From Arenibacter hampyeongensis (GTDB lineage: Bacteria > Bacteroidota > Bacteroidia > Flavobacteriales > Flavobacteriaceae): DNA of 64,000 nucleotides. The stretch lies in contig NZ_PIOB01000006.1 in the NCBI RefSeq assembly GCF_002909255.1, positions 62,001 to 126,000 on the forward strand. The letters are read 5' to 3'. The translations under genes and the position numbers were made by a program. This document shows positions 1-64,000 of the stretch, one piece after another (the stretch's first letter is position 1; the number at the start of each line of letters is the position of its first letter). The notes beneath the pieces were generated by a model. It had not been told where the DNA came from, made no database searches, and saw only the letters and a list, made by a program, of their open reading frames with translations.

Positions 1-267
1 AAGCAAGTGGTAACTCGGGTAAAGACGATAACTAGAAACTTAAATAGGCGACTGGAAATGGTAGCCGAAAAACTTGGTATTGAAAAGAAACTCAGTATGC
101 ACATTGCACGGCACAGCTTCGGTAATATTTCAGGCGATAAAATTCCAATTCAAATGCTTCAGAAATTATATCGGCATTCTTCTATTACAACCACCGTCAA
201 TTATCAGTCAAATTTCATGCACAAAGAAACGGATGATGCTTTAGAGAAGGTTCTAAACTTTGATTGA
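1..267 (+). CDS. Tyrosine recombinase (integrase), C-terminal fragment cut by window edge
   Basis: The reading frame is open to base 1, so only about the last 88 residues are visible and the start lies outside the window. The segment carries the C-terminal catalytic signatures of the tyrosine recombinase family: HIARHSFG (box II His-x-x-Arg), then LYRHSSITTTVNY, giving the later His/Arg region and the Tyr nucleophile in NYQS. In the family this enzyme cuts and rejoins att sites to integrate or excise the element. It is followed by an excisionase-like HTH gene and a full conjugation gene set, so I infer it is the ICE integrase. Intactness of the N-terminal part cannot be judged. Confidence 0.85.
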   Translation, partial: KQVVTRVKTITRNLNRRLEMVAEKLGIEKKLSMHIARHSFGNISGDKIPIQMLQKLYRHSSITTTVNYQSNFMHKETDDALEKVLNFD

Positions 268-396
268 GATATTACCGTTTGACCATTCGATTGAAACTTA
301 AACCTAATTAATTGGTAAAGAATGGACATAAGTCGTATATTATAGGATTAAAAATCAGGAAGATGACCATACATTTAACTTTTAATATTTAATCCG

Positions 397-666
397 ATGC
401 AGGTGGTATGTCTACAAGAAGAAGCTTTTTATGCTTTATTTGATAAGGTGGTAGAGCATTTAGAATCTAAGCGCAGAGATAAGCCGGCTAAATGGATTGA
501 TGGTGAAGAAGCAATGTTATTGCTAAATATAAAATCTACAACCACTTTGCAGAAATTAAGGGATGAAGGAAAGATTAGATTTTCTCAACCGCAAAGGAAA
601 ATAATTCTCTATGATCGGGATTCAATTAACGAATATATTGAAAGGTATGCTCGTGAAACTTTTTAA
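397..666 (+). CDS. Small helix-turn-helix protein, excisionase-like
   Basis: 89 aa. The C-terminal two thirds fit the MerR-like winged HTH (HTH_17) group: a KWIDGEEAMLLLNI helix pair, then TTTLQKLRDEGKIRF, a basic wing, and a final DRDSINEYIERY helix. Such proteins in Bacteroidota mobile elements act as excisionases or regulators of excision genes. It sits 130 bp after the integrase and 2 bp before the next small gene, as expected for the recombination module. Family membership is clear from the pattern; the exact role (excisionase versus repressor) is inferred from position. Confidence 0.75.
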   Translation: MQVVCLQEEAFYALFDKVVEHLESKRRDKPAKWIDGEEAMLLLNIKSTTTLQKLRDEGKIRFSQPQRKIILYDRDSINEYIERYARETF

Positions 667-668
667 TT

Positions 669-932
669 ATGGAAGAAAATCTAAAAGTTGATAAGGATTA
701 CATAGAAGCATTCAATCTTGGCTATGAATTGGCTAAAGAATTGAAGTTAAGGACTCCAATGTTTAAAAACATTGAATCGGGTAATAGTCGCATGCAAGCT
801 ATGCAAACAGGAATGGAAGAATATAGTAAGGAAATTACGATAAATAAAAATCTTTCTTTAGATGGTAGCAAAATTATTCCCAAGAAACATAAAAATGGAG
901 ATAAAGAAAATGGGAATGAACTATCCATTTAA
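669..932 (+). CDS. Hypothetical protein next to excisionase-like gene
   Basis: 87 aa, starting 2 bp after the HTH gene stop, so the two are probably cotranscribed. The first half is acidic and helical (EAFNLGYELAKELKL); the tail is Lys/Asn rich. No recognised domain, signal peptide or membrane segment. Its tight spacing to the HTH gene suggests a role in excision or element maintenance, but no function can be assigned from sequence. Confidence 0.55.
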   Translation: MEENLKVDKDYIEAFNLGYELAKELKLRTPMFKNIESGNSRMQAMQTGMEEYSKEITINKNLSLDGSKIIPKKHKNGDKENGNELSI

Positions 933-950
933 GTGGTATTGTAAAATGTT

Positions 951-1345
951 AGTCCATTAAAAGACACCATCCTGTTAACTGTGTAAGTTGAACAAACTAA
1001 GGTTTGACTTTTATTTAAAGTCTGACCTTTTTTTCATATATCCTAAGGAACTGATTTAAAATAATGCCTCAATTCCTGATGGGCAATGACCATTTCTTGG
1101 TCGCCTCCCTTGTTGCCAAATATACGGATTTCATTACCGTATCATCGGTAGGGAATTAAAGTTTGTTCTTGGTGTACTTTCTGATTTTTCCATTGAGGTT
1201 CTCTATAAGATTGGTGGTATTGATAATCTTACGGATCTCCAAGGGAAACTCGAAGAATACGGTGAGTTCCTGCCAGTTGTCCCTCCAACTTTTTATTGCG
1301 TAGGAATTCAATTATCCATTAATTAGGACACCATGCCAGTGAACG
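951..1345 (+). repeat. Imperfect direct repeats flanking a transposase remnant
   Basis: Two similar segments of about 30 bp lie in the same orientation at about 951-982 and 1312-1345. They share the cores TCCATTAA and GACACCAT followed by a C-nn-AGT-like stretch. They flank the decayed transposase piece. They may be terminal-repeat remnants of two related insertion sequences, or a duplicated end left by deletion. Same-strand orientation argues against one intact IS with normal inverted termini. Confidence 0.4.
1015..1311 (-). pseudogene. Decayed C-terminal fragment of an IS256-family transposase
   Basis: Translating the minus strand gives a typical IS256/mutator transposase C-terminus: [15 protein letters not shown], then [12 protein letters not shown], then [20 protein letters not shown], where the Glu of NLIEN is the third DDE residue. 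Two in-frame stops break it: TAA at 1156-1158, where Ser is usual, and TGA at 1069-1071, where Trp is usual in IRNWG. The N-terminal DD part is absent upstream of 1311. It is therefore a dead IS remnant between the recombination genes and the rest of the ICE. Confidence 0.85.
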
Positions 1346-1553
1346 AAAACAAGATTTAAAAGTTTAAATAAAGGATTGAATTCTGAATATTTCGGGTATA
1401 TACTGAGAGTTAAAATGGTAATTTAAATATAGTCCCTAGTAATAACCGCCACTAGCACTGAACACACTGTTGACAACTTTACTGATACTTAAATCGAATT
1501 TTTTTTTTTGACGCCAGTTTTCCAATATTTTTATAGCTTATCAAAACTAACCC

Positions 1554-1769
1554 ATGATAGACAATATCAGGCGTTTATTCGAGCAAATGGATGCCCCTAC
1601 CAGGGAAGTAGCATTGGCCTGCCTTAAGAAAGAGTTCAATGTCAAACACGGGAAATTGGTCAAGAACGAATGGATTATCGGTGGTAGAATTCCCGAAGCC
1701 TTCCAAGAAAGAACCGTGAAATTGTTTCAGAACCTAATAATGAAACAGGCAATTCTAATAGATAGATAA
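1554..1769 (+). CDS. Small hypothetical protein
   Basis: 71 aa, ATG start. Amphipathic, mostly helical sequence with a basic centre (LKKEFNVKHGKLVKNEW) and no membrane segment. No recognised family. It lies in a gene-poor stretch behind the transposase remnant and is followed by about 470 bp without a convincing gene. Amino acid composition looks coding, but with no identifiable relative this is a tentative call. Confidence 0.4.
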   Translation: MIDNIRRLFEQMDAPTREVALACLKKEFNVKHGKLVKNEWIIGGRIPEAFQERTVKLFQNLIMKQAILIDR

Positions 1770-2239
1770 ATTTCTCTAAGACCTTTAATCGATTTTAGAT
1801 CATGGATGCCATTTTTCTTCCAAGCCTCATATTTTTAAATAAACCCCAATATTATTATCTTACTGAAAAGTTCCAATAAAGGATGAAAATTTTTCTTCTA
1901 AGTCCGATGAATAAATTTTGGATACCTTGAAAAAAAGAACAATGTCCGTTGGAACTAATGAAGTCTTTTTGGACGTTTCCAAAAAGGCAAGCTGTATATT
2001 ATCTTGCTGCCACGGTAGGGAGAAGGCCAGAATTGAAGATATGTACCCCAAATATTTTACAGAGTTCCTGTGGATTTTACTTTGATCAACTAGGGTTGTG
2101 ACTTTAAATCGATTCAGGATTATTTGGGAGCATTCATCCATAAGCATACCAGTCAATAAACCAAGGTGGCCGGTTGAAGGTAATAAAAAACACTAGGATT
2201 GAAAGCTAGAACAATCGTGATGCCAACCAAAACCATGTA
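1770..2239. other. Gene-poor stretch without convincing content
   Basis: A 98-codon frame opens on the minus strand (1860-2156), but it has only a TTG start, no ribosome-binding context and no recognisable family, so I do not call it. No hairpin or repeat stands out. It may contain decayed coding sequence. Confidence 0.3.
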
Positions 2240-2587
2240 ATGAAAAAGAAAATAATCACTTACTATGAATTTTTGGAAGCCCTATCCACCATAAGAAGAT
2301 TCAAGAAACAAGTTCCTCTCCTTTATAAGGAAATGGAAGAGGAGGTCAACTTGATATCCAAATTTGTTAACGTTGACAAGAACACCAAGATCTGCCAATT
2401 GCCGTTGTCCACCCGGGCATTGAACGTATTGAAAGCACTGGACCATATCGATATATGGGAAGGAACGACCCAGGACTTGGCCAAGCTCTCGATGAAGAAA
2501 CTTTTGGGCACCAAGAATGCAGGAAGAAGAACTGTCGACGAGATAAAGGAACTATGTCTGTTCGCCAATCTCCAAATGAAGCCGTAG
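2240..2587 (+). CDS. Free-standing RNA polymerase alpha C-terminal-domain-like protein
   Basis: 115 aa. Residues about 1-50 are a helical, charged leader. Residues about 52-110 match the alpha-CTD fold pattern: ICQLPLSTRALNVLKALD corresponds to the LxLSxRxxNxLK helix, followed by DLAKLSMKKLLGTKNAG (helix-hairpin-helix with N-x-G) and RRTVDEIKEL corresponding to the K-S-x-x-E-I helix. In the family this domain binds UP-element DNA and activators. Here it is detached from a polymerase subunit and encoded alone on the ICE, so it may bias host transcription or simply bind DNA. Domain assignment is good; function is inference. Confidence 0.7.
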   Translation: MKKKIITYYEFLEALSTIRRFKKQVPLLYKEMEEEVNLISKFVNVDKNTKICQLPLSTRALNVLKALDHIDIWEGTTQDLAKLSMKKLLGTKNAGRRTVDEIKELCLFANLQMKP

Positions 2588-2780
2588 TAAAAAGAACCCG
2601 AATTAGCCATTTAATGGGCTAATTATTGGGAGTTATTAGAAGTTATTAACGCCTAAATAAATGTAAAATATTGATTTACAGTATTTTATGTATATTTTCA
2701 ACTTAAATATACTATTTGTGATACTTTCAAACATTGTATCTTAGCTGTAGCTAGTAACAGAGCTATCTGGCTTGAAACAC

Positions 2781-2809
2781 AAAAGATCGGAATTGAGGTC
2801 CGATCTTTT
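2781..2809 (+). terminator. Perfect 11-bp hairpin, possible bidirectional terminator
   Basis: AAAAGATCGGA (2781-2791) pairs perfectly with TCCGATCTTTT (2799-2809) around a 7-nt loop. Flanking A and T runs on both sides fit a bidirectional intrinsic terminator. It is about 190 bp after the alpha-CTD-like gene. Confidence 0.6.
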
Positions 2810-2915
2810 GATTATTAATGCTCCACAAAACAGTTGAGATATGGAATTTGCATTTCTGTATTTACTACTTTTCTATATGATTCTACGAGAATTGAGATAA
2901 GTAGTTAAACCTTAG

Positions 2916-2945
2916 AAGCCCTGTTTTAGGACGGGGCTTTTTTTG
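2916..2945 (+). terminator. Rho-independent terminator-like hairpin
   Basis: AAGCCC(TG) pairs with (CG)GGGCTT around an 8-nt loop and runs into seven or more T residues, a classic plus-strand intrinsic terminator. No protein gene ends directly upstream, so it may end a long 3' UTR or a small RNA starting after the 2781-2809 hairpin. Confidence 0.65.
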
Positions 2946-3293
2946 TTCCGTACAAATGTAAATATAAATCTTCTTTTGTAGAAACTATATATAAATTTAG
3001 GAATTTCTCCCAATAACTGTTCTATTCATTTTGCAAGGGTATCGAACCCTCCTAAAACGATTCGGTTATATCTTGTTTAAAATGGCAGGTTTCAGCCTAA
3101 AAATTCATTTTTCATACTTATGCCGCAATTTAATCAAGCCGCATTTGCCCTGTCCATGTAGTATTTGAAAAAATGGGGTATCCCTCCTGTCAGGGGAGCC
3201 CACCACAATTTTTTAAAATCTCCACATGGACCTATCCCCACCGCTACGCTCCTGTTGATTTTTTTCGCCGCATAATCTTAAAAACATACTATT

Positions 3294-3755
3294 ATGAAAG
3301 ACATTCGAATCGCAACCTTTAAAGATTTCGTTGGAGAGTTAACGGCCATTTACAGGAGAACAGAACTACCCACTTTTCAAATAACCTCTTCGAGTTCCGT
3401 GAGAGAGTTCATTTATCCCTATTTTGACGATGTAATGGACGATCACGAAGAAGTGAAGGTCATACATTTGAACCGTAAAAATCAGGTGGTGAACATACAC
3501 CATCTAACATCTGGAACCGATAACGGTTGTCTCATTTCGACAAAGGATGTGCTGCGACACGCAATCCTGATCAAGACAAGCTCCCTGATCCTGGTTCACA
3601 ACCATCCATCAGGGAATCTAAATCCCTCGGAAGCCGACAAGCAAATCTCCAACAAGTTGAGGGAAGCTTCAAAGTTGGTGGACATATCAACCCTTGACAG
3701 CATAATAATCACTAGGGAGGGATATTACTCCTTCGCAGATGAAGGGCTTTTTTAG
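3294..3755 (+). CDS. RadC-like JAB/MPN domain protein
   Basis: 153 aa. The core shows the RadC/JAMM signature: VHNHPSGNLNPSEAD (H-x-H-P-S-G ... S-x-x-D), supplying the metal-binding His, His and Asp, with an upstream conserved Glu possible in the VREF/EVKVIHL region. It lacks the N-terminal helix-hairpin-helix of chromosomal RadC, as is normal for the short versions carried on Bacteroidota conjugative elements. These are widespread on such elements, possibly as JAMM metalloproteases or DNA-processing factors, but their role is not established. A terminator overlaps its stop codon. Confidence 0.85.
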   Translation: MKDIRIATFKDFVGELTAIYRRTELPTFQITSSSSVREFIYPYFDDVMDDHEEVKVIHLNRKNQVVNIHHLTSGTDNGCLISTKDVLRHAILIKTSSLILVHNHPSGNLNPSEADKQISNKLREASKLVDISTLDSIIITREGYYSFADEGLF

Positions 3756-3767
3756 GCCCTTTGTTTT
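3742..3767 (+). terminator. Intrinsic terminator overlapping the radC-like stop codon
   Basis: AAGGGC (3742-3747) pairs with GCCCTT (3756-3761), followed by a T-rich run. The TAG stop lies in the loop, so the stem begins inside the coding sequence. Confidence 0.6.
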
Positions 3768-3803
3768 GCTGTCACAATATTACTGGAATTGTACGCTTTT
3801 GAG

Positions 3804-3811
3804 TACATTTG
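3804..3811 (+). promoter_or_regulatory. Bacteroidota -7 box candidate
   Basis: TACATTTG matches the TAnnTTTG consensus of the Bacteroidota primary sigma factor, 27 bp before the ATG of the next gene. No clear TTTG sits 19 nt upstream, so only the -7 element is supported. Confidence 0.4.
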
Positions 3812-3837
3812 TAATAAATTCAAAAATTTATACCACT

Positions 3838-4032
3838 ATGGATTATAAGTTTGTACCCCTAAGAAATTGGTTATTGGAACGGGAAGCTCTCTCTATTAGG
3901 AAGTTGGAGGACAACTGTGAAATGCCAAGGGATACCCTACGGCATTTTCTGAACGAACGGAGGAACTTTCCGGAAAAGCATTATGAATCTTTATTGAAAG
4001 AGTTGGCAAAGTATGGATTCCATCAGGATTAA
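3838..4032 (+). CDS. Small HTH-like DNA-binding protein
   Basis: 64 aa from the ATG at 3838. The frame is open further upstream, but those codons overlap the radC terminator, and the -7 box at 3804-3811 supports the later start. The sequence REALSIRKLEDNCEMPRDTLRHFLN reads as helix-turn-helix (an SIRKLE helix, then a PRDTLRHFL recognition helix), followed by a basic patch and a helical C-terminus. This resembles small Cro/XRE-like or phage-type repressors. Function as a regulator of the left ICE module is inferred. Confidence 0.6.
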   Translation: MDYKFVPLRNWLLEREALSIRKLEDNCEMPRDTLRHFLNERRNFPEKHYESLLKELAKYGFHQD

Positions 4033-4057
4033 ACGCTTAATTTTTGAATTTAAATGA

Positions 4058-4126
4058 ACAAAACCCTAAAAAGCCAGAGCCATGAGGCCTTACAGGGCAA
4101 CAGGTATTACGCTAAAGGGTTTTTGT
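4058..4126 (+). ncRNA. Candidate structured RNA element
   Basis: ACAAAACCCT (4058-4067) can pair with AGGGTTTTTGT (4116-4126, one bulged T), enclosing about 48 nt that contain further GCC/GGC pairings (GCCAGAGCCATGAGGC and GCCTTACAGGGC). It lies just after the small HTH gene stop. It could be a terminator-like 3' structure, a cis-regulatory RNA or a small RNA; I do not recognise a known class. Confidence 0.3.
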
Positions 4127-4397
4127 GAGATTATGGAAGTTTTATTAAACAATTGCAAAAATTGAATGTATTATTGGGAAGATAGTATGTGGATTTTTAG
4201 AACAGAGTATTTGTTCTTGGGCTTATGGTCTCTAAACAAAGTCTAATAGACTATCGACTGAATTTATTTGCGAATAAAAAACTTCTATAAACTGAAAAGT
4301 TGGATCTAAAATCTTACGGTTTCAGAAGTAAAATAGAGCTAAGCATGTAAAGCCTACTAAGTTTTTTTAACCATCTAGGAACCGCATAAGGATGCAA

Positions 4398-4439
4398 AAG
4401 GAGCTAAAAAATGCATTAAGGGCATTTTTTCAACTCCTT
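4398..4439 (+). terminator. Extended terminator hairpin
   Basis: AAAAAATGC (4406-4414) pairs with GCATTTTTT (4422-4430) around a 7-nt loop, and an outer stem AAGGAG/CTCCTT (4398-4403/4434-4439) extends it. The inner A/T tracts allow termination on either strand. Confidence 0.65.
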
Positions 4440-4519
4440 ACAAGCTATTACTGTTTTTATGATTGCCATACCTATGCTCATAATATTTATCTTTATACAA
4501 AGGTCTAAAACATGTTCTT

Positions 4520-5005
4520 ATGAAAATTAATACTAATGTTTTTCTCATTTTTTCTATTTTACTATTTTTTGCATGTAGTAATGATAATGATAATCTTTCA
4601 GAATCGGACAAGGCTCAAGCCCTACTGGGACAATGGGAATATGAATCCATAATGACCGATAGAGCGGTAGATATCAATGGCGACGGCACCTCAAATATAG
4701 ATTTGTTCAATACACAGGAAATTAAACAATGTATCAAAGATAATTTGACCTTTTTTGCTAAAAGGGGGGAAGGAGAGAAAGGAGCTTATAACATCAACGA
4801 AAACGGGCTTGCTTGTGATGGAAATCAAGCGTTTACCACTATAGAAACTGATACATATGAACTCATAAACAATAATCGTATCGTTTTTGATACACGAAAC
4901 GAGATGAAGATTATGGAATTTACCAAAAATAAACTTGTGGTAGAGACCGAGGATAATCTCGGTGGCACCGATGTTTTGGTAACCATTATCCTCAAAAAAA
5001 GTTAA
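4520..5005 (+). CDS. Lipocalin-like lipoprotein
   Basis: 161 aa. An N-terminal lipoprotein signal is evident: hydrophobic core FLIFSILLFF then lipobox FFAC with Cys at residue 19, followed by an Asn/Asp-rich linker. The mature part (LLGQWEYESI ... VVETED ... TIILKKS) is a beta-rich pattern typical of Bacteroidota lipocalin-like lipoproteins, with a DINGDGTSNID motif resembling a calcium-binding loop. It converges on the end of the tra operon (32 bp gap). On conjugative elements such proteins may act at the outer membrane, for instance in exclusion, but no role is demonstrated by sequence. Confidence 0.65.
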   Translation: MKINTNVFLIFSILLFFACSNDNDNLSESDKAQALLGQWEYESIMTDRAVDINGDGTSNIDLFNTQEIKQCIKDNLTFFAKRGEGEKGAYNINENGLACDGNQAFTTIETDTYELINNNRIVFDTRNEMKIMEFTKNKLVVETEDNLGGTDVLVTIILKKS

Positions 5006-5037
5006 ATGCCAAAATAGTTCTTATGTTACTTTTTCCA

Positions 5038-8000
5038 TTATACCCTAATTATTGACCCCCTTACTGTATTACTCCATTGCCCATTGCTGTCCTGTACCCT
5101 AACCTCATAATCTTGGTCTAGGTATTTAAGTCTATTCTCCTTAGGTTCTTCCTCTAGTTCAAAATAGCGTTCAACACCCGATCCTCTGGCGTCATTGTAA
5201 TTGAATAACATTGTATCCCATCTTCTATCATCTATGTTGTAAATACGAACCTCCACTTGTTGTAAAGTAGAACCATTATAGGCTTCGGAACAATTTGCAG
5301 CAAAACAGGTATATATCCGAACCACGTAGTCACAGCCATTAAGACCACCACATCGTATATTATGCTTCTCTCCCTTGACTGCTGCAGTCGGCTTTTTAAG
5401 CATTAAAATCGATTCACTGGCGGTCTGTGATATGCCAGTTGAATTTTCGACACGAAAATTAATAGTAAAACTCTCGTCGATTTGTGGATAAAACTGCATC
5501 GCCACAGAACCGTACTCCAGGGGAATAACCTCACCTTCCCTATATATCTTCCCCCGATGGTTTATATAACCCCCATTCATATCGGCAAATTCAAATGTCA
5601 TTTGGTAAATGACAGATGTATCGTGTCCAGATGTGGCATTTGTGACCACATTTAATAGGAAGGGTTGATTTTCATATTTATCTTGGGACGGCTGGCCGAC
5701 GGTAAAATCGAAAAATTCTTCATACTTTTCAAAATTAATATTTACATCTGCTGTTTTTTCAACGTCTGAGGATGATCTGACCGTAAATTCAATATTATGA
5801 TTGGATTCAGAAATGCCAGTATAACTTCCCTGGAAAGAGCCAACTGGAACGTTAAAACTTTCACCTGCCGCATAAGTATTGCCTTGATATTCAAAGCTAC
5901 CGTTGCTGCCTCCGGATGAAAAATACATCACATAGCTATCTCCTCCAATGCCCAATTCGGTAATATTGAAATTAATATCTACAGTTTCTCCAATATAAAC
6001 CTTTGATTGTGTCGCGTTTGCTGTAAAATTATAATTCTTTGGCGTAACGTCGATGGATATTGTAACCGTTTTTTCCAGACCAGTTTCATTTTGAACATAA
6101 AAAGTTAAATTGATATTGCTCTCGTCGGTACCTTCCAGGCTCCAGTTGAAATTTCCTTTGGGAATATCATAAATATTTCCTGCACTCACTTCTGTGCCAT
6201 TTTCATTCCTAATAAGGGCATTTCCGTTTAAGCTATATCTGATATTATATTCTGAGGAACCAATACTTTCTGAAATGTTGAAGTTAAGCGAGGTGATCTC
6301 GCCGACTGAAATATCGGTTTTTTGACTCCCTCCAGTGAACAAGAAATCCACTTGGTTGTAGTTCACCATAGTATTCGCAGTATGCGTCACATTTGCACTT
6401 GACTCCACGCTCAACACGATATCGTGCTGCCCCGCTTCCGTACCTGTATAGACTACATTATTATTGTTTGGGCCAAGTTGAAATTTTTCGCCTGGTCCGT
6501 ATTCTATTCCGTTTACTCGAAGTGAACTATTCCTGCCGGATGAATAAAAGGCTTCATAAGTATCATTGGTTCCTTCAGGTATTTCATTGATGTCAATAAT
6601 TATATCTACTGGCAAATTTGCAAACTCTGAAGTCTTTGAAGGGGTCATACTCAATGTAAAATCGTTCTGTTTGGTTTCAAGGTCAATATTGACCGGCCCC
6701 ACTTCCTGACCGTAATTGTCGGTTACAATAAATGAAATTTGGTGCGAACCTAAACTTTCTGGATAATAAAAAAGTGAAAAGTTACCAAGTTCCACTGGAT
6801 AGCCTGTTGAGTTCTGTAGGGTGTTGCCATTTATCCCGGTCAGCCTTCCGTTGCCCTCCACAATTTCATAGGAAATATTGTAATCTATATTCTCTGTGTT
6901 GCCATTGGATTTAATATTAAAATTGAGTTGAGTACGCTCATTTAAAAAAACTGAATTGCTTTCCGAATTACCGGAAAAAGTAAATGGGATGTTCGCCACC
7001 TCGATTTCAACGCTGTCCTGTTTTATCTGTCCGTTTGAATCCCTCACATCAAAGAATATTGTCCGTTTTCCCAGTTCAGTACTCGTAAAAGTGAAATTGT
7101 AGGAATTGGGAATTATAGGCCTAAATTTACCTGGATCCATTACGCCACCGTTCTGGTCGCGCACGGTACCTGCACCTTCGCTAGTAGATGAAAAGGAATG
7201 GGTAATTTCATATGCTACGTCAGATTCTTCGTCTTGGGTCCTCAGATCTATGGCGACGGCCAAATTAGTATTTAATTCCACTTGGGTCGATGCAGCAGTG
7301 GCATTAATTGTAAAGCCGAGGTTAAGTACAGTAAGAAGAAGAACCTCGGTCAAGGTAGCACCATCAGGAGCTTTGGCCGTAACGATTAATCTATGTTCGC
7401 CCAAGGTATCCGGAAGGTATCCCATCTCTGAAATTCCTTTTGGTAAGTTAAATGGTTTTCCAGCGTCAAAAGCTTCTTCTTTCAAATAGAGTTTCCCGGT
7501 TCCATTTTCAATCTGATACGTTATTTCAAATTCCCCTTTATTATCGGGGTTTTCGGTTTCCTTATCCCTAAGTAGTGTTACGTTCACAGGATTCTTGGAA
7601 TTGATGATAAAATCGTTGACCCCTTTGTTTAGCAAAAAGCTAAAACTGGCGTATTTGGCATAGTGCAATAGTTCCAATTTTTTCTCCCTGGCATTTGAAT
7701 CCCAAGCAATGAAGTTAATTTTATGCATGCCTGTATCGATGGCGACATAATTATATGACCACTGCTTGTCGATAATGTTCAGCGTATCATTCTCAAGGAT
7801 AGTATCGCCTAACATGTTCATGAAGTATCCTTTGCCCTTCAAAGTCGTATATCGCGCATAATAATGAACAGTACTTATTTCTTTTTCAGGAATAATTGAA
7901 AATAAAGTTTTGGCACTTTCAAAAACGAAACTGGTTTCCGGCTGTTCAATGGAGAAATTGAAATCAAAATCATCCAAAATAATATCCTCAAAATCCTTGC

Positions 8001-8082
8001 TACAAGCAATGATAAGCACTGATATTAAGGCGACAAGCCCCAGTACTACTTTAGTAACTTTTTTGTAGTTTTTCATCTTCAA
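5038..8082 (-). CDS. traQ: Giant TraQ-like lipoprotein with eight Ig-like repeats
   Basis: 1014 aa, last gene of the tra operon, 5 bp after traO. N-terminal lipoprotein signal (VVLGLVALISVLIIACS, lipobox Cys about residue 27). From about residue 40 to 885 there are eight tandem segments of about 105 residues, each opening with a [F/Y]-x-F-[T/S] strand (FNFSIE, FSFLLN, LGFTIN, IPFTFS, NDFTLS, VDFLFT, NYNFTA, FDFTVG) and closing with an H-x-[I/L]-x-F-x-V-type strand. The C-terminal 115 residues contain Cys pairs (RCGGLNGC, CFAANC). Bacteroides TraQ (DUF3872) has one such unit, so this is a repeat-expanded form, probably displayed at the cell surface on the transfer apparatus. The function of TraQ itself is poorly known. 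Confidence 0.65.
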   Translation of the reverse strand: MKMKNYKKVTKVVLGLVALISVLIIACSKDFEDIILDDFDFNFSIEQPETSFVFESAKTLFSIIPEKEISTVHYYARYTTLKGKGYFMNMLGDTILENDTLNIIDKQWSYNYVAIDTGMHKINFIAWDSNAREKKLELLHYAKYASFSFLLNKGVNDFIINSKNPVNVTLLRDKETENPDNKGEFEITYQIENGTGKLYLKEEAFDAGKPFNLPKGISEMGYLPDTLGEHRLIVTAKAPDGATLTEVLLLTVLNLGFTINATAASTQVELNTNLAVAIDLRTQDEESDVAYEITHSFSSTSEGAGTVRDQNGGVMDPGKFRPIIPNSYNFTFTSTELGKRTIFFDVRDSNGQIKQDSVEIEVANIPFTFSGNSESNSVFLNERTQLNFNIKSNGNTENIDYNISYEIVEGNGRLTGINGNTLQNSTGYPVELGNFSLFYYPESLGSHQISFIVTDNYGQEVGPVNIDLETKQNDFTLSMTPSKTSEFANLPVDIIIDINEIPEGTNDTYEAFYSSGRNSSLRVNGIEYGPGEKFQLGPNNNNVVYTGTEAGQHDIVLSVESSANVTHTANTMVNYNQVDFLFTGGSQKTDISVGEITSLNFNISESIGSSEYNIRYSLNGNALIRNENGTEVSAGNIYDIPKGNFNWSLEGTDESNINLTFYVQNETGLEKTVTISIDVTPKNYNFTANATQSKVYIGETVDINFNITELGIGGDSYVMYFSSGGSNGSFEYQGNTYAAGESFNVPVGSFQGSYTGISESNHNIEFTVRSSSDVEKTADVNINFEKYEEFFDFTVGQPSQDKYENQPFLLNVVTNATSGHDTSVIYQMTFEFADMNGGYINHRGKIYREGEVIPLEYGSVAMQFYPQIDESFTINFRVENSTGISQTASESILMLKKPTAAVKGEKHNIRCGGLNGCDYVVRIYTCFAANCSEAYNGSTLQQVEVRIYNIDDRRWDTMLFNYNDARGSGVERYFELEEEPKENRLKYLDQDYEVRVQDSNGQWSNTVRGSIIRV

Positions 8083-8087
8083 AGTGT

Positions 8088-8627
8088 TTAGAACAGGAAA
8101 TAGCGAAGACCGATTCCGACAAAAGGATAAAAATTTCCTATATCGCTATTGACGTGATAGTATTCGTTGGCCTTTAGTAGAAAGGAGAAATCATTGCTGA
8201 GGGTTATTTCCCCTTCCAGTCCCAAATAGGCTCCATATATAAATTGACTTTTAGCATCTATGATCGCTCCGTTCTCAAGCAAGTTGCTGCCATTGTTAAT
8301 GACCTCGTATCCGATAATTGCCCCACCGCCAAAATTGAGGGCATACCGTTTAAAATTTTTCTGTTCCCAAATCTTGATGAAGTATCCGGGCTGTACAGTG
8401 AAAATGTTATAAGGAATATCAAACGAACCTTTATCCTCTGCAATGGCGGCAAATATGCTCAATTGCACATAACGCTCTCTGTTTACGTGGTAATTGAACG
8501 TGGCCATTATACCATAACCATCCTCCGCGTAACCCCCGCTTATTCCGACCGATGAGGCATAATTGCCACTTTGCGTGTATGCCATTGTCGTAATGAAAAG
8601 TGTCAAAACTGCTATAGAGTTCCTCAT
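8088..8627 (-). CDS. traO: Conjugal transfer protein TraO, outer-membrane beta-barrel type
   Basis: 179 aa. Signal peptide (MRNSIAVLTLFITTMAYTQ), then a beta-barrel-like pattern of alternating aromatic/glycine strands (YAEDGYGIMATFNYHV, FIYGAYLGLEGEI) ending in GLRYFLF, a C-terminal aromatic residue as in outer-membrane proteins. Position between traN and traQ and overall size match Bacteroides TraO. It probably forms or stabilises the outer-membrane part of the mating apparatus. Spacing to traN is 2 bp. Confidence 0.8.
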   Translation of the reverse strand: MRNSIAVLTLFITTMAYTQSGNYASSVGISGGYAEDGYGIMATFNYHVNRERYVQLSIFAAIAEDKGSFDIPYNIFTVQPGYFIKIWEQKNFKRYALNFGGGAIIGYEVINNGSNLLENGAIIDAKSQFIYGAYLGLEGEITLSNDFSFLLKANEYYHVNSDIGNFYPFVGIGLRYFLF

Positions 8628-8629
8628 TT

Positions 8630-9604
8630 TTAAAAGTTTATGGGATTATTGATAATTTCATGGCCAATGCGCAATGAAAGATTGCGGTTGCCGGACTCTT
8701 CGTCCAATTCCACCAGAACCTCTTTTTTCTCATCCAAGGCAAACTTTTTAAATACCACAACAAAATGGTTCTCGCTTTTTCCTGCTATGGTTTTAGGTTG
8801 TTTGTAGACAAAAACCGGTTTGAGCTCCATTTTTTGGTTACTACTGCTATTTTTATAGTTGGTTGCAATTTGATGCTTTATAAAATTGATATCCATATCA
8901 AGGCCTTCCTTGTTTTCTATCCTATATTGAAAATAAAGCTCGTCCTCGTTATAGTAGACACCTTTTAGCCATAGGAAAACATTGTCCAATCTAGAAAAAT
9001 ACCGACTGATTTTAGGCTTGTCGAATTGCATATAATAACATCGAAGGCGATAATATTCCAAGGGGTCGGATAGGTACAATTCTTTGGAAGCACTATCTTT
9101 AGAATTACCAGCAACTATTTTGTCGGAGTTTTTAATATGAGAAATAGTGTCCATTTTCTCCATTTCATTGTTAAGCTTCTCAGGTGTTGCTATCTGCAGC
9201 TGATTTTCGTTCCTTTTTTCAATTGGTTTTCCCTCAATGTTGGCAACGGCCATTTCTTGAGTGATGTACCATGTCGTTTTTTCCGGAACCGCAACTAATT
9301 CCAATACAAAATCGTAAACGTTTCCAGTATCAGTAATGACCAAATAGTTGGTTACATTTTCTTTTTCGATGGCGAGTTCATCGTAATAGAGTTTTATTAT
9401 TCGGCCACTAAATTTGCCGCCTTCCGGTTTTGGTAAGTCCACAATAAAACCGAAATCGTTGCCGATACTACTTTCCGAAATGTTTTCAGGAAAAATAAGA
9501 ATGGTCTTGAAGTCCTTGGATATTTGCAAGGTATCGCTAGAGGCTTGGCCAACCAACGTATACCCTGAAAATAGGACCGATATGAGCAATAGTGCATTCA
9601 TCAT
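8630..9604 (-). CDS. traN: Conjugative transposon protein TraN (DUF4138)
   Basis: 324 aa. Signal peptide (LLLISVLFSGYTLVGQA). The N-terminal half resembles the TraN family opening, where a beta-rich domain begins with an ILIFPENI-type strand. The C-terminal domain (PKTIAGKSENHFVVVFKKF, then LVELDEESGNRNLSLRI) matches the DUF4138 end. In the CTnDOT-type T4SS, TraN is an essential periplasmic/outer-membrane partner of TraM and TraO, a VirB9-like role by position. A linker of about 50 residues is rich in Lys/Glu/Ser. Flanked 2 bp on each side by traM and traO, so it is cotranscribed. Confidence 0.85.
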   Translation of the reverse strand: MMNALLLISVLFSGYTLVGQASSDTLQISKDFKTILIFPENISESSIGNDFGFIVDLPKPEGGKFSGRIIKLYYDELAIEKENVTNYLVITDTGNVYDFVLELVAVPEKTTWYITQEMAVANIEGKPIEKRNENQLQIATPEKLNNEMEKMDTISHIKNSDKIVAGNSKDSASKELYLSDPLEYYRLRCYYMQFDKPKISRYFSRLDNVFLWLKGVYYNEDELYFQYRIENKEGLDMDINFIKHQIATNYKNSSSNQKMELKPVFVYKQPKTIAGKSENHFVVVFKKFALDEKKEVLVELDEESGNRNLSLRIGHEIINNPINF

Positions 9605-9606
9605 CT

Positions 9607-10617
9607 CTATATTTTTTTTGGTTTTAGAATTACACGGTCTCCATTTACCAAAAGTATCTTGTCTTTCTGTTTGTATTTTTTCTTTTGGAAAAAATTGCCA
9701 AAGGTGCGTACCAGGTTTTGTGCCAATGGAATTTCTACTGTTTCGCCGACAGCCTCCGATAATTCGTTTACACTTTGTTGTTGAATATCGGCTGTGAATT
9801 CCTGCAACAATTGACCCGCTCGCTCATTGTGCAATCCGACCATGCCATCTTCCTGATCAATTGCGGTCAATTCCATTGCTAAATTGTCAATATTGGTTAT
9901 CTCCAATAAAACCCTTGATCCCTTAACGTTGGCAGTTGCATAAACAAATGTATTCTTAGGGAATCGCCTACCCTTGTAATAGATATCATCCTTTAAGATC
10001 AGGGTAACACGGTTACCCGGTAAAATAAACTGGTCACGGTAAATTGCTGCATCGAATGCTATTGCATTCGTCTTGGAGTCGGTGGATGGTTCTGTATAAG
10101 GAGCGGAATAATCCTGACTACGGGCAAGACGTTGATCCCTTGCTTGCATTAATAAATTTCTGTATTCCAGTTTTTTTTGTGCATCCGTGGTTTTGGAAGT
10201 GTACTCGGGAATAATGGATTCGGGATATGAAGTGTCCTTGACACTCCTATTGCTACTGTTTTCCATTTCATCCAAAGAAAAGTTATTGAGTTCCTCTAAA
10301 ATACGTTCTAACGAATCATTCTCATTCTTGGTTTCTAAAATACTCTTGAAGAGTCCTTTTGACCTCAATTGATCTAGTGAATCTTGCTGTAACTTTTTGT
10401 AAATATCGTTAGGTTTCGTAGCATCGAGTTGTTTGTTATGGTCTGGCAAATTATTGTTGTACGCATCGTCAATGTTACTTTTTTGCTTGTCCTTACCCAT
10501 AGAACTGATACTGGTCATTACAAAGAATACTGCCAGAAGAACTATAATAGGGGCAAAGAAAGCGAACAGTCTATGCCGTTTTATCCAAAGATTGAATTGG
10601 TCAATTCTGCGGTTCAT
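9607..10617 (-). CDS. traM: Conjugative transposon protein TraM, VirB10-like
   Basis: 336 aa. One N-terminal membrane anchor (residues about 18-38, LFAFFAPIIVLLAVFFVMTS), a long polar linker (about 40-195), then a C-terminal beta domain with the TraM/VirB10 pattern IYRDQFILPGNRVTLILKDD and KNTFVYATANVKGSRVLLEI. This is the expected layout for an inner-membrane protein that spans the periplasm and gates the T4SS outer-membrane core. It lies 10 bp after traK and 2 bp before traN. Confidence 0.9.
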   Translation of the reverse strand: MNRRIDQFNLWIKRHRLFAFFAPIIVLLAVFFVMTSISSMGKDKQKSNIDDAYNNNLPDHNKQLDATKPNDIYKKLQQDSLDQLRSKGLFKSILETKNENDSLERILEELNNFSLDEMENSSNRSVKDTSYPESIIPEYTSKTTDAQKKLEYRNLLMQARDQRLARSQDYSAPYTEPSTDSKTNAIAFDAAIYRDQFILPGNRVTLILKDDIYYKGRRFPKNTFVYATANVKGSRVLLEITNIDNLAMELTAIDQEDGMVGLHNERAGQLLQEFTADIQQQSVNELSEAVGETVEIPLAQNLVRTFGNFFQKKKYKQKDKILLVNGDRVILKPKKI

Positions 10618-10627
10618 AGGTTGGTAA

Positions 10628-11245
10628 TTACAAATCTTGGTTGTTTAAAACGTCGAACTTTATAATCTTAAGTCCGTTCAAATTATTTGGAGTTGAGTTG
10701 GTCTCTACCAAGTACCCTTTGGTTATCATATTCCGATATTCCACATTGCCACTCTTTAAAATCCTTTGTTTTCCAACGAATCGAAATGGAAATGGATATT
10801 CGGAGTAATCCACGAAAATTGAATCCTTTTCTATCTCTATCGAATAGCCACTTTTGGCGATATCCTCGTAATAGTTTTGATCGATCAAACGATTGTACAG
10901 CCTTTGTACCGAATGATCGGCCATATACAGCGCCTTATCTTCGATATTTCTCTTGATATGGCGTAAATCGGGTTCCAACGCAAAAAACAATTCATGGAAA
11001 TTGGCAATATGGCCTTCACATAAAATATCTATTGCCCGCTTGTAGTCCTTTATCCTGACGGCAGCCAGCTTCTGGCCGTTATCGAGCAGATAGAAATTGT
11101 TTTTGGCGCTCTCGTTCGTCTTGTAGGTATAAAAGATATTGAGGATAGTGGTTACGAACGTGAGAATTAAAGATACATATAGCACTTTATTACTCCTACT
11201 ACCAATCTTGCTTAAATCGTTGAAAATCTTATAATTACCGTCCAT
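10628..11245 (-). CDS. traK: Conjugative transposon protein TraK, VirB8/TrbF-like
   Basis: 205 aa. A single membrane segment (residues about 20-42, VLYVSLILTFVTTILNIFYTY) follows a short cytoplasmic tail, and the rest is the periplasmic domain. The pattern RPxxxxDHVRxFHxxFFxxxPD of the TraK family appears as RAIDILCEGHIANFHELFFALEPD. VirB8-like proteins nucleate the inner-membrane assembly of the T4SS. The gene lies between traJ and traM in the conserved order. Confidence 0.9.
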   Translation of the reverse strand: MDGNYKIFNDLSKIGSRSNKVLYVSLILTFVTTILNIFYTYKTNESAKNNFYLLDNGQKLAAVRIKDYKRAIDILCEGHIANFHELFFALEPDLRHIKRNIEDKALYMADHSVQRLYNRLIDQNYYEDIAKSGYSIEIEKDSIFVDYSEYPFPFRFVGKQRILKSGNVEYRNMITKGYLVETNSTPNNLNGLKIIKFDVLNNQDL

Positions 11246-11291
11246 CTGTTTTTTTGATATCGTTTAAAGTCAATTTTTATCGTTAAACTGC

Positions 11292-12203
11292 TTATTGTAT
11301 TAGGGTTCTTACTCCCTTTGTAGCTCCTCCCGTGTTGGCATCAACTGTCGTTTGTGCTACTTTTTTCACATAGTGTTTAGTCCGATCCTTCAAATGGCTG
11401 GCACTGACGTTCATTCCCTGCACGATGAAGTTGGATAATATAGGGGCCTTTAGATAAACGAAAACGTTCATTAACATCAACAAACCGCAGGTGAGCACTA
11501 AACCTAAATTTGCATCTCCTTCGGACAGTAATGAGTCTATCAGCTTATCCAATACGTGCAGCATAAAGTTATCAATAAGGTGAAGCATGGGTATCCAGAG
11601 GCAGACACTCATGAATTTTTGTAGCCATGCCTTCCACATACCTGAAAATACTGGTATGAAGGACAACCCTATATTCAATGGCCCAAATATTATCAACACG
11701 AACAAATACACTACGGACATCGCTTTTATTCCCACAAATACAATTGCAGAAATGACCGATGCAATGGCTGTAACCCCAGATGTGATAGCCCCGAGAACAA
11801 GTATTTGAATAGCCTCCGGATCGCCCTGTAACAGAACCCAGGATACCCCAAAATCCACCATAGCAGTTGTCTGGGCCACCAGGATTTTAATATGGAGGAC
11901 GTCCCATGAAATATCATTAGCCTTTAGGGACATTCCAATTCCTTGGTAGAATTCAAGAATGGTCCTTGTCAGGGCCCGATAATTAAAAAGGACAAAGGCC
12001 AATGGCATCCATTTGAGATGTTCGAAAATATCAGCTCGCTTATCCTTATTGAGAAACACTAGAATGGCAACTACTGAGATACCAATACATGCGAAAACCT
12101 GACCGATTTCTATCATCGGGTCTACAACTTCGTAGGCATCTAAAATATATTGATCAAAAAGTTCATTGACCGATTCCCGTATTCCTTTGTCAGTGATGTT
12201 CAT
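11292..12203 (-). CDS. traJ: Conjugative transposon protein TraJ, VirB6/TrbL-like
   Basis: 303 aa polytopic membrane protein with about six hydrophobic segments (for example VFACIGISVVAILVFL, VVYLFVLIIFGPLNIGLSF, LGLVLTCGLLMLMNVFVYL). The block GPLNIGLSFIPVFSGMWKAW followed by a membrane helix is the TraJ family hallmark. It forms the inner-membrane channel platform. The cytoplasmic tail is basic. It starts 7 bp after the preceding coiled-coil gene. Confidence 0.88.
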   Translation of the reverse strand: MNITDKGIRESVNELFDQYILDAYEVVDPMIEIGQVFACIGISVVAILVFLNKDKRADIFEHLKWMPLAFVLFNYRALTRTILEFYQGIGMSLKANDISWDVLHIKILVAQTTAMVDFGVSWVLLQGDPEAIQILVLGAITSGVTAIASVISAIVFVGIKAMSVVYLFVLIIFGPLNIGLSFIPVFSGMWKAWLQKFMSVCLWIPMLHLIDNFMLHVLDKLIDSLLSEGDANLGLVLTCGLLMLMNVFVYLKAPILSNFIVQGMNVSASHLKDRTKHYVKKVAQTTVDANTGGATKGVRTLIQ

Positions 12204-12210
12204 ACCATGA

Positions 12211-12828
12211 TTAGTTTTTATTCATATTGATCAGTGTGCGGCGAGATTCTCGGAGGGAATTGATTTGTGATAGTTTATGATTGTAAACAATTAGGTTGTC
12301 CAAAATGGTTTCCAGTTTAAGGTTAATGGCATTGACCTTCTTTAGCCGTTCTTCAGGCAAAATGATGGCTTTGGTATTTATAATCTCATTGCATTGTTGA
12401 AATAGATTTTTAGTCTCCAAAAGAGCATTGGCGGCATAACCAAAAAATTCATCGATTTCCTTTCGCTCCAAATATTCCAATTCTTGGACAGTCTGTTTGG
12501 AAGTTCTATATGCTTCGAGAATCTTTGTTTTTAGTTCTATGGCCAAGCTCACATCTGTCGATCCGGTCACGTATTTGGGTGCCTGTTTCTTAGCTTCCAA
12601 TTCTTCTTTCAGAATTTCTCTGGATTTAGAGGTTTCATTATTGTTTTTCTCCATTAGATTAATCAATTGGGACAAGTTTTTGTTTACAGCTTTTAGCTCT
12701 AGGTTGATATTCATGAGCTGGCTGTTGACCATCCCAACGCTAGTGTTGGTGGCAACATCTGTTACTGGAATCTGGGAAAAAAGCGCCAGGTGCAGCAATA
12801 GGCTCAGAATTACTGGAGTTAGTTTCAT
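12211..12828 (-). CDS. Periplasmic coiled-coil transfer protein at the TraI/VirB5 position
   Basis: 205 aa from the ATG at 12828. Twelve in-frame codons further upstream overlap traG, but the signal peptide (KLTPVILSLLLHLALFSQ) begins at this Met. The mature protein is almost wholly helical with heptad-like stretches (NSQLMNINLELKAVNKNLSQ, ALLETKNLFQQCNEIINTK). Between traG and traJ, Bacteroides elements carry TraI (DUF4141), a VirB5-like minor pilus component; this gene occupies that slot. Sequence resemblance to DUF4141 is only suggestive, so the name is positional. Confidence 0.6.
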   Translation of the reverse strand: MKLTPVILSLLLHLALFSQIPVTDVATNTSVGMVNSQLMNINLELKAVNKNLSQLINLMEKNNNETSKSREILKEELEAKKQAPKYVTGSTDVSLAIELKTKILEAYRTSKQTVQELEYLERKEIDEFFGYAANALLETKNLFQQCNEIINTKAIILPEERLKKVNAINLKLETILDNLIVYNHKLSQINSLRESRRTLINMNKN

Positions 12829-12841
12829 TTTTTTTTTGGTT

Positions 12842-15376
12842 TTATGGAATATTGTCAAAGGCATAAGCCTTAGCCGTCAACTCCCAATTTTTATGATTTT
12901 TATTGTATAGTTGTTTGATCTTAGCACTTTCGTTGGGGTTGGTTTCATAGATACACTTTTCTTCCAAAGACGTTTCCACGCCATACACCTTTACCATGTC
13001 CATCCAACAAAATGCAACCTCACGGAATTTCCTGTCTTTTGGTAGGTCTTTGTTGAGAGAAAGAACGAGTTGTTTCTGTTTTTCACCCAATCCCATTAGG
13101 GACTGTATTTTATCAAAGGATCGGGCAAAGTCGCGCATATCCAAAAACACTTTTATATGCGAATTAACCACAATAGCATTTTTGATAATTTCAGAGGATA
13201 TAAAATCATCAACTTTTTGGGAAATGAAGATTGGCTGGCCGCCCAGCTTTCTGGCCATTCTGGACTGGTTGTTAAAGTAGTGTACAAGTTCCGGTCTTAC
13301 TAGAGCCTTCCAGGCTTCGTCGACGGCCAGTATTTTATTAATGGATAATTTTGTAGGGTCGTGCATCTTCTTGTTGAATATTTCCATAATCATCAAGGCG
13401 GTAATAGGAAACAGCAGTTCGTTATCGATCAATTTGCCCAATTTGAAATAGATAATCTTTTCATCACTTAGGCTGGAAATCCGATCGTCCAATTTGTTCA
13501 GTAAGCTTCCCCTAGTGCCATTGGCATAGTATTTTTCCAAAAGGAACATGAACACATCAGAATCGAACTTTTCCTTTGGGACTTTTTTAGTTTTAATATA
13601 GGTTGCAATGTGGATTTTGCAGTATTCAAAAAAGGTATCGAACTTATAATTTTTGTCTCCATTTTTCCACATCCATTCGTAATAGTCGGTAATCAAAAAT
13701 TCCAAAACGGTATTTGTTATTTCTGATCCGCCTATAATCCCATCCTGACCAATAATCAATTTTAGAAGGGTTACAAGGTAAACCAACTTTCCTTGAGCTA
13801 AAGTTTTGCCCTTGACGTCGCTTTCAAGAGAATCATATTTGTCCAATAAAAAGGGGTTGAATGTAAACGGCTTTTCATCATCGTGCTGCAACGTTACACC
13901 GCCAAATACTTCAGTAAGTCTATCGTATGAGTTGCCATCTTCCATAATTATGGCCTCCGCGCCCTGTCTTAGTTCGGAAGCAAAATAATGATTGCCTAAA
14001 TAAGACTTGCCACCACCCGACCCTGAGGCGACCAACATGCCCCGATTGAAGATCCAATCTTTTTTTTCTGGTTCCCTGTACACAGATACTGAAAGCGGTT
14101 GGCCAGTAACACGGTCAACCAATCGCAATCCATCAACAGCACTGGTTGCATCTTTATAACCGCCTTCAAGATAGAGTAGGGCCGTGGCCATATCGCTGGG
14201 CATGGGCAAGTACATATCGGAAGATATCCCGATCGCGTTACCAGCTATTCCTGCAAAGAAAAGGTTCTTTCGGTCAATGGTGTTGTGTTTGGCATTTATC
14301 TTTAGTTTTTTGAAAGCGCCTGTAATGGAGTTTTCCATTTGCTTGGGCGGATTCCCTACTTCTTCAAAACCAAAAACATTGAGATGGTAAAAAACAGATT
14401 CCTTATGATTTTCCAAAATTTCTTTGGTATAATCATAAATCTGGTCCGCATAGATGGCATTGCTGTCATCTTTTTTGCCATTACCGAATCGTAGAAAGCT
14501 TTTGGCTTTTTTTCTTAAGCCTGTCAGGACTTTTTCTTGATTTGGAATATAGATATATTGGTTAATAATGTGCTCATGAGGAACTTTGAAACCTAAAGAA
14601 AAAAGATTGCCTATAGGAAACCGGTTTTGTCGGGTAGTGAATTTTCCATAAAATTCGTAGGTGCCGATATGGTCCTTATTAAACTGATCCAAATTTTCAA
14701 GGGTAAAAAACTGTCCTTGTTTATTTCCCACATGTATGGTATTGCTGTCAAAATCTACATCCACCAAATTTGTGCTATTTTCCTTAAGACCAAAGTATTT
14801 AGCATAAAGTCCATTTTGGGAAAACAGGTCGTCGTATGCCAGAATATTCGATTCTATGAGTCCGGAAGAATTGATCAGATTGTTCACGTTCTGTACCTGA
14901 GCTTCAAAATCTGTTAGCATACTACTATTGATAAATTCATTGGGAATGGTTTGTGTCAAATAAAAATCCCGGTTTTTCTCTAAAAAGGAGTTCGCCCGTT
15001 TGGAACTGTATTTGATATAGTTTTCTGGGACAACACTGATATATAAATAGTGCGTACCAACTAAATATGGGCGATTTTGAAAATGTTTTTCGTTTGCCCT
15101 TTCCATCATATCGCCCTGCAGTCTTTCTGATATGGGCGTATAGTTTTCCTGGAGGAAGAAATCTTGCCTATGCAAGAGTCTATTTGGGCCTAAAATATTT
15201 ATGATGTTCAAGAAAAGTTCTTGAAGGGTTCCATAGTCTTTGGTGTCCAATGTGAACACTTCGGGTAGAATAAGCTGTAATGGAATTGTTAAACATCCCC
15301 TTTCTTTTGATATTACGGCCTGCCGTTCGTATCCGTATATAGGGAATGCATCCCAAAGAGCTACCTGTTTTCCCAT
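12842..15376 (-). CDS. traG: TraG, VirB4-type conjugation ATPase
   Basis: 844 aa. N-terminal half is the VirB4/CagE-type domain; the C-terminal half is the RecA-like motor with Walker A SGSGGGKS at about residues 450-458 and Walker B ILAVDEAW near residue 685, followed by QSRMARKLGG and IFISQKVDDF motifs typical of this family. It powers pilus/secretion assembly at the inner membrane. The start overlaps traF by 16 bp, and the next gene starts 13 bp past its stop. Length matches Bacteroidota TraG. Confidence 0.95.
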   Translation of the reverse strand: MGKQVALWDAFPIYGYERQAVISKERGCLTIPLQLILPEVFTLDTKDYGTLQELFLNIINILGPNRLLHRQDFFLQENYTPISERLQGDMMERANEKHFQNRPYLVGTHYLYISVVPENYIKYSSKRANSFLEKNRDFYLTQTIPNEFINSSMLTDFEAQVQNVNNLINSSGLIESNILAYDDLFSQNGLYAKYFGLKENSTNLVDVDFDSNTIHVGNKQGQFFTLENLDQFNKDHIGTYEFYGKFTTRQNRFPIGNLFSLGFKVPHEHIINQYIYIPNQEKVLTGLRKKAKSFLRFGNGKKDDSNAIYADQIYDYTKEILENHKESVFYHLNVFGFEEVGNPPKQMENSITGAFKKLKINAKHNTIDRKNLFFAGIAGNAIGISSDMYLPMPSDMATALLYLEGGYKDATSAVDGLRLVDRVTGQPLSVSVYREPEKKDWIFNRGMLVASGSGGGKSYLGNHYFASELRQGAEAIIMEDGNSYDRLTEVFGGVTLQHDDEKPFTFNPFLLDKYDSLESDVKGKTLAQGKLVYLVTLLKLIIGQDGIIGGSEITNTVLEFLITDYYEWMWKNGDKNYKFDTFFEYCKIHIATYIKTKKVPKEKFDSDVFMFLLEKYYANGTRGSLLNKLDDRISSLSDEKIIYFKLGKLIDNELLFPITALMIMEIFNKKMHDPTKLSINKILAVDEAWKALVRPELVHYFNNQSRMARKLGGQPIFISQKVDDFISSEIIKNAIVVNSHIKVFLDMRDFARSFDKIQSLMGLGEKQKQLVLSLNKDLPKDRKFREVAFCWMDMVKVYGVETSLEEKCIYETNPNESAKIKQLYNKNHKNWELTAKAYAFDNIP

Positions 15377-15684
15377 AACAATAGATTTTTATAGTCATTG
15401 GCTACTTTGATGGAATCAGGTTTGGAAGCATCGGCAAGTTTTTTAACAAAGCCATTGGCGCCATAGGTCCTAGAGTAGAATAACAGGATCATGAATACGA
15501 CGACAATTGCTATACCAGTAATTAGCAAGGCCAACAACATAGAAATAAAAACGGATAGGACAAGGCCTGTTATGATTGCCGCCGTACCAAGGTATACGCA
15601 GTAAAAAATGTATTTTGCGTTGAGACCTTTGTAATAGACATCTTTTTGCAGCCCTTTCTTTATAGGAATGTGGCAGTTTTCCAT
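15361..15684 (-). CDS. traF: TraF (DUF4133), VirB3-like inner-membrane protein
   Basis: 107 aa. Two adjacent membrane helices (about residues 27-75: YIFYCVYLGTAAIITGLVL and ISMLLALLITGIAIVVVFMI) followed by a cytoplasmic tail with YGANGFVKKLADASKP, matching the DUF4133 motif (YGxxGLmKxxA). VirB3-like proteins associate with VirB4, consistent with its 16-bp overlap with traG. An N-terminal GLNAKYI motif is also typical. Confidence 0.88.
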   Translation of the reverse strand: MENCHIPIKKGLQKDVYYKGLNAKYIFYCVYLGTAAIITGLVLSVFISMLLALLITGIAIVVVFMILLFYSRTYGANGFVKKLADASKPDSIKVANDYKNLLLWENR

Positions 15685-15696
15685 AATACGGGAAAT

Positions 15697-16017
15697 TTAG
15701 ATGTTAGCTATTTCCTCACCTATGGCGATCAGAGCAAAAAAAATGGCGATACCAATAATAATCTTGCCCAATTTATTGGCCAGGTCCGTCTGCTGATCTC
15801 GAATATAGAGATAGGTCAAACCGGTTATGGCAATGGCCACACCAGCAATAACCTTAATAATATCGACAATTTCCCTGGAGAGGTTTTTCGAATCGTTCTT
15901 GAAATCCTGTGCTTCCTGAAGCAGTTGATCGAATTGACCATAGGAGCACACGGTTATGGATAGCAGAATTAAAAAAAGAAGAAATGTTTCAATTTTCGGA
16001 TTCCGGCGGTATTTCAT
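15697..16017 (-). CDS. traE: TraE (DUF4134), VirB2-like pilin candidate
   Basis: 106 aa from the ATG at 16017. An upstream in-frame ATG at 16056 would add 13 basic residues and lengthen the overlap with the previous gene. Signal/membrane segment FLLFLILLSITVCSYGQ, then a helical region, then two C-terminal hydrophobic segments (IVDIIKVIAGVAIAITGLTY and LGKIIIGIAIFFALIAIG). This is the VirB2-like layout of DUF4134. It probably forms the conjugative pilus or channel subunit. traF follows 12 bp later. Confidence 0.85.
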   Translation of the reverse strand: MKYRRNPKIETFLLFLILLSITVCSYGQFDQLLQEAQDFKNDSKNLSREIVDIIKVIAGVAIAITGLTYLYIRDQQTDLANKLGKIIIGIAIFFALIAIGEEIANI

Positions 16018-16339
16018 TGGCCGTATCCTTGTTGCGGATGACTTTGAGTTTTTCATGCTTTTTGCGAGTTATGGAATTTGAATCATCTTCAAATGAACCC
16101 TCTCTAAAAGCTTCCAAAAGTTTAGAAGTGTCTTCCACTTCGTTTATCTGGTCGAGTACAGCGTTTAAATCGGTCTTATCATTATCTGATTTATATACAA
16201 ATTTATCATTTAAACGCAAATAATCTAATTTTTTTGAATGTTTTTTTGTTTTTATGCTTTTTTTGGATAATAGCACCCACGTGATATACCCGTACCAAAC
16301 AAGGGCAAGACCGAACAATATGTACCAGTAACTGCTCAA
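15989..16339 (-). CDS. Small membrane-anchored hypothetical tra-operon protein
   Basis: 116 aa. One N-terminal membrane helix (YWYILFGLALVWYGYITWVLL), then a charged cytoplasmic region rich in Lys, Asp and Glu. It sits between the DUF3408-like gene (9 bp gap) and traE (overlapping about 29 bp at the chosen start), so it is in the operon. I recognise no family. A scaffolding or regulatory role in pilus assembly is possible but unsupported. Confidence 0.6.
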   Translation of the reverse strand: MSSYWYILFGLALVWYGYITWVLLSKKSIKTKKHSKKLDYLRLNDKFVYKSDNDKTDLNAVLDQINEVEDTSKLLEAFREGSFEDDSNSITRKKHEKLKVIRNKDTANEIPPESEN

Positions 16340-16348
16340 ATTTCAGTT

Positions 16349-16795
16349 TTATTTTTGCTCAATGAGCGTAATTAATTTTTCATAATTTCTATTCGTAAAA
16401 TCCAGCAAAACCTTTCGAATCAAATCGTTCCTTGAGGTCTTGACACCCATTTTATAGGAGATACCCATTGCCAGTTTTTCGTACTTCATTGCACTATCGC
16501 TGTTGATGGTCATAAAAAAGGTTTCTTTTTTATTTTTCAATTTATCGGTTTGCAATAACACATCCAACTGTTTTCCCATATTATGGTTATTTTCAGAAGG
16601 ACTATCTTCCTTCGGTTTCCTATTTTTCTCCAACTTGTTGATAGCATCCTCCTTTCTAACGTTGAGGGAAGTGGTTTGTTGTTTTAGGCCCATACGATCT
16701 AGTTTGAGCTGTTCTAGCGTACTTGATGTCTCTTGATTTTTATTTGCCATTTGCTCCAGCAGATCAAGTGTGGTGATTTTTTTCTGTTTTCCCAT
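16349..16795 (-). CDS. DUF3408-like protein paired with ParA
   Basis: 148 aa. The first 85 residues are charged and probably disordered or coiled. The C-terminal segment from about 92 (ETFFMTINSDSAMKYEKLAM) through KTSRNDLIRKVLLDF resembles the ribbon-helix-helix-like end of DUF3408 proteins found next to ParA in Bacteroidota transfer operons (TraB/TraC/TraD positions). It is 11 bp downstream of parA. I infer a DNA-binding partner of ParA, acting at oriT, in partition or as operon regulator. Confidence 0.6.
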   Translation of the reverse strand: MGKQKKITTLDLLEQMANKNQETSSTLEQLKLDRMGLKQQTTSLNVRKEDAINKLEKNRKPKEDSPSENNHNMGKQLDVLLQTDKLKNKKETFFMTINSDSAMKYEKLAMGISYKMGVKTSRNDLIRKVLLDFTNRNYEKLITLIEQK

Positions 16796-16806
16796 TGAAA
16801 TCTAGT

Positions 16807-17490
16807 TTATAAATTCGATAACTGTTCTAATTCTTCGAGGAATTTTTTAATATCCATATCCCCTTCTTCCTTGTTTTCGGGAATAGGGTAGAGGGTATTC
16901 CTGTATTGTTCCTTGTATATAGTCCTGTCCTTGACCACACTTCGCATTATAGGGATGCCGGCTTCTTCGAACTGTTGGCGGAGCAGTGAAAACTTGTTTT
17001 TCCTAACCAATTTATACTTGTTGAAAAATAAGTTGACACTTTTGAGTACCCGCTCCTCATTGTCCAGAAAGTTGTTCTTTAAGGTAAAATAGAAATTGGA
17101 GGTGCTGTCTATTTCCAATTCGTCGTGGGTAAATGGGATGAAAATATGTTCCACATATAACAGGCCCTTGACCATTTCTACGTTGAGACTACCGGGTAGA
17201 TCCAGTATAATATAATCCATTAGACCGTAATATTTCATTATTGTGTCTTGGATGGATACAACGCTGACCCGTTCGATGGTGTAAGGCTCCAATTCCTTAA
17301 TTTCCGAAGCATCCAAGATACTAAGTTCACGCTGTCTTTTTTTATAGATCGAATACTGAGGATTGTCCCCATCAAGTAGCACGACCTTTTTTCCTTTGGC
17401 ATAGTGAAGGTTGGAGGCCAGGATAAGGTTTAAGGTGGTTTTTCCGATACCACCTTTTTCACCTACGATACTTATAATTTTTGTTTCCAT
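16807..17490 (-). CDS. ParA-family ATPase (TraA-like)
   Basis: 227 aa. Deviant Walker A KGGIGKTT at residues 12-19 with the signature Lys, Walker A' region YIILDLPGSLN (Asp for Mg), and a later IFIPFTHDELEID stretch. These are the marks of ParA/MinD/Soj ATPases. As first gene of the tra operon it corresponds to TraA of CTnDOT-like elements. It may partition the excised circle or position the relaxosome or T4SS. AT-rich repeats lie directly upstream and may be its operator or centromere-like site. Confidence 0.88.
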   Translation of the reverse strand: METKIISIVGEKGGIGKTTLNLILASNLHYAKGKKVVLLDGDNPQYSIYKKRQRELSILDASEIKELEPYTIERVSVVSIQDTIMKYYGLMDYIILDLPGSLNVEMVKGLLYVEHIFIPFTHDELEIDSTSNFYFTLKNNFLDNEERVLKSVNLFFNKYKLVRKNKFSLLRQQFEEAGIPIMRSVVKDRTIYKEQYRNTLYPIPENKEEGDMDIKKFLEELEQLSNL

Positions 17491-17546
17491 AATCTAGATA
17501 TATATTTTGATATGTACATATATTATTGAGCCGTTATAATCATATA

Positions 17547-17618
17547 TTGGAATATGAATATATATTTATAGGGATATATTTACATATAAATATATTTGAA
17601 TATGCACCTATATTTATA
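17547..17618 (+). repeat. AT-rich imperfect direct repeats upstream of parA
   Basis: Two 24-bp copies, 17547-17570 and 17595-17618, share TTnGAATATG at one end and TATATTTATA at the other, with start-to-start distance 48 bp. They are embedded in alternating TATA sequence. They are candidate binding sites for the ParA/DUF3408 pair or an operator of the tra operon. Confidence 0.4.
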
Positions 17619-17685
17619 TTTAAATATATGTATATAATTAATTAATAATCAGATTTTTATATAATATATTTTAATGTAGGTCCAT

Positions 17686-17738
17686 ATAAAACCATATCAA
17701 AACAGATAGGTACAGTGGGAGGTTCCATATGGTTTTAT
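17686..17738. promoter_or_regulatory. Perfect 12-bp inverted repeat, possible operator
   Basis: ATAAAACCATAT at 17686-17697 and ATATGGTTTTAT at 17727-17738 are exact reverse complements with 29 bp between. Such a spaced palindrome suggests two half-sites for a dimeric DNA-binding protein between the tra and mob operons. Confidence 0.45.
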
Positions 17739-17907
17739 GCATTGGTTTTTGCTGAGGATTTTTTATACTTTTTACCAATCATGTAGAGGATATTATTACC
17801 ACTTTTTACGCCTGGATAGAGTTTTGGTTTTTCTTTTTATCACCTCAATATGGTTTATTAGTGAAACTCAATTTTAGAAGTCAGTAAGACGCAATGAAAA
17901 TTGAAAG

Positions 17908-17998
17908 TTGAACTAATCCCGCCATTTTCGGCGGGATCTAAGTTCAATGCCTTGACCCTGGGGTCGATTCCTATTATGGGATTCAGGGCAAGCCCTGA
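17908..17998. other. Cluster of three hairpins (oriT-type or terminator cluster)
   Basis: Hairpin 1: TTGAACT plus ATCCCGCC pair with GGCGGGAT plus AGTTCAA (17908-17947). Hairpin 2: GACCC/GGGTC (17954-17965). Hairpin 3: TCAGGGC/GCCCTGA (17983-17998). Three adjacent stems with no gene ending nearby suggest single-strand DNA structure rather than simple termination. Confidence 0.5.
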
Positions 17999-18401
17999 GG
18001 TTTAATACCTTTTAATTAAGTTTTTGAAGGGACGGGAATTAATATAATGCTGGTTTCTGTATATTTCCAAATCCCTCCGGAAGTCGAGCAACCCTTCCAC
18101 TACAACCCTCCCCGTGCGGACACGCTTCGCCGGTCCACTCGAGAAGTCTTTCCGTTCCTGTTTTCCTCGACACCCTCGGGACCGCACAAAAGTACAAGCG
18201 CCAAAAAAGTTGCTTGACCTTTTTTCACCCGACCCACAAAAAATAGTGGTATTTCATTATTTCTCAACATTTCCAAGGCATCAAATAAGACCATATAATT
18301 CTTATGCCTGTACCCATTTATATCCATATGGCCTGATATGTATTTGAGACGTAAAAAACTGATTGTTAGATTGTTATAATCAATTTTATTCTACTATATT
18401 T

Positions 18402-18464
18402 ATCCGTGTAGACGGATAGCAAGTTATGTTTTAAGCATCTTAAAACGCCTACTTCTGACGAAGT
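18402..18464. other. Three consecutive perfect hairpins upstream of mobC
   Basis: ATCCGT-GTAG-ACGGAT (18402-18417), GTTTTAAG-CAT-CTTAAAAC (18428-18446) and ACTTC-TGAC-GAAGT (18451-18464) are all perfect and follow each other within 63 bp, ending 26 bp before the mobC ATG. They could be the relaxosome recognition structures of oriT or a structured mRNA leader controlling mobC. Confidence 0.55.
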
Positions 18465-18490
18465 GAAAACTGATAATATAGAGGGAGAAA

Positions 18491-18874
18491 ATGGCAATCA
18501 ACAAAGGCGGGAGAAAACGTTTGGGGGACAGGAAGCGGGAGCATGCCATAACGCTTAGGTTCAATGGCCGGGAAATTGAAAAAGTAAAGACTATCCTGCA
18601 GTCCTATAATCTTGATTTTGCTAAAAGGGGAACCGTCGGGCCTTTTCTAAGAAAACTTATCCTAAACAGGGAAACGATAAAAGAGAAAAGGGTTCCAGAT
18701 GATATATCGAACCTCAATTACCAATTGAACAAAATAGGAGCCAACATCAACCAACTGGTAAAGGTGGCCAACTACAAGAATATGCGAAGCCCCAACTCGA
18801 ACCTGGAACGGGAGATGGAAAAAGCCAGCGAACTGATGCTCGAACTTATAGAAACGATCAACAACGGAAGTTAA
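18491..18874 (+). CDS. mobC: MobC-family relaxosome accessory protein
   Basis: 127 aa. Basic N-terminus, a ribbon-helix-helix-like start (HAITLRFNGREIEKVKTIL), then the MobC family block LNYQLNKIGANINQLVKVAN at about residues 77-96, ending in a helical tail. MobC proteins bind oriT and assist relaxase nicking. The relaxase gene follows after a single base (stop to ATG), so the two are translationally linked. GAGGGAGAAA precedes the ATG as a possible ribosome-binding site, stronger than usual for Bacteroidota. Confidence 0.88.
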   Translation: MAINKGGRKRLGDRKREHAITLRFNGREIEKVKTILQSYNLDFAKRGTVGPFLRKLILNRETIKEKRVPDDISNLNYQLNKIGANINQLVKVANYKNMRSPNSNLEREMEKASELMLELIETINNGS

Positions 18875-18875
18875 A

Positions 18876-21170
18876 ATGATAGCAAGGATACTATATCGGA
18901 ATAATGTGCAGGGGGTAATGAATTATGTATTGGGCAAGGCCGATAGCACCATACTCGGCTTCCAGAACACCTATTCGGATACCGATACCAACACAGCATT
19001 TTTCGGTAGGGTCCTTTACTATCTCGGCAATCGGCACGATTCTGAAAGACGATATGTACATGCGACTATCAATCTTCCCCGAGGCGAACATTTGGAAGAC
19101 ATCGACTTTTTTGAACTGTCCAAAGCGTACATGGAACATATGGGCTATGGAGAACAACCTTATATGGTGGTACGCCACCACGATACCAAGCACGAGCATG
19201 TCCACATAGTCTCGACCACCATAAGGGAAGATTGTCTGCAAATAAACCTTTCCAATGATTTCAAAAGGAACGTAGCGACACAGAAATACCTTGAAAAACA
19301 GTTTGGGCTCTCCTTATCGCCTGAAACACTTAAAGACAGGGAGCTTCCAATTTATCGGATCCCACAATTCAAGAACGAGGACATTAACGGGGTCAGGTTC
19401 TATATACAGGATATCACAAACAACATGCTCCAGAAGTACAAGGTGCGAAGCTTTAAAGAATTGTCCGAAATATTGAGACCGCACCACATCCAAGTAAGGA
19501 CGATGGACCACAATGGCAGGATAGGCGTATCGTTTGGCATAGAAGTGGAAGATGGATACAGATCAAGATTTATCAACGGGTCCACTGTACATCCACAACT
19601 TAGCGGTCCAAAATTGCAAAAGGTCTTTGAGCGGAACAAGCGTTCCAAACTATTGCCTATGGTACAAAAGCGTTTGGAAAAACAGATAATGACCACATTT
19701 AAATTGTTCGAGAACATACATTATGAAAACTTGCTGGATGTACTTAAATCCTATCAGAATCTGGATTGTGAATTGCTTTACGATAATGAAATGCAACCAA
19801 GTGATATTATCATCTATGATAAATCAGGATTTATATGTAGTACTTCGGAAATAGGTTCAGAAATAGATGTCGTAAACCATCCACAGATAAACAATTCCGA
19901 GGATGGGGAAACCAGCATAGATGTGGATAGCAACCAGTTTGTTCTTGAAATACAAAAACTAATAAAAAATGCCTTTTATAAATCCTACTTGGATGCCAAT
20001 AAAGGTAAAATGATGTTATCGGAATTTGTAATAATAAAAAGCTTTAAGGATTTGCTGCCCTTTTTAGCTAGTTCTGAACAATATTCATTTCTAAACCATT
20101 ATATGCCCGAAAATAATGGTAGTACCTTATTGATTTCGGTACAAAAGGAATTTGAGAGCATGCGAATGATGTTGGGTATAAAGGAATCGAAAAAAGAACT
20201 AAAAACACTGGAAAACAGGGTTTCGATTTTAAAAAAGGTATTGGAAGCCAATGTATTCGATATTTCTGGGAGCCAAACTACCTTATTTCATTTGCTACAG
20301 GGTTTAGGCCTCAAATATAGTAATGGTTCAATTTCCTATAGCAACTCCAATATCCATTCCGTTAAGATGTTCCTGGACAATTATCATATTCCAAATGAGA
20401 ATGAAGCCTACATATCCTTTGGTTGTATCAATCAAAATGAAAAGGTATTGGAAGTGTTAATGGAAGAAAAAGGGTGTAAGGCTCTTGATTTAAGCGCCAC
20501 CGCTTTTTTCCTTCCCATGTTACTGCCCCAATTATACAGTTCAATGACTCTGGATTATGGAAAGCGGTTTGAAGAACATAGCTTAAAGGCATATCTCCAT
20601 AAAACGGAACGGCTCCATTTGCCATACGAAAAATCCGCAAGCGATTATATAAAACTGTTCAACGCCAAGGGATTTAATTTTAAGCAAATAGAGGATGATA
20701 TTTGCATCAGCTCTATTTATTCAAAACATGGGGTCAGTATTCCGTTAGCATTAAAAACCCAGGCATATCTTAAATCGATCAAGAATTTGGATCAAGTGTT
20801 GAACGAGCAACCCAAAGCATTATCCAATATAATGGACGAGGGTAGGGGACAGCTCAAAAATTTATGGCTTTCTTATTTGATAGAAAAAGAATTATACGGT
20901 AAAGCTGCTTTTATGATGATCTACGATAAATTACGTCCAAATTTGGATAAGGACGTTATGGAATACCATTTAGAAAAGGGGTTGCGGGAATGGTTACTTC
21001 AAGTATCCAAACAAAAGTTGAATTCACAACAGGCAACTATTTTGCGTAGGAGTGCCTTTGCCTTCAGTTCTCTTTTGGGAGGTAGCCATTATAAGGAGGA
21101 AGAAGTATTTAATGGGTTTAAAGACGAGCTTACGGATTATTCCAAGCGAAATGGAATTTACCTCTCCTGA
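18876..21170 (+). CDS. HUH relaxase of the conjugative element
   Basis: 764 aa. N-terminal relaxase domain (about 1-250) with the three-histidine motif HHDTKHEHVHIV at residues 101-112 (H-x-D-x-x-H-x-H-x-H), preceded by the RYVHATINLPRGE strand typical of MOBP-type Bacteroidota relaxases. The catalytic Tyr is probably among those near the N-terminus (LYRNN, MNYVLG). The remaining 500 residues are not recognised and vary between elements. It nicks oriT and pilots the strand into the T4SS through the coupling protein. In related elements the coupling-protein gene usually follows closely; here it is 8 kb away, behind the cargo. Confidence 0.9.
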   Translation: MIARILYRNNVQGVMNYVLGKADSTILGFQNTYSDTDTNTAFFGRVLYYLGNRHDSERRYVHATINLPRGEHLEDIDFFELSKAYMEHMGYGEQPYMVVRHHDTKHEHVHIVSTTIREDCLQINLSNDFKRNVATQKYLEKQFGLSLSPETLKDRELPIYRIPQFKNEDINGVRFYIQDITNNMLQKYKVRSFKELSEILRPHHIQVRTMDHNGRIGVSFGIEVEDGYRSRFINGSTVHPQLSGPKLQKVFERNKRSKLLPMVQKRLEKQIMTTFKLFENIHYENLLDVLKSYQNLDCELLYDNEMQPSDIIIYDKSGFICSTSEIGSEIDVVNHPQINNSEDGETSIDVDSNQFVLEIQKLIKNAFYKSYLDANKGKMMLSEFVIIKSFKDLLPFLASSEQYSFLNHYMPENNGSTLLISVQKEFESMRMMLGIKESKKELKTLENRVSILKKVLEANVFDISGSQTTLFHLLQGLGLKYSNGSISYSNSNIHSVKMFLDNYHIPNENEAYISFGCINQNEKVLEVLMEEKGCKALDLSATAFFLPMLLPQLYSSMTLDYGKRFEEHSLKAYLHKTERLHLPYEKSASDYIKLFNAKGFNFKQIEDDICISSIYSKHGVSIPLALKTQAYLKSIKNLDQVLNEQPKALSNIMDEGRGQLKNLWLSYLIEKELYGKAAFMMIYDKLRPNLDKDVMEYHLEKGLREWLLQVSKQKLNSQQATILRRSAFAFSSLLGGSHYKEEEVFNGFKDELTDYSKRNGIYLS

Positions 21171-21242
21171 TTAATTGATTATTGAGGATATGAAAACATA
21201 GCAATGGCAATTATGCAAGTGGGAACAGGTTAATCTTAATTA

Positions 21243-21341
21243 TGAACAAGAGTAAGTTTTACCCTTATATCGATAACAAAGGTAAATTTTTGTTATATTT
21301 ACCCTCGTTAATTCAACGTAAGTAATAATTACTCTTGTTCA
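21243..21341 (+). promoter_or_regulatory. 13-bp perfect inverted repeat in the fic leader
   Basis: TGAACAAGAGTAA (21243-21255) and TTACTCTTGTTCA (21329-21341) are exact reverse complements. The right copy ends 2 bp before the fic ATG (21344). Inside lies a second inverted pair, GGTAAAT (21281-21287) and ATTTACC (21297-21303). Placement suggests operator half-sites for autoregulation, probably by the winged-helix tail of the Fic protein itself. Confidence 0.6.
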
Positions 21342-21343
21342 AA

Positions 21344-22429
21344 ATGACAGCATTTAATAGAAATACGCCATACAACAACCTACCCTTATTGCCACCGAAA
21401 GCAACCTTGGAAACTACAAAGGTGTTGCGTAAGACCATTGATGCCAGTAGGGCATTGGCACAACTAAATGGTATGCTCACCAATTTACCAAACCCAACGC
21501 TGTTTTTGGACACCATACATCTACAAGAAGCAAAAGCGAGTTCCGAAATAGAGAACATTATTACCACCAATGATGATCTGTATAAATCTATAGTGGCGGA
21601 TAAAAAGTTTGATAATCCTGCAACAAAAGAAGTGATAAGCTATAAAGAAGCCCTTTGGAATGGACTGCGCGATATAGAAAAACGCCCTTTTATAAGTACA
21701 AATTTGTGCATTGAAATTGTTCAAAGTATTAAAAAGAATACTGCTGGCATTAGAACAACACCAGGAACTGCCTTAAAAAATCCAAAAGGTGAAACTATCT
21801 ACACGCCACCTACAGGTGAAAATGTGATAAGAGAGAAATTGGCAAATCTAGAAACCTTTATTAATGGTGAAGATGCTATGGACCCATTAATAAAAATGGC
21901 ATTAATGCATTATCAATTTGAAGCAATTCACCCCTTTAACGATGGTAATGGGAGAACAGGACGTATTTTGTTGTTACTCTATTTAAAACTTGAAAAATTG
22001 CTGGATACACCTGCTATTTACTTAAGTGAGTATATTATAAAAAATAAAGCTGATTATTATAACAAACTACGTGAGGTTACCGAAAATAATGCATGGGAAT
22101 CGTGGATATTATATATGCTCGATATGGTAGAATACACTGCTAAAAAGGGATTACAGCGTTTAAAGGACGTAACCGATCTAATGCAATTAATGACCACGGA
22201 AATTAAAGAAACCTTGCCAAAAGTATATACTAAAGAGCTTGTGGAAATATTATTTAGATTGCCATATACTAAAAGACAATTTTTAATCGATGCCAAATTA
22301 GGAACACCCAAAACTGTTGGTAATTATCTAATAGCATTGGAAGAAGCTGGGTTTTTAATATCTGAAAAAGTAGGAAAGGAAAAATTATATCTCAACCATA
22401 GATTGATGGCTGTTTTAGAAGCCTCTTAA
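21344..22429 (+). CDS. Fic family protein (class II) with C-terminal winged helix
   Basis: 361 aa from the ATG at 21344; an in-frame TTG 9 bp earlier lies inside the inverted repeat and is less likely. Residues about 1-90 are the Fic_N region with the inhibitory helix motif SSEIEN ((S/T)xxxE(G/N)), which keeps class II Fic enzymes inactive. The catalytic motif HPFNDGNGRTGR is complete at residues 196-207. The C-terminus (about 290-355) looks like a winged HTH. Fic proteins AMPylate target hydroxyls using ATP. It precedes the RM-Gabija operon by 264 bp and may be a toxin-like or regulatory part of the cargo; targets are unknown. Confidence 0.9.
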   Translation: MTAFNRNTPYNNLPLLPPKATLETTKVLRKTIDASRALAQLNGMLTNLPNPTLFLDTIHLQEAKASSEIENIITTNDDLYKSIVADKKFDNPATKEVISYKEALWNGLRDIEKRPFISTNLCIEIVQSIKKNTAGIRTTPGTALKNPKGETIYTPPTGENVIREKLANLETFINGEDAMDPLIKMALMHYQFEAIHPFNDGNGRTGRILLLLYLKLEKLLDTPAIYLSEYIIKNKADYYNKLREVTENNAWESWILYMLDMVEYTAKKGLQRLKDVTDLMQLMTTEIKETLPKVYTKELVEILFRLPYTKRQFLIDAKLGTPKTVGNYLIALEEAGFLISEKVGKEKLYLNHRLMAVLEAS

Positions 22430-22693
22430 GTGTTTAGTGTCGATTTAGGAATGAAATGTACGAGTGCAATTTATACCTTTATGGAACCTCATTTATTGAA
22501 GATTCACATCAAGTCCATAATCCAAGGAATGCTAAAAATAGGGACATTTGGAAAAATAGATAATTGCAGGAAGTAGTGCAGTAAATAAAATTGAATTTTG
22601 TAAATAAAATACTAACACCCTATAGATGTTTAAAGTATTAATGCTCATTAAGTTTTACTATTTTAGACGTTCAATATTACTCTACAATAGTTA

Positions 22694-25600
22694 ATGGCAT
22701 TATTCCAAACATCCGTACTTAAATCACATCTCGCTTTACTCAACCAAGCAGCAGTCGATAAGGCATATAAAAAGTATCAAAAATACTTCTGGAACACTAC
22801 GATACAGGAAAATATCAAAAGTGCAAAAGAAGAACAATATCAAGCAACATTTCTTAATGAATTATTCGTTAATATATTAGGCTATACGTTATTTCCTAAC
22901 CCTAACTCAAACCTGACCACAGAGTTTAAAAACGAAAAGAATGCACGCAAAGCAGACGGTGCAATTCTAAAGGATGGAAGTGCTATTGGAGTTATTGAAT
23001 TAAAAGGAACCAATACGAAGGACCTAGAGAGTATTCGTCGCCAAGCGTTCGATTATAAAGCAAATCAAAAAGGATGCGTCTATGTAATCACATCAAATTT
23101 TGAAAAGCTACGTTTCTATATCAACGATGCCACGGAGTTTGAGGAGTTTGATTTGTTCACTCTTTCACAAGATAGATTTAAACTACTGTATTTATGTTTA
23201 CATATTGATAGCATTCTTAATAATACATCACTTAAAATTAAGGAAGCATCTGTTGTTAAAGAAGAGGAAATTACCAAAGCTTTTTACAAGGATTACTCAA
23301 TTTTCAAGCGTGAACTTTACCGTGATTTAGTTAAAAGAAATGCTAAAAGTGTAAAAATCAGATTAGGAGCAACTGAAGGTATTGAAAATCAAGAAGATAT
23401 TGCACGTCTCGAGAAGAATGTAAAATTAACCTTGTTCAAAAAATCACAAAAACTGATAGACCGTTTTCTATTTATATTTTTTGCTGAAGACCGGATGTTA
23501 TTGCCATCTAATTCCACGCTTCAAATATTAAATAAGTGGAAAGATGATTGGGATTTCGGCGATGAACGTCCGTTATACAATCTTTTTAAGCAGTATTTCA
23601 ATTTTCTGGACATAGGCCGCAGAGGAACAGAAAAACGGGCGGAAATCTACGCTTACAACGGCGGGCTGTTTAAACCGGATAACCTTCTTGATGCACTGGA
23701 AATCGACAATCACCTTTTGTACAAATACACAACCAAATTATCTAATTATGATTTTGAAAGTCAGGTAGATGTCAATATACTTGGGCACATTTTTGAAAAT
23801 TCCCTGAATGAAATTGAAAGTATTAACGCAGAGATAGAGGGTGATAATTTTGACAAACAGACTAGCAAGCGTAAGAAAGATGGTGTTTTCTATACACCAA
23901 AGTATATTACCAAGTATATAGTAGAAAATACAATAGGCAAGCTTTGTGAGGAAAAGAAAATTGCATTAGACTTCCACGAAGAGGAATATTTTAAAGGTCG
24001 TAAAAATCGTAATAAAACTACCATTACAAAACTTGTCAATATACTTGATGAATATCGCGAATGGTTATTACAACTGACCATTTGTGATCCTGCTTGTGGT
24101 TCAGGAGCGTTTTTAAACCAAGCTCTTGATTTTTTGATTAAGGAGCATAGCTATATTGATGAATTGAAAAATAAAATATTGGGGGGTGGTTTGCAATTCT
24201 CAGATATAGAAAATACAATTCTGGAAAACAACATTTATGGAGTTGACCTGAACGAAGAAAGCGTGGAAATCGCCAAACTTTCCCTTTGGTTACGTACTGC
24301 ACAGCCACGCCGAAAACTGAACGACTTAAGCAGCAATATCAAATGTGGGAACAGTTTAATCGATGATAAAAAAGTTGCTGGTGACAAAGCGTTTAAGTGG
24401 GAAAATGAGTTTCCTGATGTTTTTGCTGATGGTGGTTTTGATGCGGTGATCGGGAATCCGCCTTATGTTCGGCCAAGAAGCCTCAATTTCATTCAACAAG
24501 AATGGCTAATTAAAAATTTTATTTGTGCGGAAAACCAATTTGATCTATACCATTTGTTTATCGAACAAGCTGAAAATATAAAGAAACCGGATGGGATTGT
24601 TTCTTATATTCTTCCAAACGCTTTTTTAGCTAATGAAAATTCTAAGAAACTAAGAAAATACATATTGGATTTTTGCACAATCGGTACTATAATTGAATGT
24701 GGGTCAAAGGTTTTTCCAGATGCTTCAGTAGAAGTTCTTATATATATCTTTTATAGTAAGGCTGAAGTAGCTCAATTTGGTTTTCTTGAAAACACACAAT
24801 TCATGAGGTCAAATTATTTCAATCCGAAACTGTTTTATGATAATTTCAATATTAATTTCACTGTAACTCTATCAGAAACAGGGATGAAATTACATCAAAA
24901 AATAAAAAAGGCATCTCTAAAACTTGGAGACTTAACTGACGTAATGGGAGGTATTAAGGAATATCAGGTAGGAAAAGGTAAACCGGCACAAACAAAGGAA
25001 GATAGAGAGTTGTCTAGGTTTAATTCTACGTATAAAACCAATGAAACCTATGTTAAAGAAGTACGAGGTAAACATGTAAATCCATATTATTTGGATTGGA
25101 ATGAGGAGTACATAAGTTATGGGCCATGGCTTGCAGAACCAAGAAACCCCGAATTCTTTAAGGGGCCAAGACTATTTATGCGACAAATCCCAGGAAGGAA
25201 TAGACTATATGCTTGTTATACCAATGAAGACTTTGTAGTAGACCAATCGGCATACATAATAAAACCTCAGAAAGAATCTGAATTCGAAATTAAATCTATA
25301 CTTCCATTAATAAATTCTAAACTTATTTTTTGGTACTATAGAAATGAAAACAATGAATTTGACCAATTATTTCCAAAAATTAAATCAAAAGAAATTAAAA
25401 ATCTTCCGATACATATAGATTTTAAATCTGTAAAAGATAAGATGCTTGATCGAGCAAATATTCTAAATAATTTGAATGATAATCTATTTCAAAGTCTAAA
25501 AGATTTCATAAAATTCTTAATTCATACTCACATATTAAATGGGCTTTCTAAAAAACTCCAAAACTGGCACGAACTCCCTTTCAGCGACTTCATAAAAGAA

Positions 25601-25840
25601 CTCAACAAAGCCATAAAAGCAACTAATAAATTAAGAGCAGTAGAAGATTTATCACTTGTTCCAGAATTGACCAAAAAGGATGAATTTGAGTGGATGGAAC
25701 TTTTTGAGGAGAACAAGAAAAAAGCACAAGAACTACAAACGCAAATCGCCACTACAGAAATAGAAATAGACAAGATGGTTTATGAATTGTATGGGTTGAC
25801 GGAGGAGGAAATTAGGATTGTTGAGAATATAATTGAATAA
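22694..25840 (+). CDS. Type IIG restriction-modification enzyme (Eco57I/TaqI-type single chain)
   Basis: 1048 aa. An N-terminal PD-(D/E)xK nuclease motif is visible: D88 in KADGAIL, then E102-L-K104 in GVIELKG. The adenine methyltransferase core follows: motif I DPACGSGAF at 465-473, motif IV NPPY at 588-591, with a FYTPKYITKYIV block before it (SAM-binding motif X type). The C-terminal part (about 700-1048) fits a TaqI-like target recognition domain plus helical tail. Nuclease, methylase and specificity in one chain define type IIG. Its stop lies 2 bp before gajA, so it forms one operon with Gabija. Adjacent sequence is markedly AT-rich, a sign of acquired cargo. Recognition sequence unknown. 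Confidence 0.88.
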   Translation: MALFQTSVLKSHLALLNQAAVDKAYKKYQKYFWNTTIQENIKSAKEEQYQATFLNELFVNILGYTLFPNPNSNLTTEFKNEKNARKADGAILKDGSAIGVIELKGTNTKDLESIRRQAFDYKANQKGCVYVITSNFEKLRFYINDATEFEEFDLFTLSQDRFKLLYLCLHIDSILNNTSLKIKEASVVKEEEITKAFYKDYSIFKRELYRDLVKRNAKSVKIRLGATEGIENQEDIARLEKNVKLTLFKKSQKLIDRFLFIFFAEDRMLLPSNSTLQILNKWKDDWDFGDERPLYNLFKQYFNFLDIGRRGTEKRAEIYAYNGGLFKPDNLLDALEIDNHLLYKYTTKLSNYDFESQVDVNILGHIFENSLNEIESINAEIEGDNFDKQTSKRKKDGVFYTPKYITKYIVENTIGKLCEEKKIALDFHEEEYFKGRKNRNKTTITKLVNILDEYREWLLQLTICDPACGSGAFLNQALDFLIKEHSYIDELKNKILGGGLQFSDIENTILENNIYGVDLNEESVEIAKLSLWLRTAQPRRKLNDLSSNIKCGNSLIDDKKVAGDKAFKWENEFPDVFADGGFDAVIGNPPYVRPRSLNFIQQEWLIKNFICAENQFDLYHLFIEQAENIKKPDGIVSYILPNAFLANENSKKLRKYILDFCTIGTIIECGSKVFPDASVEVLIYIFYSKAEVAQFGFLENTQFMRSNYFNPKLFYDNFNINFTVTLSETGMKLHQKIKKASLKLGDLTDVMGGIKEYQVGKGKPAQTKEDRELSRFNSTYKTNETYVKEVRGKHVNPYYLDWNEEYISYGPWLAEPRNPEFFKGPRLFMRQIPGRNRLYACYTNEDFVVDQSAYIIKPQKESEFEIKSILPLINSKLIFWYYRNENNEFDQLFPKIKSKEIKNLPIHIDFKSVKDKMLDRANILNNLNDNLFQSLKDFIKFLIHTHILNGLSKKLQNWHELPFSDFIKELNKAIKATNKLRAVEDLSLVPELTKKDEFEWMELFEENKKKAQELQTQIATTEIEIDKMVYELYGLTEEEIRIVENIIE

Positions 25841-25842
25841 AT

Positions 25843-27735
25843 ATGTACGTATCAAAACTGTCAATCAAAAATTATAGGAGCTTTGAAACTTTTGAGATAA
25901 AATTAAAGCCATTTACTCAAATTATTGGAGAGAATAACATAGGGAAATCGAATATGTTAGACTCTCTTGGCTTGTTATTTAGTCAAGAAATCTCATTCTT
26001 TAAGAAGAGAGTATTAGAGGTGTCAGACTTCCACTATCCAGCACTATTAAAACTTAAAAGGGGAATTTTAGATTATGCTACTCCTGCCGATGAAATTAGT
26101 TATCCTGAAATAATTATTGAGGCTATAATGACTGATTTTACCGTTGAGCAAGAGGTAATTGTTTCTGACTGGTTTACTAATGAAAAATGTGAAGATGCAT
26201 CCTTAACATATACATTTGCACCTATTAATTCTTTCGATACTGTTGAAGAAATATTACAACAACGGCAATTTATTAATGACTTTAAGGTGGAGATTGGCGA
26301 AAAAAAATTTGCTGCTTTGTCTGAAACGGAATTACTAAACCTAATTAATTTTCCTATATCTAAATACCAATATCGCATATATGGAGGAAAAAAAGCAGAA
26401 GGAAATTATTTAAGCTATCATCATAACCAATTGAAGTTCGAACTGCTTGATGCTTTGAGAGATGCAAAAAGTGAGCTTTCAGCAAATAGGAACAATGGGC
26501 TACTTTATAGGATTTTAAATGCAAATGATGAAAAGGACTATCAAAATCTAAAGACTCAGCTAGTTGGCTTGGAGAATGCAATAGAATTGAATCCTGCTAT
26601 CGTTGGTATAAAAACAAGAATTACAGAGCAATTAGATAAGATTTCCCTTACTACGGAAAAATCAAACAACGTTGTTGATTTAATTTTTTCAATGCCTAAT
26701 GTAAGCGATCTTCTACGTAAGTTAAGCCTTATTTATAATGACAATCCAATTAAAATAGAACGCAATGGAATGGGACGTAATAATTTACTATTTATGTCCC
26801 TAATGCTATCCTTCATTGAAAACCCAGAAAAACAACATTCAACTTTTTTTAGAATAGTTGGTATTGAAGAACCGGAAGCACATCTCCACGCTAACCTACA
26901 AAATCATCTAGCTCGTAATTTTGATGAACTTATAAAAACGAAAGGAGGAGCTTACAGAAAAGACATCCAACTGCTCATTACATCTCATTCAAATCACATA
27001 ACTACAAAAATTGACTTTGAAAACACCGTAGTATTACACTACGAGAAAAATGAAGTAAAGGCTCATTATATTCTTGAGGGTTTCGGCAGCACAGCAAAAG
27101 ATATCAGGCAGATTAATTATCTTAAAAAGTACCTTGACAGTGAAAATGTCAACCTTTTTTATTCTAGAAGATTGATGTTGGTAGAAGGTATTTCTGAGAA
27201 ACTTTTGTTGCCTATATTTTATAAGGTTCAAACCGGTGTCACTATAGATCAATCGGCTTGTTCTGTAGTAAATGTAAATGGTTTAGCTTTTAAAAACTTT
27301 TTGAAAATTATTGAAAATGGTTTTCATATTAAATGCCTTGTTTTAACCGATAGTGACACTGGAACATCATCAGCTCAAAGGGCAATTGACTTAAGAAATA
27401 AATATGCTGAAAACCCAAAGGTTAATGTACAGGTATCCGAAAAAAGTACTTTTGAAAAAGATTTGATTGCAAGCAATACAATAGGATATGGGAAGGCAAC
27501 TCTATGCGAAGCACTCAAAGTAGTAAGACCAGTATCTGGTAAAATTTACGTTGATGGCTTAGAAGAAAAACCAATTGATGTTGAAAAATATTTTATGCTT
27601 ATTGAAGATTACAAAAGTGAGTTTGCCCTTCAATTATCTATATTACTTTCTGAGTCCTGGGGAGGCTTTATTATTCCTGAGTATATTAAGAATGGAATAA
27701 CATTTTTAAATCCGACAATTGCAACAAAACAATGA
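25843..27735 (+). CDS. gajA: GajA-like OLD-family ATPase/Toprim nuclease (Gabija)
   Basis: 630 aa. N-terminal ABC-type ATPase: LSIKNYRSFETFEI opening, Walker A GENNIGKS at 29-36, a signature-like region around NGMGRNNLLFMSL, Walker B VGIEEPEAHLH at 339-348, and H-loop TSHSNHI. C-terminal Toprim domain: E448 in LVEGISEKLLL, and D503/D505 in LTDSDTG, with all acidic metal ligands present. This is a class 2 OLD nuclease, defined by an adjacent UvrD-like helicase; in Gabija GajA nicks phage DNA when nucleotide pools fall. It is slightly longer than characterised GajA. It starts 2 bp after the RM gene and overlaps gajB by 4 bp. Confidence 0.9.
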   Translation: MYVSKLSIKNYRSFETFEIKLKPFTQIIGENNIGKSNMLDSLGLLFSQEISFFKKRVLEVSDFHYPALLKLKRGILDYATPADEISYPEIIIEAIMTDFTVEQEVIVSDWFTNEKCEDASLTYTFAPINSFDTVEEILQQRQFINDFKVEIGEKKFAALSETELLNLINFPISKYQYRIYGGKKAEGNYLSYHHNQLKFELLDALRDAKSELSANRNNGLLYRILNANDEKDYQNLKTQLVGLENAIELNPAIVGIKTRITEQLDKISLTTEKSNNVVDLIFSMPNVSDLLRKLSLIYNDNPIKIERNGMGRNNLLFMSLMLSFIENPEKQHSTFFRIVGIEEPEAHLHANLQNHLARNFDELIKTKGGAYRKDIQLLITSHSNHITTKIDFENTVVLHYEKNEVKAHYILEGFGSTAKDIRQINYLKKYLDSENVNLFYSRRLMLVEGISEKLLLPIFYKVQTGVTIDQSACSVVNVNGLAFKNFLKIIENGFHIKCLVLTDSDTGTSSAQRAIDLRNKYAENPKVNVQVSEKSTFEKDLIASNTIGYGKATLCEALKVVRPVSGKIYVDGLEEKPIDVEKYFMLIEDYKSEFALQLSILLSESWGGFIIPEYIKNGITFLNPTIATKQ

Positions 27736-29255
27736 AAGTTCCTAAACCAAAATTAGTGATTGCAGGTCCAGGAGCTGGAAAAACTCACGGAATGGTCGAT
27801 GAAATTATTTCTTCAATATCAGATTTAAAACCTAACCGACATATGGCAATTGTTACGTATACCAACTCTGCCACCAATAATATAAAAAGACGATTAGGAG
27901 ATAAGATTCTAATACCACCTAACGTTTTCATAGGTACTATCCATTCCTTTCTCAATCGTTATATAGTGATACCTTATTCAGGCCTTATTCATAACGATGT
28001 AAATGAGGAACTCCATTTTATTCAATGCGGTATGGATGATGTTATTGATAGAATGTTCGGAACAAAAATTGACTTCAAAGAAAAAAACTTTCACAAAAAA
28101 AGAGTTACAGAATCCATGCATAAAATGGGTTTTGTGACATTTGACCAAACTTTAAATCTGTCCGAAAAGTGTTTTGAGAATTTAAGGGTTAAGCATTTGG
28201 TTGCAAATAGACTACAGTATCTATTTGTAGATGAATTTCAAGATTCAGATAATAAAATGTTTGGTATAATCGAAAACTTAAGAAAGCAAAAGAAGACAAT
28301 AATTTATTGTGTTGGCGATCCAGAGCAATATATTCAAAGCTTCAGTGCAGCAAAAAAAGCTTTTAAAAACATACCAATATTAAAGGCATCTAGGACTAAT
28401 GTATACGACGTGACCCTTAACAAAACTAATAGAAGGTCAAATGGGGCTATAGTAAACTTTATTAATCATTTCAGCAAAAGAGCTTATCAAGATGAAACTT
28501 TTGAACAGACCAGCTATAATGTAAAAGCAGGAGAACCTGTTAAGTTTATTTCTCAAGCTGCGGACATTACTTTAATGTTGCCTCAGTTCTTTGAGTTATG
28601 TAACAAGTTGAATATCACGAAAAATGATATAGCGATAATAGCAAAAAATAATGCAGTCATCAATAAAGCCTCCATGGCTCTGGATAATAATATAATATCT
28701 CCAGTGAGAAGTTCTAAGCCATCTATGATTAATGAAATCAAAGACACCATACTCACTTCATTAAATATGAATCAGAATATGTTTTGTGAAAAGTATGGCA
28801 AAACTCCATTCGACTTAAAAGTTATGGCTGTAAAGGTTGCTCGCGCAATTAGAAATGATATTATTGAAAATGAAAATAGTTTTGCAAGTTTTCTAAAAAG
28901 TAATTTTGACCTGACTATAAATAATGAAATACCTATTGAAGTTGATAACCTCCGCCAATCAGTAGCTCCAAAGTCATTAAAAGATGCAGTCATGGTTTCC
29001 AATATCCATAAATTCAAAGGGTTAGAATCAGAAGCGGTGCTTGCAGTAGCAAAAAATGAAATAGAATTAAAACTTTGGTTGGAAACCAATACAAAAAGGA
29101 GAGATGAACACGAAGGGAATACTACTAGCGACTATCCTAGGCTTGGATACGTTGCATTTAGTAGAGCACGTCAATTATTATGCATTGCTTGTGTAGAAGT
29201 CATAAGTGATGAAACAAAAGAGAAACTACGAAATTTATCGGTGGAAATTTTATGA
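27732..29255 (+). CDS. gajB: GajB-like UvrD/PcrA-type helicase (Gabija)
   Basis: 507 aa, start overlapping the gajA stop as ATGA. A compact SF1A helicase with every motif visible: Walker A AGPGAGKT at 11-18, Ia TYTNSATNNI, Ic FIGTIHSFL, II FVDEFQD, III VGDPEQYI, IV NKTNRRS, V NIHKFKGLESEAV, VI YVAFSRARQ. Length matches GajB and is much shorter than UvrD because insertion domains are missing. In Gabija it forms a large complex with GajA and senses or consumes DNA/nucleotide signals during infection. All catalytic residues are intact, so the system is predicted to be active. Confidence 0.9.
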   Translation: MKVPKPKLVIAGPGAGKTHGMVDEIISSISDLKPNRHMAIVTYTNSATNNIKRRLGDKILIPPNVFIGTIHSFLNRYIVIPYSGLIHNDVNEELHFIQCGMDDVIDRMFGTKIDFKEKNFHKKRVTESMHKMGFVTFDQTLNLSEKCFENLRVKHLVANRLQYLFVDEFQDSDNKMFGIIENLRKQKKTIIYCVGDPEQYIQSFSAAKKAFKNIPILKASRTNVYDVTLNKTNRRSNGAIVNFINHFSKRAYQDETFEQTSYNVKAGEPVKFISQAADITLMLPQFFELCNKLNITKNDIAIIAKNNAVINKASMALDNNIISPVRSSKPSMINEIKDTILTSLNMNQNMFCEKYGKTPFDLKVMAVKVARAIRNDIIENENSFASFLKSNFDLTINNEIPIEVDNLRQSVAPKSLKDAVMVSNIHKFKGLESEAVLAVAKNEIELKLWLETNTKRRDEHEGNTTSDYPRLGYVAFSRARQLLCIACVEVISDETKEKLRNLSVEIL

Positions 29256-29394
29256 TTTTATATAAAGTAAAAAAACACCTATTCCTACTATATTTTTTTG
29301 TTTGGGTATTAAGCCTGTAACTGATTGATTTTCAGTTATCCTTTAAAAAAGTAGGATTCGAACCCTTCTGCTAACCCTATTCACGCATCTATTT

Positions 29395-29793
29395 TTAAAT
29401 CTTCTTCTTAAACTCCGTAAGGGCATTAACAATGGCAGATTCCAAATCCTTGTATTCCTCTTGAACATCGGTCTGGTAGACAATATTCTCCCCTATATTG
29501 TCCTTTGGAATGAATTCGTTATCCTCCGTAAGAATCCATGCCGGATTATAGCCCAATGAGTAATAATATAAAACCAATTTTATGGTGGTCAGTGATATGG
29601 CCCCCCGTTCTACATTGACCAAGGTATTATAGTCCATATCAAAACGTTCGGTAATCGATTTAATAGAAAACTCGCTTGAACGTTTATTGCCGGTATCCTT
29701 TTCGATCAGTTCTTCGCGAATCATTCTTAATCGTTCGCTGATGTATGCAAAATCCTCAGTGGAGGCTCTCATCATCTCGTCAATATCTTTCAT
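29395..29793 (-). CDS. XRE-like helix-turn-helix regulator
   Basis: 132 aa. Residues about 15-85 read as a Cro/XRE fold: ISERLRMIREEL, FSIKSITERFDMDYNTLVNV, ERGAISLTTIKLVLYYYS, the last matching the E-x-G-x-x-x-x-x-x-x-x-L-x-x-Y-x-L pattern. The acidic C-terminus may oligomerise or bind a ligand. It is 21 bp downstream of the coupling-protein gene on the same strand, so probably the last gene of that operon and a regulator of transfer. It also marks the right limit of the inserted cargo. Confidence 0.75.
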   Translation of the reverse strand: MKDIDEMMRASTEDFAYISERLRMIREELIEKDTGNKRSSEFSIKSITERFDMDYNTLVNVERGAISLTTIKLVLYYYSLGYNPAWILTEDNEFIPKDNIGENIVYQTDVQEEYKDLESAIVNALTEFKKKI

Positions 29794-29814
29794 GTTTTTA
29801 ATTTTAAATATAGA

Positions 29815-32340
29815 TTATTCCTTGTTCATTTCTATAGGATAGCTGGACAATAAGGTTTCCAAACTTTCCAAAGAATCATTAAATACATCTGTTTGGTTAA
29901 CCGCAGAAACACTTTCAAAAGTAGGTGTTTCATATTGCCTACGAAAGGCATCTGCCAACTCCCTGCTGGATTTACTGCGGTATTTCTTCATAAAATCTTT
30001 TGCAATGACCTCGTCCTTTTCCAGAGATCCCGCTATTTTATCGCCAATTTTGTGTTCGTCAAAAATAGCCAACTTTGGTTTATTTCCAGTACAATGAACA
30101 TATTCCCGTTCAACAAGCTCATTGATATCTTTGATCACCTTTAAAAAATTAGCATCCAGAATCCTATCTATTTCCTTGTCTATATACATGCGATCTACCA
30201 GGTTGGCAATATAATGCTGTATATTTTCGGTATGGTCGGAATGATTCTTTGTCAATTCCTCCAACTTTTGTAGATGGTCGAACAATTTTAGCTCATGGGC
30301 CAAAGGGACAAATTGAATTTGCTTTATATGATTATCGTATTGTTCAGCTGCAAACTCCTTAATGTAAGTGGTATAAAATTCCAAATAATTTGTTTGACCA
30401 AAATCGAGGTTCCGTACAACATCAAAAAAGTCAAGGCTGTGAATCAGTTTCATCTTCGAATCCACTAGTTCCTGATGATTTGCACTTTTAAATTTGTTAT
30501 GCACTGGCATTTCGTATTTCCCTTGAATTTTTTTGGATTCCATATTGGGTTTTAACAACCCAAAACACAGTTTTTGTTCAATAGGGTTTTCAAAGGTATC
30601 TGCGACAATGCCCCCAAAATGGCCTGTAGACATACTAGTAATCTTGCTTTTTGGCAACAATTCCGAAAGAATGGTACTGAAATTTACAGTGGTGTCGTTG
30701 TTGGAAATTGCCTTGCTTTTTTTTCCTTGATGGATACGTCCAAATATCTCACTGATTCTTCGGGCCGTTTCCCCTTTTGCAGCTCCACTGAACACATTGG
30801 AGCAGTTGTCAAAGATGACCTCTGCCAGTTCTCTGCCATAGTCGGCAATCAATTGTGTAATGCTTTGTATACCCAACACGGTGGCCACATAATGAGATCT
30901 TCCGGTATCGATTATCTTGCGAAGTCCCATAATGAAAACGGTTGGGAGTTCATCCAGGATAAGACCCAAAGGCCTACAGCCAGGTTTATTTACCACTTGC
31001 AAAATTTTATTAATATAGAGTCCTATTGGAGCGGCATAGATTTCAGAACGGTCCGGATTATTTTGAATACAGACTATTTTAGGTTTTTGCGGGTTATTGA
31101 TGTCCAAACGAAAATCGTTGCCTGTCATGATATAATAGATTTCCTTGCTGGCCAGCATGGAAAGGGATATCTGAGCGCTTGCGGTCTGACCGGCCAGCTG
31201 CTGGCCTGCTTGCCGCTCCATGGCATCCTTGAACGGAATCATCAGACTGCGGACTTCTACTTCCCTCATCATAATTTCCAACAAGTATTCAATGTTTATT
31301 GTAGATAACGTTATGACATGTGGCAAAGTGCAGATATTCTCACCCGTCTCCTCGGATTTTTTCTTCAAGTACCAGATCAGCCCCGAAACAAAACTAATGG
31401 CACTTTTTGAAAAAAAATCACTGCGCTTTATCCAATCTTTATTCAGATTTTTCATGATAATTGTAGCAGCATCTGCGGCATCGGTCTGGTTTCGCATTAA
31501 ATATGGGTCGATAGGGTTACAGCGATGCGATTTTTCTATATTGTCAAAACTCAAGGTATAAAACTCGGGTAGTTTGGATTTTTCTTGAACATCGTTTGTG
31601 CGCTCCTTTTTTCTGCGCCAATAGTTGTAGGCCACCTTACTAAGCGTATCGAACTTAAAATCATAAATCAATAGCGTAAAGTTCTTTTCTATCATTTGCT
31701 CTATAATCTCTTCGATCAGCGCAAAGGATTTTCCACTACCTGGTGTACCTATAACCAATAAGGCCCGGAACAAGTTGACAAAATTTATCCACCCTTTCCT
31801 TAGTTGCCCTTGGTAATGGTATTCATAGGGAATGTTTACGGAATACTTGGTATCTATGCGTTCTTCCATCTGCTGAAATGTTTCGTTCCGATCGTTAAAA
31901 GGGTCATCCTCGGCATCATTGACAAAGTCCATCACCTGGAAAAGATGTACCGAACCAGAAACAGAAAATAGGAAACCGATATTATATAAAATCAAAGAGT
32001 ACCAGAGCAAACTGATTTGGGAAGGTTTAAAATATCCTGTTATAAATAACAGTACACAGCCAATTCCAAAATACGTTAGGCCGGTCAAAAATGATTTGCC
32101 CTCTTTTTTTCTGGGATTATATAGCATTACCGAACCTAAAATGAACATCAATAACATTGTTCTTCCGGGTAAGGGCTTTTGCAAAGGCTTAAATCGAATA
32201 AGGAAATCATGTATGATTTGTGAAAGTTGTGAATCACATTCCAGATATTGCACGATCGGGTAATAGGAAATAAAGCCTATAATAGCAAAAAAGGTTACCG
32301 AAAGTAGCATGGCCGAGAATGCCAGATTCTTGTCGTTCAT
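29815..32340 (-). CDS. Type IV coupling protein (TraG/VirD4-like)
   Basis: 841 aa. The N-terminal region has several membrane segments (LAFSAMLLSVTFFAIIGFI, TMLLMFILGSVMLY, GIGCVLLFITGYF, LILYNIGFLFSVSG). The motor domain has Walker A GTPGSGKSF near residue 203 and a TraM-recognition-like region (LGLILDELPTVFI, with Walker B Asp-Glu; GIQSITQLIADYG). It links the relaxosome to the T4SS channel and pumps DNA using ATP. The family matches the Bacteroidota mobilisation/coupling proteins (YWF-type). The C-terminal 200 residues are helical and less conserved. It is separated from the relaxase by 8 kb and lies on the opposite strand. Confidence 0.9.
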   Translation of the reverse strand: MNDKNLAFSAMLLSVTFFAIIGFISYYPIVQYLECDSQLSQIIHDFLIRFKPLQKPLPGRTMLLMFILGSVMLYNPRKKEGKSFLTGLTYFGIGCVLLFITGYFKPSQISLLWYSLILYNIGFLFSVSGSVHLFQVMDFVNDAEDDPFNDRNETFQQMEERIDTKYSVNIPYEYHYQGQLRKGWINFVNLFRALLVIGTPGSGKSFALIEEIIEQMIEKNFTLLIYDFKFDTLSKVAYNYWRRKKERTNDVQEKSKLPEFYTLSFDNIEKSHRCNPIDPYLMRNQTDAADAATIIMKNLNKDWIKRSDFFSKSAISFVSGLIWYLKKKSEETGENICTLPHVITLSTINIEYLLEIMMREVEVRSLMIPFKDAMERQAGQQLAGQTASAQISLSMLASKEIYYIMTGNDFRLDINNPQKPKIVCIQNNPDRSEIYAAPIGLYINKILQVVNKPGCRPLGLILDELPTVFIMGLRKIIDTGRSHYVATVLGIQSITQLIADYGRELAEVIFDNCSNVFSGAAKGETARRISEIFGRIHQGKKSKAISNNDTTVNFSTILSELLPKSKITSMSTGHFGGIVADTFENPIEQKLCFGLLKPNMESKKIQGKYEMPVHNKFKSANHQELVDSKMKLIHSLDFFDVVRNLDFGQTNYLEFYTTYIKEFAAEQYDNHIKQIQFVPLAHELKLFDHLQKLEELTKNHSDHTENIQHYIANLVDRMYIDKEIDRILDANFLKVIKDINELVEREYVHCTGNKPKLAIFDEHKIGDKIAGSLEKDEVIAKDFMKKYRSKSSRELADAFRRQYETPTFESVSAVNQTDVFNDSLESLETLLSSYPIEMNKE

Positions 32341-32413
32341 TATGAAATTGAGTGGTTATAATTTACTTAGCATAGATTGCCCCTTAATTCTTCTATTATG
32401 GAGCTCATGAGAA

Positions 32414-33970
32414 TCATTCTATCGAGTTTTGTAAGTTATTGTTATTCTTTATTTCCCCTTTCATTTTTTCAGGAGTAAGGGGAGCATTTTTCTTTAAATG
32501 CGCCCTGATTTCAGAAAAGGGAATGGTATAGCTAAATTTCAATCCAAAATCGCATTCCACGCTGTTGCTATTTATTGATTTTATGATACCAAGGTTAGGT
32601 GCGCCTTCAGGCCCTTTGGTTGTTTTCAATTCAATTTGATCACCGATGACCATAACATCTGCGCTTACAGTCCCCATTTTAACATATTTCACCTTCTTGG
32701 AATCCCTTAGGTCATCGTTCCAATCCTTGCCTTTTGATTTATGGATAGTGATTGGGAACGGTAGATAAAAATCGGTAATGGTTTCTATCAAGGATTTGAA
32801 CAGATTTTTTACTCTTTCAGGCTGATCGTTATTTATGATTTCAGATAAGGAAAATTCCAATACAATCTTGTCTTTATATTTTATCCATTCGATAGAATTC
32901 GACATAAGTTTATCCCATTCTAGTTGGGACGTTAATTTTTCCTCCAGCAAGGTGATATGATTGGTCAATTGAACCCCGACTTCTGAGGTGTTGTTAATGG
33001 TTAGCCTTACATTTCCGTGGCTATATGAACTTTCCAAATATACATTTGGATTAAAACGGTTGATAAGGCTGCTAAACAACTTTAGGTCAAACTCGAAACC
33101 TTTGATATCATTGTCCATTATGGATATCATGGATACACTGTTTGTCTTAAGGTAAGGTTCGGTTAGTTGACCGAAGAAATCTAACTTTTTTTGATAAACG
33201 TTGCCACTAAAGGATACATAAAAATTATCTGGACTACCATGTAGTTCATGGTAGGAGAGGAGGTCTATGCCACTTTCCCCGACTACAATTTTGTATGGAT
33301 TCTTGATGGGACTTGAATGAAATAGAAAATGATCCTTTTGGTTCAGTACGAGGCGAAACTTTTTAATTTTATTGTCTCTACTGCTCTTATATGTTTTATT
33401 GTAGAGGATATAATTTTGGGGATAGCCTTCCAAATCGTACTTTGGAAAAGCAATATTGGCGAACTGATAGCCATTTTCCACAGTGGGATACGCATTATAA
33501 ATACGGCCCTTAAATATAGGGCTGTTTAAAGTTGTCTTGGAAATACCCCGTTGTAGCCTTAGATAACTTGAATTCCGTAATGGAACAATGGTAAAATTAT
33601 CCTCCAAGGATTTTCTCACGGTATTGGTATCTCTAACTTCCATAGGTATATTTCCAATATAACCAGTCCAGTTCACAATTTCTAGTCCGGCTTGCACGGC
33701 CTGGTAAAAATTCGCGTTCCTCCGCATCAAAAACCCAAAGAAAAGGCCTTTGTCCTGGGAATCGTTTCGGTTGAAATAGGTTACCGGCTCTCTGGCAATT
33801 TGTAGAACAATGCGGTCTCTGTCATTCTTGAATTCCATAGAACCTGCACTTTTCTTAATCAATTTGTATCCATTTTGATATAAGTACGTCGGAAAATTGG
33901 CCTCAGTATTGATTTTTGAAATCAATCTTTTATAATATTCAGGGTCATCTATGTAATTAGAACTTTGCAT
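32414..33970 (-). CDS. Toprim domain protein (DUF3991-like), primase-related
   Basis: 518 aa. The N-terminal 100 residues resemble the DUF3991-type region. A Toprim fold appears at about 225-305: VVGESGIDLLSYHEL (catalytic Glu) and SMISIMDNDIKGFEFD (Asp-x-Asp). The C-terminus is mixed with a Lys/Asn tail. Toprim proteins of this class in Bacteroidota conjugative elements are thought to prime or process the transferred strand. It lies 73 bp upstream of the coupling-protein gene in the same operon. A shorter paralogue-like protein with a decayed Toprim motif lies 1 kb upstream (35004-36227). Confidence 0.7.
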   Translation of the reverse strand: MQSSNYIDDPEYYKRLISKINTEANFPTYLYQNGYKLIKKSAGSMEFKNDRDRIVLQIAREPVTYFNRNDSQDKGLFFGFLMRRNANFYQAVQAGLEIVNWTGYIGNIPMEVRDTNTVRKSLEDNFTIVPLRNSSYLRLQRGISKTTLNSPIFKGRIYNAYPTVENGYQFANIAFPKYDLEGYPQNYILYNKTYKSSRDNKIKKFRLVLNQKDHFLFHSSPIKNPYKIVVGESGIDLLSYHELHGSPDNFYVSFSGNVYQKKLDFFGQLTEPYLKTNSVSMISIMDNDIKGFEFDLKLFSSLINRFNPNVYLESSYSHGNVRLTINNTSEVGVQLTNHITLLEEKLTSQLEWDKLMSNSIEWIKYKDKIVLEFSLSEIINNDQPERVKNLFKSLIETITDFYLPFPITIHKSKGKDWNDDLRDSKKVKYVKMGTVSADVMVIGDQIELKTTKGPEGAPNLGIIKSINSNSVECDFGLKFSYTIPFSEIRAHLKKNAPLTPEKMKGEIKNNNNLQNSIE

Positions 33971-33982
33971 AGGAAGGATGTA

Positions 33983-34015
33983 AAATGGCCGACATGCTTG
34001 GCGTGTCGGCCATTT
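33983..34015 (-). terminator. Perfect 12-bp hairpin between operon genes
   Basis: AAATGGCCGACA (33983-33994) pairs exactly with TGTCGGCCATTT (34004-34015) around a 9-nt loop. It lies between the DUF3945-like and Toprim genes. Leftward transcripts meet TTTT after the stem, so it may act as a partial terminator or RNA-processing site that lowers expression of downstream genes. Confidence 0.5.
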
Positions 34016-34037
34016 GCTTGAATTAGTATAAACTGAG

Positions 34038-34880
34038 TTACATGCTTATGGCGTTTTTAGGCTGTTTCTTTTTTTTTTCGCCGTCAATGGTTTTGTGCTC
34101 CTTGGCCTCTTTATCCAAAAAATTAGTTTTGTCCAAATTTTTGTAAAGAAAACGTTGGTTTTTAGCATTCCATCGAACCATATAGGTCAAAGGTCCTTTT
34201 TGTGTCTTTCGAATGGTGATCTTCACTTCTTCACCTTTGTTCAAATTGTCTGCCTGTTGTTTGGTCAATATTTGGCCCAGAACATACATATTTGCAGACA
34301 CAGCCGATTTTGTACGGATATCGTTCAGTTTTGGCTCGTAATAGGCCAGTTTTTGGAAGGTATCGCCGCTCAAGGATGTTCCTGTGAACTGAACGGTCTT
34401 GCCTTCTTGTACCATGGCATGGTATTCATCCTTGGTAAATTGATATTGAAAGGCATTGGCATCTTCAAGTTTAATCTGTTCCTTACGTTTGATCTGTACA
34501 TCCAATCTGGACCCGTAAGTGGAGTTATATAGCATTTGGACCATCTTGACCGTTTCCTTTAATTTGCCATCATTGATGTATGTTGTCTCGATCAACTGCT
34601 CCCTACCTTCTAGAATCGACTCTTGAATGTTGGGTTCCAACTTCTCAAAACTTATGTAAGCGCCTTCCAAACGTCTTTTTACATCGGCCTCGGCAAATTG
34701 TTGGTCCTTGTTTTTTTGGACTTCCACATTTCTGCTGTCCTTCAACATTTCAAAGGATGGATTATTACCTGCTTTTATTTTGAAGGTTTTATCGTCCATA
34801 GATATCGCTTCAGCCTTTTGCCAAACTTGATTGACATTAACGAATACTTTTTGAATCGTGTTTTCTACTTGATTTTCCAT
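34038..34880 (-). CDS. DUF3945-like conjugative-element protein
   Basis: 280 aa, soluble and basic at the C-terminus (EKKKKQPKNAISM). Residues about 180-260 (NMYVLGQILTKQQADNLNKG, then ITIRKTQKGPLTYMVRWNAK) match the DUF3945-type module found in Bacteroidota transfer regions, where a structural protein lists its LNxGxxV motif. Function is unknown; linked topoisomerase/Toprim genes suggest a role in processing transferred DNA. It shares its operon with the two Toprim-like proteins. Confidence 0.6.
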   Translation of the reverse strand: MENQVENTIQKVFVNVNQVWQKAEAISMDDKTFKIKAGNNPSFEMLKDSRNVEVQKNKDQQFAEADVKRRLEGAYISFEKLEPNIQESILEGREQLIETTYINDGKLKETVKMVQMLYNSTYGSRLDVQIKRKEQIKLEDANAFQYQFTKDEYHAMVQEGKTVQFTGTSLSGDTFQKLAYYEPKLNDIRTKSAVSANMYVLGQILTKQQADNLNKGEEVKITIRKTQKGPLTYMVRWNAKNQRFLYKNLDKTNFLDKEAKEHKTIDGEKKKKQPKNAISM

Positions 34881-34882
34881 TT

Positions 34883-34972
34883 TTGAGTGATTTTTAATTG
34901 TTACGGAATTTGAATTTGTTACTTTTGAATAACTTTCGAATCAGGAGTGATTTGTGAGTTACGGAATTTGAA
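34883..34972 (+). repeat. Duplicated leader segment upstream of the DUF3945-like gene
   Basis: GTTACGGAATTTGAA occurs at 34900-34914 and 34958-34972, each preceded by GAGTGATTT-like sequence, so about 30 bp are duplicated in tandem with a 58-bp period. A hairpin AGGGCG-GGAG-CGCCCT follows at 34979-34994. These may be regulatory sites or the result of slippage. Confidence 0.4.
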
Positions 34973-35003
34973 GGAAAGAGGGCGGGAGCGCCCTTTTTCC
35001 ATT

Positions 35004-36227
35004 TTATAGGGCAATCCTATATTCTTTCAATTGTACCTCCTTCCTTTCATTAACTTGATTTTGAGAATTTTCCCATTCAGTATACCAATTGTCAGACTTT
35101 GGCTTTAGAATATCTATCGTCTTGTTCAGATAGTTTTTGTAATACGACCACACCAATAATTTAATGGCGTTGGATTCAATGGGTAAACGGACTTTAATGT
35201 CTTCATTATCCTTGGAAACCAGAATACTGTATTTGTTCAGCCTGTTTTGGTCTATGATTTTGTTGAAATTCAAAAAGCTTTGGGCCAAGTCTTGGTTAAA
35301 GCGTCTGGTATGGTCGTAAAAGCGGGAGAAGGATTTTTCCTTTCCCATGGGGAAGCGTAAAAGTATATCCCTATCGGTCAAGGTCAAATTAAAATCGGAA
35401 TCCTTTGTATATGATATAAAATGGAGGTCCCGCAAATAGCCCTCTATTTTTTTATTTCCCGTGAAGCTTAAAAAGAGTTTGTCCACTTTCGTTAGCCTTT
35501 GTATCTGGAAAAGTATATCGGTCGTCTGGGAATTTATCGCTCCCAATGCCATGTATACTACATTTTTTAATTGGAATTTTTTATGGAATGCCAAAGCTTC
35601 CTTAGGATCTTTAAAAAGAAAAAGGCCCTCTATTCTCTTTGGAATATTGGAGTACCAAAGGGAGTGTTTTATAGCTGACTCTTTATAAGGCACTACTTCT
35701 TTGTCCGTATCTAGGAAATATCCGCAGACCTCGTTCTGCAGATTGAACAAAGGAAATAGCGGACCACCTTCATGATTTTGGAAAACACGCCCCGAAAAGG
35801 GAATAGAGCTTTCCACACCATGATATAGGTCTTTGGAAGTATCTTGGAGTGGTGACCTGTAAGATAGAAAGTGATTATAATCCTTTGGTACTATTTTTAG
35901 AGTGGATTCCGGGTTATTGGATATTAGAAGGGTTATGGTTTCCAATACTTTGTTATATAGGCTATCTACCTTATCCCATATCAGTTCCTTGCCGATTCCT
36001 TCAACTTTTGATACATGCTCAGTAATTAGGTCGGAGGCGGATAGTTTTTCCTGTGGCCGTTGCACCTTATAATAAAAATATCCTTTTTCGGTATTTATGA
36101 TCACATAGTGCTCACCACCGTTCTTAAGTATAAGGTGGGTATTTTCGGATTGCACAACTCGGTACCCCAAATGTTCAAAGAGATTTGGAAGGTGTATTAG
36201 GTGGTCTTCTATAAGCCAGTTGTTCAT
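35004..36227 (-). CDS. Toprim-like paralogue with degenerate active site
   Basis: 407 aa. Its layout parallels the 518-aa Toprim protein: an N-terminal YRVVQSENTHLILK / GYFYYKVQRPQ region, a middle LFKDPKEALAFHKKF helix, a KLFLSFTGNKKIEGYL strand, and a C-terminal segment with NWYTEW in place of DWNDDL. Glu of Toprim motif I is replaced (FKDP), and the Asp-x-Asp pair is missing (SFTGN), so it is predicted to lack catalysis. It is the first gene of the leftward operon and may be a regulatory or structural partner. Homology to the second protein is by pattern only. Confidence 0.6.
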   Translation of the reverse strand: MNNWLIEDHLIHLPNLFEHLGYRVVQSENTHLILKNGGEHYVIINTEKGYFYYKVQRPQEKLSASDLITEHVSKVEGIGKELIWDKVDSLYNKVLETITLLISNNPESTLKIVPKDYNHFLSYRSPLQDTSKDLYHGVESSIPFSGRVFQNHEGGPLFPLFNLQNEVCGYFLDTDKEVVPYKESAIKHSLWYSNIPKRIEGLFLFKDPKEALAFHKKFQLKNVVYMALGAINSQTTDILFQIQRLTKVDKLFLSFTGNKKIEGYLRDLHFISYTKDSDFNLTLTDRDILLRFPMGKEKSFSRFYDHTRRFNQDLAQSFLNFNKIIDQNRLNKYSILVSKDNEDIKVRLPIESNAIKLLVWSYYKNYLNKTIDILKPKSDNWYTEWENSQNQVNERKEVQLKEYRIAL

Positions 36228-36240
36228 CTTATTCTGAAAA

Positions 36241-36271
36241 TTTGTTTATTTGTATATAAATAGTAATTTTG
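36241..36271 (+). promoter_or_regulatory. Consensus Bacteroidota promoter for the M23 peptidase gene
   Basis: TTTG (36241-36244), exactly 19 nt, then TAATTTTG (36264-36271): both elements and the spacing match the -33/-7 consensus (TTTG-N19-TAnnTTTG). Transcription should start near 36278, which rules out the in-frame TTG at 36250 as start codon. Confidence 0.75.
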
Positions 36272-36288
36272 TTTATAAATACAAATAT

Positions 36289-37128
36289 ATGATTTTTTTT
36301 GAATCTACAATTTTTTGGAGGAAAAAAGTGGGTGTCACCAAACCAAAGTCAGCTAAAACCTTTGGAAAAAAAGAATTCGCCTATTTTCTTTTTTTAATCA
36401 TTATGTGCCTGTTCTTTATAATATGGCACTGTCCTTATAATTCAGCACAACGACTTCAGGACAACACAATCACAATGGAGCTTTATGAGGAACGCCTTAA
36501 AATGAATCTGGTATCAAGCTCTGCGGATGTGGACCTTATAGAAAGGGAGCGTGATCAATTGTTACTGACCATCGAAGAAAAAATAGTTGGTTTTCTATAC
36601 CAAATACCCGATTACTCTTATATAAGCTCATTGGAGACATACCTTCAGTTCCGACCGAAGTTATTAGAGCAGTTTCCTTCTGCTGTCCCTTTGGAGAAAG
36701 GCAATTATTCCATTTCAAGTAACTATGGCATTCGTGTCCATCCAATTTCAGATAAAGAGAAGAAACATTATGGAATCGATCTGGCCACCGCGCGTGGAAA
36801 ATATGTTTATTCATCGGCATCAGGTACTATCCTGAATATCCTATATTCCAAAAAAGGCTATGGTACACATATTATCATTAAACATCGCTTTGGTTTTCAA
36901 ACATTGTATGGACACCTGAACAAGGTGCTTGTGCGAAAGGGGCAAACAGTAAAACAGCACGAAATGATTGGCACGGTGGGTAGCACAGGAAGTTCCACAG
37001 GATACCATCTACACTATGAGATACTGAAGAATAGGAACAAAATAGATCCAATACTTTCATTCAATCTAAAGAAGAATATTTATAGCCATTTAATTGAATC
37101 AAACACCATCAAAGATGGAGTGGAGTAA
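36289..37128 (+). CDS. M23-family peptidase (LytM domain), cell-wall hydrolase
   Basis: 279 aa from the ATG at 36289. A GTG at 36328 behind TTGGAGGAAAAAA is a strong alternative start (266 aa). A membrane anchor (FAYFLFLIIMCLFFIIW), a coiled region, then the peptidase domain: YGIRVHPI, HYGIDLA (His and Asp zinc ligands) and TGYHLHYEI (His-x-His). All catalytic residues are present, so peptidoglycan cleavage is expected, probably opening the wall locally for the T4SS. It is divergent from the Toprim operon with its own consensus promoter, so likely regulated separately. Confidence 0.85.
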   Translation: MIFFESTIFWRKKVGVTKPKSAKTFGKKEFAYFLFLIIMCLFFIIWHCPYNSAQRLQDNTITMELYEERLKMNLVSSSADVDLIERERDQLLLTIEEKIVGFLYQIPDYSYISSLETYLQFRPKLLEQFPSAVPLEKGNYSISSNYGIRVHPISDKEKKHYGIDLATARGKYVYSSASGTILNILYSKKGYGTHIIIKHRFGFQTLYGHLNKVLVRKGQTVKQHEMIGTVGSTGSSTGYHLHYEILKNRNKIDPILSFNLKKNIYSHLIESNTIKDGVE

Positions 37129-37592
37129 AAGAAAGTGGTGGATTCAATATTCTAAATTTAAGTATAGTTATACCCCTAAAAAAAAGTATTAAGGGGTCTA
37201 CTCCTAAAATCTTATTTTATTAAATATAAAATAACAGATGTTAGAATCAGATATTACCTAGTGCCCAACTGGTTTTTTTTGTAGATAGGGGAAAAACGAC
37301 TGGATAGCTTCTAAGCAATTTTCAAAGGAGTGGCAAAGGGATTGGTGTATGCCAAAAGTGATTTTATATATCATGGTTATACCACTGTTTATAATTTAAA
37401 TAGGATATCTATGTTGACTGTTGCCAGTATCAGGAGCTCGATCTAAAAATATAAAATAACTAATTTTGATTATGGCTTAACCTAATTATTAGATTTTATC
37501 TCTATAATAAGTATTTTCATAAATATCTATAACATGAACACGAGAGCTTCTTAAAGCTATCGTGTTGGGAATCTAAATTCCTTGAATAATCT
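37129..37592. other. Gene-free stretch at the possible ICE boundary
   Basis: 464 bp with stop codons in all frames and no hairpin, repeat or RNA gene that I can identify. Gene content changes from conjugation to signalling here, so an element end could lie inside, but no att repeat is visible. Confidence 0.35.
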
Positions 37593-38285
37593 TTAAACAT
37601 TATAAAGTGCATCAGCCAATTCGGTTTTTTTGTTTCGGCTCAATGGTACTTGTGTTCCAGCTACTTGAACAATTTTACTGTTAAATTTTTCAATTTTTTC
37701 CAAATTCACGATATAGGATTTGTGTATCCTTAGGAATTTATCCCCTGGCAACTGTTTTTCAAAAGATTTCATAGTAGAAAGTATAACGATATTACCTTCA
37801 TTGGTCACCAATTTAACATAATCACCAAGAGCTTCGATCCATTTAATATCGTTTAGTACTACCTTGCGTTTTTTTAGGTTACTTTTCACGAAGATATATT
37901 CTTCTTCCTCATTTGACTTATGAATCTGCTCGTATTTGGCCACAGCTCTTTTTACAGAGGCATCAAAACGGGATAAAGATATAGGTTTGTATAGGTAATC
38001 CGTTATGTCATAATCAAAAGCCTTAAGGGCATAATCAGGATTGCCTGTAATCAAAATTACCTGTGGAGGGTTGTCCAAGGATTCCAAAAGATCGAAACCA
38101 CTGATGATCGGCATTTCTACATCTAGGAAAATAAGGTCGATGTCATTATTTTTGATACCGCTTTTTGCTTCAATGGCATTGCTGAACTCGGCTACCATAG
38201 CCAGGTTTGGATGATTGTTCACTAATCTTGCTACGGCGATTCGCTGCATAGAGGAATCGTCTACAATTATACATCTTAATTTCAT
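37593..38285 (-). CDS. LytTR-family response regulator
   Basis: 230 aa. Receiver domain 1-118 with acidic pair D9/D10, phospho-acceptor D55 in FLDVEMP, Thr80 in LITGN, and K100 in YLYKP. The LytTR DNA-binding domain covers about 130-228 (IKWIEALGDYVKLVT, GDKFLRIHKSYIVN). This is the standard flavobacterial LytR/AlgR-like regulator. No histidine kinase is adjacent; the nearest is 39916-41697. Targets are unknown. The 700-bp upstream region gives it independent transcription. Confidence 0.9.
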   Translation of the reverse strand: MKLRCIIVDDSSMQRIAVARLVNNHPNLAMVAEFSNAIEAKSGIKNNDIDLIFLDVEMPIISGFDLLESLDNPPQVILITGNPDYALKAFDYDITDYLYKPISLSRFDASVKRAVAKYEQIHKSNEEEEYIFVKSNLKKRKVVLNDIKWIEALGDYVKLVTNEGNIVILSTMKSFEKQLPGDKFLRIHKSYIVNLEKIEKFNSKIVQVAGTQVPLSRNKKTELADALYNV

Positions 38286-39001
38286 GATAGGTATATTCGG
38301 GGTTTAAATCACGGCCAATTTACTTAAATAGCCATTTCAGCCTGTCAAAATGATGTGAACGGCACCTAAAATGTTGCGTAGATACAGGTAGTGATTGTTT
38401 AGGAGTTTGGTCGAGTCCATTTATGATTAATTAATGCCCTTCCTTACCTAAATTTGTGACTGTTCTTCAATTGCAATCCTAAACCTCTTATTGTAGAGGT
38501 GACTTGTTAAGAACATATTGATTTCTTTGAATATGCTTTTTCCCTGTTAACTATTTTTATTATTAGATTTTAAAAATCTTGAACATTTTTGCTATTCTAT
38601 GTGAAAAATAGTAGAATGGAACTGCAATTTTCAAATACCGTAGATGTCAGAAATAACCTATTTTCACATTCCAACTTTGAATTTGTAACCATCTTAATGG
38701 TAATAGTGGACGAGCGGGGAAGGAAATTGAATAGACTGGTAATTGCCAGATAATTACGTTCGTTTTGTAACTATGATAAATCAAGTAGCAATTACACCGA
38801 ACTAGGTATTTAAAGGTTGTTAAAAATGGATGACTAAAACACCGGATAAAGAATAAAAAGAACAAAGTTCTGTTAGACGCACCTCATTTATGAAGCTTTC
38901 TTGTTACAGCGAGAATATGGACCTTTTGAACGTTTACCAGTTAGATTATATAATTAATTGATAATTCTTTCTCATATTTACAACTATTAAATTTCTCAAA
39001 A
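38286..39001. other. Gene-poor interval
   Basis: 716 bp without a convincing coding frame; a short leftward frame at 38647-38865 has no recognisable features. AT-rich, no strong hairpin. It separates the divergently transcribed LytTR and receiver genes and should hold both promoters, though no clear consensus is readable. Confidence 0.35.
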
Positions 39002-39394
39002 ATGGAATTGAAAGTTTGCATTATAGATGACGACTTAGTGTCGCAATTCGCGTCAAGATATTGCATAGAACAATCAATTTCTAATTGCAGGACTATAGTT
39101 TGTGATACTGCGGAAGAAGTTTTGAACATGTTTGCCCATCCTGTAATTAATAAAGAGGATGTGCCGGATTTAATATTTCTAGATTTGGTCATGAACGGCA
39201 TGGACGGTTGGGAATTTCTTGATACAATAAAGATTGGCAGCAATGTTTTACAAAAAACGGACATCTATATTCTATCCGCCTTTTCAAATTCGAAAGACCG
39301 GACAAGGGCTAAGGAGCACCCCATGATAAAAGGGCATTTTGACAAACCACTTTCCAAAAGCATTATGGAAAAGATTCTTCATTCAAAAAAGTAA
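39002..39394 (+). CDS. Stand-alone receiver-domain response regulator
   Basis: 130 aa, receiver domain only. Acidic pocket D9-D11 (IIDDD), phospho-acceptor D61 in FLDLVMNG, Ser/Thr in ILSAFSN, and Lys in HFDKPLS: all five key positions are present. No output domain, so it acts by protein contact or phosphotransfer. The nearby rightward-facing end of the histidine kinase gene (39916) suggests a possible partner, which is inference. Confidence 0.88.
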   Translation: MELKVCIIDDDLVSQFASRYCIEQSISNCRTIVCDTAEEVLNMFAHPVINKEDVPDLIFLDLVMNGMDGWEFLDTIKIGSNVLQKTDIYILSAFSNSKDRTRAKEHPMIKGHFDKPLSKSIMEKILHSKK

Positions 39395-39675
39395 TAAACG
39401 AATCGTTTTTCAAAACTGTACATTTGAGAATTGCAAGATCGTTATGCTCTTGCATAGCAGTGTTCTTTCAATTCATTTCATCCAAAGTTTATTGTAATTT
39501 CATAGGCTTCCCTGAAAATGCATAAAATGCAGATATGAATTCGTTGAAGTGCCATAATTCTTGATGAATATTTATTTTTCTTCATTAAACCGTATTTATT
39601 GACATCTTGTAGAAAAAGAAAGTTCAAGGTAAATTACTGCGATACCTTTGCATCCAAACCCCTAAACAATTTGGT

Positions 39676-39843
39676 ATGGAAACAATTTTACTTTTTAAAG
39701 AAATATATCTCAATGGATTTAAGCAGCTGGGAAGTTGGCTGGTAAAAAGCTATTTCAAAGCTTTTTCATGGTTCAGTTTTGCTATGTTTATAGTAGTCCT
39801 ATATGCATTTGGGTACAGATTAATTACTGGATTCTCTTTTTGA
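39676..39843 (+). CDS. 55-aa membrane protein, DUF6747-like
   Basis: Short gene (55 codons plus TGA). The sequence has a METILLFKEIYLNGF amphipathic start, a WLVKSYFKAFSWFSF middle, and one hydrophobic helix FAMFIVVLYAFGYRLITGF at the C-terminus. The pattern fits the small flavobacterial DUF6747 proteins as I remember them; identity is from recall, not search. A strong terminator follows 33 bp after the stop. Function unknown. Confidence 0.65.
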   Translation: METILLFKEIYLNGFKQLGSWLVKSYFKAFSWFSFAMFIVVLYAFGYRLITGFSF

Positions 39844-39876
39844 AGGATTTAATAGAATTAAGAATTAGAAGATTTG

Positions 39877-39908
39877 ATCCTTCCGTCGCTTTTCGGAAGG
39901 ATTTTTTT
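39877..39908 (+). terminator. Rho-independent terminator
   Basis: ATCCTTCCG (39877-39885) pairs perfectly with CGGAAGGAT (39894-39902), followed by seven T residues. It ends the small membrane-protein transcript and lies just before the convergent histidine kinase stop. Confidence 0.85.
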
Positions 39909-39915
39909 ATAAAAA

Positions 39916-41697
39916 CTAAAAATATATTTTAAAGGTAGTACCTATATTCTCTTTACTTTCAATAGTTATAGTTGCATCTAGAGCTTCTAATTGGGATTTA
40001 ACTAAAAAAAGACCAATACCTTTACCTGAAATATTTCTATGAAATCTTTTATACAGCTTAAATACATTCTCACCATGTCTATTTAGATTGATTCCTATAC
40101 CATTGTCCTTTATCACGAGCACTTTTTTATCATTTTCAATAAAAGTTTCAAAATGGATATAGGATGATACCCCATCCCGCCGATATTCTATGGCGTTGGA
40201 TATAAGGTTATTTATTATGCTCTTTAAGTAAAATCTTGAGAAGTGTACATCCTGCCAAGCTGATAAAATGAGCGATATTTTAAAATCATTTGAATCCAAT
40301 AGCGTTTTGGAGAAATCCTTTTTGACCTCATTTATCAAAGTTAAAATATCAACTTCCTCGACCTTAACCTTTCTATCATCTATAATGGATACATACTCAC
40401 CCATATCTTTGGTGAGTTCCGTAATACTTTCGGCAATTTGACTTAGTTTTGGAAGAAGTTCATTTATTTTTTTTTGGGGGTCCTGTTCTTTGTTGATCAT
40501 TGATACAATCAATGACATACTTGTTACGGGAGCTTTAAGGTTATGCGAAACCAAATAATTAAATTCACTTAATTGCTTGTTTCTGATCGTTAATCGACTA
40601 TTTATATTGGAAATTTGCTCGTTGTGTTTGTCCAATAGATTTCTTTTTTTGTAGAGCAGCGCATTCTTTGTTTCCAATTCATTGACATACTTTTCTCTTT
40701 GTCGTCTGCTATTTACAAAAAAGTAAGCTATGGTCAATAGCATAGTAATAGTTATAAAATTGAAAATACCGATACCAAAATAAAGGAACTTTAAATTGGC
40801 GAGTAAAAATTTTGGAGGTAATTCTTGAACAACTTTCCAATTGTAAGGAGCAACTATTTCTAATTGTGTATCAGAACCAAAATCCAACACCTCATTCAGA
40901 CTTAACGTTTGAACAGACCATATATGATCATTGCTCAAAAAGGTGGTATCCTTTTTAAATAACTGGCCGGAAAGACCATATTTTTGGTTCAGAGGAACTA
41001 CTGAATCCGATATTTCAAATGGAATTTGGTTTATATAGGTATTGGAGGTAATTATATTCAAGTTATCATCCAGTAGATAGAAATTATTATCAACTATGTT
41101 GGTTCTTAGTTGGTTAAGAATTCGATCCATTTTATAATTGATGACCACAACACCTATCTTTTTTTTATTGCCATCAAAAATGGGTTGCACTGCCCGAATA
41201 ACAGGTTTGTATGGTTTTTCAATTTTACCATTTTCCCTGTTCAAATTAATTTGAGATAGGTAAAGTTGCCCGTACTTAAGGCCAATCCCCTCTTTAAAAT
41301 AAGTGCGGCTACTTTTGTTCTGCAATTCACCAAATTCTAAAGAATCGATTCCTTTCCGCTGCACACGAAAAAATTCTTTACCATTTAAGTCAAGAAATCG
41401 AAACTGATCGTAATGGGTAATTCCCTTAATAATTTCAAGGTATGGTTCCATGAAGGCCCTATGGGTATTCAACGGGTCAAAGTCTTTTGGAAACTTCAGT
41501 TTTGACCAATAGTTGGCATTTTGTATGGGTGCCTGAAAAAGATCTATAAAAGATTTTCTCTTCATAATTGTTTCACGCTCTTGTAACAACGAGAAATTTT
41601 TTATTTGTACGTTTTTTTGATAGATGAATAGGACCAAGGAAAATATTAAAAGAGGAAAATAAAGTATTGCGAAAATTTTAAATACCTTTTTCCACAT
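39916..41697 (-). CDS. Membrane sensor histidine kinase
   Basis: 593 aa. TM1 at about 6-28 (VFKIFAILYFPLLIFSLVLFIY), a periplasmic sensor region of about 250 residues (Cache-like, with YDQFRFLDLNGKEFFRVQR), TM2 near 295-325, a short coiled linker, HisKA with H385 in YLVSHNLKAPV, and HATPase motifs N-box NNLISNAIEYR, G1 DNGIGINL and G2 GKGIGLFLV. All catalytic elements are intact. The periplasmic domain suggests sensing of a small ligand. The solo receiver at 39002 may be its partner. Confidence 0.9.
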   Translation of the reverse strand: MWKKVFKIFAILYFPLLIFSLVLFIYQKNVQIKNFSLLQERETIMKRKSFIDLFQAPIQNANYWSKLKFPKDFDPLNTHRAFMEPYLEIIKGITHYDQFRFLDLNGKEFFRVQRKGIDSLEFGELQNKSSRTYFKEGIGLKYGQLYLSQINLNRENGKIEKPYKPVIRAVQPIFDGNKKKIGVVVINYKMDRILNQLRTNIVDNNFYLLDDNLNIITSNTYINQIPFEISDSVVPLNQKYGLSGQLFKKDTTFLSNDHIWSVQTLSLNEVLDFGSDTQLEIVAPYNWKVVQELPPKFLLANLKFLYFGIGIFNFITITMLLTIAYFFVNSRRQREKYVNELETKNALLYKKRNLLDKHNEQISNINSRLTIRNKQLSEFNYLVSHNLKAPVTSMSLIVSMINKEQDPQKKINELLPKLSQIAESITELTKDMGEYVSIIDDRKVKVEEVDILTLINEVKKDFSKTLLDSNDFKISLILSAWQDVHFSRFYLKSIINNLISNAIEYRRDGVSSYIHFETFIENDKKVLVIKDNGIGINLNRHGENVFKLYKRFHRNISGKGIGLFLVKSQLEALDATITIESKENIGTTFKIYF

Positions 41698-42522
41698 AAA
41701 ATCAACCTATTAATTTTTTTCGCTTATTGTACAAATAACACATTGGATTGTAGGATTGTAAGTACACTAATATAAGAAATATTCAGATTGTCGGATAGTC
41801 TTTCACTAATAAACTTAATCCAAATAATTTATGGACCGGACCAAAAGTTTTGAATCCAATAAGACTGTATAGTTTTAAATCTTGCCCTTAAAGATAAATT
41901 TTGAGGTTAATCTTTTGTAAGATAAAATTCATTGCATTTAGAATTTAACTCATTGCTGATTATTGTGCTTGATATTGGCTGTCAACAGTCAACTTTTTTT
42001 ACACATATTCAGTTTTTCACTCGGCAAAAGTTATCAAATAGGTTTGTTGTTTAGAGTGGAGCTGCGCTTGAAATTAAAAAACAAATCCACTAAGTAATCA
42101 CTTTCTTCCAGACATAAGATTCTAGTAACTAGCAGAAACTTATTTTAAAGCATTTAGAGGCCAGCAAAATGGTTTTGTCTGCCTATCCACAATATTCCGA
42201 TTTATCAGGAAATAAAATCAAGGTATAGCGGTTTAGAACGTGTAGAATATTTTCTATATGTCCAGCTTTGAATCCGGTAGCATCAGCTAAAAAATCGAAA
42301 TTAATTTAAATACAAAGGACTCGATTTTAAGAATCTAGTTTCCTATTCATATTATAATTCGGCGCAAACGGTTCTTTTTGATCGACTCATCCAAATAGGT
42401 TTTGGGCATAATCCTACAAATAAAACTAGGTGTAATACCAATCTATTAGAAAAATGAGAGTCAAACAATTGGTGATAGGTCTTTTTGAAGTGAAAGCAAT
42501 ATTTTGAAAGTAAACTTTAAAA

Positions 42523-42544
42523 TGTTGTACCTATGTTGTACCTA
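42523..42544 (+). repeat. Tandem 11-bp repeat TGTTGTACCTA
   Basis: Two exact, directly adjacent copies: 42523-42533 and 42534-42544, 45 bp from the 3' end of tRNA-Met. Short tandem sites beside a tRNA 3' end are often integrase arm-binding sites, so this may be part of an attachment region. Confidence 0.5.
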
Positions 42545-42550
42545 ACAAAA

Positions 42551-42576
42551 AATCCAGGAGCTTAAACTCCTGGATT
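42551..42576 (-). terminator. Terminator-like hairpin downstream of tRNA-Met
   Basis: AATCCAGGAG (42551-42560) pairs perfectly with CTCCTGGATT (42567-42576) around a 6-nt loop; leftward transcription meets TTTTTTG after the stem. It should end the tRNA transcript. Confidence 0.75.
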
Positions 42577-42588
42577 ACTTGATTTTAC

Positions 42589-42665
42589 TGGTAGCGAGAG
42601 GGGGGCACGATCCCCCGACCTCCGGGTTATGAATCCGACGCTCTAACCAACTGAGCTACCTCGCC
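42589..42665 (-). tRNA. tRNA-Met (anticodon CAT), CCA encoded
   Basis: 77 nt on the minus strand. Acceptor 5' GGCGAGG pairs with 3' TCTCGCT (two wobble ends); D-arm with AGCTCAGTTGGTTAGAGC; anticodon loop with CAT between GGATT and AACCC; then a T-arm with 5-bp G/C stem and encoded ACCA end. The D-loop (GTTGGTTAGAG) and lack of the three G-C pairs favour elongator Met (or an Ile2 tRNA with modified C) over initiator. The T-loop reads ATCGTGC, not TTCGAnn. Its 3' end points toward the ICE. Confidence 0.93.
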
Positions 42666-42800
42666 GTGCCGTTTTAAACGGGTGCAAATATAAAGTTAAT
42701 TTTCGGTCCTTTCCAAATTAGATCACTAAAAATATTATCACGGTTTTATTTTTTTATCATTTATAAATATATATATTGTCCACCATAAACACTATTAAGA

Positions 42801-43184
42801 ATGAGCGATAAAATTAAATATGAAGTTGAATTTGTAATTCAATCTTCCCCACAACTATTATATCAATATATATCTACCCCCTCAGGGCTTTCGGAATGGT
42901 TCGCGGACAACGTAAATTCCAGAGGTGAAATGTTCAACTTTATTTGGGATGGCTCCGAAGAGCAGGCAAAATTATTAAAACGCAAGAGCGATGAATTTGT
43001 GAAATTTACATGGGTAGCCGAAGAAGATGACAGTTTTTTTGAAATGCGTATCATCGTAGACGAGATAACCAAAGACGTGTCCCTGTTTATTACAGATTTT
43101 GCGGATGAGGACGAAGTGGAGGAATCCAAAATGCTATGGGAGAACCAAGTATCCAGCTTAAAACAAGTTTTGGGTTCCGCATAA
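42801..43184 (+). CDS. START-like domain protein (AHSA1-type)
   Basis: 127 aa. The YEVEFVIQSSPQLLYQYIS opening, LSEWFADNV, FIWDGSEEQAKLL and the long C-terminal helix (EESKMLWENQVSSLKQVLG) fit the SRPBCC/START-like fold of Bacteroidota. The cavity would bind a hydrophobic ligand or client, but none is known. It is followed by a terminator and the aminotransferase gene on the same strand. Confidence 0.8.
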   Translation: MSDKIKYEVEFVIQSSPQLLYQYISTPSGLSEWFADNVNSRGEMFNFIWDGSEEQAKLLKRKSDEFVKFTWVAEEDDSFFEMRIIVDEITKDVSLFITDFADEDEVEESKMLWENQVSSLKQVLGSA

Positions 43185-43212
43185 GGCATTAAGGGAATAA
43201 AACGTACCTTTG

Positions 43213-43238
43213 GCCTTGATTTTTTCAAGGCTTTTTTT
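43213..43238 (+). terminator. Intrinsic terminator touching the next start codon
   Basis: GCCTTGA (43213-43219) pairs with TCAAGGC (43225-43231), then seven T residues run directly into the ATG at 43239 of the aminotransferase gene. Confidence 0.75.
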
Positions 43239-44084
43239 ATGGTTAATTTTAACGGAAACCTACTTTCTAAGAATACATTTTACCTAAATCACGAAAATAG
43301 GGGACTCCGTTATGGTGATGCCCTTTTTGAGTCCATTAGGGTAGTCAATGGTAAAATTTTCTTTTGGGAGGATCATTACCTTCGCCTTATGGCGTCCATG
43401 CGGATTTTAAGAATGGAAATTCCTATGAATTTTACCATGGAATTTTTGGAGGAAGAGATATTGACAGCCGTAAACGCCAATGCTTTATTGGAAAAACCGG
43501 CCCGGGTGCGATTCACCGTGTTTAGAAATAATGGTGGACTTTATCTGCCCCAATCCAATGAGGTATCCTACATTATAGAGACGAATGAATTGGATTCCCC
43601 GTTCTATACCCTAAACCAGGAGGCGTACGAGGTAGAGCTTTTTAAAGATTTTTATGTGAATCCGGATATGCTTTCCACTTTAAAGACCAATAATAAGGCG
43701 ATCAATGTGGTAGGGAGCATTTACGCGGCCGAAAACGGTTATCAGAATTGTCTGCTGCTCAATAATGAAAAAAAGGTAGTAGAAGCTTTGAATGGCAATC
43801 TCTTTTTGGTAAGGGATCAACTTATAAAGACTCCATCTTTAAAGGACGGTTGTTTAAATGGAATTGTGAGAAAGAAGTTGATTGGAATTTTAGGCTCGTT
43901 GAATAACTATAATTTTGAGGAAGCTTTTATCTCGCCCTTCGAGTTGCAGAAAGCGGACGAATTGTTCATTACCAACGCCATTAGAGGTATACAACCCATT
44001 ACAAAATATAGAAAAAAGGAATACGGTACTACAGTGGCTGCCGATCTCTTGGGCAAGCTAAATGCCGCAGCAAGGCTCAACTAA
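43239..44084 (+). CDS. Class IV PLP-dependent aminotransferase (ADC lyase/BCAT type)
   Basis: 281 aa. N-terminal NRGLRYGDALFESIRV and the EDHYLRL strand are family hallmarks. The catalytic Lys is in TLKTNNKAINV; the phosphate-binding C-terminal ITNAIRGIQPI region is present. Class IV enzymes include 4-amino-4-deoxychorismate lyase (folate synthesis), branched-chain and D-amino acid aminotransferases; length and single-copy context favour an ADC lyase-like or BCAT-like enzyme, not resolvable by eye. The ATG directly abuts a terminator, so a promoter must lie within or upstream of it, or expression depends on read-through. Confidence 0.85.
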   Translation: MVNFNGNLLSKNTFYLNHENRGLRYGDALFESIRVVNGKIFFWEDHYLRLMASMRILRMEIPMNFTMEFLEEEILTAVNANALLEKPARVRFTVFRNNGGLYLPQSNEVSYIIETNELDSPFYTLNQEAYEVELFKDFYVNPDMLSTLKTNNKAINVVGSIYAAENGYQNCLLLNNEKKVVEALNGNLFLVRDQLIKTPSLKDGCLNGIVRKKLIGILGSLNNYNFEEAFISPFELQKADELFITNAIRGIQPITKYRKKEYGTTVAADLLGKLNAAARLN

Positions 44085-44090
44085 ATATTC

Positions 44091-44651
44091 TTAGTTTAGA
44101 CTGGGGTTTTCCGGGGCATTGGACCAGATTACATAATTGCCCCCCAATTCCATCATTTTTTCTTTCCAGAAAGCATTGGACGATTTTTGTATGATATCAC
44201 TTTCATAGACATTCTTCACAACCACCCACGATTTGGAGGTTAATTCCTCATCCAATTGAAACGAGGACCAACCGGAATATCCCAGAAAGAATCGAATATC
44301 ATTTTCAGAAATGATTTTATTATTGATAAGGTCTACAATAGACCCAAAATCTCCGCCCCAGTAAATACCATCGGAAATCTCAATACTATTTACTATTAAT
44401 TCCGGTACCTTATGTATAAAATAAAGATTGTCCTGTTCTACCGGACCGCCATTATACACTTGAAAAGGGATATCTATTTCGGTAACCAGGTCGTTAATAT
44501 TGTAATCCAAAGGCTTGTTGAGGATAAAACCAACAGACCCTTCCTCGTTATGTTCCGCCAACAGGACTATAGACCGGTTAAAAGAAACATCACCAGATAG
44601 GGTAGGCTCGGCAATAAGTAATTTGCCTTTTTTTGGCTTTTCAGCAACCAT
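44091..44651 (-). CDS. YqgE/AlgH family protein (UPF0301)
   Basis: 186 aa from the ATG at 44651; an upstream in-frame codon would add 11 residues not seen in the family. Conserved KGKLLIAEPTLSGDVSFNRS and SVGFILNKPLDY blocks, then VYNGGPVEQDNLYFIH, and SGWSSFQLDEEL near the C-terminus, define the family. Its biochemical role is unclear; AlgH affects alginate regulation in Pseudomonas. It converges on the aminotransferase gene and is followed upstream by HU. Confidence 0.9.
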   Translation of the reverse strand: MVAEKPKKGKLLIAEPTLSGDVSFNRSIVLLAEHNEEGSVGFILNKPLDYNINDLVTEIDIPFQVYNGGPVEQDNLYFIHKVPELIVNSIEISDGIYWGGDFGSIVDLINNKIISENDIRFFLGYSGWSSFQLDEELTSKSWVVVKNVYESDIIQKSSNAFWKEKMMELGGNYVIWSNAPENPSLN

Positions 44652-44715
44652 ATAATTTGTTCTTGTATCTCTAAAATATAACAAATCTATTAATCTGAAA
44701 AGCGTTTGTACAAAA

Positions 44716-44743
44716 AAAGCACTTCCCGATAGAGAAGTGCTTT
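44716..44743 (-). terminator. Terminator of the HU gene
   Basis: AAAGCACTTC (44716-44725) pairs with GAAGTGCTTT (44734-44743). On the minus strand the stem is followed by seven T residues. Confidence 0.85.
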
Positions 44744-44763
44744 CAATGTATAATAAATTATGA

Positions 44764-45036
44764 CTAGTTTACTGCACCGCTCAAATCAGCACCTGCCTTA
44801 AACTTCACTACATTTTTAGCTGCAATTTGGATAGTTTTCCCAGTTGATGGGTTTCTACCTTCTCTTGCATTTCTTTTAGATACAGACCAAGATCCGAAAC
44901 CTACTAGAGATACTCTACCACCTTTTTTTAGAGAACCTTCAACGTTTCCTAGGAAAGATTCCAATGCCTTTTTAGCTGCGGCTTTAGTAATGCCAGCATC
45001 AGCTGCCATTGCATCGATTAATTCTGTTTTGTTCAT
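44764..45036 (-). CDS. DNA-binding protein HU
   Basis: 90 aa with the complete HU pattern: MNKTELIDAMAADAGITKAA, GRVSLVGFGSWSV, REGRNPSTGKTI (the Pro of the DNA-intercalating arm) and FKAGADLSGAVN. HU is an abundant architectural protein for chromosome compaction, replication and recombination, and could assist ICE integrase. Single gene with its own terminator; upstream AT-rich stretch holds the promoter. Confidence 0.95.
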   Translation of the reverse strand: MNKTELIDAMAADAGITKAAAKKALESFLGNVEGSLKKGGRVSLVGFGSWSVSKRNAREGRNPSTGKTIQIAAKNVVKFKAGADLSGAVN

Positions 45037-45213
45037 AATTTCGATAAATTAAGTGTTATTAATTATAATTAATTCTTCAACAAATTTATACGGATTTGCC
45101 ATTAACGCAAGTAAAATAAGGGGAAATCCGCATTTTTGTTGATAACTTGAAACGTTTGTTGATAAAGTAGGACGTTTTTTACGTTTCACCGTACCCCCAA
45201 TGAACATGGGGGT

Positions 45214-46161
45214 TTACCCAACATAGGCATTTTTTGTTAATTTAAGTCCATTTAATACCTCTTTGGTGGCCATTTTTCTTTTACCGGGCAATTGAATTTC
45301 CAGTAAATTAATAAAGCCTCCCATTACGGCCACCTTTAGTTCTTTTTTTGTGGCAACAATGCTCCCAACCTTTAATCGATGTGGTTCCAAATCCTTCTTG
45401 GCCAAATATATCTTAAGGAACAATTCCTCTTCCCCATTGTACAAAATGGTCCAAGCGGTGGGATAAGGGCTAAGCCCTCTAATAAAATTGTAAATTGTAG
45501 GGATATTCTGTTGCCAGTCAATTTCACAGGTCTCTTTATGAAGTTTGTGTGCTTCCTTTAACGGGGCCTCTTCCTGCTGTTTGGAAGGTACTATTTCCTT
45601 ACTTTCAATTTTATTTATGGTTTCCAAAACCAGATCGGCCCCTAAGTACATCAACTTATCATGTAAGCTGCCTGCCGTATCGGTATCGGAAATTGTTGTT
45701 TTCGTTTGAAGTAAAATTTCACCAGTATCGATCTTGTCATCAATAAAGAAGGTAGTTACCCCAGTTTCTTGTTCTCCATTTATAATGGCCCAATTGATGG
45801 GAGCCGCCCCGCGGTATTGGGGAAGGAGGGAAGCATGTAGGTTAAAGGTCCCTAGACGAGGCATGCCCCATACTACTTTGGGCAACATTCTAAAAGCTAC
45901 CACAATCTGTAGGTCTGGCTGCAATCCTTCCAATTCCTTAATAAAAACAGTGTCCTTTAAATTGGTAGGTTGGAAAATTTTTAGATGGTGTTCCTGGGCA
46001 TAGATCTTAACTGCAGATTCGTGTAGTTTTCGTCCCCTGCCGGCAGGTTTGTCTGGGGCTGTAATAACCCCAACAATATTACAGTCGCTCTTTACTAGCT
46101 TGTCCAAAATGGTCACGGCAAAATCCGGGGTGCCCATAAACACTATTCGTGGTTTGTTCAT
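45214..46161 (-). CDS. fmt: Methionyl-tRNA formyltransferase
   Basis: 315 aa. FMGTPDFAV opening, NLHASLLPQYRGAAPINWAI with the catalytic Asn/His and the SLLPxYRG folate-binding loop, and FIDDKIDTGEIL with the catalytic Asp. The C-terminal domain (about 205-310) binds initiator tRNA. It formylates Met-tRNAi for translation initiation. The start overlaps the recQ stop by 4 bp, so the two genes are cotranscribed. Full family length. Confidence 0.96.
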   Translation of the reverse strand: MNKPRIVFMGTPDFAVTILDKLVKSDCNIVGVITAPDKPAGRGRKLHESAVKIYAQEHHLKIFQPTNLKDTVFIKELEGLQPDLQIVVAFRMLPKVVWGMPRLGTFNLHASLLPQYRGAAPINWAIINGEQETGVTTFFIDDKIDTGEILLQTKTTISDTDTAGSLHDKLMYLGADLVLETINKIESKEIVPSKQQEEAPLKEAHKLHKETCEIDWQQNIPTIYNFIRGLSPYPTAWTILYNGEEELFLKIYLAKKDLEPHRLKVGSIVATKKELKVAVMGGFINLLEIQLPGKRKMATKEVLNGLKLTKNAYVG

Positions 46162-48062
46162 CTTTCGATTATTTCGTACTGATTTATCGTATTCACTTTT
46201 ATTCTCCTATTTTCCAATAAGCTTTGTATTGCCAAAATAACAGAACTCTCCTTATAGGTCAATAGTTTTATCAGCCCTCTGGAATTTACTTTTTTTACCA
46301 ATAAGATTTGTAATATGTCCTGTTCAATAATCCTTATAATGTCATTTCCCACAGGATTTTTTTGGAGACAGACATCGCATTTTCCACAGTTTTCTTCGCT
46401 GGCTTCACCAAAATAATTTAGCAGTTGCCTATTTCTACATAGGGTATTGTTCTTAATATAGCTTAAAATACTTTCTACATTGTCCTTTTTTACTTGCTGA
46501 ATTTGTTTGATTTTCTTAGCGAAGATATTGATGGTTCGTTCATCCTCCCTAGGAACCAAAAAGGTAATTTCCAGATCGCTGTGCTGGGCGTGATATTCAA
46601 TTATTTCATCTTTTTCCAATTGTTCCAAGACCTCGATCACCTCATTTTCGGTTTTATTGGCCTTCCGCCCGATCAAAAGGGGATTGATCTTCGTATCAAA
46701 CTCGAAAATTCCACCATAGGTTCTCAATATAGTTTGAATGGTGGGTGCGGATTTCTGATTTTTTTCCAGATAAGCAAATATATTGTGCTTGGAAGCTATC
46801 ATACGGATAGTCGTCTTTTGGGAGAATGCTTCGGTTAGGGTTATGACCGAGTTTTGGTCTAACAACCTTAAACCGTTGTACGTTAATGTAGTATTAAGTT
46901 TATAAGTATCGCAAAAGGAATTAAAGGGTAATTGAAAGGTTTCCCCACTGCCTTCCCCAAAGGGTATTTGAAAATAGTTGGCGAGTTTACGGTACAATAG
47001 TTTTAGAAAGTCAACATCGGGCAACACCCCTAAAAACTGCTTTCGCACCTGTGTTTCATCAGTTTGGTTGGTAATTAGGACAGCGCTAGCCGGACTCCCA
47101 TCCCTACCGGCCCTTCCAGCCTCCTGGTAATAGTTTTCCATACTATCCGGAATTTGGAAATGTACTACAAGGCCAACATCTGGCTTGTCTATGCCCATTC
47201 CAAAGGCATTGGTCGCCACCATTATCTTTACTTTGTTTTCCAGCCATTGGTTTAATCTGCTATCCTTATCCTTTTTGGAGATACCACCATGAAAAAAGGT
47301 AGCCGTATGTCCTTGTTGGGATAGGTAATACGCCAGTTCCATCGTCATTTTCCTGCTTCGCACATATACTATAGCACTATTATTGGTCTGGGCGCACAAT
47401 TCCTTAAGACGGTATTTTTTGTCCTCCTCCAAACATACGCTAAAGGTAATATTGTTTCTGGAAAAGGAATCTTTGACCACCAAGGGTTGTTCCAGGTGTA
47501 GATTTAAACATATGTCCTTTACTACCATGCCGGTTGCCGTGGCGGTTAAGGCGATCATAGGTGCAGTTGGTGCCAATTCCTTAAGGATGTGACATTCCAA
47601 ATAGGCAGGTCTAAAATCGTTTCCCCATTGGGAGATGCAATGGGCCTCATCAATGGCAATAAGGTTTACGTTCATTTGCCGAAGGCGCTCCTGGATCAAT
47701 TCTTGTTGCAGTCTTTCAGGAGAAAGATAAAGGAATTTATAGTTGCCGTACAGACAATTGTCCAGTAGGTTGTTTACTTCCTCATAGGAAATTCCTCCAG
47801 TGAGGGCTATAGCCTTTATTCCCAGTTTTTTAAGGGTATCTACTTGGTTCCTGATCAAAGCGATTAATGGCGATACAACAATACAAATACCTTCTGTGGC
47901 CAATGCAGGTATTTGATAGCACAAAGATTTTCCACCTCCGGTTGGAAGTAAGGCCATAACATCCTGCCCATTCATTACGGCATTTATAATTTCTTCCTGT
48001 GAATTTTTAAAATCCGGAAAGCCCCAATATTTCTGTAATATATCCTTAGGGAGCTGCTGCAC
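46158..48062 (-). CDS. recQ: RecQ-family DNA helicase
   Basis: 634 aa. Walker A TGGGKS at 41-46, DEAH box followed by CISQWGNDFRP (the aromatic-rich RecQ loop), motif VI QEAGRAGRDG, and the RQC zinc site C-x16-C-x2-C-x2-C ending in CGKCDVC. The C-terminus ends with a winged helix and lacks an HRDC domain. The family unwinds recombination intermediates 3' to 5'. It overlaps fmt by 4 bp and the upstream AAA ATPase gene by 1 bp. Confidence 0.93.
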   Translation of the reverse strand: MQQLPKDILQKYWGFPDFKNSQEEIINAVMNGQDVMALLPTGGGKSLCYQIPALATEGICIVVSPLIALIRNQVDTLKKLGIKAIALTGGISYEEVNNLLDNCLYGNYKFLYLSPERLQQELIQERLRQMNVNLIAIDEAHCISQWGNDFRPAYLECHILKELAPTAPMIALTATATGMVVKDICLNLHLEQPLVVKDSFSRNNITFSVCLEEDKKYRLKELCAQTNNSAIVYVRSRKMTMELAYYLSQQGHTATFFHGGISKKDKDSRLNQWLENKVKIMVATNAFGMGIDKPDVGLVVHFQIPDSMENYYQEAGRAGRDGSPASAVLITNQTDETQVRKQFLGVLPDVDFLKLLYRKLANYFQIPFGEGSGETFQLPFNSFCDTYKLNTTLTYNGLRLLDQNSVITLTEAFSQKTTIRMIASKHNIFAYLEKNQKSAPTIQTILRTYGGIFEFDTKINPLLIGRKANKTENEVIEVLEQLEKDEIIEYHAQHSDLEITFLVPREDERTINIFAKKIKQIQQVKKDNVESILSYIKNNTLCRNRQLLNYFGEASEENCGKCDVCLQKNPVGNDIIRIIEQDILQILLVKKVNSRGLIKLLTYKESSVILAIQSLLENRRIKVNTINQYEIIER

Positions 48063-48604
48063 TATAGGTTTTTTATTTTATTCAGTATAAAGGTAACCCT
48101 TCCTTCCACAGTTTCCTTGGGAACATTTATAATTTTGTAGCCAAAATCGGTATAGGTTTTTTCCAAAAAGGTATGTATACGCAGGGCTTCATCAAAGTTT
48201 TCATAACGTTCGTTGTCAGACTCGTGAATTTCTTTCCAAGGGGGTAATAAAAATACATGGTCGTACCTATAGTTTTTACAGCTTTCCACAAAATGGTCCC
48301 CATAAGCCTGGCCAAAACAATCCATATAGGCTACCACGTCAGGAATGCCTCGATCAAAAAATACCAATGGGTTGTTTGCCTCCTCGGAAGCTTTGAACTG
48401 TTTGATCCTACCGGCAATAATACGTTCACTAAATAGTAATGGGTCCGAAATGAATAACTGGGGTATACCTTCCTGCCTTGCCTCCAGTGTAATTTCCCGT
48501 GATATCTCATTAAAACAAAAAAAGCCTTCCTTTTCAATTTTTTCTATGATGGAGGTCTTTCCGGTGCTGGGCCCACCCGTGATAACAATTTTTTTGATAT
48601 TCAA
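48062..48604 (-). CDS. AAA_28-type P-loop ATPase/kinase
   Basis: 180 aa. Walker A GGPSTGKTS at about 10-18, then a FFDRGIPDVVAYMD motif (Asp-Arg of a nucleotide-kinase-like lid) and LPPWKEI. Proteins of this type in Bacteroidota are annotated as AAA family ATPases and may phosphorylate a nucleotide or metabolite. The substrate is unknown. First gene of the recQ-fmt operon; 116 bp separates it from the divergent DUF493 gene. Confidence 0.75.
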   Translation of the reverse strand: MNIKKIVITGGPSTGKTSIIEKIEKEGFFCFNEISREITLEARQEGIPQLFISDPLLFSERIIAGRIKQFKASEEANNPLVFFDRGIPDVVAYMDCFGQAYGDHFVESCKNYRYDHVFLLPPWKEIHESDNERYENFDEALRIHTFLEKTYTDFGYKIINVPKETVEGRVTFILNKIKNL

Positions 48605-48720
48605 ATAATTTCCTTTAGAGTTTTGCCATTACTTGCATAAAATGGTGATGCAAAGTAATGAAATACCCATAAGATTAAAAAATTGCCAATGATACTTTAT
48701 ATATTTGCAAAAACATTGGC

Positions 48721-49008
48721 ATGAATCAAGATAAACCAGATGACTTTTATACAAGATTAAAGGAACAGTTGGCTGAAACCAGCAAATGGCCAGCCAATTA
48801 CTTGTATAAGTTTATTGTACCTACGGACCCTGAAAAAATCAAGCAGATTCAGGATATTTTTGATAATACAGGGGCGGTAATTGAATCCAAACAATCAAAA
48901 AATGCCAAATATACCAGCCTATCCATTACGGTTAAGCTTAAAAATCCTGATGAAGTAATTAGCAAATACAAAGAAGTAGGGGAGGTAAAAGGGGTTATAT
49001 CGCTCTAA
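48721..49008 (+). CDS. DUF493 family protein (YbeD-like)
   Basis: 95 aa. Ferredoxin-like alpha-beta pattern: YLYKFIVPTDPEKIKQIQDIF, then KYTSLSITVKLKNPDEVISKY and VKGVISL, as in DUF493/YbeD. The family adopts an ACT-like fold and is suspected to regulate lipoylation or related metabolism, without direct proof here. Promoter shared with the divergent ATPase gene. Confidence 0.85.
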   Translation: MNQDKPDDFYTRLKEQLAETSKWPANYLYKFIVPTDPEKIKQIQDIFDNTGAVIESKQSKNAKYTSLSITVKLKNPDEVISKYKEVGEVKGVISL

Positions 49009-49095
49009 AATAGTATTTCTAGCATAATTTTGTTAATTTGCAGACGTTATAAGAATACTTCCTGATCATAAATCAATAGCAATAAATATTTCAAA

Positions 49096-49749
49096 TTGAA
49101 TTTAGTAGAAAACTTAGAATACAATACTGAGCGATCAAAGCTCATTATACCCGAGTATGGCCGTCATTTCCAAAAAATGGTGGATCATGCCATTTCCATA
49201 GAAGACGATGAAGAACGTAACCGTGTGGCTCAGGCCATAATAAGTGTTATGGGCAATATTCAACCACATTTGAGGGATGTGCCCGACTTTCAACATAAAT
49301 TATGGGACCAATTGTTTATCATGTCCGATTTTAAATTGAATGTGGAATCTCCATTCCCGATTACCTCAAAGGAAACCTTGCAAAAGCGTCCGGAACCTTT
49401 GGAATATCCTCAAAATTTTCCAAAGTACAGGTTTTACGGGAACAACATAAAACGCATGATCGATGTAGCCGTTAAATGGGAAAAGGGCGATATGCGTGAC
49501 GGATTGGAATATGCCATTGCCAATCATATGAAAAAGTGTTACCTAAATTGGAATAAGGACACTGTTGACGACAAAGCCATATTCAAGCATCTTTATGAGT
49601 TGAGCGATGGACAAATAGACCTTGCCAAGGAGGGTGAAAACCTGACCGAAAGTGGGCAATTCCTTAAGAATCGTGTGGCAAAAACGCCAAGGACCAATAC
49701 TGGTAAAAAAACGCAAAGAAATCAAAACCGCGGTAAAAAGCGGTACTAA
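49096..49749 (+). CDS. DUF4290 family protein
   Basis: 217 aa beginning with TTG at 49096 (no ATG fits ahead of the conserved NLEYNTERSKLIIPEYGRH start, which begins at residue 6). Conserved features: a helical N-terminal domain, MGNIQPHLRDVPDFQHKLWD, and RFYGNNIKRMIDVAVKW; the tail from about 190 is basic and disordered (TNTGKKTQRNQNRGKKRY). Restricted to Bacteroidota, function unknown. It is 15 bp before murA and probably cotranscribed with it. Confidence 0.85.
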   Translation: MNLVENLEYNTERSKLIIPEYGRHFQKMVDHAISIEDDEERNRVAQAIISVMGNIQPHLRDVPDFQHKLWDQLFIMSDFKLNVESPFPITSKETLQKRPEPLEYPQNFPKYRFYGNNIKRMIDVAVKWEKGDMRDGLEYAIANHMKKCYLNWNKDTVDDKAIFKHLYELSDGQIDLAKEGENLTESGQFLKNRVAKTPRTNTGKKTQRNQNRGKKRY

Positions 49750-49764
49750 TCTTCTCAAACTTTA

Positions 49765-51072
49765 ATGGGAACATTTAAAATAGAGGGCGGTCATCAATTA
49801 CATGGTGAGATTACACCGCAAGGGGCAAAGAATGAAGCATTACAAATACTCTGTGCCGTACTACTTACTTCAGAAAAAGTGTCGATTACCAATATCCCCG
49901 ATATTGTAGACGTAAACAAACTAATTTCCTTGTTGGAGGATTTGGGTGTTAAAATTCAAAAGAAAAGTCAGGGTTCATATACTTTTATGGCTGATGACAT
50001 TAATTTGGAATACCTGCAATCTCCTCAATTTAAGGAAGATGGAAGAGGCTTAAGAGGATCTATAATGCTCGTAGGACCATTATTGGCACGTTTTGGCAAG
50101 GGATATATACCCAAACCAGGAGGTGATAAAATAGGTCGCAGACGCTTGGATACCCATTTTGAAGGTTTTATAAAGTTAGGGGCCAAGTTTAGATACAATA
50201 AGGAGGAACACTTTTATGGTGTGGAAGCCAAAAAGCTAAAGGGCACTTATATGCTTTTGGATGAAGCTTCGGTTACCGGGACGGCCAATATTGTTATGGC
50301 AGCCGTACTGGCCGAAGGTAAAACCACAATCTACAATGCCGCTTGCGAACCCTATTTACAGCAACTTTGTAAGATGCTGAATAGAATGGGGGCCAAAATT
50401 AGCGGAATAGGTTCCAATTTGTTGGAAATTGAAGGTGTGGATAGCCTTGGAGGTACAGATCACAGAATGTTGCCGGACATGATCGAGATCGGCAGTTGGA
50501 TAGGTTTGGCGGCCATGACCAGAAGTCATTTAACGATCAAGGATGTTAGTTGGGACGACTTGGGCCAGATTCCCACAGTTTTTAGAAAACTGGGTATACA
50601 ACTGGAACGCAAAGGAGATGATATTGTTATTCCAGAACATAAAGATGGCTACGAGATTCAAAACTATATAGACGGTTCCATTTTAACGGTAGCAGATGCT
50701 CCATGGCCTGGACTTACTCCGGATTTATTGAGTATTATCCTAGTGATGGCGACCCAGGCGAAAGGTGAAGTGTTAATTCATCAAAAGATGTTCGAAAGTC
50801 GTTTGTTCTTTGTGGATAAACTAATTGATATGGGTGCTAAGATCATTCTATGTGATCCCCATAGAGCTACGGTTATAGGACATAACTTTAAATCCAGTCT
50901 AAAAGCTACCACTATGGTGTCTCCGGACATTAGGGCCGGTGTTTCTTTGTTGATAGCAGCTTTGTCTGCCAAAGGCACCTCTACAATACACAATATAGAA
51001 CAGATAGATCGAGGTTACGAAAATATTGATACGCGTTTGCGTGCCATTGGAGCCAAGATTACAAGAGTTTAA
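49765..51072 (+). CDS. murA: UDP-N-acetylglucosamine 1-carboxyvinyltransferase
   Basis: 435 aa. KNEALQ with the catalytic K22-N23, GPLLARFGKGYIPKPGGDKIG loop at about 105-125, and the late SPDIRAGVSLL strand define MurA, which transfers enolpyruvate from PEP to UDP-GlcNAc in peptidoglycan synthesis. The catalytic-loop Cys (C115 in E. coli, the fosfomycin target) is Asp121 here (PGGDKIG). This change is known to preserve activity and give fosfomycin insensitivity in other bacteria. Ends with a strong terminator. Confidence 0.95.
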   Translation: MGTFKIEGGHQLHGEITPQGAKNEALQILCAVLLTSEKVSITNIPDIVDVNKLISLLEDLGVKIQKKSQGSYTFMADDINLEYLQSPQFKEDGRGLRGSIMLVGPLLARFGKGYIPKPGGDKIGRRRLDTHFEGFIKLGAKFRYNKEEHFYGVEAKKLKGTYMLLDEASVTGTANIVMAAVLAEGKTTIYNAACEPYLQQLCKMLNRMGAKISGIGSNLLEIEGVDSLGGTDHRMLPDMIEIGSWIGLAAMTRSHLTIKDVSWDDLGQIPTVFRKLGIQLERKGDDIVIPEHKDGYEIQNYIDGSILTVADAPWPGLTPDLLSIILVMATQAKGEVLIHQKMFESRLFFVDKLIDMGAKIILCDPHRATVIGHNFKSSLKATTMVSPDIRAGVSLLIAALSAKGTSTIHNIEQIDRGYENIDTRLRAIGAKITRV

Positions 51073-51099
51073 TCAAGTTTATAACTAAATATCATAAAT

Positions 51100-51130
51100 A
51101 AGGACCTTCCAATCGAAGGTCCTTATTTTA
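51100..51130 (+). terminator. Terminator after murA
   Basis: AAGGACCTTC (51100-51109) pairs perfectly with GAAGGTCCTT (51115-51124) around a 5-nt loop, followed by ATTTTATTTT. Confidence 0.85.
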
Positions 51131-51592
51131 TTTTAAACAGTGGACTAATTATGTCCATGGATAGGCAATTCTTTCATTTTACTCAAGGTGATTTTTATTA
51201 TTTTATCAGATTTCGGGACTCCTCGATTACTTTGATGTACAATGACAACAATGAAGAAAATTTACAAATAACATCTTCTTTCATTTTCCTTGCTTGTCCA
51301 AAGAAAACGAAACAAAAGAAAAGACACCTTATCCGAGGAATTTTTTAGATCTAATCTAAAAACCGGTTTGAAAACTCCGCGACTTTTTTAAAAGAAAAAA
51401 AGCTGGATTTCGGAGCTTTTGAAACCTATTCTGCGGATAAGGGAAACCAGCGACAAGCTTCCTTTTTTGGGAAAAGAAAAAAATGAACAACACATGCAAG
51501 GTAAGATTATTAATTCCAACTTTTTATCTTGTTCAACCACAACAAACAAACTTTGGTATTGATTTAAAAAACACAATAGAATTTAATTCCTA
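51131..51592. other. Intergenic region resembling a dispersed flavobacterial repeat
   Basis: About 460 bp without a gene. The part from about 51285 to 51480 (a TTTCCTTGCTTGTCCAAAG stretch, AAACGAAACAAAAGAAAAG, CTCCGCGACTTTTTT) is the kind of non-coding sequence I recall recurring between genes in marine flavobacteria. Only one copy is seen in this window. The segment carries opposing A-rich and T-rich tracts that could fold. Confidence 0.35.
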
Positions 51593-52075
51593 CTATGTCC
51601 ATTTACTAATAAACCCACTTATTTTCTCACCTATACTTAATAAGTCATTAACCTCTTCTTTTGTAAAATCATAGGGAACTGGTTTGGCTATTCCCAAGGT
51701 TCCGTATAAATTACCATTGAGCAACATGGGAACAGCAATAGAGCCCTCTACTTTTGTTTCTTTGGCTGCCGGACGCGCCACCCCGGAATCATCGGTTTGC
51801 AGGTTGCACATTTCCACTGGTTCACGACGTTCCGCTGCAATACCTGCCATTCCTTTTCCAATGGGGATCTCCGAAAGTTTGGGTACTAAAAAAGGAGGAA
51901 TGCCTTGATGTGCCTGAACCTTTAACAGGGAAGTTTGCTCATCCAAAAAATGGATTGTCCCTGTCGTGCAGTCAAAACCTGAAATAATAGTGGCTAGTAC
52001 TTCCTGCCAATCTACACTCTCCTTATTTAGATAGGAATCGATCATAGTGTTCCGTTGTGCATTTTCCTTATTCAT
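51593..52075 (-). CDS. GAF domain protein
   Basis: 160 aa, one GAF domain: TIISGFDCTTGTIHFLDEQT, LLKVQAHQGIPPFL, IPIGKGMAGIAAERREPVEM and SIAVPMLLNGNLYGTLGIAK are its strands and loops. GAF domains bind small molecules or sense redox state; no output domain is present, so it may act on a partner or as an fRMsr-like enzyme. The usual reductase cysteines are not obvious. Single gene. Confidence 0.8.
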   Translation of the reverse strand: MNKENAQRNTMIDSYLNKESVDWQEVLATIISGFDCTTGTIHFLDEQTSLLKVQAHQGIPPFLVPKLSEIPIGKGMAGIAAERREPVEMCNLQTDDSGVARPAAKETKVEGSIAVPMLLNGNLYGTLGIAKPVPYDFTKEEVNDLLSIGEKISGFISKWT

Positions 52076-52144
52076 GTGATTTAATAGATTTTATTCATCA
52101 TTACCCAAATTTAGTAAATCTTACTAAACTACGGCTTAGGTTTA

Positions 52145-52591
52145 TTACCCGTGTTTGGCGTTATTGACTTCGATCCAATAACCTTCGGGATCTCTTAGGT
52201 AAATCTGTCGAACTCCATCCGAACGAAGGGTAACAGCACCTTTTTTACCCGGCCAATCTTCATATTCAATATTATTGTTTTTTAAATGTTGAATAAAGGC
52301 CTCTAGGTCGGGTGTCGATAAACAGAGGTGCATGGATTTATGTTTTTTCATGACCACAGTATCCTTATAGATCAGATGCAACTGTGAATTACCTTGGACC
52401 AAAAACCACCGAAATCCTGGGGCTTTGTCCGGGTGGGGTATTTCCCTTAATTTAAGAATATTGGCATAGAAATCTGCCGTTGTATCCAGATTGTTGACGA
52501 TTAATGAGGAATGGTCTATCTGAAAATCAAAGCTTTGTGCCTGAGTTTGCAAGCTAAAAAAAGCGAGTACCAGAAATAGTGATTTATGCAT
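52145..52591 (-). CDS. Secreted VOC/glyoxalase-like protein
   Basis: 148 aa with a signal peptide (SLFLVLAFFSLQTQAQ). The mature part has the VOC beta-alpha-beta pattern: IDHSSLIVNNLDTTADFYAN (metal His), LHLIYKD, MHLCLSTPDLEAFIQHL, ending QIYLRDPEGYWIEVNN (Glu metal ligand). VOC enzymes include glyoxalases and dioxygenases; secretion is unusual but frequent in Bacteroidota. Substrate unknown. Confidence 0.82.
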   Translation of the reverse strand: MHKSLFLVLAFFSLQTQAQSFDFQIDHSSLIVNNLDTTADFYANILKLREIPHPDKAPGFRWFLVQGNSQLHLIYKDTVVMKKHKSMHLCLSTPDLEAFIQHLKNNNIEYEDWPGKKGAVTLRSDGVRQIYLRDPEGYWIEVNNAKHG

Positions 52592-52732
52592 GTTTATTAT
52601 GTTTTAATTAATAAGTGATTGTAATTAGTTTTGAGATAAACAGGTTTACAGTGATATACAAAAATTTGCAGGAAAGAAAGGTACTTAAAAATGTTTCAAA
52701 TATTAAAGACCATGCTGCTTTAGATATAATTT

Positions 52733-53149
52733 TTACCTAATTATCATTTTTTCCATCACCACATAGTCGATTTCGTGTTTTGTAAATACAGTATTGTTGC
52801 TTTTAAAACCAAATTTTAAATAAAAATCTATTTTTTCAACTCGAGCATTGCACCATATTTTATTTACTTTTTCACCTTCGACATAGGTAATAAGATGGGA
52901 AAGGAGTCGGCCGCCATAACCCTTGCCCTGCTCTAAATTGGCCGTGGCAAGTTTGCGGAACTGAGCCTCCTTATTTTCTATAAATAATGAAACTACGGAA
53001 ACTAGGGCATCATTTACATAGAGTCCCAGATGGATTCCCTCTTCATCATTGGGTAGGATTATATAATTGATCGGCTTGTCTGGCCACATAACGGCATGCC
53101 TAAGGGGGTAGGTATCTTTCGCTGAAATAAGCCTTATAAATTCAGTCAT
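52733..53149 (-). CDS. GNAT-family N-acetyltransferase
   Basis: 138 aa. The acetyl-CoA-binding motif appears as LATANLEQGKGYGGRLLSHL (Q/R-x-x-G-x-G/A), with strand SVVSLFIE before it and FYLKFGFKS after it (motif B). The last residues overlap the start of the upstream gene by 8 bp, so translation is coupled with the YhhN protein. Substrate unknown. Confidence 0.85.
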   Translation of the reverse strand: MTEFIRLISAKDTYPLRHAVMWPDKPINYIILPNDEEGIHLGLYVNDALVSVVSLFIENKEAQFRKLATANLEQGKGYGGRLLSHLITYVEGEKVNKIWCNARVEKIDFYLKFGFKSNNTVFTKHEIDYVVMEKMIIR

Positions 53150-53813
53150 TTCTATGCAGTAAACCTTTTACCAATAAATATTGCGCCGTGGCGTAGGTAC
53201 CCATTACCAATAGGCTGGACAAAGGTATTGCAAAGAGAAACTTATTGATGGCCAGGATACTGTCAGACACAATAAAGAACAGCGCACCAATGAAGACCAA
53301 TTTAAAACTTGGGGAATTCACCTGGTATTTTCTACAATAGGCAGTAATGGCCAGAGTGAGAATGCCTAGGATATAAATAATCACTGGAATTTTCAAATCA
53401 CCTAAATTCTCATGTAAAATTACATAAAGGGTAGTGCCATAAACAAGGAGCAATCCAGAAACTATAAGTAATTCCTTAATAATTAATTCTTTACATTGCG
53501 TATAGAAGGCAAAGGCATAAGCGATATGCGCCAAAAGAAATGCTATTAAACCTAGTATGAAATACAAGGCAGAAAGATGATCATATAGTAAAAAAATATC
53601 TCCCAATAAGGAAAAACAGAGCGCCAATAGTGTATAGTGATAAATCTTTTTGGAAAAGCCTTTTCCTTTAATCCCAAAAAAGAATATTAAAGATATTAGT
53701 ATAAGCGGTTTGGTAAACTGTCTCAATTCCTGAAAGTGCATAGATCCCGTGACCAGATCCAAGAGCACCAAAAGAATAAATAAGCCTAAAAATGTATTTG
53801 ACTTCAATATCAT
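53142..53813 (-). CDS. YhhN-family membrane protein (lysoplasmalogenase-like)
   Basis: 223 aa with seven or eight hydrophobic helices. The conserved SLLGDIFLL motif and late FIVSDSILAINKFL stretch carry the Asp residues of the YhhN/TMEM86 family, of which animal members hydrolyse lysoplasmalogen. In bacteria the substrate is less certain. It precedes the GNAT gene with an 8-bp overlap and follows the SemiSWEET-like gene by 20 bp. Confidence 0.85.
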   Translation of the reverse strand: MILKSNTFLGLFILLVLLDLVTGSMHFQELRQFTKPLILISLIFFFGIKGKGFSKKIYHYTLLALCFSLLGDIFLLYDHLSALYFILGLIAFLLAHIAYAFAFYTQCKELIIKELLIVSGLLLVYGTTLYVILHENLGDLKIPVIIYILGILTLAITAYCRKYQVNSPSFKLVFIGALFFIVSDSILAINKFLFAIPLSSLLVMGTYATAQYLLVKGLLHRND

Positions 53814-53833
53814 TTTAATTAATAATGAGGGAG

Positions 53834-54154
53834 TTAAGTTTGGGAAGGATATATTTTTCTTTTTCTAATCACAATAAAGCAAAGGAGCAATTGTATTACT
53901 ACGGCAATGGCATTGGTTAGCCAAAGGGCTACTGTATTAAACCGAATTCCGTAGAAGCACCAAAAAAGATAAATAAATACCCAGCCAAAAATAAAGCCGT
54001 TGGAGAGGCTACTTGGACCTTTGTAACGGAATTCCTTATATACCTGTATAGCAATTACCAAACAGGCGCTAAGACCAGCGGCAATTCCAATGCTTTCAAA
54101 AATGTTTTCTGGGATACTGTGTATAATATTCATGTATTTAGAGCTTAATTCCAA
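53834..54154 (-). CDS. SemiSWEET-like three-helix transporter
   Basis: 106 aa; an internal ATG 21 bp later (54133) may be the true start, as SemiSWEETs are about 90 residues. Three hydrophobic helices: IGIAAGLSACLVIAIQVYKEF, FIFGWVFIYLFWCFYGI and NAIAVVIQLLLCFIVI. The first holds an IQV motif at the PQ-loop position, and the GPSSLSNGFIFGW stretch matches the family's interhelix region. SemiSWEETs dimerise to move sugars. Assignment is by pattern. Confidence 0.65.
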   Translation of the reverse strand: MELSSKYMNIIHSIPENIFESIGIAAGLSACLVIAIQVYKEFRYKGPSSLSNGFIFGWVFIYLFWCFYGIRFNTVALWLTNAIAVVIQLLLCFIVIRKRKIYPSQT

Positions 54155-54191
54155 TTTATATCAATGTTGGAGATGCTACCTTATTACAAGG

Positions 54192-54851
54192 TTATTCCGT
54201 TCTATATTTGATCATAATATCTTTGAACAATTCACTTGTAGATGGTGGGGTATAAGAAATAGCGTTGGCACCCGCTTCTATTGTTTTCAAAATATCCTCC
54301 TCCTTATGACCACCAGTAGCCAATATGGCAATGTCAGGGTCTATATCCCTGATGCGCTTAACGATATCGGCAGTTTTGCCGGCCCCTGAAACATTAAAAA
54401 TGTCCACTCCTGCGGCAATCCGGCCTTTAATATCATCTTTTTCGGAGACAATGGTAATGGTAACAGGGATATCAATTTTAGCTTTAAGTCGAACTATTAA
54501 TTCATTGGGTGTGGGCTTGTTCAGGACAACGCCCAATGCGCCTTGAAATTCGGCATGTAATGCCAGTTCCACCGATCTTTTTCCAGTGGTAATTCCACCA
54601 CCAACCCCGCAAAATATAGGTTTGTCAGCGGCCAGAATTAATGAATGGGAAATTAAGGGTTGGGGTGTAAATGGATATACGGCAATGATGGCATTGGCAT
54701 TGGTATTTCTTATAATGGCAACATCCGTACTAAACAAAAATGATTTTAATAATTGGCCAAAAACTCTTATGCCAGAACAACTGTTGATTATTTCCGGTAC
54801 CTCCACGATATTCTTTCTCAGCTTACTACCAAAAGAGGGTACCTTTATCAT
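54192..54851 (-). CDS. TIM-barrel family protein of unknown substrate
   Basis: 219 aa, alternating strand/helix pattern of a beta/alpha barrel: KPIFCGVGGGITTGKRS, LGVVLNKPT, VDIFNVSGAGKTADIV, AILATGGHKEEDI and ANAISYTPPS, the last two resembling phosphate-binding ends of HisF/TrpC-like barrels. A VYPFTPQPLISHS stretch lies before the first conserved strand. The family is often labelled hydrolase in Bacteroidota without experimental basis. Substrate unknown. Confidence 0.65.
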   Translation of the reverse strand: MIKVPSFGSKLRKNIVEVPEIINSCSGIRVFGQLLKSFLFSTDVAIIRNTNANAIIAVYPFTPQPLISHSLILAADKPIFCGVGGGITTGKRSVELALHAEFQGALGVVLNKPTPNELIVRLKAKIDIPVTITIVSEKDDIKGRIAAGVDIFNVSGAGKTADIVKRIRDIDPDIAILATGGHKEEDILKTIEAGANAISYTPPSTSELFKDIMIKYRTE

Positions 54852-54997
54852 AACGCATCATAGAATTTGGTTCAACAGAAATAGCAAGGAAGATGGATAA
54901 TATTCCTTTGTTTTGCCCAAATTAAAGATAGTCTTTTTTTCAATCGGTTAGGAGGGGAGAAGTATGCCCCCTGTAAATTAATTCGTGCCAATTGACA

Positions 54998-55540
54998 CTA
55001 CAATTTTATTCCTCTTGTTGTAAAGGAGATTCCTTGTTGTCCCGTAGTTGATATCATAACGGCTTCAAAAATAGGCTCGTGATTGTCGGCTTTTACTGCC
55101 CAATCGAAAACAAAGTTCGCTCCCGTGCCACCATATTTGTCATCTTGATCTATAACTATCTCTATAGTTTCCAAAGGCTTTAGAAAAATAGGTTTGTTAA
55201 AATAGGTGCGTATAAGGTCGCCTTTGGTATTGTAATATTCAGCTTTAAGTATATAAATAGTATCCGTATTGCTTACATTCCTCATACTTGCCGTTGCCGT
55301 TAAATGATGTAAGGTTTTTTCGGTGCCATCATAAATGGAAGAATATATGGAAAGATACGAACTACCTTTAATAAGGCTCTCATTGGACGGGAGTGCCATG
55401 AATTTCCTTTCCCAATTAATGGGGTCCAAATGACTTAATTTCTTTTCTTCGGTACAACTAAGAACCAACACAAGGGCAAACAAAGCAATGCCTATTTTAT
55501 TTACTGTAAAAAGTAAACTGTAGCGAAATATATTAGTCAT
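54998..55540 (-). CDS. DUF3124 lipoprotein
   Basis: 180 aa. Lipoprotein signal with core IALFALVLVLSC (Cys about 29). Mature part has SYLSIYSSIY, LTATASMRNVSNTDTIYI, IFLKPLETIEIVIDQDD and GANFVFDWAV, the DUF3124 pattern, a predicted beta-sandwich. Outer-membrane or periplasmic location expected. Function unknown. Confidence 0.8.
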   Translation of the reverse strand: MTNIFRYSLLFTVNKIGIALFALVLVLSCTEEKKLSHLDPINWERKFMALPSNESLIKGSSYLSIYSSIYDGTEKTLHHLTATASMRNVSNTDTIYILKAEYYNTKGDLIRTYFNKPIFLKPLETIEIVIDQDDKYGGTGANFVFDWAVKADNHEPIFEAVMISTTGQQGISFTTRGIKL

Positions 55541-55681
55541 TTTTATGCTTCTTTTTGCACATTACTTTTTTAAAAATGGAACATTTGTCCTTTATTGTTG
55601 ATGGAGAATTCCATAGCTCCGCATAAATATACTCTATAAATAGCTAATCATACATTTAAATGAAGTCACTAACTAAACTTT

Positions 55682-55912
55682 TTAACTTTCGTTGTTCATG
55701 TAAAATGTTAGCGCCCCAGACGGGCATTTTAATATCTGGGATTTCAATTCTTCAGTGGAGGCGTTTTCTGGCTTTATCCATGGTTTTCCTTTGGGGTCAT
55801 AAACTTGTGGTAAGGTTTTGACACAAACACCGGAATGAACACATTTTGAAGGCTTCCAGACTACCGTAATTTCACCATTGGTGTATTCCTTAAAATTATC
55901 TTTTCGTTCCAT
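55682..55912 (-). CDS. (4Fe-4S) single-cluster protein (Fer4_19 type)
   Basis: 76 aa. KPSKCVHSGVCVKTLP and LKCPSGALTF hold three conserved Cys plus a His, matching the divergent mono-cluster domain (Fer4_19) usually found with CDGSH or GNAT proteins. An acetyltransferase gene sits 2 bp upstream, a common pairing. Likely electron-transfer or sensor role; cluster type is inferred from family. Confidence 0.85.
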   Translation of the reverse strand: MERKDNFKEYTNGEITVVWKPSKCVHSGVCVKTLPQVYDPKGKPWIKPENASTEELKSQILKCPSGALTFYMNNES

Positions 55913-55914
55913 AA

Positions 55915-56208
55915 TTATACAATATTAATTCCTTTTAATACTAATTTTTTCCACTCTGGATGCCGTTTAATGTAAGCAGCGACAAAGGGACACATTGGGA
56001 CTAGGGTCAATCCCTTCGTTTCTACATCCTCCAAGACCCGCTTTACCAAGGAGGAGGCGACACCCTTGCCTTCCAACTTCTTGGGAACCTCGGTATGTGT
56101 GAGATAAATTTTATCTTTTGCCTTTATATATTCAATTTTTGCAATAACCCCATCAATATGATATTCATATTGCTTGGCCTCCGTATTATCTATCAATTTG
56201 TAGTCCAT
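55915..56208 (-). CDS. Short GNAT-like N-acetyltransferase (YjdJ type)
   Basis: 97 aa. Compact GNAT variant: KIYLTHTEVPKKLEGKGVAS (acetyl-CoA pocket with E-G-x-G-V-A-S), LVKRVLEDVETKGLTLVPMC, and PFVAAYIKRHPEWKKL. These are the hallmarks of the small acetyltransferases related to human NATD1. It is 2 bp before the Fe-S protein gene and they are probably cotranscribed. Substrate unknown. Confidence 0.88.
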   Translation of the reverse strand: MDYKLIDNTEAKQYEYHIDGVIAKIEYIKAKDKIYLTHTEVPKKLEGKGVASSLVKRVLEDVETKGLTLVPMCPFVAAYIKRHPEWKKLVLKGINIV

Positions 56209-56264
56209 TAGTATCTTGATTAATGGTTAGGTATATTTTAATAATTCTACTTCCAATATAAACA

Positions 56265-57143
56265 TTACTCCTCCAAATAGCCAAATTTGCCCAGGTTGTA
56301 ATCTTTGATGGCTTGTGCTATTTCTTCACGCGTATTCATTACAAATGGACCTTGAGCGGCAATGGGTTCGTTAAGGGGTTCTCCACTTAAAATCAGTATT
56401 GTTGATTTTTTTGAGGCTTCAATGATAAAATCCTCACCTTTATTTTCGAAGAGTACAAAATGATTTTCTGCCACGGTCTGTGACCCATTTACATTAATTT
56501 CCCCATCTACCACCAATAATGCAGTATTGTAGGTACTTGGAAAAGAAAATTCCGCTTTGGAATCTGCTTCAAGCCTAGCATTAAACATGTTTACCGGTGA
56601 AAAAGTAGATGCTGCGCCTTTAACACCTTTATAGTTCCCTGCTATGACCTCAACAACACTTTTTCTATCGGCCAATTGATATTTATTTATTTGAGAATTT
56701 GTAATTCCCTGATATTTTGGGGCAGTCATTTTGTCCTTGGCCGGAAGGTTTACCCAAAGTTGCGCCATTTGAAAATAGCCACCTTCCTTGCTAAAATTTT
56801 CTTCATGGTACTCTTTATGAAGTATCCCTGAGGCGGCAGTCATCCATTGTACATCACCAACACCAATAACACCACTGTTGCCAGAACTGTCGTGATGGGC
56901 CACCTTTCCTTGGTACGCTATTGTAACCGTTTCAAAACCCCTGTGAGGATGAACACTTACCCCCCTTGGTTTATCGGTGGGTGGAAAGTAAAAAGGGGAA
57001 TTGTAATCCAATAGAATAAAGGGGTCCATTCTTTCCATATCCAACCTATATCCGCTTGGGATAAAATTATGCACTCTAAATCCGTCACCAACGTAGTGGG
57101 GCTCTCTTGGAGCTACCACTATTTCTATATTTTTTGTTTTCAT
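56265..57143 (-). CDS. Pirin family protein
   Basis: 292 aa. N-terminal cupin with iron ligands: VHPHRGFETVT (two His), VAHHDSSG (His) and GILHKEYHEE (Glu). C-terminal cupin carries RPxxEP-like end GEPLNEPIAAQGPFVMNT. Pirins are iron proteins; some oxidise quercetin, others modulate transcription or metabolism. The Crp/Fnr regulator gene lies 78 bp upstream on the same strand and may control it. Confidence 0.93.
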   Translation of the reverse strand: MKTKNIEIVVAPREPHYVGDGFRVHNFIPSGYRLDMERMDPFILLDYNSPFYFPPTDKPRGVSVHPHRGFETVTIAYQGKVAHHDSSGNSGVIGVGDVQWMTAASGILHKEYHEENFSKEGGYFQMAQLWVNLPAKDKMTAPKYQGITNSQINKYQLADRKSVVEVIAGNYKGVKGAASTFSPVNMFNARLEADSKAEFSFPSTYNTALLVVDGEINVNGSQTVAENHFVLFENKGEDFIIEASKKSTILILSGEPLNEPIAAQGPFVMNTREEIAQAIKDYNLGKFGYLEE

Positions 57144-57220
57144 TTATATCTATACATTAATTTCTTTACAATTATACAAGAACCTTGGTTCCTGTACATT
57201 GATGTATGATAAGAACGGAG

Positions 57221-57811
57221 TTAATTTGGCTTAAAATTTTTATGCGCCAATTCTTTACGTACCCTGCTTAAACTTTCAGGGGTAATGCCCAAATAGGAAG
57301 CTATCATCCATTGGGGGACCCTTAGGGTTAGATCGGGGTATAAGGTTATAAAACTCATATATCTGATTTCGGCACTGGCACTTAATAAAAGGTTGATTCT
57401 TTTTTGTTGATGTCGAATATGGTTCTGAAGAGCAATTTGATTAAAGCTTCTAAAGGAGGAACTTATTTCGCTGGCTTCATTTATAAATTTTGAACTTATT
57501 AAAACTACCTGGGTATCCTCAATGGCCTCTATGAACAAATCTGAAGGTTCATTAAAAAAGGCGCTACTCCGGTCAGAAACAATCCAATTTTCGGAACCAA
57601 ATTGTATAATATGCTCTTTGCCGGAATTGTCCACCGTATAGGAACGCAAGAGACCCTTTTCAACAAAAAACGAATGGCGACATACTTCTCCCGGACGTAG
57701 TAAAATTTCTCCTTTTTCGATAGTTTTTGTTTCTACTTTCTTAATTAACAGTTGAAATTCCGGTTCCGCTATGTTCGCCTTGGCCTTTAAATACTTGGTG
57801 AAATTTTGCAT
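57221..57811 (-). CDS. Crp/Fnr-family transcriptional regulator
   Basis: 196 aa. N-terminal cyclic-nucleotide-binding fold (IEKGEILLRPGEVCRHSFFV, EKGLLRSYTV, SENWIVSDRS), then a C-terminal HTH (RVPQWMIASYLGITPESLSRVRKEL). The cysteines of FNR are absent and the binding pocket lacks the full cAMP signature, so the ligand is unknown. Typical flavobacterial version. Located between pirin and a DUF1801 gene (8 bp gap). Confidence 0.88.
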   Translation of the reverse strand: MQNFTKYLKAKANIAEPEFQLLIKKVETKTIEKGEILLRPGEVCRHSFFVEKGLLRSYTVDNSGKEHIIQFGSENWIVSDRSSAFFNEPSDLFIEAIEDTQVVLISSKFINEASEISSSFRSFNQIALQNHIRHQQKRINLLLSASAEIRYMSFITLYPDLTLRVPQWMIASYLGITPESLSRVRKELAHKNFKPN

Positions 57812-57819
57812 GTATAAAT

Positions 57820-58239
57820 CTATTGAGAATTTTTATTCTTATAATGTAAGTAAGATGATTTTATCAATTGGGATAGAATATCCATATCAATTTCTTTCAA
57901 TCTCTTTATGTACAGACAGGACTTACCTATTTTATGTGGCCCTAATTGTTCCAAAAGTTGTTGTTGTTTGGAGAAGCCCGACATGATATAAATTGAAAAA
58001 TTGAGTTTTCTAGGGGAAAAACCGGTCATGGGCATATCTCCCTCCCTACCTGAATCATATTTATAATGATAATTACCGAAGCCAATAATACTATCGCCCC
58101 ACATCACTGCTGCTTCCTTGGTTATTTTTTTGAATAATTCCAATAAAGTGTGTGCGTCTTCGCGTTTTTCCTCACTTCCAATGGAGTTTAAATAAGAATT
58201 AACGGATTTGTTATTAGGCACGGTTTTGTTTTCTGACAT
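57820..58239 (-). CDS. DUF1801 domain protein
   Basis: 139 aa. VMWGDSIIGFGNYHYKYDSG, FSPRKLNFSIYIM and LGPHKIGKSCLYIKRLKEID are the DUF1801 signature (YdhG-like fold, W-G-x-x-x-x-x-x-G). Role unknown; often in stress-related loci. It ends 8 bp before the Crp/Fnr gene and shares its strand, so it is probably the operon's first gene. Confidence 0.88.
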   Translation of the reverse strand: MSENKTVPNNKSVNSYLNSIGSEEKREDAHTLLELFKKITKEAAVMWGDSIIGFGNYHYKYDSGREGDMPMTGFSPRKLNFSIYIMSGFSKQQQLLEQLGPHKIGKSCLYIKRLKEIDMDILSQLIKSSYLHYKNKNSQ

Positions 58240-58414
58240 CTCCTTGGAATTAACGCTTTTTAAATTTACTAAAAAAAGAAGTAAATCTAGGTTGGGTACC
58301 CTTCATTATTTATTTCTCGGATTTTATGATTTACTTGTACCAATATAGATATATGACTTCCAGATTAGTCTTTTAATATGTAAATTAGCATTTAAATAAT
58401 AAACACGTATTAAC

Positions 58415-59260
58415 ATGAAAAAAATAACATTTTTAGTATTAATGATTGCTGTTTCTTTTGGGATACAGGCACAGATCAACACACCGCAACCGAGTCCGTC
58501 ATCGACATTGATTCAAAAGGTTGGATTAACCGATGTTACCGTTGAATATTCACGGCCATCAATGCGGGGAAGAACTATATTTGGTAATTTGGTTCCTTAT
58601 GATAAATTATGGAGAACAGGGGCAAATGCAAGAACCAAAATAACCTTTAGTGAAAATGTAATGATAGGCAACCAGGAACTTAAAGCTGGTTCATATGCCA
58701 TTTTCACAAAGCCGGGAGCAACCTCCTGGGAAGTTATCTTTTATGATGAAGCCAATGCCGGCGGAATACCAGCTAATTTGGACGAGAGCAAAGTTGCTGC
58801 TAAAGCAATGGCTCAAGTGCAAAATCTACCATTTCAGGTTGAAACTTTTACGATTTCTATAGACGGCCTTTCTGATAATAATGCCACTTTAGGCATGTAT
58901 TGGTCAGATGTATATGTAGGGGTAAAGTTTGATGTACTTACGGATAAAGCCGTTTCAAGTGCCATAGAAAAGGTAATGAAAGGTCCGGATGCCAATGATT
59001 ATTATGCAGCTGCTGTATATTATATGAATTCTGGTAAGGATATCAATAAAGCCAAGGAATGGATGGATAAAGCCATGAGCATGACTGAGAAACCGGCTTT
59101 TTGGCAGTTGAGACAACAATCGCTTATATACGCCAAGGCAGGTGACAAAAAACAGGCTATTGAAACTGCTAAAAAATCTTTGGCAGAGGCCGAAGCTGCA
59201 GGTAATGCAGATTATATAAAAATGAACAAGGACTCCCTAAAAGAGTGGGGGGCTAAGTAG
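58415..59260 (+). CDS. Secreted DUF2911 protein with TPR-like tail
   Basis: 281 aa. Signal peptide (ITFLVLMIAVSFGIQAQ). DUF2911 domain about 25-185 (VTVEYSRPSMRGRTIFG, LVPYDKLWRTGANA, LKAGSYAIFTKPGATSWEVI). The C-terminal 90 residues form helix pairs (AAAVYYMNSGKDINKAKEWM, IYAKAGDKKQAIETAKKSL) of TPR type. Common in Bacteroidota, extracytoplasmic, function unknown. A strong terminator follows. Confidence 0.88.
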   Translation: MKKITFLVLMIAVSFGIQAQINTPQPSPSSTLIQKVGLTDVTVEYSRPSMRGRTIFGNLVPYDKLWRTGANARTKITFSENVMIGNQELKAGSYAIFTKPGATSWEVIFYDEANAGGIPANLDESKVAAKAMAQVQNLPFQVETFTISIDGLSDNNATLGMYWSDVYVGVKFDVLTDKAVSSAIEKVMKGPDANDYYAAAVYYMNSGKDINKAKEWMDKAMSMTEKPAFWQLRQQSLIYAKAGDKKQAIETAKKSLAEAEAAGNADYIKMNKDSLKEWGAK

Positions 59261-59278
59261 TATTCAAATTCAATATTG

Positions 59279-59307
59279 AAAAAGCTCACTGAAAAGTGAG
59301 CTTTTTT
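59279..59307 (+). terminator. Terminator after the DUF2911 gene
   Basis: AAAAAGCTCACT-type stem: AAAGCTCACT (59281-59290) pairs with AGTGAGCTTT (59295-59304) around a GAAA tetraloop, extended by A/T pairs, followed by T-run. Confidence 0.88.
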
Positions 59308-59404
59308 TGCTTTATTCTTTAAGTTTAATCCTATAATTATTCCTACTTGCGATTCAATTATTATTGGACCGTCTATTGTATCAAATACGATTTTGCGTAG
59401 AGAA

Positions 59405-62400
59405 TCAATATTTGCTAACTGCTTCCATTATTTTCCAATTGGAATTATTCAATCCCTTTTGGTTCTTAATTTCCAGTTGTGAAGCTGAATCATTGTGGTA
59501 TAATGCCAATATCAACTTGGCAATAGTATTATCACTGATATTGAAATTTGAAATTTGACGTATTAAAGATTCCAATTCTTCCTTCTTACCTAATTTCTTA
59601 AGTGACAAAAGTTCAAATAAATCATTTGGGGATACAGTAGTTTTTTTGCTCGAATTTGAATAGGCAATAACATTGGTTAAATATTCTTTACTGCGCTCAG
59701 AATCATTGAGTGATGCATAACTATGGGCCAGCAGATAATCCTGTAATCTTTCATCAGGATTGAAAGGTTTTCCAACTCCAAGATTTTCGGGCCATTCTTT
59801 TGAAGAATCCAAAAGAGATATCGCTTTTTTATATTTTTTGGCTTTAATATTTTCCAAAGCCAAAAAGATATGGGCCTGGTTATAAATGTGTTTGCTTTCT
59901 GAGGCATGTTCAAAGGGTAAAATATGAATGTCTTTTAAGACTTCAACCGTTTTTCCATATTGGCCGGTCAACAAGGAAGCCTTGGCATAAATTAGGCCTA
60001 TATTGGCATTTTTTGGGTATTTGGAAAACGATTTTTTTGCCAAATTATAGGCCTGCTCATTATTATCACCATTTAAGTAAAATTGAACCAATTCTTCCCT
60101 AAGTTTCCAATCGGAATCATTTAATTGCAGCGCCCTTAAATAATCTTTTTCACTACTCTGAAAGTCATCATTTTCAAACATTCTTGCCCTGAACCGATAA
60201 AATATGTCCGAATTTGGTTCATTTCCACAATCTTTTAAAAGTTTTAATCCTAAATCTTTTTGGCCAATGGCCATGTAATTCTGTGCCAGGAAATACTTTA
60301 ATTTCCAATTCCCATTTTTAGCAATAGCCCATTGCAATACCGTTATGGTTTCGGTTCTATAAGGGAAAACAAAATTAATTGGTGATTCTAAAGTTTTTGA
60401 CAAGACCCTATTGCTTAAATCGATATTTATATCCTTATTTAAGTAGGCTTCCCATAGATTTGTTTTTACATTGTTTTTGGATAGTTTTAATACCTCCCTT
60501 GCTTCCAGGTCCAATCCCAAATTGTTATAATATATGGCCAGTTCCAATAAAGATTCGTCAGGGAATTCATTATTAATATGACCGGGTACTTCAAGAGGAT
60601 TGTTACCAATTGCAAACTCAGATTCAATTTGGGCAAAATGATTTAATGGATCAATTTGTAATAACTTGGCATACTCATTTTCAAATTCATTGGTCCTATT
60701 ATTTTTCCTCTGCACCAGTAATTTAATTTTTCTAGCGTTTAGGTTATAGGTATTGTAGTCCATTGCTTTATTGGCATATTGTTCTGCCTCATCCAACTTT
60801 CCCAGCCCAACATAGATCTCTGCCATTTGAGCAAAGGAAACTGATCTATATTCCATGCTTCTTGCAGCCCAACCAAGAGATTCCAAGGCGTTTATATAAT
60901 CCTTTTGTGAACGATATATGATTCCACCCAAGTAATTGGCTTCCGGGGTATAGGTGTCCTGCTTTAATACCCTATTCACATATTGCAATGCAAGGCCATA
61001 ATTGGTTTTGCGGTACTCCAATTCCGCTAATTTTAGCAAACCTTCCTTATGGGAGGGGTCAAGGCCCACCAATTCATTTAATTTTTGGGCAGCAAGATCA
61101 TAATTCCTAAACTTTAGGGCCTCCCAACCTTCCTGATATAATTTTTGGCCTTCAGGAACCACTAGCTTTTCATCATCAATAAAAGGCCGTTTTATTAAAG
61201 TGCCTTCACCTGAGGAGGTGTAATAAAGTGTCTTACCTCCTAAATTAACCGTTATTTCCCCTGACTCGGTTACGGGAAGTTCCACTGAAAATACTTCCAT
61301 TGGCTTTAAACTAAGGTCATTCGAAAAAACCTCTTTACCATCGATTGATACTAGTAATTTCTCTTTTAAGAATTGCAGTGCATTAATTCCTATGTAAATC
61401 CCATTATCCAGTTCCTTAACATTAAGCACTCCGTACTCATTGGCATCTACCATTCCTCCAATTTCCTTAAAGGGAAACCATATTTCCCTCCAACGGTCCA
61501 TAACATAAGGTTCAAAATTGGCTTGGGAAATGGGATTGGTTTCTCCAGGCGAATATTGATTGAAAAGTCGCCCAGCCTGAAATTCCATATACTGCCCATC
61601 GGTATCTGTAAGTAGATCCTCCCAAATGCCCCCAGATCTTGCCATGGACCATAACCAGAGTTTTTGTCCGGGCATTTCTTCATATGGTGACCAATGTCCA
61701 AAACCAAATTTGCTGTTGTGGTAATACCCTCCAAAAAAGTCCTTATAATCGCCAACAACATGTTCGGAAATATCCTTGTCAAAATTATTGTTTTTATAAA
61801 GTGAAAGATCGCGGCCATCTGTATCTATAGGCCATGGCTTGGCAGCCCCTCCATGTTCCAAAAATTGATTACCGGGATAGATGAATTGTAAGTCGTCCGT
61901 GACCACAGCCGCAGCCGTCATCCAGTTGTAATATGATTGATTAATAGGGGAGCCATTATACCATGAGGCATTGGTCTCGAAATATGCTTTGTCTTTCTCG
62001 AGTCTAATTTCCACTCTCCAATCGGTACGGGAGGGAAGGTCCGAGTTACCCACAACGCAACTTACACTGCCATCTTTATTTGTTTTTATCACATAATCTA
62101 CAGGAGTGGCTGTAGACGGATGATGACCAATGATGCCGAAATTAAATTCAATTCCTCCAGAAGTCCAAGGTCCACGCATTGAAATATTCCGGAATTTGAC
62201 CACTTCATTTTTATAAAGAAATTCTTCCCCAGTACTTTTCTCTATAGCTCCCCAAACTTTCCCGCCAATTTCAGGTAGTACAAAGACTTTGATAAAATCA
62301 TTCTCCAGAGTTACTACTTTCCAATCTTTCTTCTTGGCAGTCTGTTCATAGCTTTCAAACTTGAAATAGGGAAAAATTTTAGCATTATCCGTCAGAATAG

Positions 62401-62584
62401 GGACGGGATTTGGATGACTGAAGTTATAGGTGTCCAAGGACTTTATTTCTTCCTTGATGGTAACGGACCCCGATTGGCCATACATTCCGAGACATAATCC
62501 CAGAGCAATTATTAGGCTGATATTCTTTGGTTTCACTATTCTATTTTTTAGATGATTCAATTCTAAATGTTGCAATGCCATCAT
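59405..62584 (-). CDS. DUF5107 protein with TPR repeats
   Basis: 1059 aa. Signal-like segment (ISLIIALGLCLGMYG). DUF5107 domain about 70-400: VFVLPEIGGKVWGAIEKSTG, MRGPWTSGGIEFNFG, ASWYNGSPINQSYYNWMTAA, a galactose-mutarotase-like beta-sandwich associated with glycan handling. From about 480 to the end lie many TPR helix pairs (YQEGWEALKFRNYDLAAQKL and others). Its start overlaps the FG-GAP gene by 44 bp, so the two are coupled. The role is probably extracytoplasmic carbohydrate binding or processing; no active site recognised. Confidence 0.85.
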   Translation of the reverse strand: MMALQHLELNHLKNRIVKPKNISLIIALGLCLGMYGQSGSVTIKEEIKSLDTYNFSHPNPVPILTDNAKIFPYFKFESYEQTAKKKDWKVVTLENDFIKVFVLPEIGGKVWGAIEKSTGEEFLYKNEVVKFRNISMRGPWTSGGIEFNFGIIGHHPSTATPVDYVIKTNKDGSVSCVVGNSDLPSRTDWRVEIRLEKDKAYFETNASWYNGSPINQSYYNWMTAAAVVTDDLQFIYPGNQFLEHGGAAKPWPIDTDGRDLSLYKNNNFDKDISEHVVGDYKDFFGGYYHNSKFGFGHWSPYEEMPGQKLWLWSMARSGGIWEDLLTDTDGQYMEFQAGRLFNQYSPGETNPISQANFEPYVMDRWREIWFPFKEIGGMVDANEYGVLNVKELDNGIYIGINALQFLKEKLLVSIDGKEVFSNDLSLKPMEVFSVELPVTESGEITVNLGGKTLYYTSSGEGTLIKRPFIDDEKLVVPEGQKLYQEGWEALKFRNYDLAAQKLNELVGLDPSHKEGLLKLAELEYRKTNYGLALQYVNRVLKQDTYTPEANYLGGIIYRSQKDYINALESLGWAARSMEYRSVSFAQMAEIYVGLGKLDEAEQYANKAMDYNTYNLNARKIKLLVQRKNNRTNEFENEYAKLLQIDPLNHFAQIESEFAIGNNPLEVPGHINNEFPDESLLELAIYYNNLGLDLEAREVLKLSKNNVKTNLWEAYLNKDINIDLSNRVLSKTLESPINFVFPYRTETITVLQWAIAKNGNWKLKYFLAQNYMAIGQKDLGLKLLKDCGNEPNSDIFYRFRARMFENDDFQSSEKDYLRALQLNDSDWKLREELVQFYLNGDNNEQAYNLAKKSFSKYPKNANIGLIYAKASLLTGQYGKTVEVLKDIHILPFEHASESKHIYNQAHIFLALENIKAKKYKKAISLLDSSKEWPENLGVGKPFNPDERLQDYLLAHSYASLNDSERSKEYLTNVIAYSNSSKKTTVSPNDLFELLSLKKLGKKEELESLIRQISNFNISDNTIAKLILALYHNDSASQLEIKNQKGLNNSNWKIMEAVSKY

Positions 62585-64000
62585 TATTTCTTACGAACAA
62601 AACTAATTCGGTTCTATCTGCCAATATTATTTTGGTGATGTCCCGTATTTCTCCTTCAATATTTAAGCCACTCTCCGTAACGCTTGCCGGTCTAAAACTA
62701 CCTTTTCCATCTCCAAATAAGACGATGCCCTTGTTGGCGTCATACCTGCCAAATTTAACTCTGGTTCCAAAGAAATTGCCACCGACAAGTATATCTTCAT
62801 TGCCATCCTTATTAATATCATCCGTTAGAATCCCATAAATGGGTGAAAATTGTGTCTGTACGGGTAACGGTACTAGTTTAAATTTACCATTCCCCAAATT
62901 TTCCATATAGCTGGTGTCAAAGTTTTTAGCTTTTAAAACCATTGCACCCTTTAATTCCTCAGTACTAAAAACATCCGTAATTTTTGCTGAGGCATAATCC
63001 GAATAATTTAAATATTTCCCTTTAAGCGCACTTAATTGACCCACCATATCGTCTTTTGAAAAAACAGGAAATTCTTCACCCAAATTAAAGGATGTCATTA
63101 TGGGGTCTAAGGAACCATTGCTATCAAAATCTCTGGTATACAATCCAACCGGCTCAGCTATTGACGTTTTTAATTGAGAATTTCTTCCGAAGTTTCCAAT
63201 AATATAATCCATATCACCGTCCTTGTCAAAATCCCCTTGTTCTATACTGTTCCACCAACCTTGGGAATCGATAAGGCCATTGTTTTCCGATAGCTCCACT
63301 AATTTACCATCTACATTTTTGAATGTTCTTATTCCCATCCATTCACCAACAATAATAAGGTCGTTAATTCTATCATTGTCAAAATCGGTCCATAAAGCAT
63401 CTGTAACCATTCCAGGATATTCAAGGTCTGGATTTACTGTAGTGGTAATATCCTTAAAAATCCCATTTCCATTATTCTCCAAAATATAGCTTCTAGGTGA
63501 TGTAGGGTATTTACCAGGCACCAATCTACCTCCTACAAAGAGATCTAAGTCCCCATCACCGTCAATATCAGAGGCCTTTACACTAGATCCGCTTGAAAGC
63601 ATCTTAGGCAATGCAACAGTCTTTCTGACAAAATTGCCCCTACCATCGTTAATGTATAGTCTATCTTGTAATTCTATAGAGTCTTCATTGTAATCATTGC
63701 CTCCACTTACAACATATAGATCCATATCCTTATCGTTGTCCGCATCAAATAAGAGACATCCTATGTCCTCTGAATCTTTATCTGTTTTAAATATTTTTTC
63801 ATTTACTGACAAAAATTTTCCTGATGGCGTTTGTAGGAACATTTTGCCTTCACTACCCTTTGCACCTCCAACAAATATATCTTCCAAACCATCATTATTT
63901 ATGTCAGCTTTTGTAATATTTGGACCTTGGGTAGATAATTTATGCGGTAACAACTGTTCCCTTTTAAAATCGTTATAATCATTTTCCAAATGCCGGTAGG
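62541..64000 (-). CDS. FG-GAP/VCBS repeat protein, N-terminus outside window
   Basis: At least 486 aa; the frame stays open to the right edge (reading ...YRHLENDYNDF), so the true start is outside. Repeated calcium-binding FG-GAP units are clear: ADINNDGLEDIFVGG, DADNDKDMDLYVVSGG, DIDGDGDLDLFVGG, DFDNDRINDLIIVG, DFDKDGDMDYIIGN, DINKDGNEDILVGG. The C-terminal region (PVGLYTRDFDSNGSLDPI, then FRIESSKK) fits the CRTAC/ASPIC-UnbV-associated family, in which such beta-propeller proteins are exported. Operon with the DUF5107 gene suggests surface glycan recognition. Confidence 0.88.
   Translation of the reverse strand, partial: YRHLENDYNDFKREQLLPHKLSTQGPNITKADINNDGLEDIFVGGAKGSEGKMFLQTPSGKFLSVNEKIFKTDKDSEDIGCLLFDADNDKDMDLYVVSGGNDYNEDSIELQDRLYINDGRGNFVRKTVALPKMLSSGSSVKASDIDGDGDLDLFVGGRLVPGKYPTSPRSYILENNGNGIFKDITTTVNPDLEYPGMVTDALWTDFDNDRINDLIIVGEWMGIRTFKNVDGKLVELSENNGLIDSQGWWNSIEQGDFDKDGDMDYIIGNFGRNSQLKTSIAEPVGLYTRDFDSNGSLDPIMTSFNLGEEFPVFSKDDMVGQLSALKGKYLNYSDYASAKITDVFSTEELKGAMVLKAKNFDTSYMENLGNGKFKLVPLPVQTQFSPIYGILTDDINKDGNEDILVGGNFFGTRVKFGRYDANKGIVLFGDGKGSFRPASVTESGLNIEGEIRDITKIILADRTELVLFVRNNDGIATFRIESSKK

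Follow-up and report, generated by a model that had tools for sequence, protein, structure and literature searches.

ICEs such as SXT/R391 have cargo hotspots, and PrrC and PARIS guard restriction systems. In BREX operons, OLD-family ATPase modules have been read as backup effectors, and those of the OLD-ABC/Toprim kind have been linked by the authors with the PARIS and Gabija operons, the AriA protein of PARIS being a sensor of Ocr (excerpts of PMC12839542). As for Gabija itself, that of P. aeruginosa PA14 has been proposed to act on linear DNA without RecBCD loaded, phage antagonists of RecBCD sensitise to Gabija, and Shedu is termed DNA-end sensing, according to the portion of PMC12407980 used here. 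Finally, specificity in the restriction-modification (RM) genes of Helicobacter pylori has been proposed to change by movement of recognition domains (PMC3077401 and PMC3983042, both in part).

Defence genes that lie side by side are frequently interpreted as a single new system, and the sister elements of the locus described below provide a natural experiment on such a pairing. The locus lies in a 64,000-nt stretch of the Arenibacter hampyeongensis genome (NZ_PIOB01000006.1; hereafter the window, to which all positions refer), and consists of a type IIG RM gene followed by the two genes of Gabija. In our reading, to which we assign a probability of roughly 0.8, a conjugative-type element of Flavobacteriaceae carries its defence cargo here, in a slot occupied by two phage defences that can be separated. 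The RM gene most likely serves as a constant leader, of which the specificity can be swapped, as can the defence downstream. The features on which the argument draws are as follows.

18491-18874, + strand: MobC-like mobilisation protein, left flank (Pfam MobC 6e-6)
18876-21170, + strand: MobB-type relaxase, 764 aa (Pfam Relaxase 1e-19; NCBIfam Bacteroid_MobB 7.5e-30, at 104 bits below the model cut-off of 400)
21335-22429, + strand: Fic protein of the SoFic type, left edge of the variable slot (PADLOC SoFic 6.7e-115; NCBIfam SoFic 418.6 bits, below the 550-bit cut-off)
22430-22693, + strand: intergenic leader between Fic and RM (blastn breakpoints, sequences)
22694-25840, + strand: RM, type IIG restriction-modification, 1048 aa (ORF list)
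22694-24465, + strand: constant part of RM, aa 1-590, with PD-(D/E)xK and N6-adenine methyltransferase motifs (Eco57I, N6_Mtase)
24470-25545, + strand: specificity (target recognition) region of RM, starting directly after NPPY (TaqI_C)
25546-25840, + strand: conserved 3' tail of RM, ~95 codons (~285 bp), in all five slots with this RM
25829-25843, no strand: Junction C, where sister slots diverge (25829-25834) and homology to locus L063 begins (from 25838, the RM stop codon)
25843-27735, + strand: gajA, OLD-type ATPase plus Toprim nuclease, 630 aa (PDLC00077; AAA_15, OLD-like_TOPRIM)
27732-29255, + strand: gajB, UvrD-like helicase, 507 aa (PDLC00118; helicase motifs)
29256-29394, no strand: Junction D, right edge of the slot, with six sister elements homologous again at 29350-29391
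29395-29793, - strand: 132-aa protein, marking the right flank of the element (seen in 12 of the 18 genomes from the genus)
29815-32340, - strand: TraG/TraD-type coupling protein (Pfam T4SS-DNA_transf 5e-22, TraG-D_C 9e-15)

The initial annotation had described an RM gene ending just 5' of gajA and an overlap of gajA with gajB, and both are seen in the open reading frames: the RM stop codon TAA (25838-25840) lies 2 bp upstream of the gajA ATG, and the two Gabija genes share 4 bp (ATGA). The RM motifs it had listed are likewise present, D88, E102 and K104 at the residues given, DPACGSG at 465 and NPPY at 588. Endonuclease, methyltransferase and specificity region are found in one open frame of 1048 aa, which places the protein in type IIG, and it matches PADLOC REase_MTase_IIG PDLC03609 (E 2.4e-264, best stretch aa 1-690) as well as Pfam Eco57I, N6_Mtase and TaqI_C (789-906). 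The Gabija beside it, claimed to be complete, is indeed so, both frames being intact and matched by PADLOC over nearly their full length. In particular, GajA combines an OLD-type ATPase with Toprim (PDLC00077, 2.1e-235, aa 1-623; Pfam AAA_15 1.2e-37, OLD-like_TOPRIM 7.8e-16; GENNIGKS at 29, EEPEAHLH at 342, TDSD at 502), and immediately downstream follows the UvrD-like GajB (PDLC00118, 3e-156, aa 2-506; Pfam UvrD-helicase), in which we take GPGAGKT (12), DEFQD (167), HKFKGLE (426) and AFSRAR (475) to be helicase motifs. Matches in the PDB include solved GajA and GajB chains, the best GajA chain at E 2.8e-7. What is supported is a close succession of three same-strand genes within a conjugative-type element, the RM gene and the Gabija pair both being complete.

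The block sits between the mobilisation and transfer genes of a Flavobacteriaceae conjugative-type element, with relaxase, coupling protein and transfer ATPase genes all found (Relaxase, T4SS-DNA_transf, P-loop_TraG, TraQ_transposon). MobC recurs in six of the seven sister stretches compared, the seventh (L219) beginning within MobB, and Fic in 7 of the 8 slots that are readable on the left, the eighth (G003) carrying, by eye, a short remnant. On the right, the 132-aa protein gave no match in Pfam, PADLOC or NCBIfam at E 0.001; in 4 of the 12 genomes with this marker, the left side amounts to 1.9-9.9 kb only, and MobB is not seen there. A tRNA-like attachment site near 29350, suggestive by eye, was rejected, as this stretch differs between sister slots. 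The sole tRNA reported by ARAGORN in the window is tRNA-Met at 42589-42665, and Rfam, over 18000-34000, returned a single match, far below its gathering score and not near 29350.

This slot was compared among sister elements of the genus. MobB, Fic and this RM stand together in it in five of 18 genomes (the window, G000, together with G004, G006, G007 and G016, the G007 slot being readable on its left side only), and the module behind the RM gene differs in all five: two distant Gabija subfamilies (G000 and G004), SLATT_5, DUF2779/5'-nucleotidase/UvrD, and DUF3800. The two GajA proteins of this slot are 28% identical over their best 262-residue piece and 21% identical in a ten-protein alignment. 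Within the RM gene, the constant part shows 83-93% DNA identity in G004, G006 and G016 and 78% in G007, and the 3' tail 82-98% to the four sisters; the specificity region between them, bounded by breakpoints at 24467-24472 and 25545-25552 in the DNA comparison with the sisters, is 99% identical in G016 and has no DNA match in G004, G006 or G007. What is more, specificity region and tail of the G016 gene have 98-99% DNA identity to those of the window, yet no Gabija follows there. Between 18500 and about 23000 the window matches G006 at ~100% identity (99.9% over MobC-MobB), and between 24300 and 25834 it matches G016 at ~99%, past which it is unrelated to G006 and G016 until 29353 and 29374. 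The Gabija block, in turn, has 78.5% DNA identity over 25838-29242 to L063, a locus without a homologue of this RM. In other words, the window is a recombinant mosaic, the seams of which fall inside the RM gene, at the RM stop codon and shortly ahead of the gene for the 132-aa protein. A near-identical RM end, a different partner and a seam at the RM stop codon argue against obligate pairing. At L063, a type I methyltransferase gene lies ~3.4 kb behind gajB.

Could RM, GajA and GajB nevertheless be one machine, a dedicated composite system in which methylation status gates Gabija, as had been suggested at the outset? Besides the 2-bp and 4-bp spacings, what speaks for it is that the pairing is met again, with different Gabija subfamilies, in G004 and G806 (three subfamilies, PDLC00077, 00093 and 00063, behind this RM family), and on a Pontibacter plasmid, where a fourth (PDLC00079) lies near a 35%-identical RM homologue in another gene order. 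Under uniform placement, adjacency is far above chance (two of four co-occurring genomes, window excluded, p 9e-5; outside this slot one of three, p 0.011), and some functional preference is therefore possible. The short distance between RM and gajA was rejected as a sign of coupling, since a same-strand ORF lies at most 51 bp downstream at 42 of 79 RM loci (three of these ORFs being RM fragments), and such spacing is ordinary operon density. Set against the composite reading, 3 of 84 loci of this RM family have Gabija behind the RM gene, a count that includes the window, from which the comparison set out, and 81 lack it there, with the proviso that four of the 84 (L074, L150, L164, L177) have less than 400 bp after the RM and that some RM copies are broken. 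Seen from the other side, a homologue of this RM occurs at none of ten loci of this GajA subfamily in named genomes, nine of which have readable upstream DNA, in a pattern-based scan that may miss relatives. Among 397 genomes of the family, this RM lies upstream of 3 of 16 GajA loci, window included, two of the other 13 having little upstream DNA and nine weaker matches (91 to 182 bits) being left out of the survey; in the genome search, 20 of 24 matching genomes were taken in, G000 being the window and G149, G338 and G441 being left out. Here, a locus without RM is one without a phmmer homologue of the window's enzyme, and other RM types may be there. The closest relative of the window's gajA (86% identity) has no such RM gene.

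The recurrence expected by the initial annotation thus holds for the encounter of this RM with Gabija, met again with other subfamilies in G004, G806 and the Pontibacter plasmid, and fails for the pair as a unit, given 3 of 84 RM loci, none of nine informative close GajA loci, and a module that differs behind a near-identical RM end. On the slot comparison, in which the sisters retain the RM gene but have other modules, G016 shares specificity region and tail (98-99%) while lacking Gabija, and the two GajA proteins are only 21-28% identical, a composite system was rejected as the main reading, and we consider it very improbable.

On plasmids, the neighbourhoods of eight GajA relatives out of 152 matching records (H1, H2, H5, H13, H17, H34, H35, H40) list no methyltransferase gene, in a plasmid gene table that is incomplete, and Gabija lies near one of three plasmid RM neighbourhoods examined, out of 38 matches. 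The GajA patterns were unmatched in viral contigs, and the DNA of the three genes in phage records. In one of these plasmid neighbourhoods, the opposite strand encodes a restriction endonuclease, and the helicase gene is followed by Shedu; at L150, an ORF resembling a helicase and weakly matched to GajB lies upstream on the other strand, without GajA.

Other followers of this RM family include Argonaute (Piwi), TIR, Shedu (2 loci), GmrSD, Mrr, SIR2 and McrBC genes, in domain tallies that cover 100 of 108 downstream proteins (the eight dropped being, by eye, transport or other non-defence proteins), exclude the window, L218, L222, L246 and L247, and allow no fraction to be derived. At L176, an AAA_13 ATPase gene, presumably of the PrrC/RloC-like type, lies 50 bp downstream. 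Genes of unknown function that recur behind the same RM are candidate new defences. A Bacteroidota-type promoter pattern was found neither before RM nor before gajA, with 3 matches in the window against 4.15 expected.

If the two defences are separable, they may still act in series. Namely, the RM enzyme would cut unmarked phage DNA and a host exonuclease would degrade the ends, whereas phages that block the exonuclease would leave unprotected ends to be attacked by Gabija. The meeting of three Gabija subfamilies with this RM family fits such a scheme, as does the presence of Shedu, another nuclease family, behind this RM at 2 loci; most of the named partners, however (TIR, pAgo, GmrSD, SIR2, DUF3800), have, to our knowledge, no link to DNA ends. 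The PA14 proposal on linear DNA not loaded with RecBCD favours it too, although injected ends are not generally targeted by Gabija (both in the cited portion of PMC12407980), and earlier Gabija work favours nucleotide depletion. We regard this serial scheme as unlikely, albeit worth keeping in mind. Because three Gabija subfamilies stand behind one RM family, there is a real chance that ends made by the RM enzyme may feed Gabija. A broader version, possible if doubtful, would make the RM gene a general docking leader, by virtue of its constant 5' part and ~285-bp 3' tail: elements would exchange specificity and the entire downstream module, combining a self-marking, DNA-cutting first layer with many second layers, and RM cuts would trigger DNA-end-sensing nucleases (the three Gabija subfamilies, Shedu at two loci).

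In a different arrangement, Gabija would be restrained while the RM enzyme works and released once a phage anti-restriction protein inhibits it. The AAA_13 ATPase gene behind this RM at L176 would suit such a guard, and the BREX backup effectors and PARIS AriA offer a precedent (PMC12839542, in part). A partner that changes behind an almost identical RM end is, on the other hand, difficult to reconcile with a specific contact between proteins, and we find the guard improbable. Still less is to be said for the view that the RM gene keeps the element by addiction, with Gabija a mere passenger. Of the 8 slots whose left flank can be read, 5 do have this RM as the first cargo gene after Fic, and the remaining three (G003, G005, G011) carry different methyltransferase genes; the latter three, however, exist without this RM, their sequences diverging in blastn at 22504 (G005, G011) or 21383 (G003), and a type IIG enzyme made of one chain is a weak candidate for addiction, so that addiction is hardly credible. 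Since all eight readable slots carry some DNA methyltransferase gene, it may be of importance for the slot to contain a modification gene.

Returning to a constant leader with swappable parts, we envisage the following. The first gene would encode a type IIG enzyme that, by its motifs, should methylate host and element DNA at N6 of adenine and cut DNA lacking this mark, and the complete Gabija pair, set straight behind its stop codon, would form the second defence. A promoter ahead of the RM gene would drive transcription of all three genes together, and the enzyme and Gabija would make up two layers, each able to act alone. Exchange would proceed by homologous recombination between related elements, the constant parts of the RM gene and the transfer genes probably serving as arms. 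Mobile elements can, in this manner, reshuffle defence one module at a time with the operon position kept.

Compared with known systems, the pair resembles Gabija in gene order, OLD ATPase-Toprim followed by an overlapping UvrD-like helicase gene, and in its near full-length PADLOC matches, and differs in following straight after the stop codon of a type IIG RM gene and in belonging to a subfamily, PDLC00077, remote from the GajA proteins of solved structure (best chain E 2.8e-7). The leader is like other type IIG enzymes (Eco57I/MmeI-like, PDLC03609) in joining PD-(D/E)xK, N6-adenine methyltransferase and a TaqI-like specificity region in a single chain, but it leads variable defence clusters, and its specificity differs between constant flanks in the sisters. 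A recognition region that changes is shared with the Helicobacter pylori RM and methyltransferase genes (PMC3077401 and PMC3983042, as far as excerpted), whereas here the downstream genes vary too, within the cargo slot of a transfer element. As with the BREX OLD-ABC/Toprim backup effectors (PMC12839542, partial text), modification-based defence is closely linked to an OLD ATPase nuclease module; in contrast to BREX operons, the leader consists of one type IIG enzyme, and elements that are nearly identical differ in its partner. Finally, the SXT/R391 ICEs likewise form a group of related conjugative elements, in which the cargo varies between transfer genes that are conserved (in the part of PMC2791158 used), while the present element belongs to Bacteroidota, and its seams cut through a defence gene that is itself retained.

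The three-gene layout claimed in the initial annotation, in which a type IIG restriction-modification (RM) gene runs into a Gabija module, was confirmed in the window, and the genes concerned, together with the one at the left edge of the variable cargo slot in which they lie, are the following.

21335-22429, SoFic-type Fic gene, left edge of the slot
22694-25840, RM gene, ending 2 bp before gajA
25843-27735, gajA, with a 4-bp ATGA overlap with gajB
27732-29255, gajB, downstream of gajA

RM, gajA and gajB all look functional, since their family matches are strong and their motifs intact. MobC, MobB and the Fic gene lie to the left of RM, with more transfer genes on the left of the window (TraG P-loop ATPase, TraQ), while to the right of gajB, on the opposite strand, a 132-aa gene without a known family is followed by a TraG/TraD-type coupling protein.

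How far does this pair recur? It does recur, namely at L128, a locus of the same-genus genome G004, and at L161, a locus of genome G806, but Gabija stands behind RM at three of the 84 RM loci examined, the window counted, and no homologue of the window's RM was found in the fetched stretches of ten loci of the window's GajA subfamily, upstream DNA being readable in nine. These ten came from one pattern-based scan, built on an alignment of the subfamily, of a named-genome collection described as holding 84,980 species; the nearest is L063 of an uncultured Aquimarina, at 86% protein identity, where the upstream genes are unrelated and a type I HsdM gene lies approximately 3.4 kb behind gajB. RM itself was matched in 24 of 395 Bacteroidota genomes (at 1e-60), 55 of 397 family genomes and five of 18 same-genus genomes. 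A GajA profile gave 25 rows in the 397 family genomes (13 strong, above 390 bits, three near 250 bits and nine weaker), and the 13 strong rows and the three near 250 bits, the nine weaker being left out, were compared as loci. Three of these 16 lie behind RM, that of L161 with one unidentified ORF in between; in the fetched stretches of the other 13, of which two reach only a short way upstream, there is no homologue of the window's RM, a result that concerns homologues of this enzyme and not all RM types.

Four loci have in common, by eye, the flanking genes of a second mobile-element hotspot: L161, with RM, the ORF just mentioned (291 aa) and Gabija; L162, with RM and a protein of 1039 aa that matches an SMC/AAA-like ATPase; and L063 and L229, with Gabija and without a window-type RM.

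With the window excluded, RM and Gabija are adjacent in two of four genomes holding both (p = 9e-5) and, outside the slot, in one of three (p = 0.011), under a uniform-placement null that ignores the shared preference of both gene kinds for mobile defence slots, and at a distance chosen afterwards. In other words, the linkage is not chance under uniform placement and, for these two reasons, shows clustering, not function. The tendency of RM and Gabija to occur in one genome is weak (p = 0.023 counting the window, p = 0.066 excluding it).

The 132-aa gene of the right flank is present in 12 of the 18 same-genus genomes, and the slot is readable from both sides in seven elements and from the left side only in G007, four further elements being left out. 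Fic is followed by RM in five of these eight slots, and the module behind RM differs in each; different PADLOC (PDLC) models denote different Gabija subfamilies.

Contents of the readable slots in same-genus elements
Window: RM, Gabija PDLC00077
G004: RM, Gabija PDLC00093, 572-aa gene
G016 (L218): RM, 614-aa gene, SLATT_5, 314 aa, 373 aa
G006: RM, 83 aa, DUF2779, 5'-nucleotidase, 1034-aa UvrD helicase
G007 (left side): RM, two DUF3800 genes and more
G011: no RM of this family; type I HsdM and HsdR, dGTPase
G005: no RM of this family; type I HsdM and HsdR
G003: no RM of this family; C5-cytosine methylase, HEF_HK/HATPase protein

Consequently, all eight hold some DNA methyltransferase gene (five type IIG RM, two type I HsdM and one C5-cytosine methylase). 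The Fic gene marks the left edge in seven of the eight, with a remnant in the eighth, and L236 and the Pontibacter plasmid L030 also carry Fic genes close to Gabija. The G016 module (L218:11594-16396) takes Gabija's place behind a near-identical RM end, SLATT_5 being its sole recognisable protein. In the G006 module (L222:3482-9528), the 5'-nucleotidase beside DUF2779 and the 1034-aa UvrD helicase is the PADLOC candidate PDC-S08.

Comparing the DNA of the window with that of the sister slots placed the following seams.

22504, after Fic (G005, G011); in G003 at the Fic start, 21383
24467-24472 to 25545-25552, around the RM specificity region
25829-25834, RM end
29350-29391, before the 132-aa gene

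Between 18500 and about 23000, a point inside RM, the window shows approximately 100% identity to G006, which falls thereafter; from about 24300 to 25834 (specificity region and tail) the window is approximately 99% identical to G016, and its module after 25834 is common to neither. The L063 Gabija is homologous to the window from the RM stop codon at 25838 as far as 29242. Given these seams and mosaic identities, the joint between RM and Gabija seems to be one of several products of recombination.

The genes behind this RM family at large are varied. At least one contiguous same-strand gene (within 250 bp) follows RM at 60 of the 84 loci. Pfam and PADLOC matches were tallied for 100 of 108 such proteins, the window's Gabija pair lying outside the set; the tallies are read from the top 25 entries of two tables, with 59 and 163 families, and single members were checked separately. 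Among the matches listed are Piwi/pAgo, TIR/ThsB, GmrSD_N and DUF3800 (three each), Shedu, Mrr_cat, SIR2 and OLD-like_TOPRIM with GajA (two each), and McrBC and AAA_13 (one each), which makes RM a leader of varied defence clusters, with Gabija one partner. In L124 and L147, a Shedu (SduA_C) ORF overlaps the end of the RM-family gene, Shedu being a second DNA-end-linked nuclease type besides Gabija. A family of 462-572 aa, a candidate defence gene, lies behind RM at five of the 84 loci (L128:4101-5819, L073, L146, L148 and L160); neither of the two members scanned singly, those of L128 and L073, matches Pfam, and that of L128 does not match PADLOC either.

The proposal of a composite RM-Gabija system is therefore unsupported as regards an obligate unit. 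What is real is an operon-like pairing, recurrent yet replaceable. Of more interest is the slot itself, in which one RM gene varies in both its specificity and its downstream defence, with seams inside that gene and at its end.

How might the two parts work? Most likely the RM enzyme marks and cuts DNA by sequence, with Gabija acting on phage DNA independently of it. In PMC12407980, which disputes the earlier nucleotide-depletion model, PA14 Gabija is proposed to attack linear DNA from which phage proteins exclude RecBCD, and this makes a serial arrangement plausible: restriction would make DNA ends, exonuclease-blocking phages would leave them exposed, and Gabija would then act on them. That said, in Vibrio, GrwAB and a Shedu gene, neighbours in one island, were shown to be independent (PMC12137116). 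Gabija combined with CRISPR is treated in PMC12322248, and no description of a type IIG-Gabija operon or of this slot appeared in titles and abstract openings from a search with subscription papers mostly outside it. That a modification system may be combined with a second layer of the OLD-ATPase type is, as a general idea, already in print, since PMC12839542 reads the OLD-ATPase modules of BREX operons as backup effectors.
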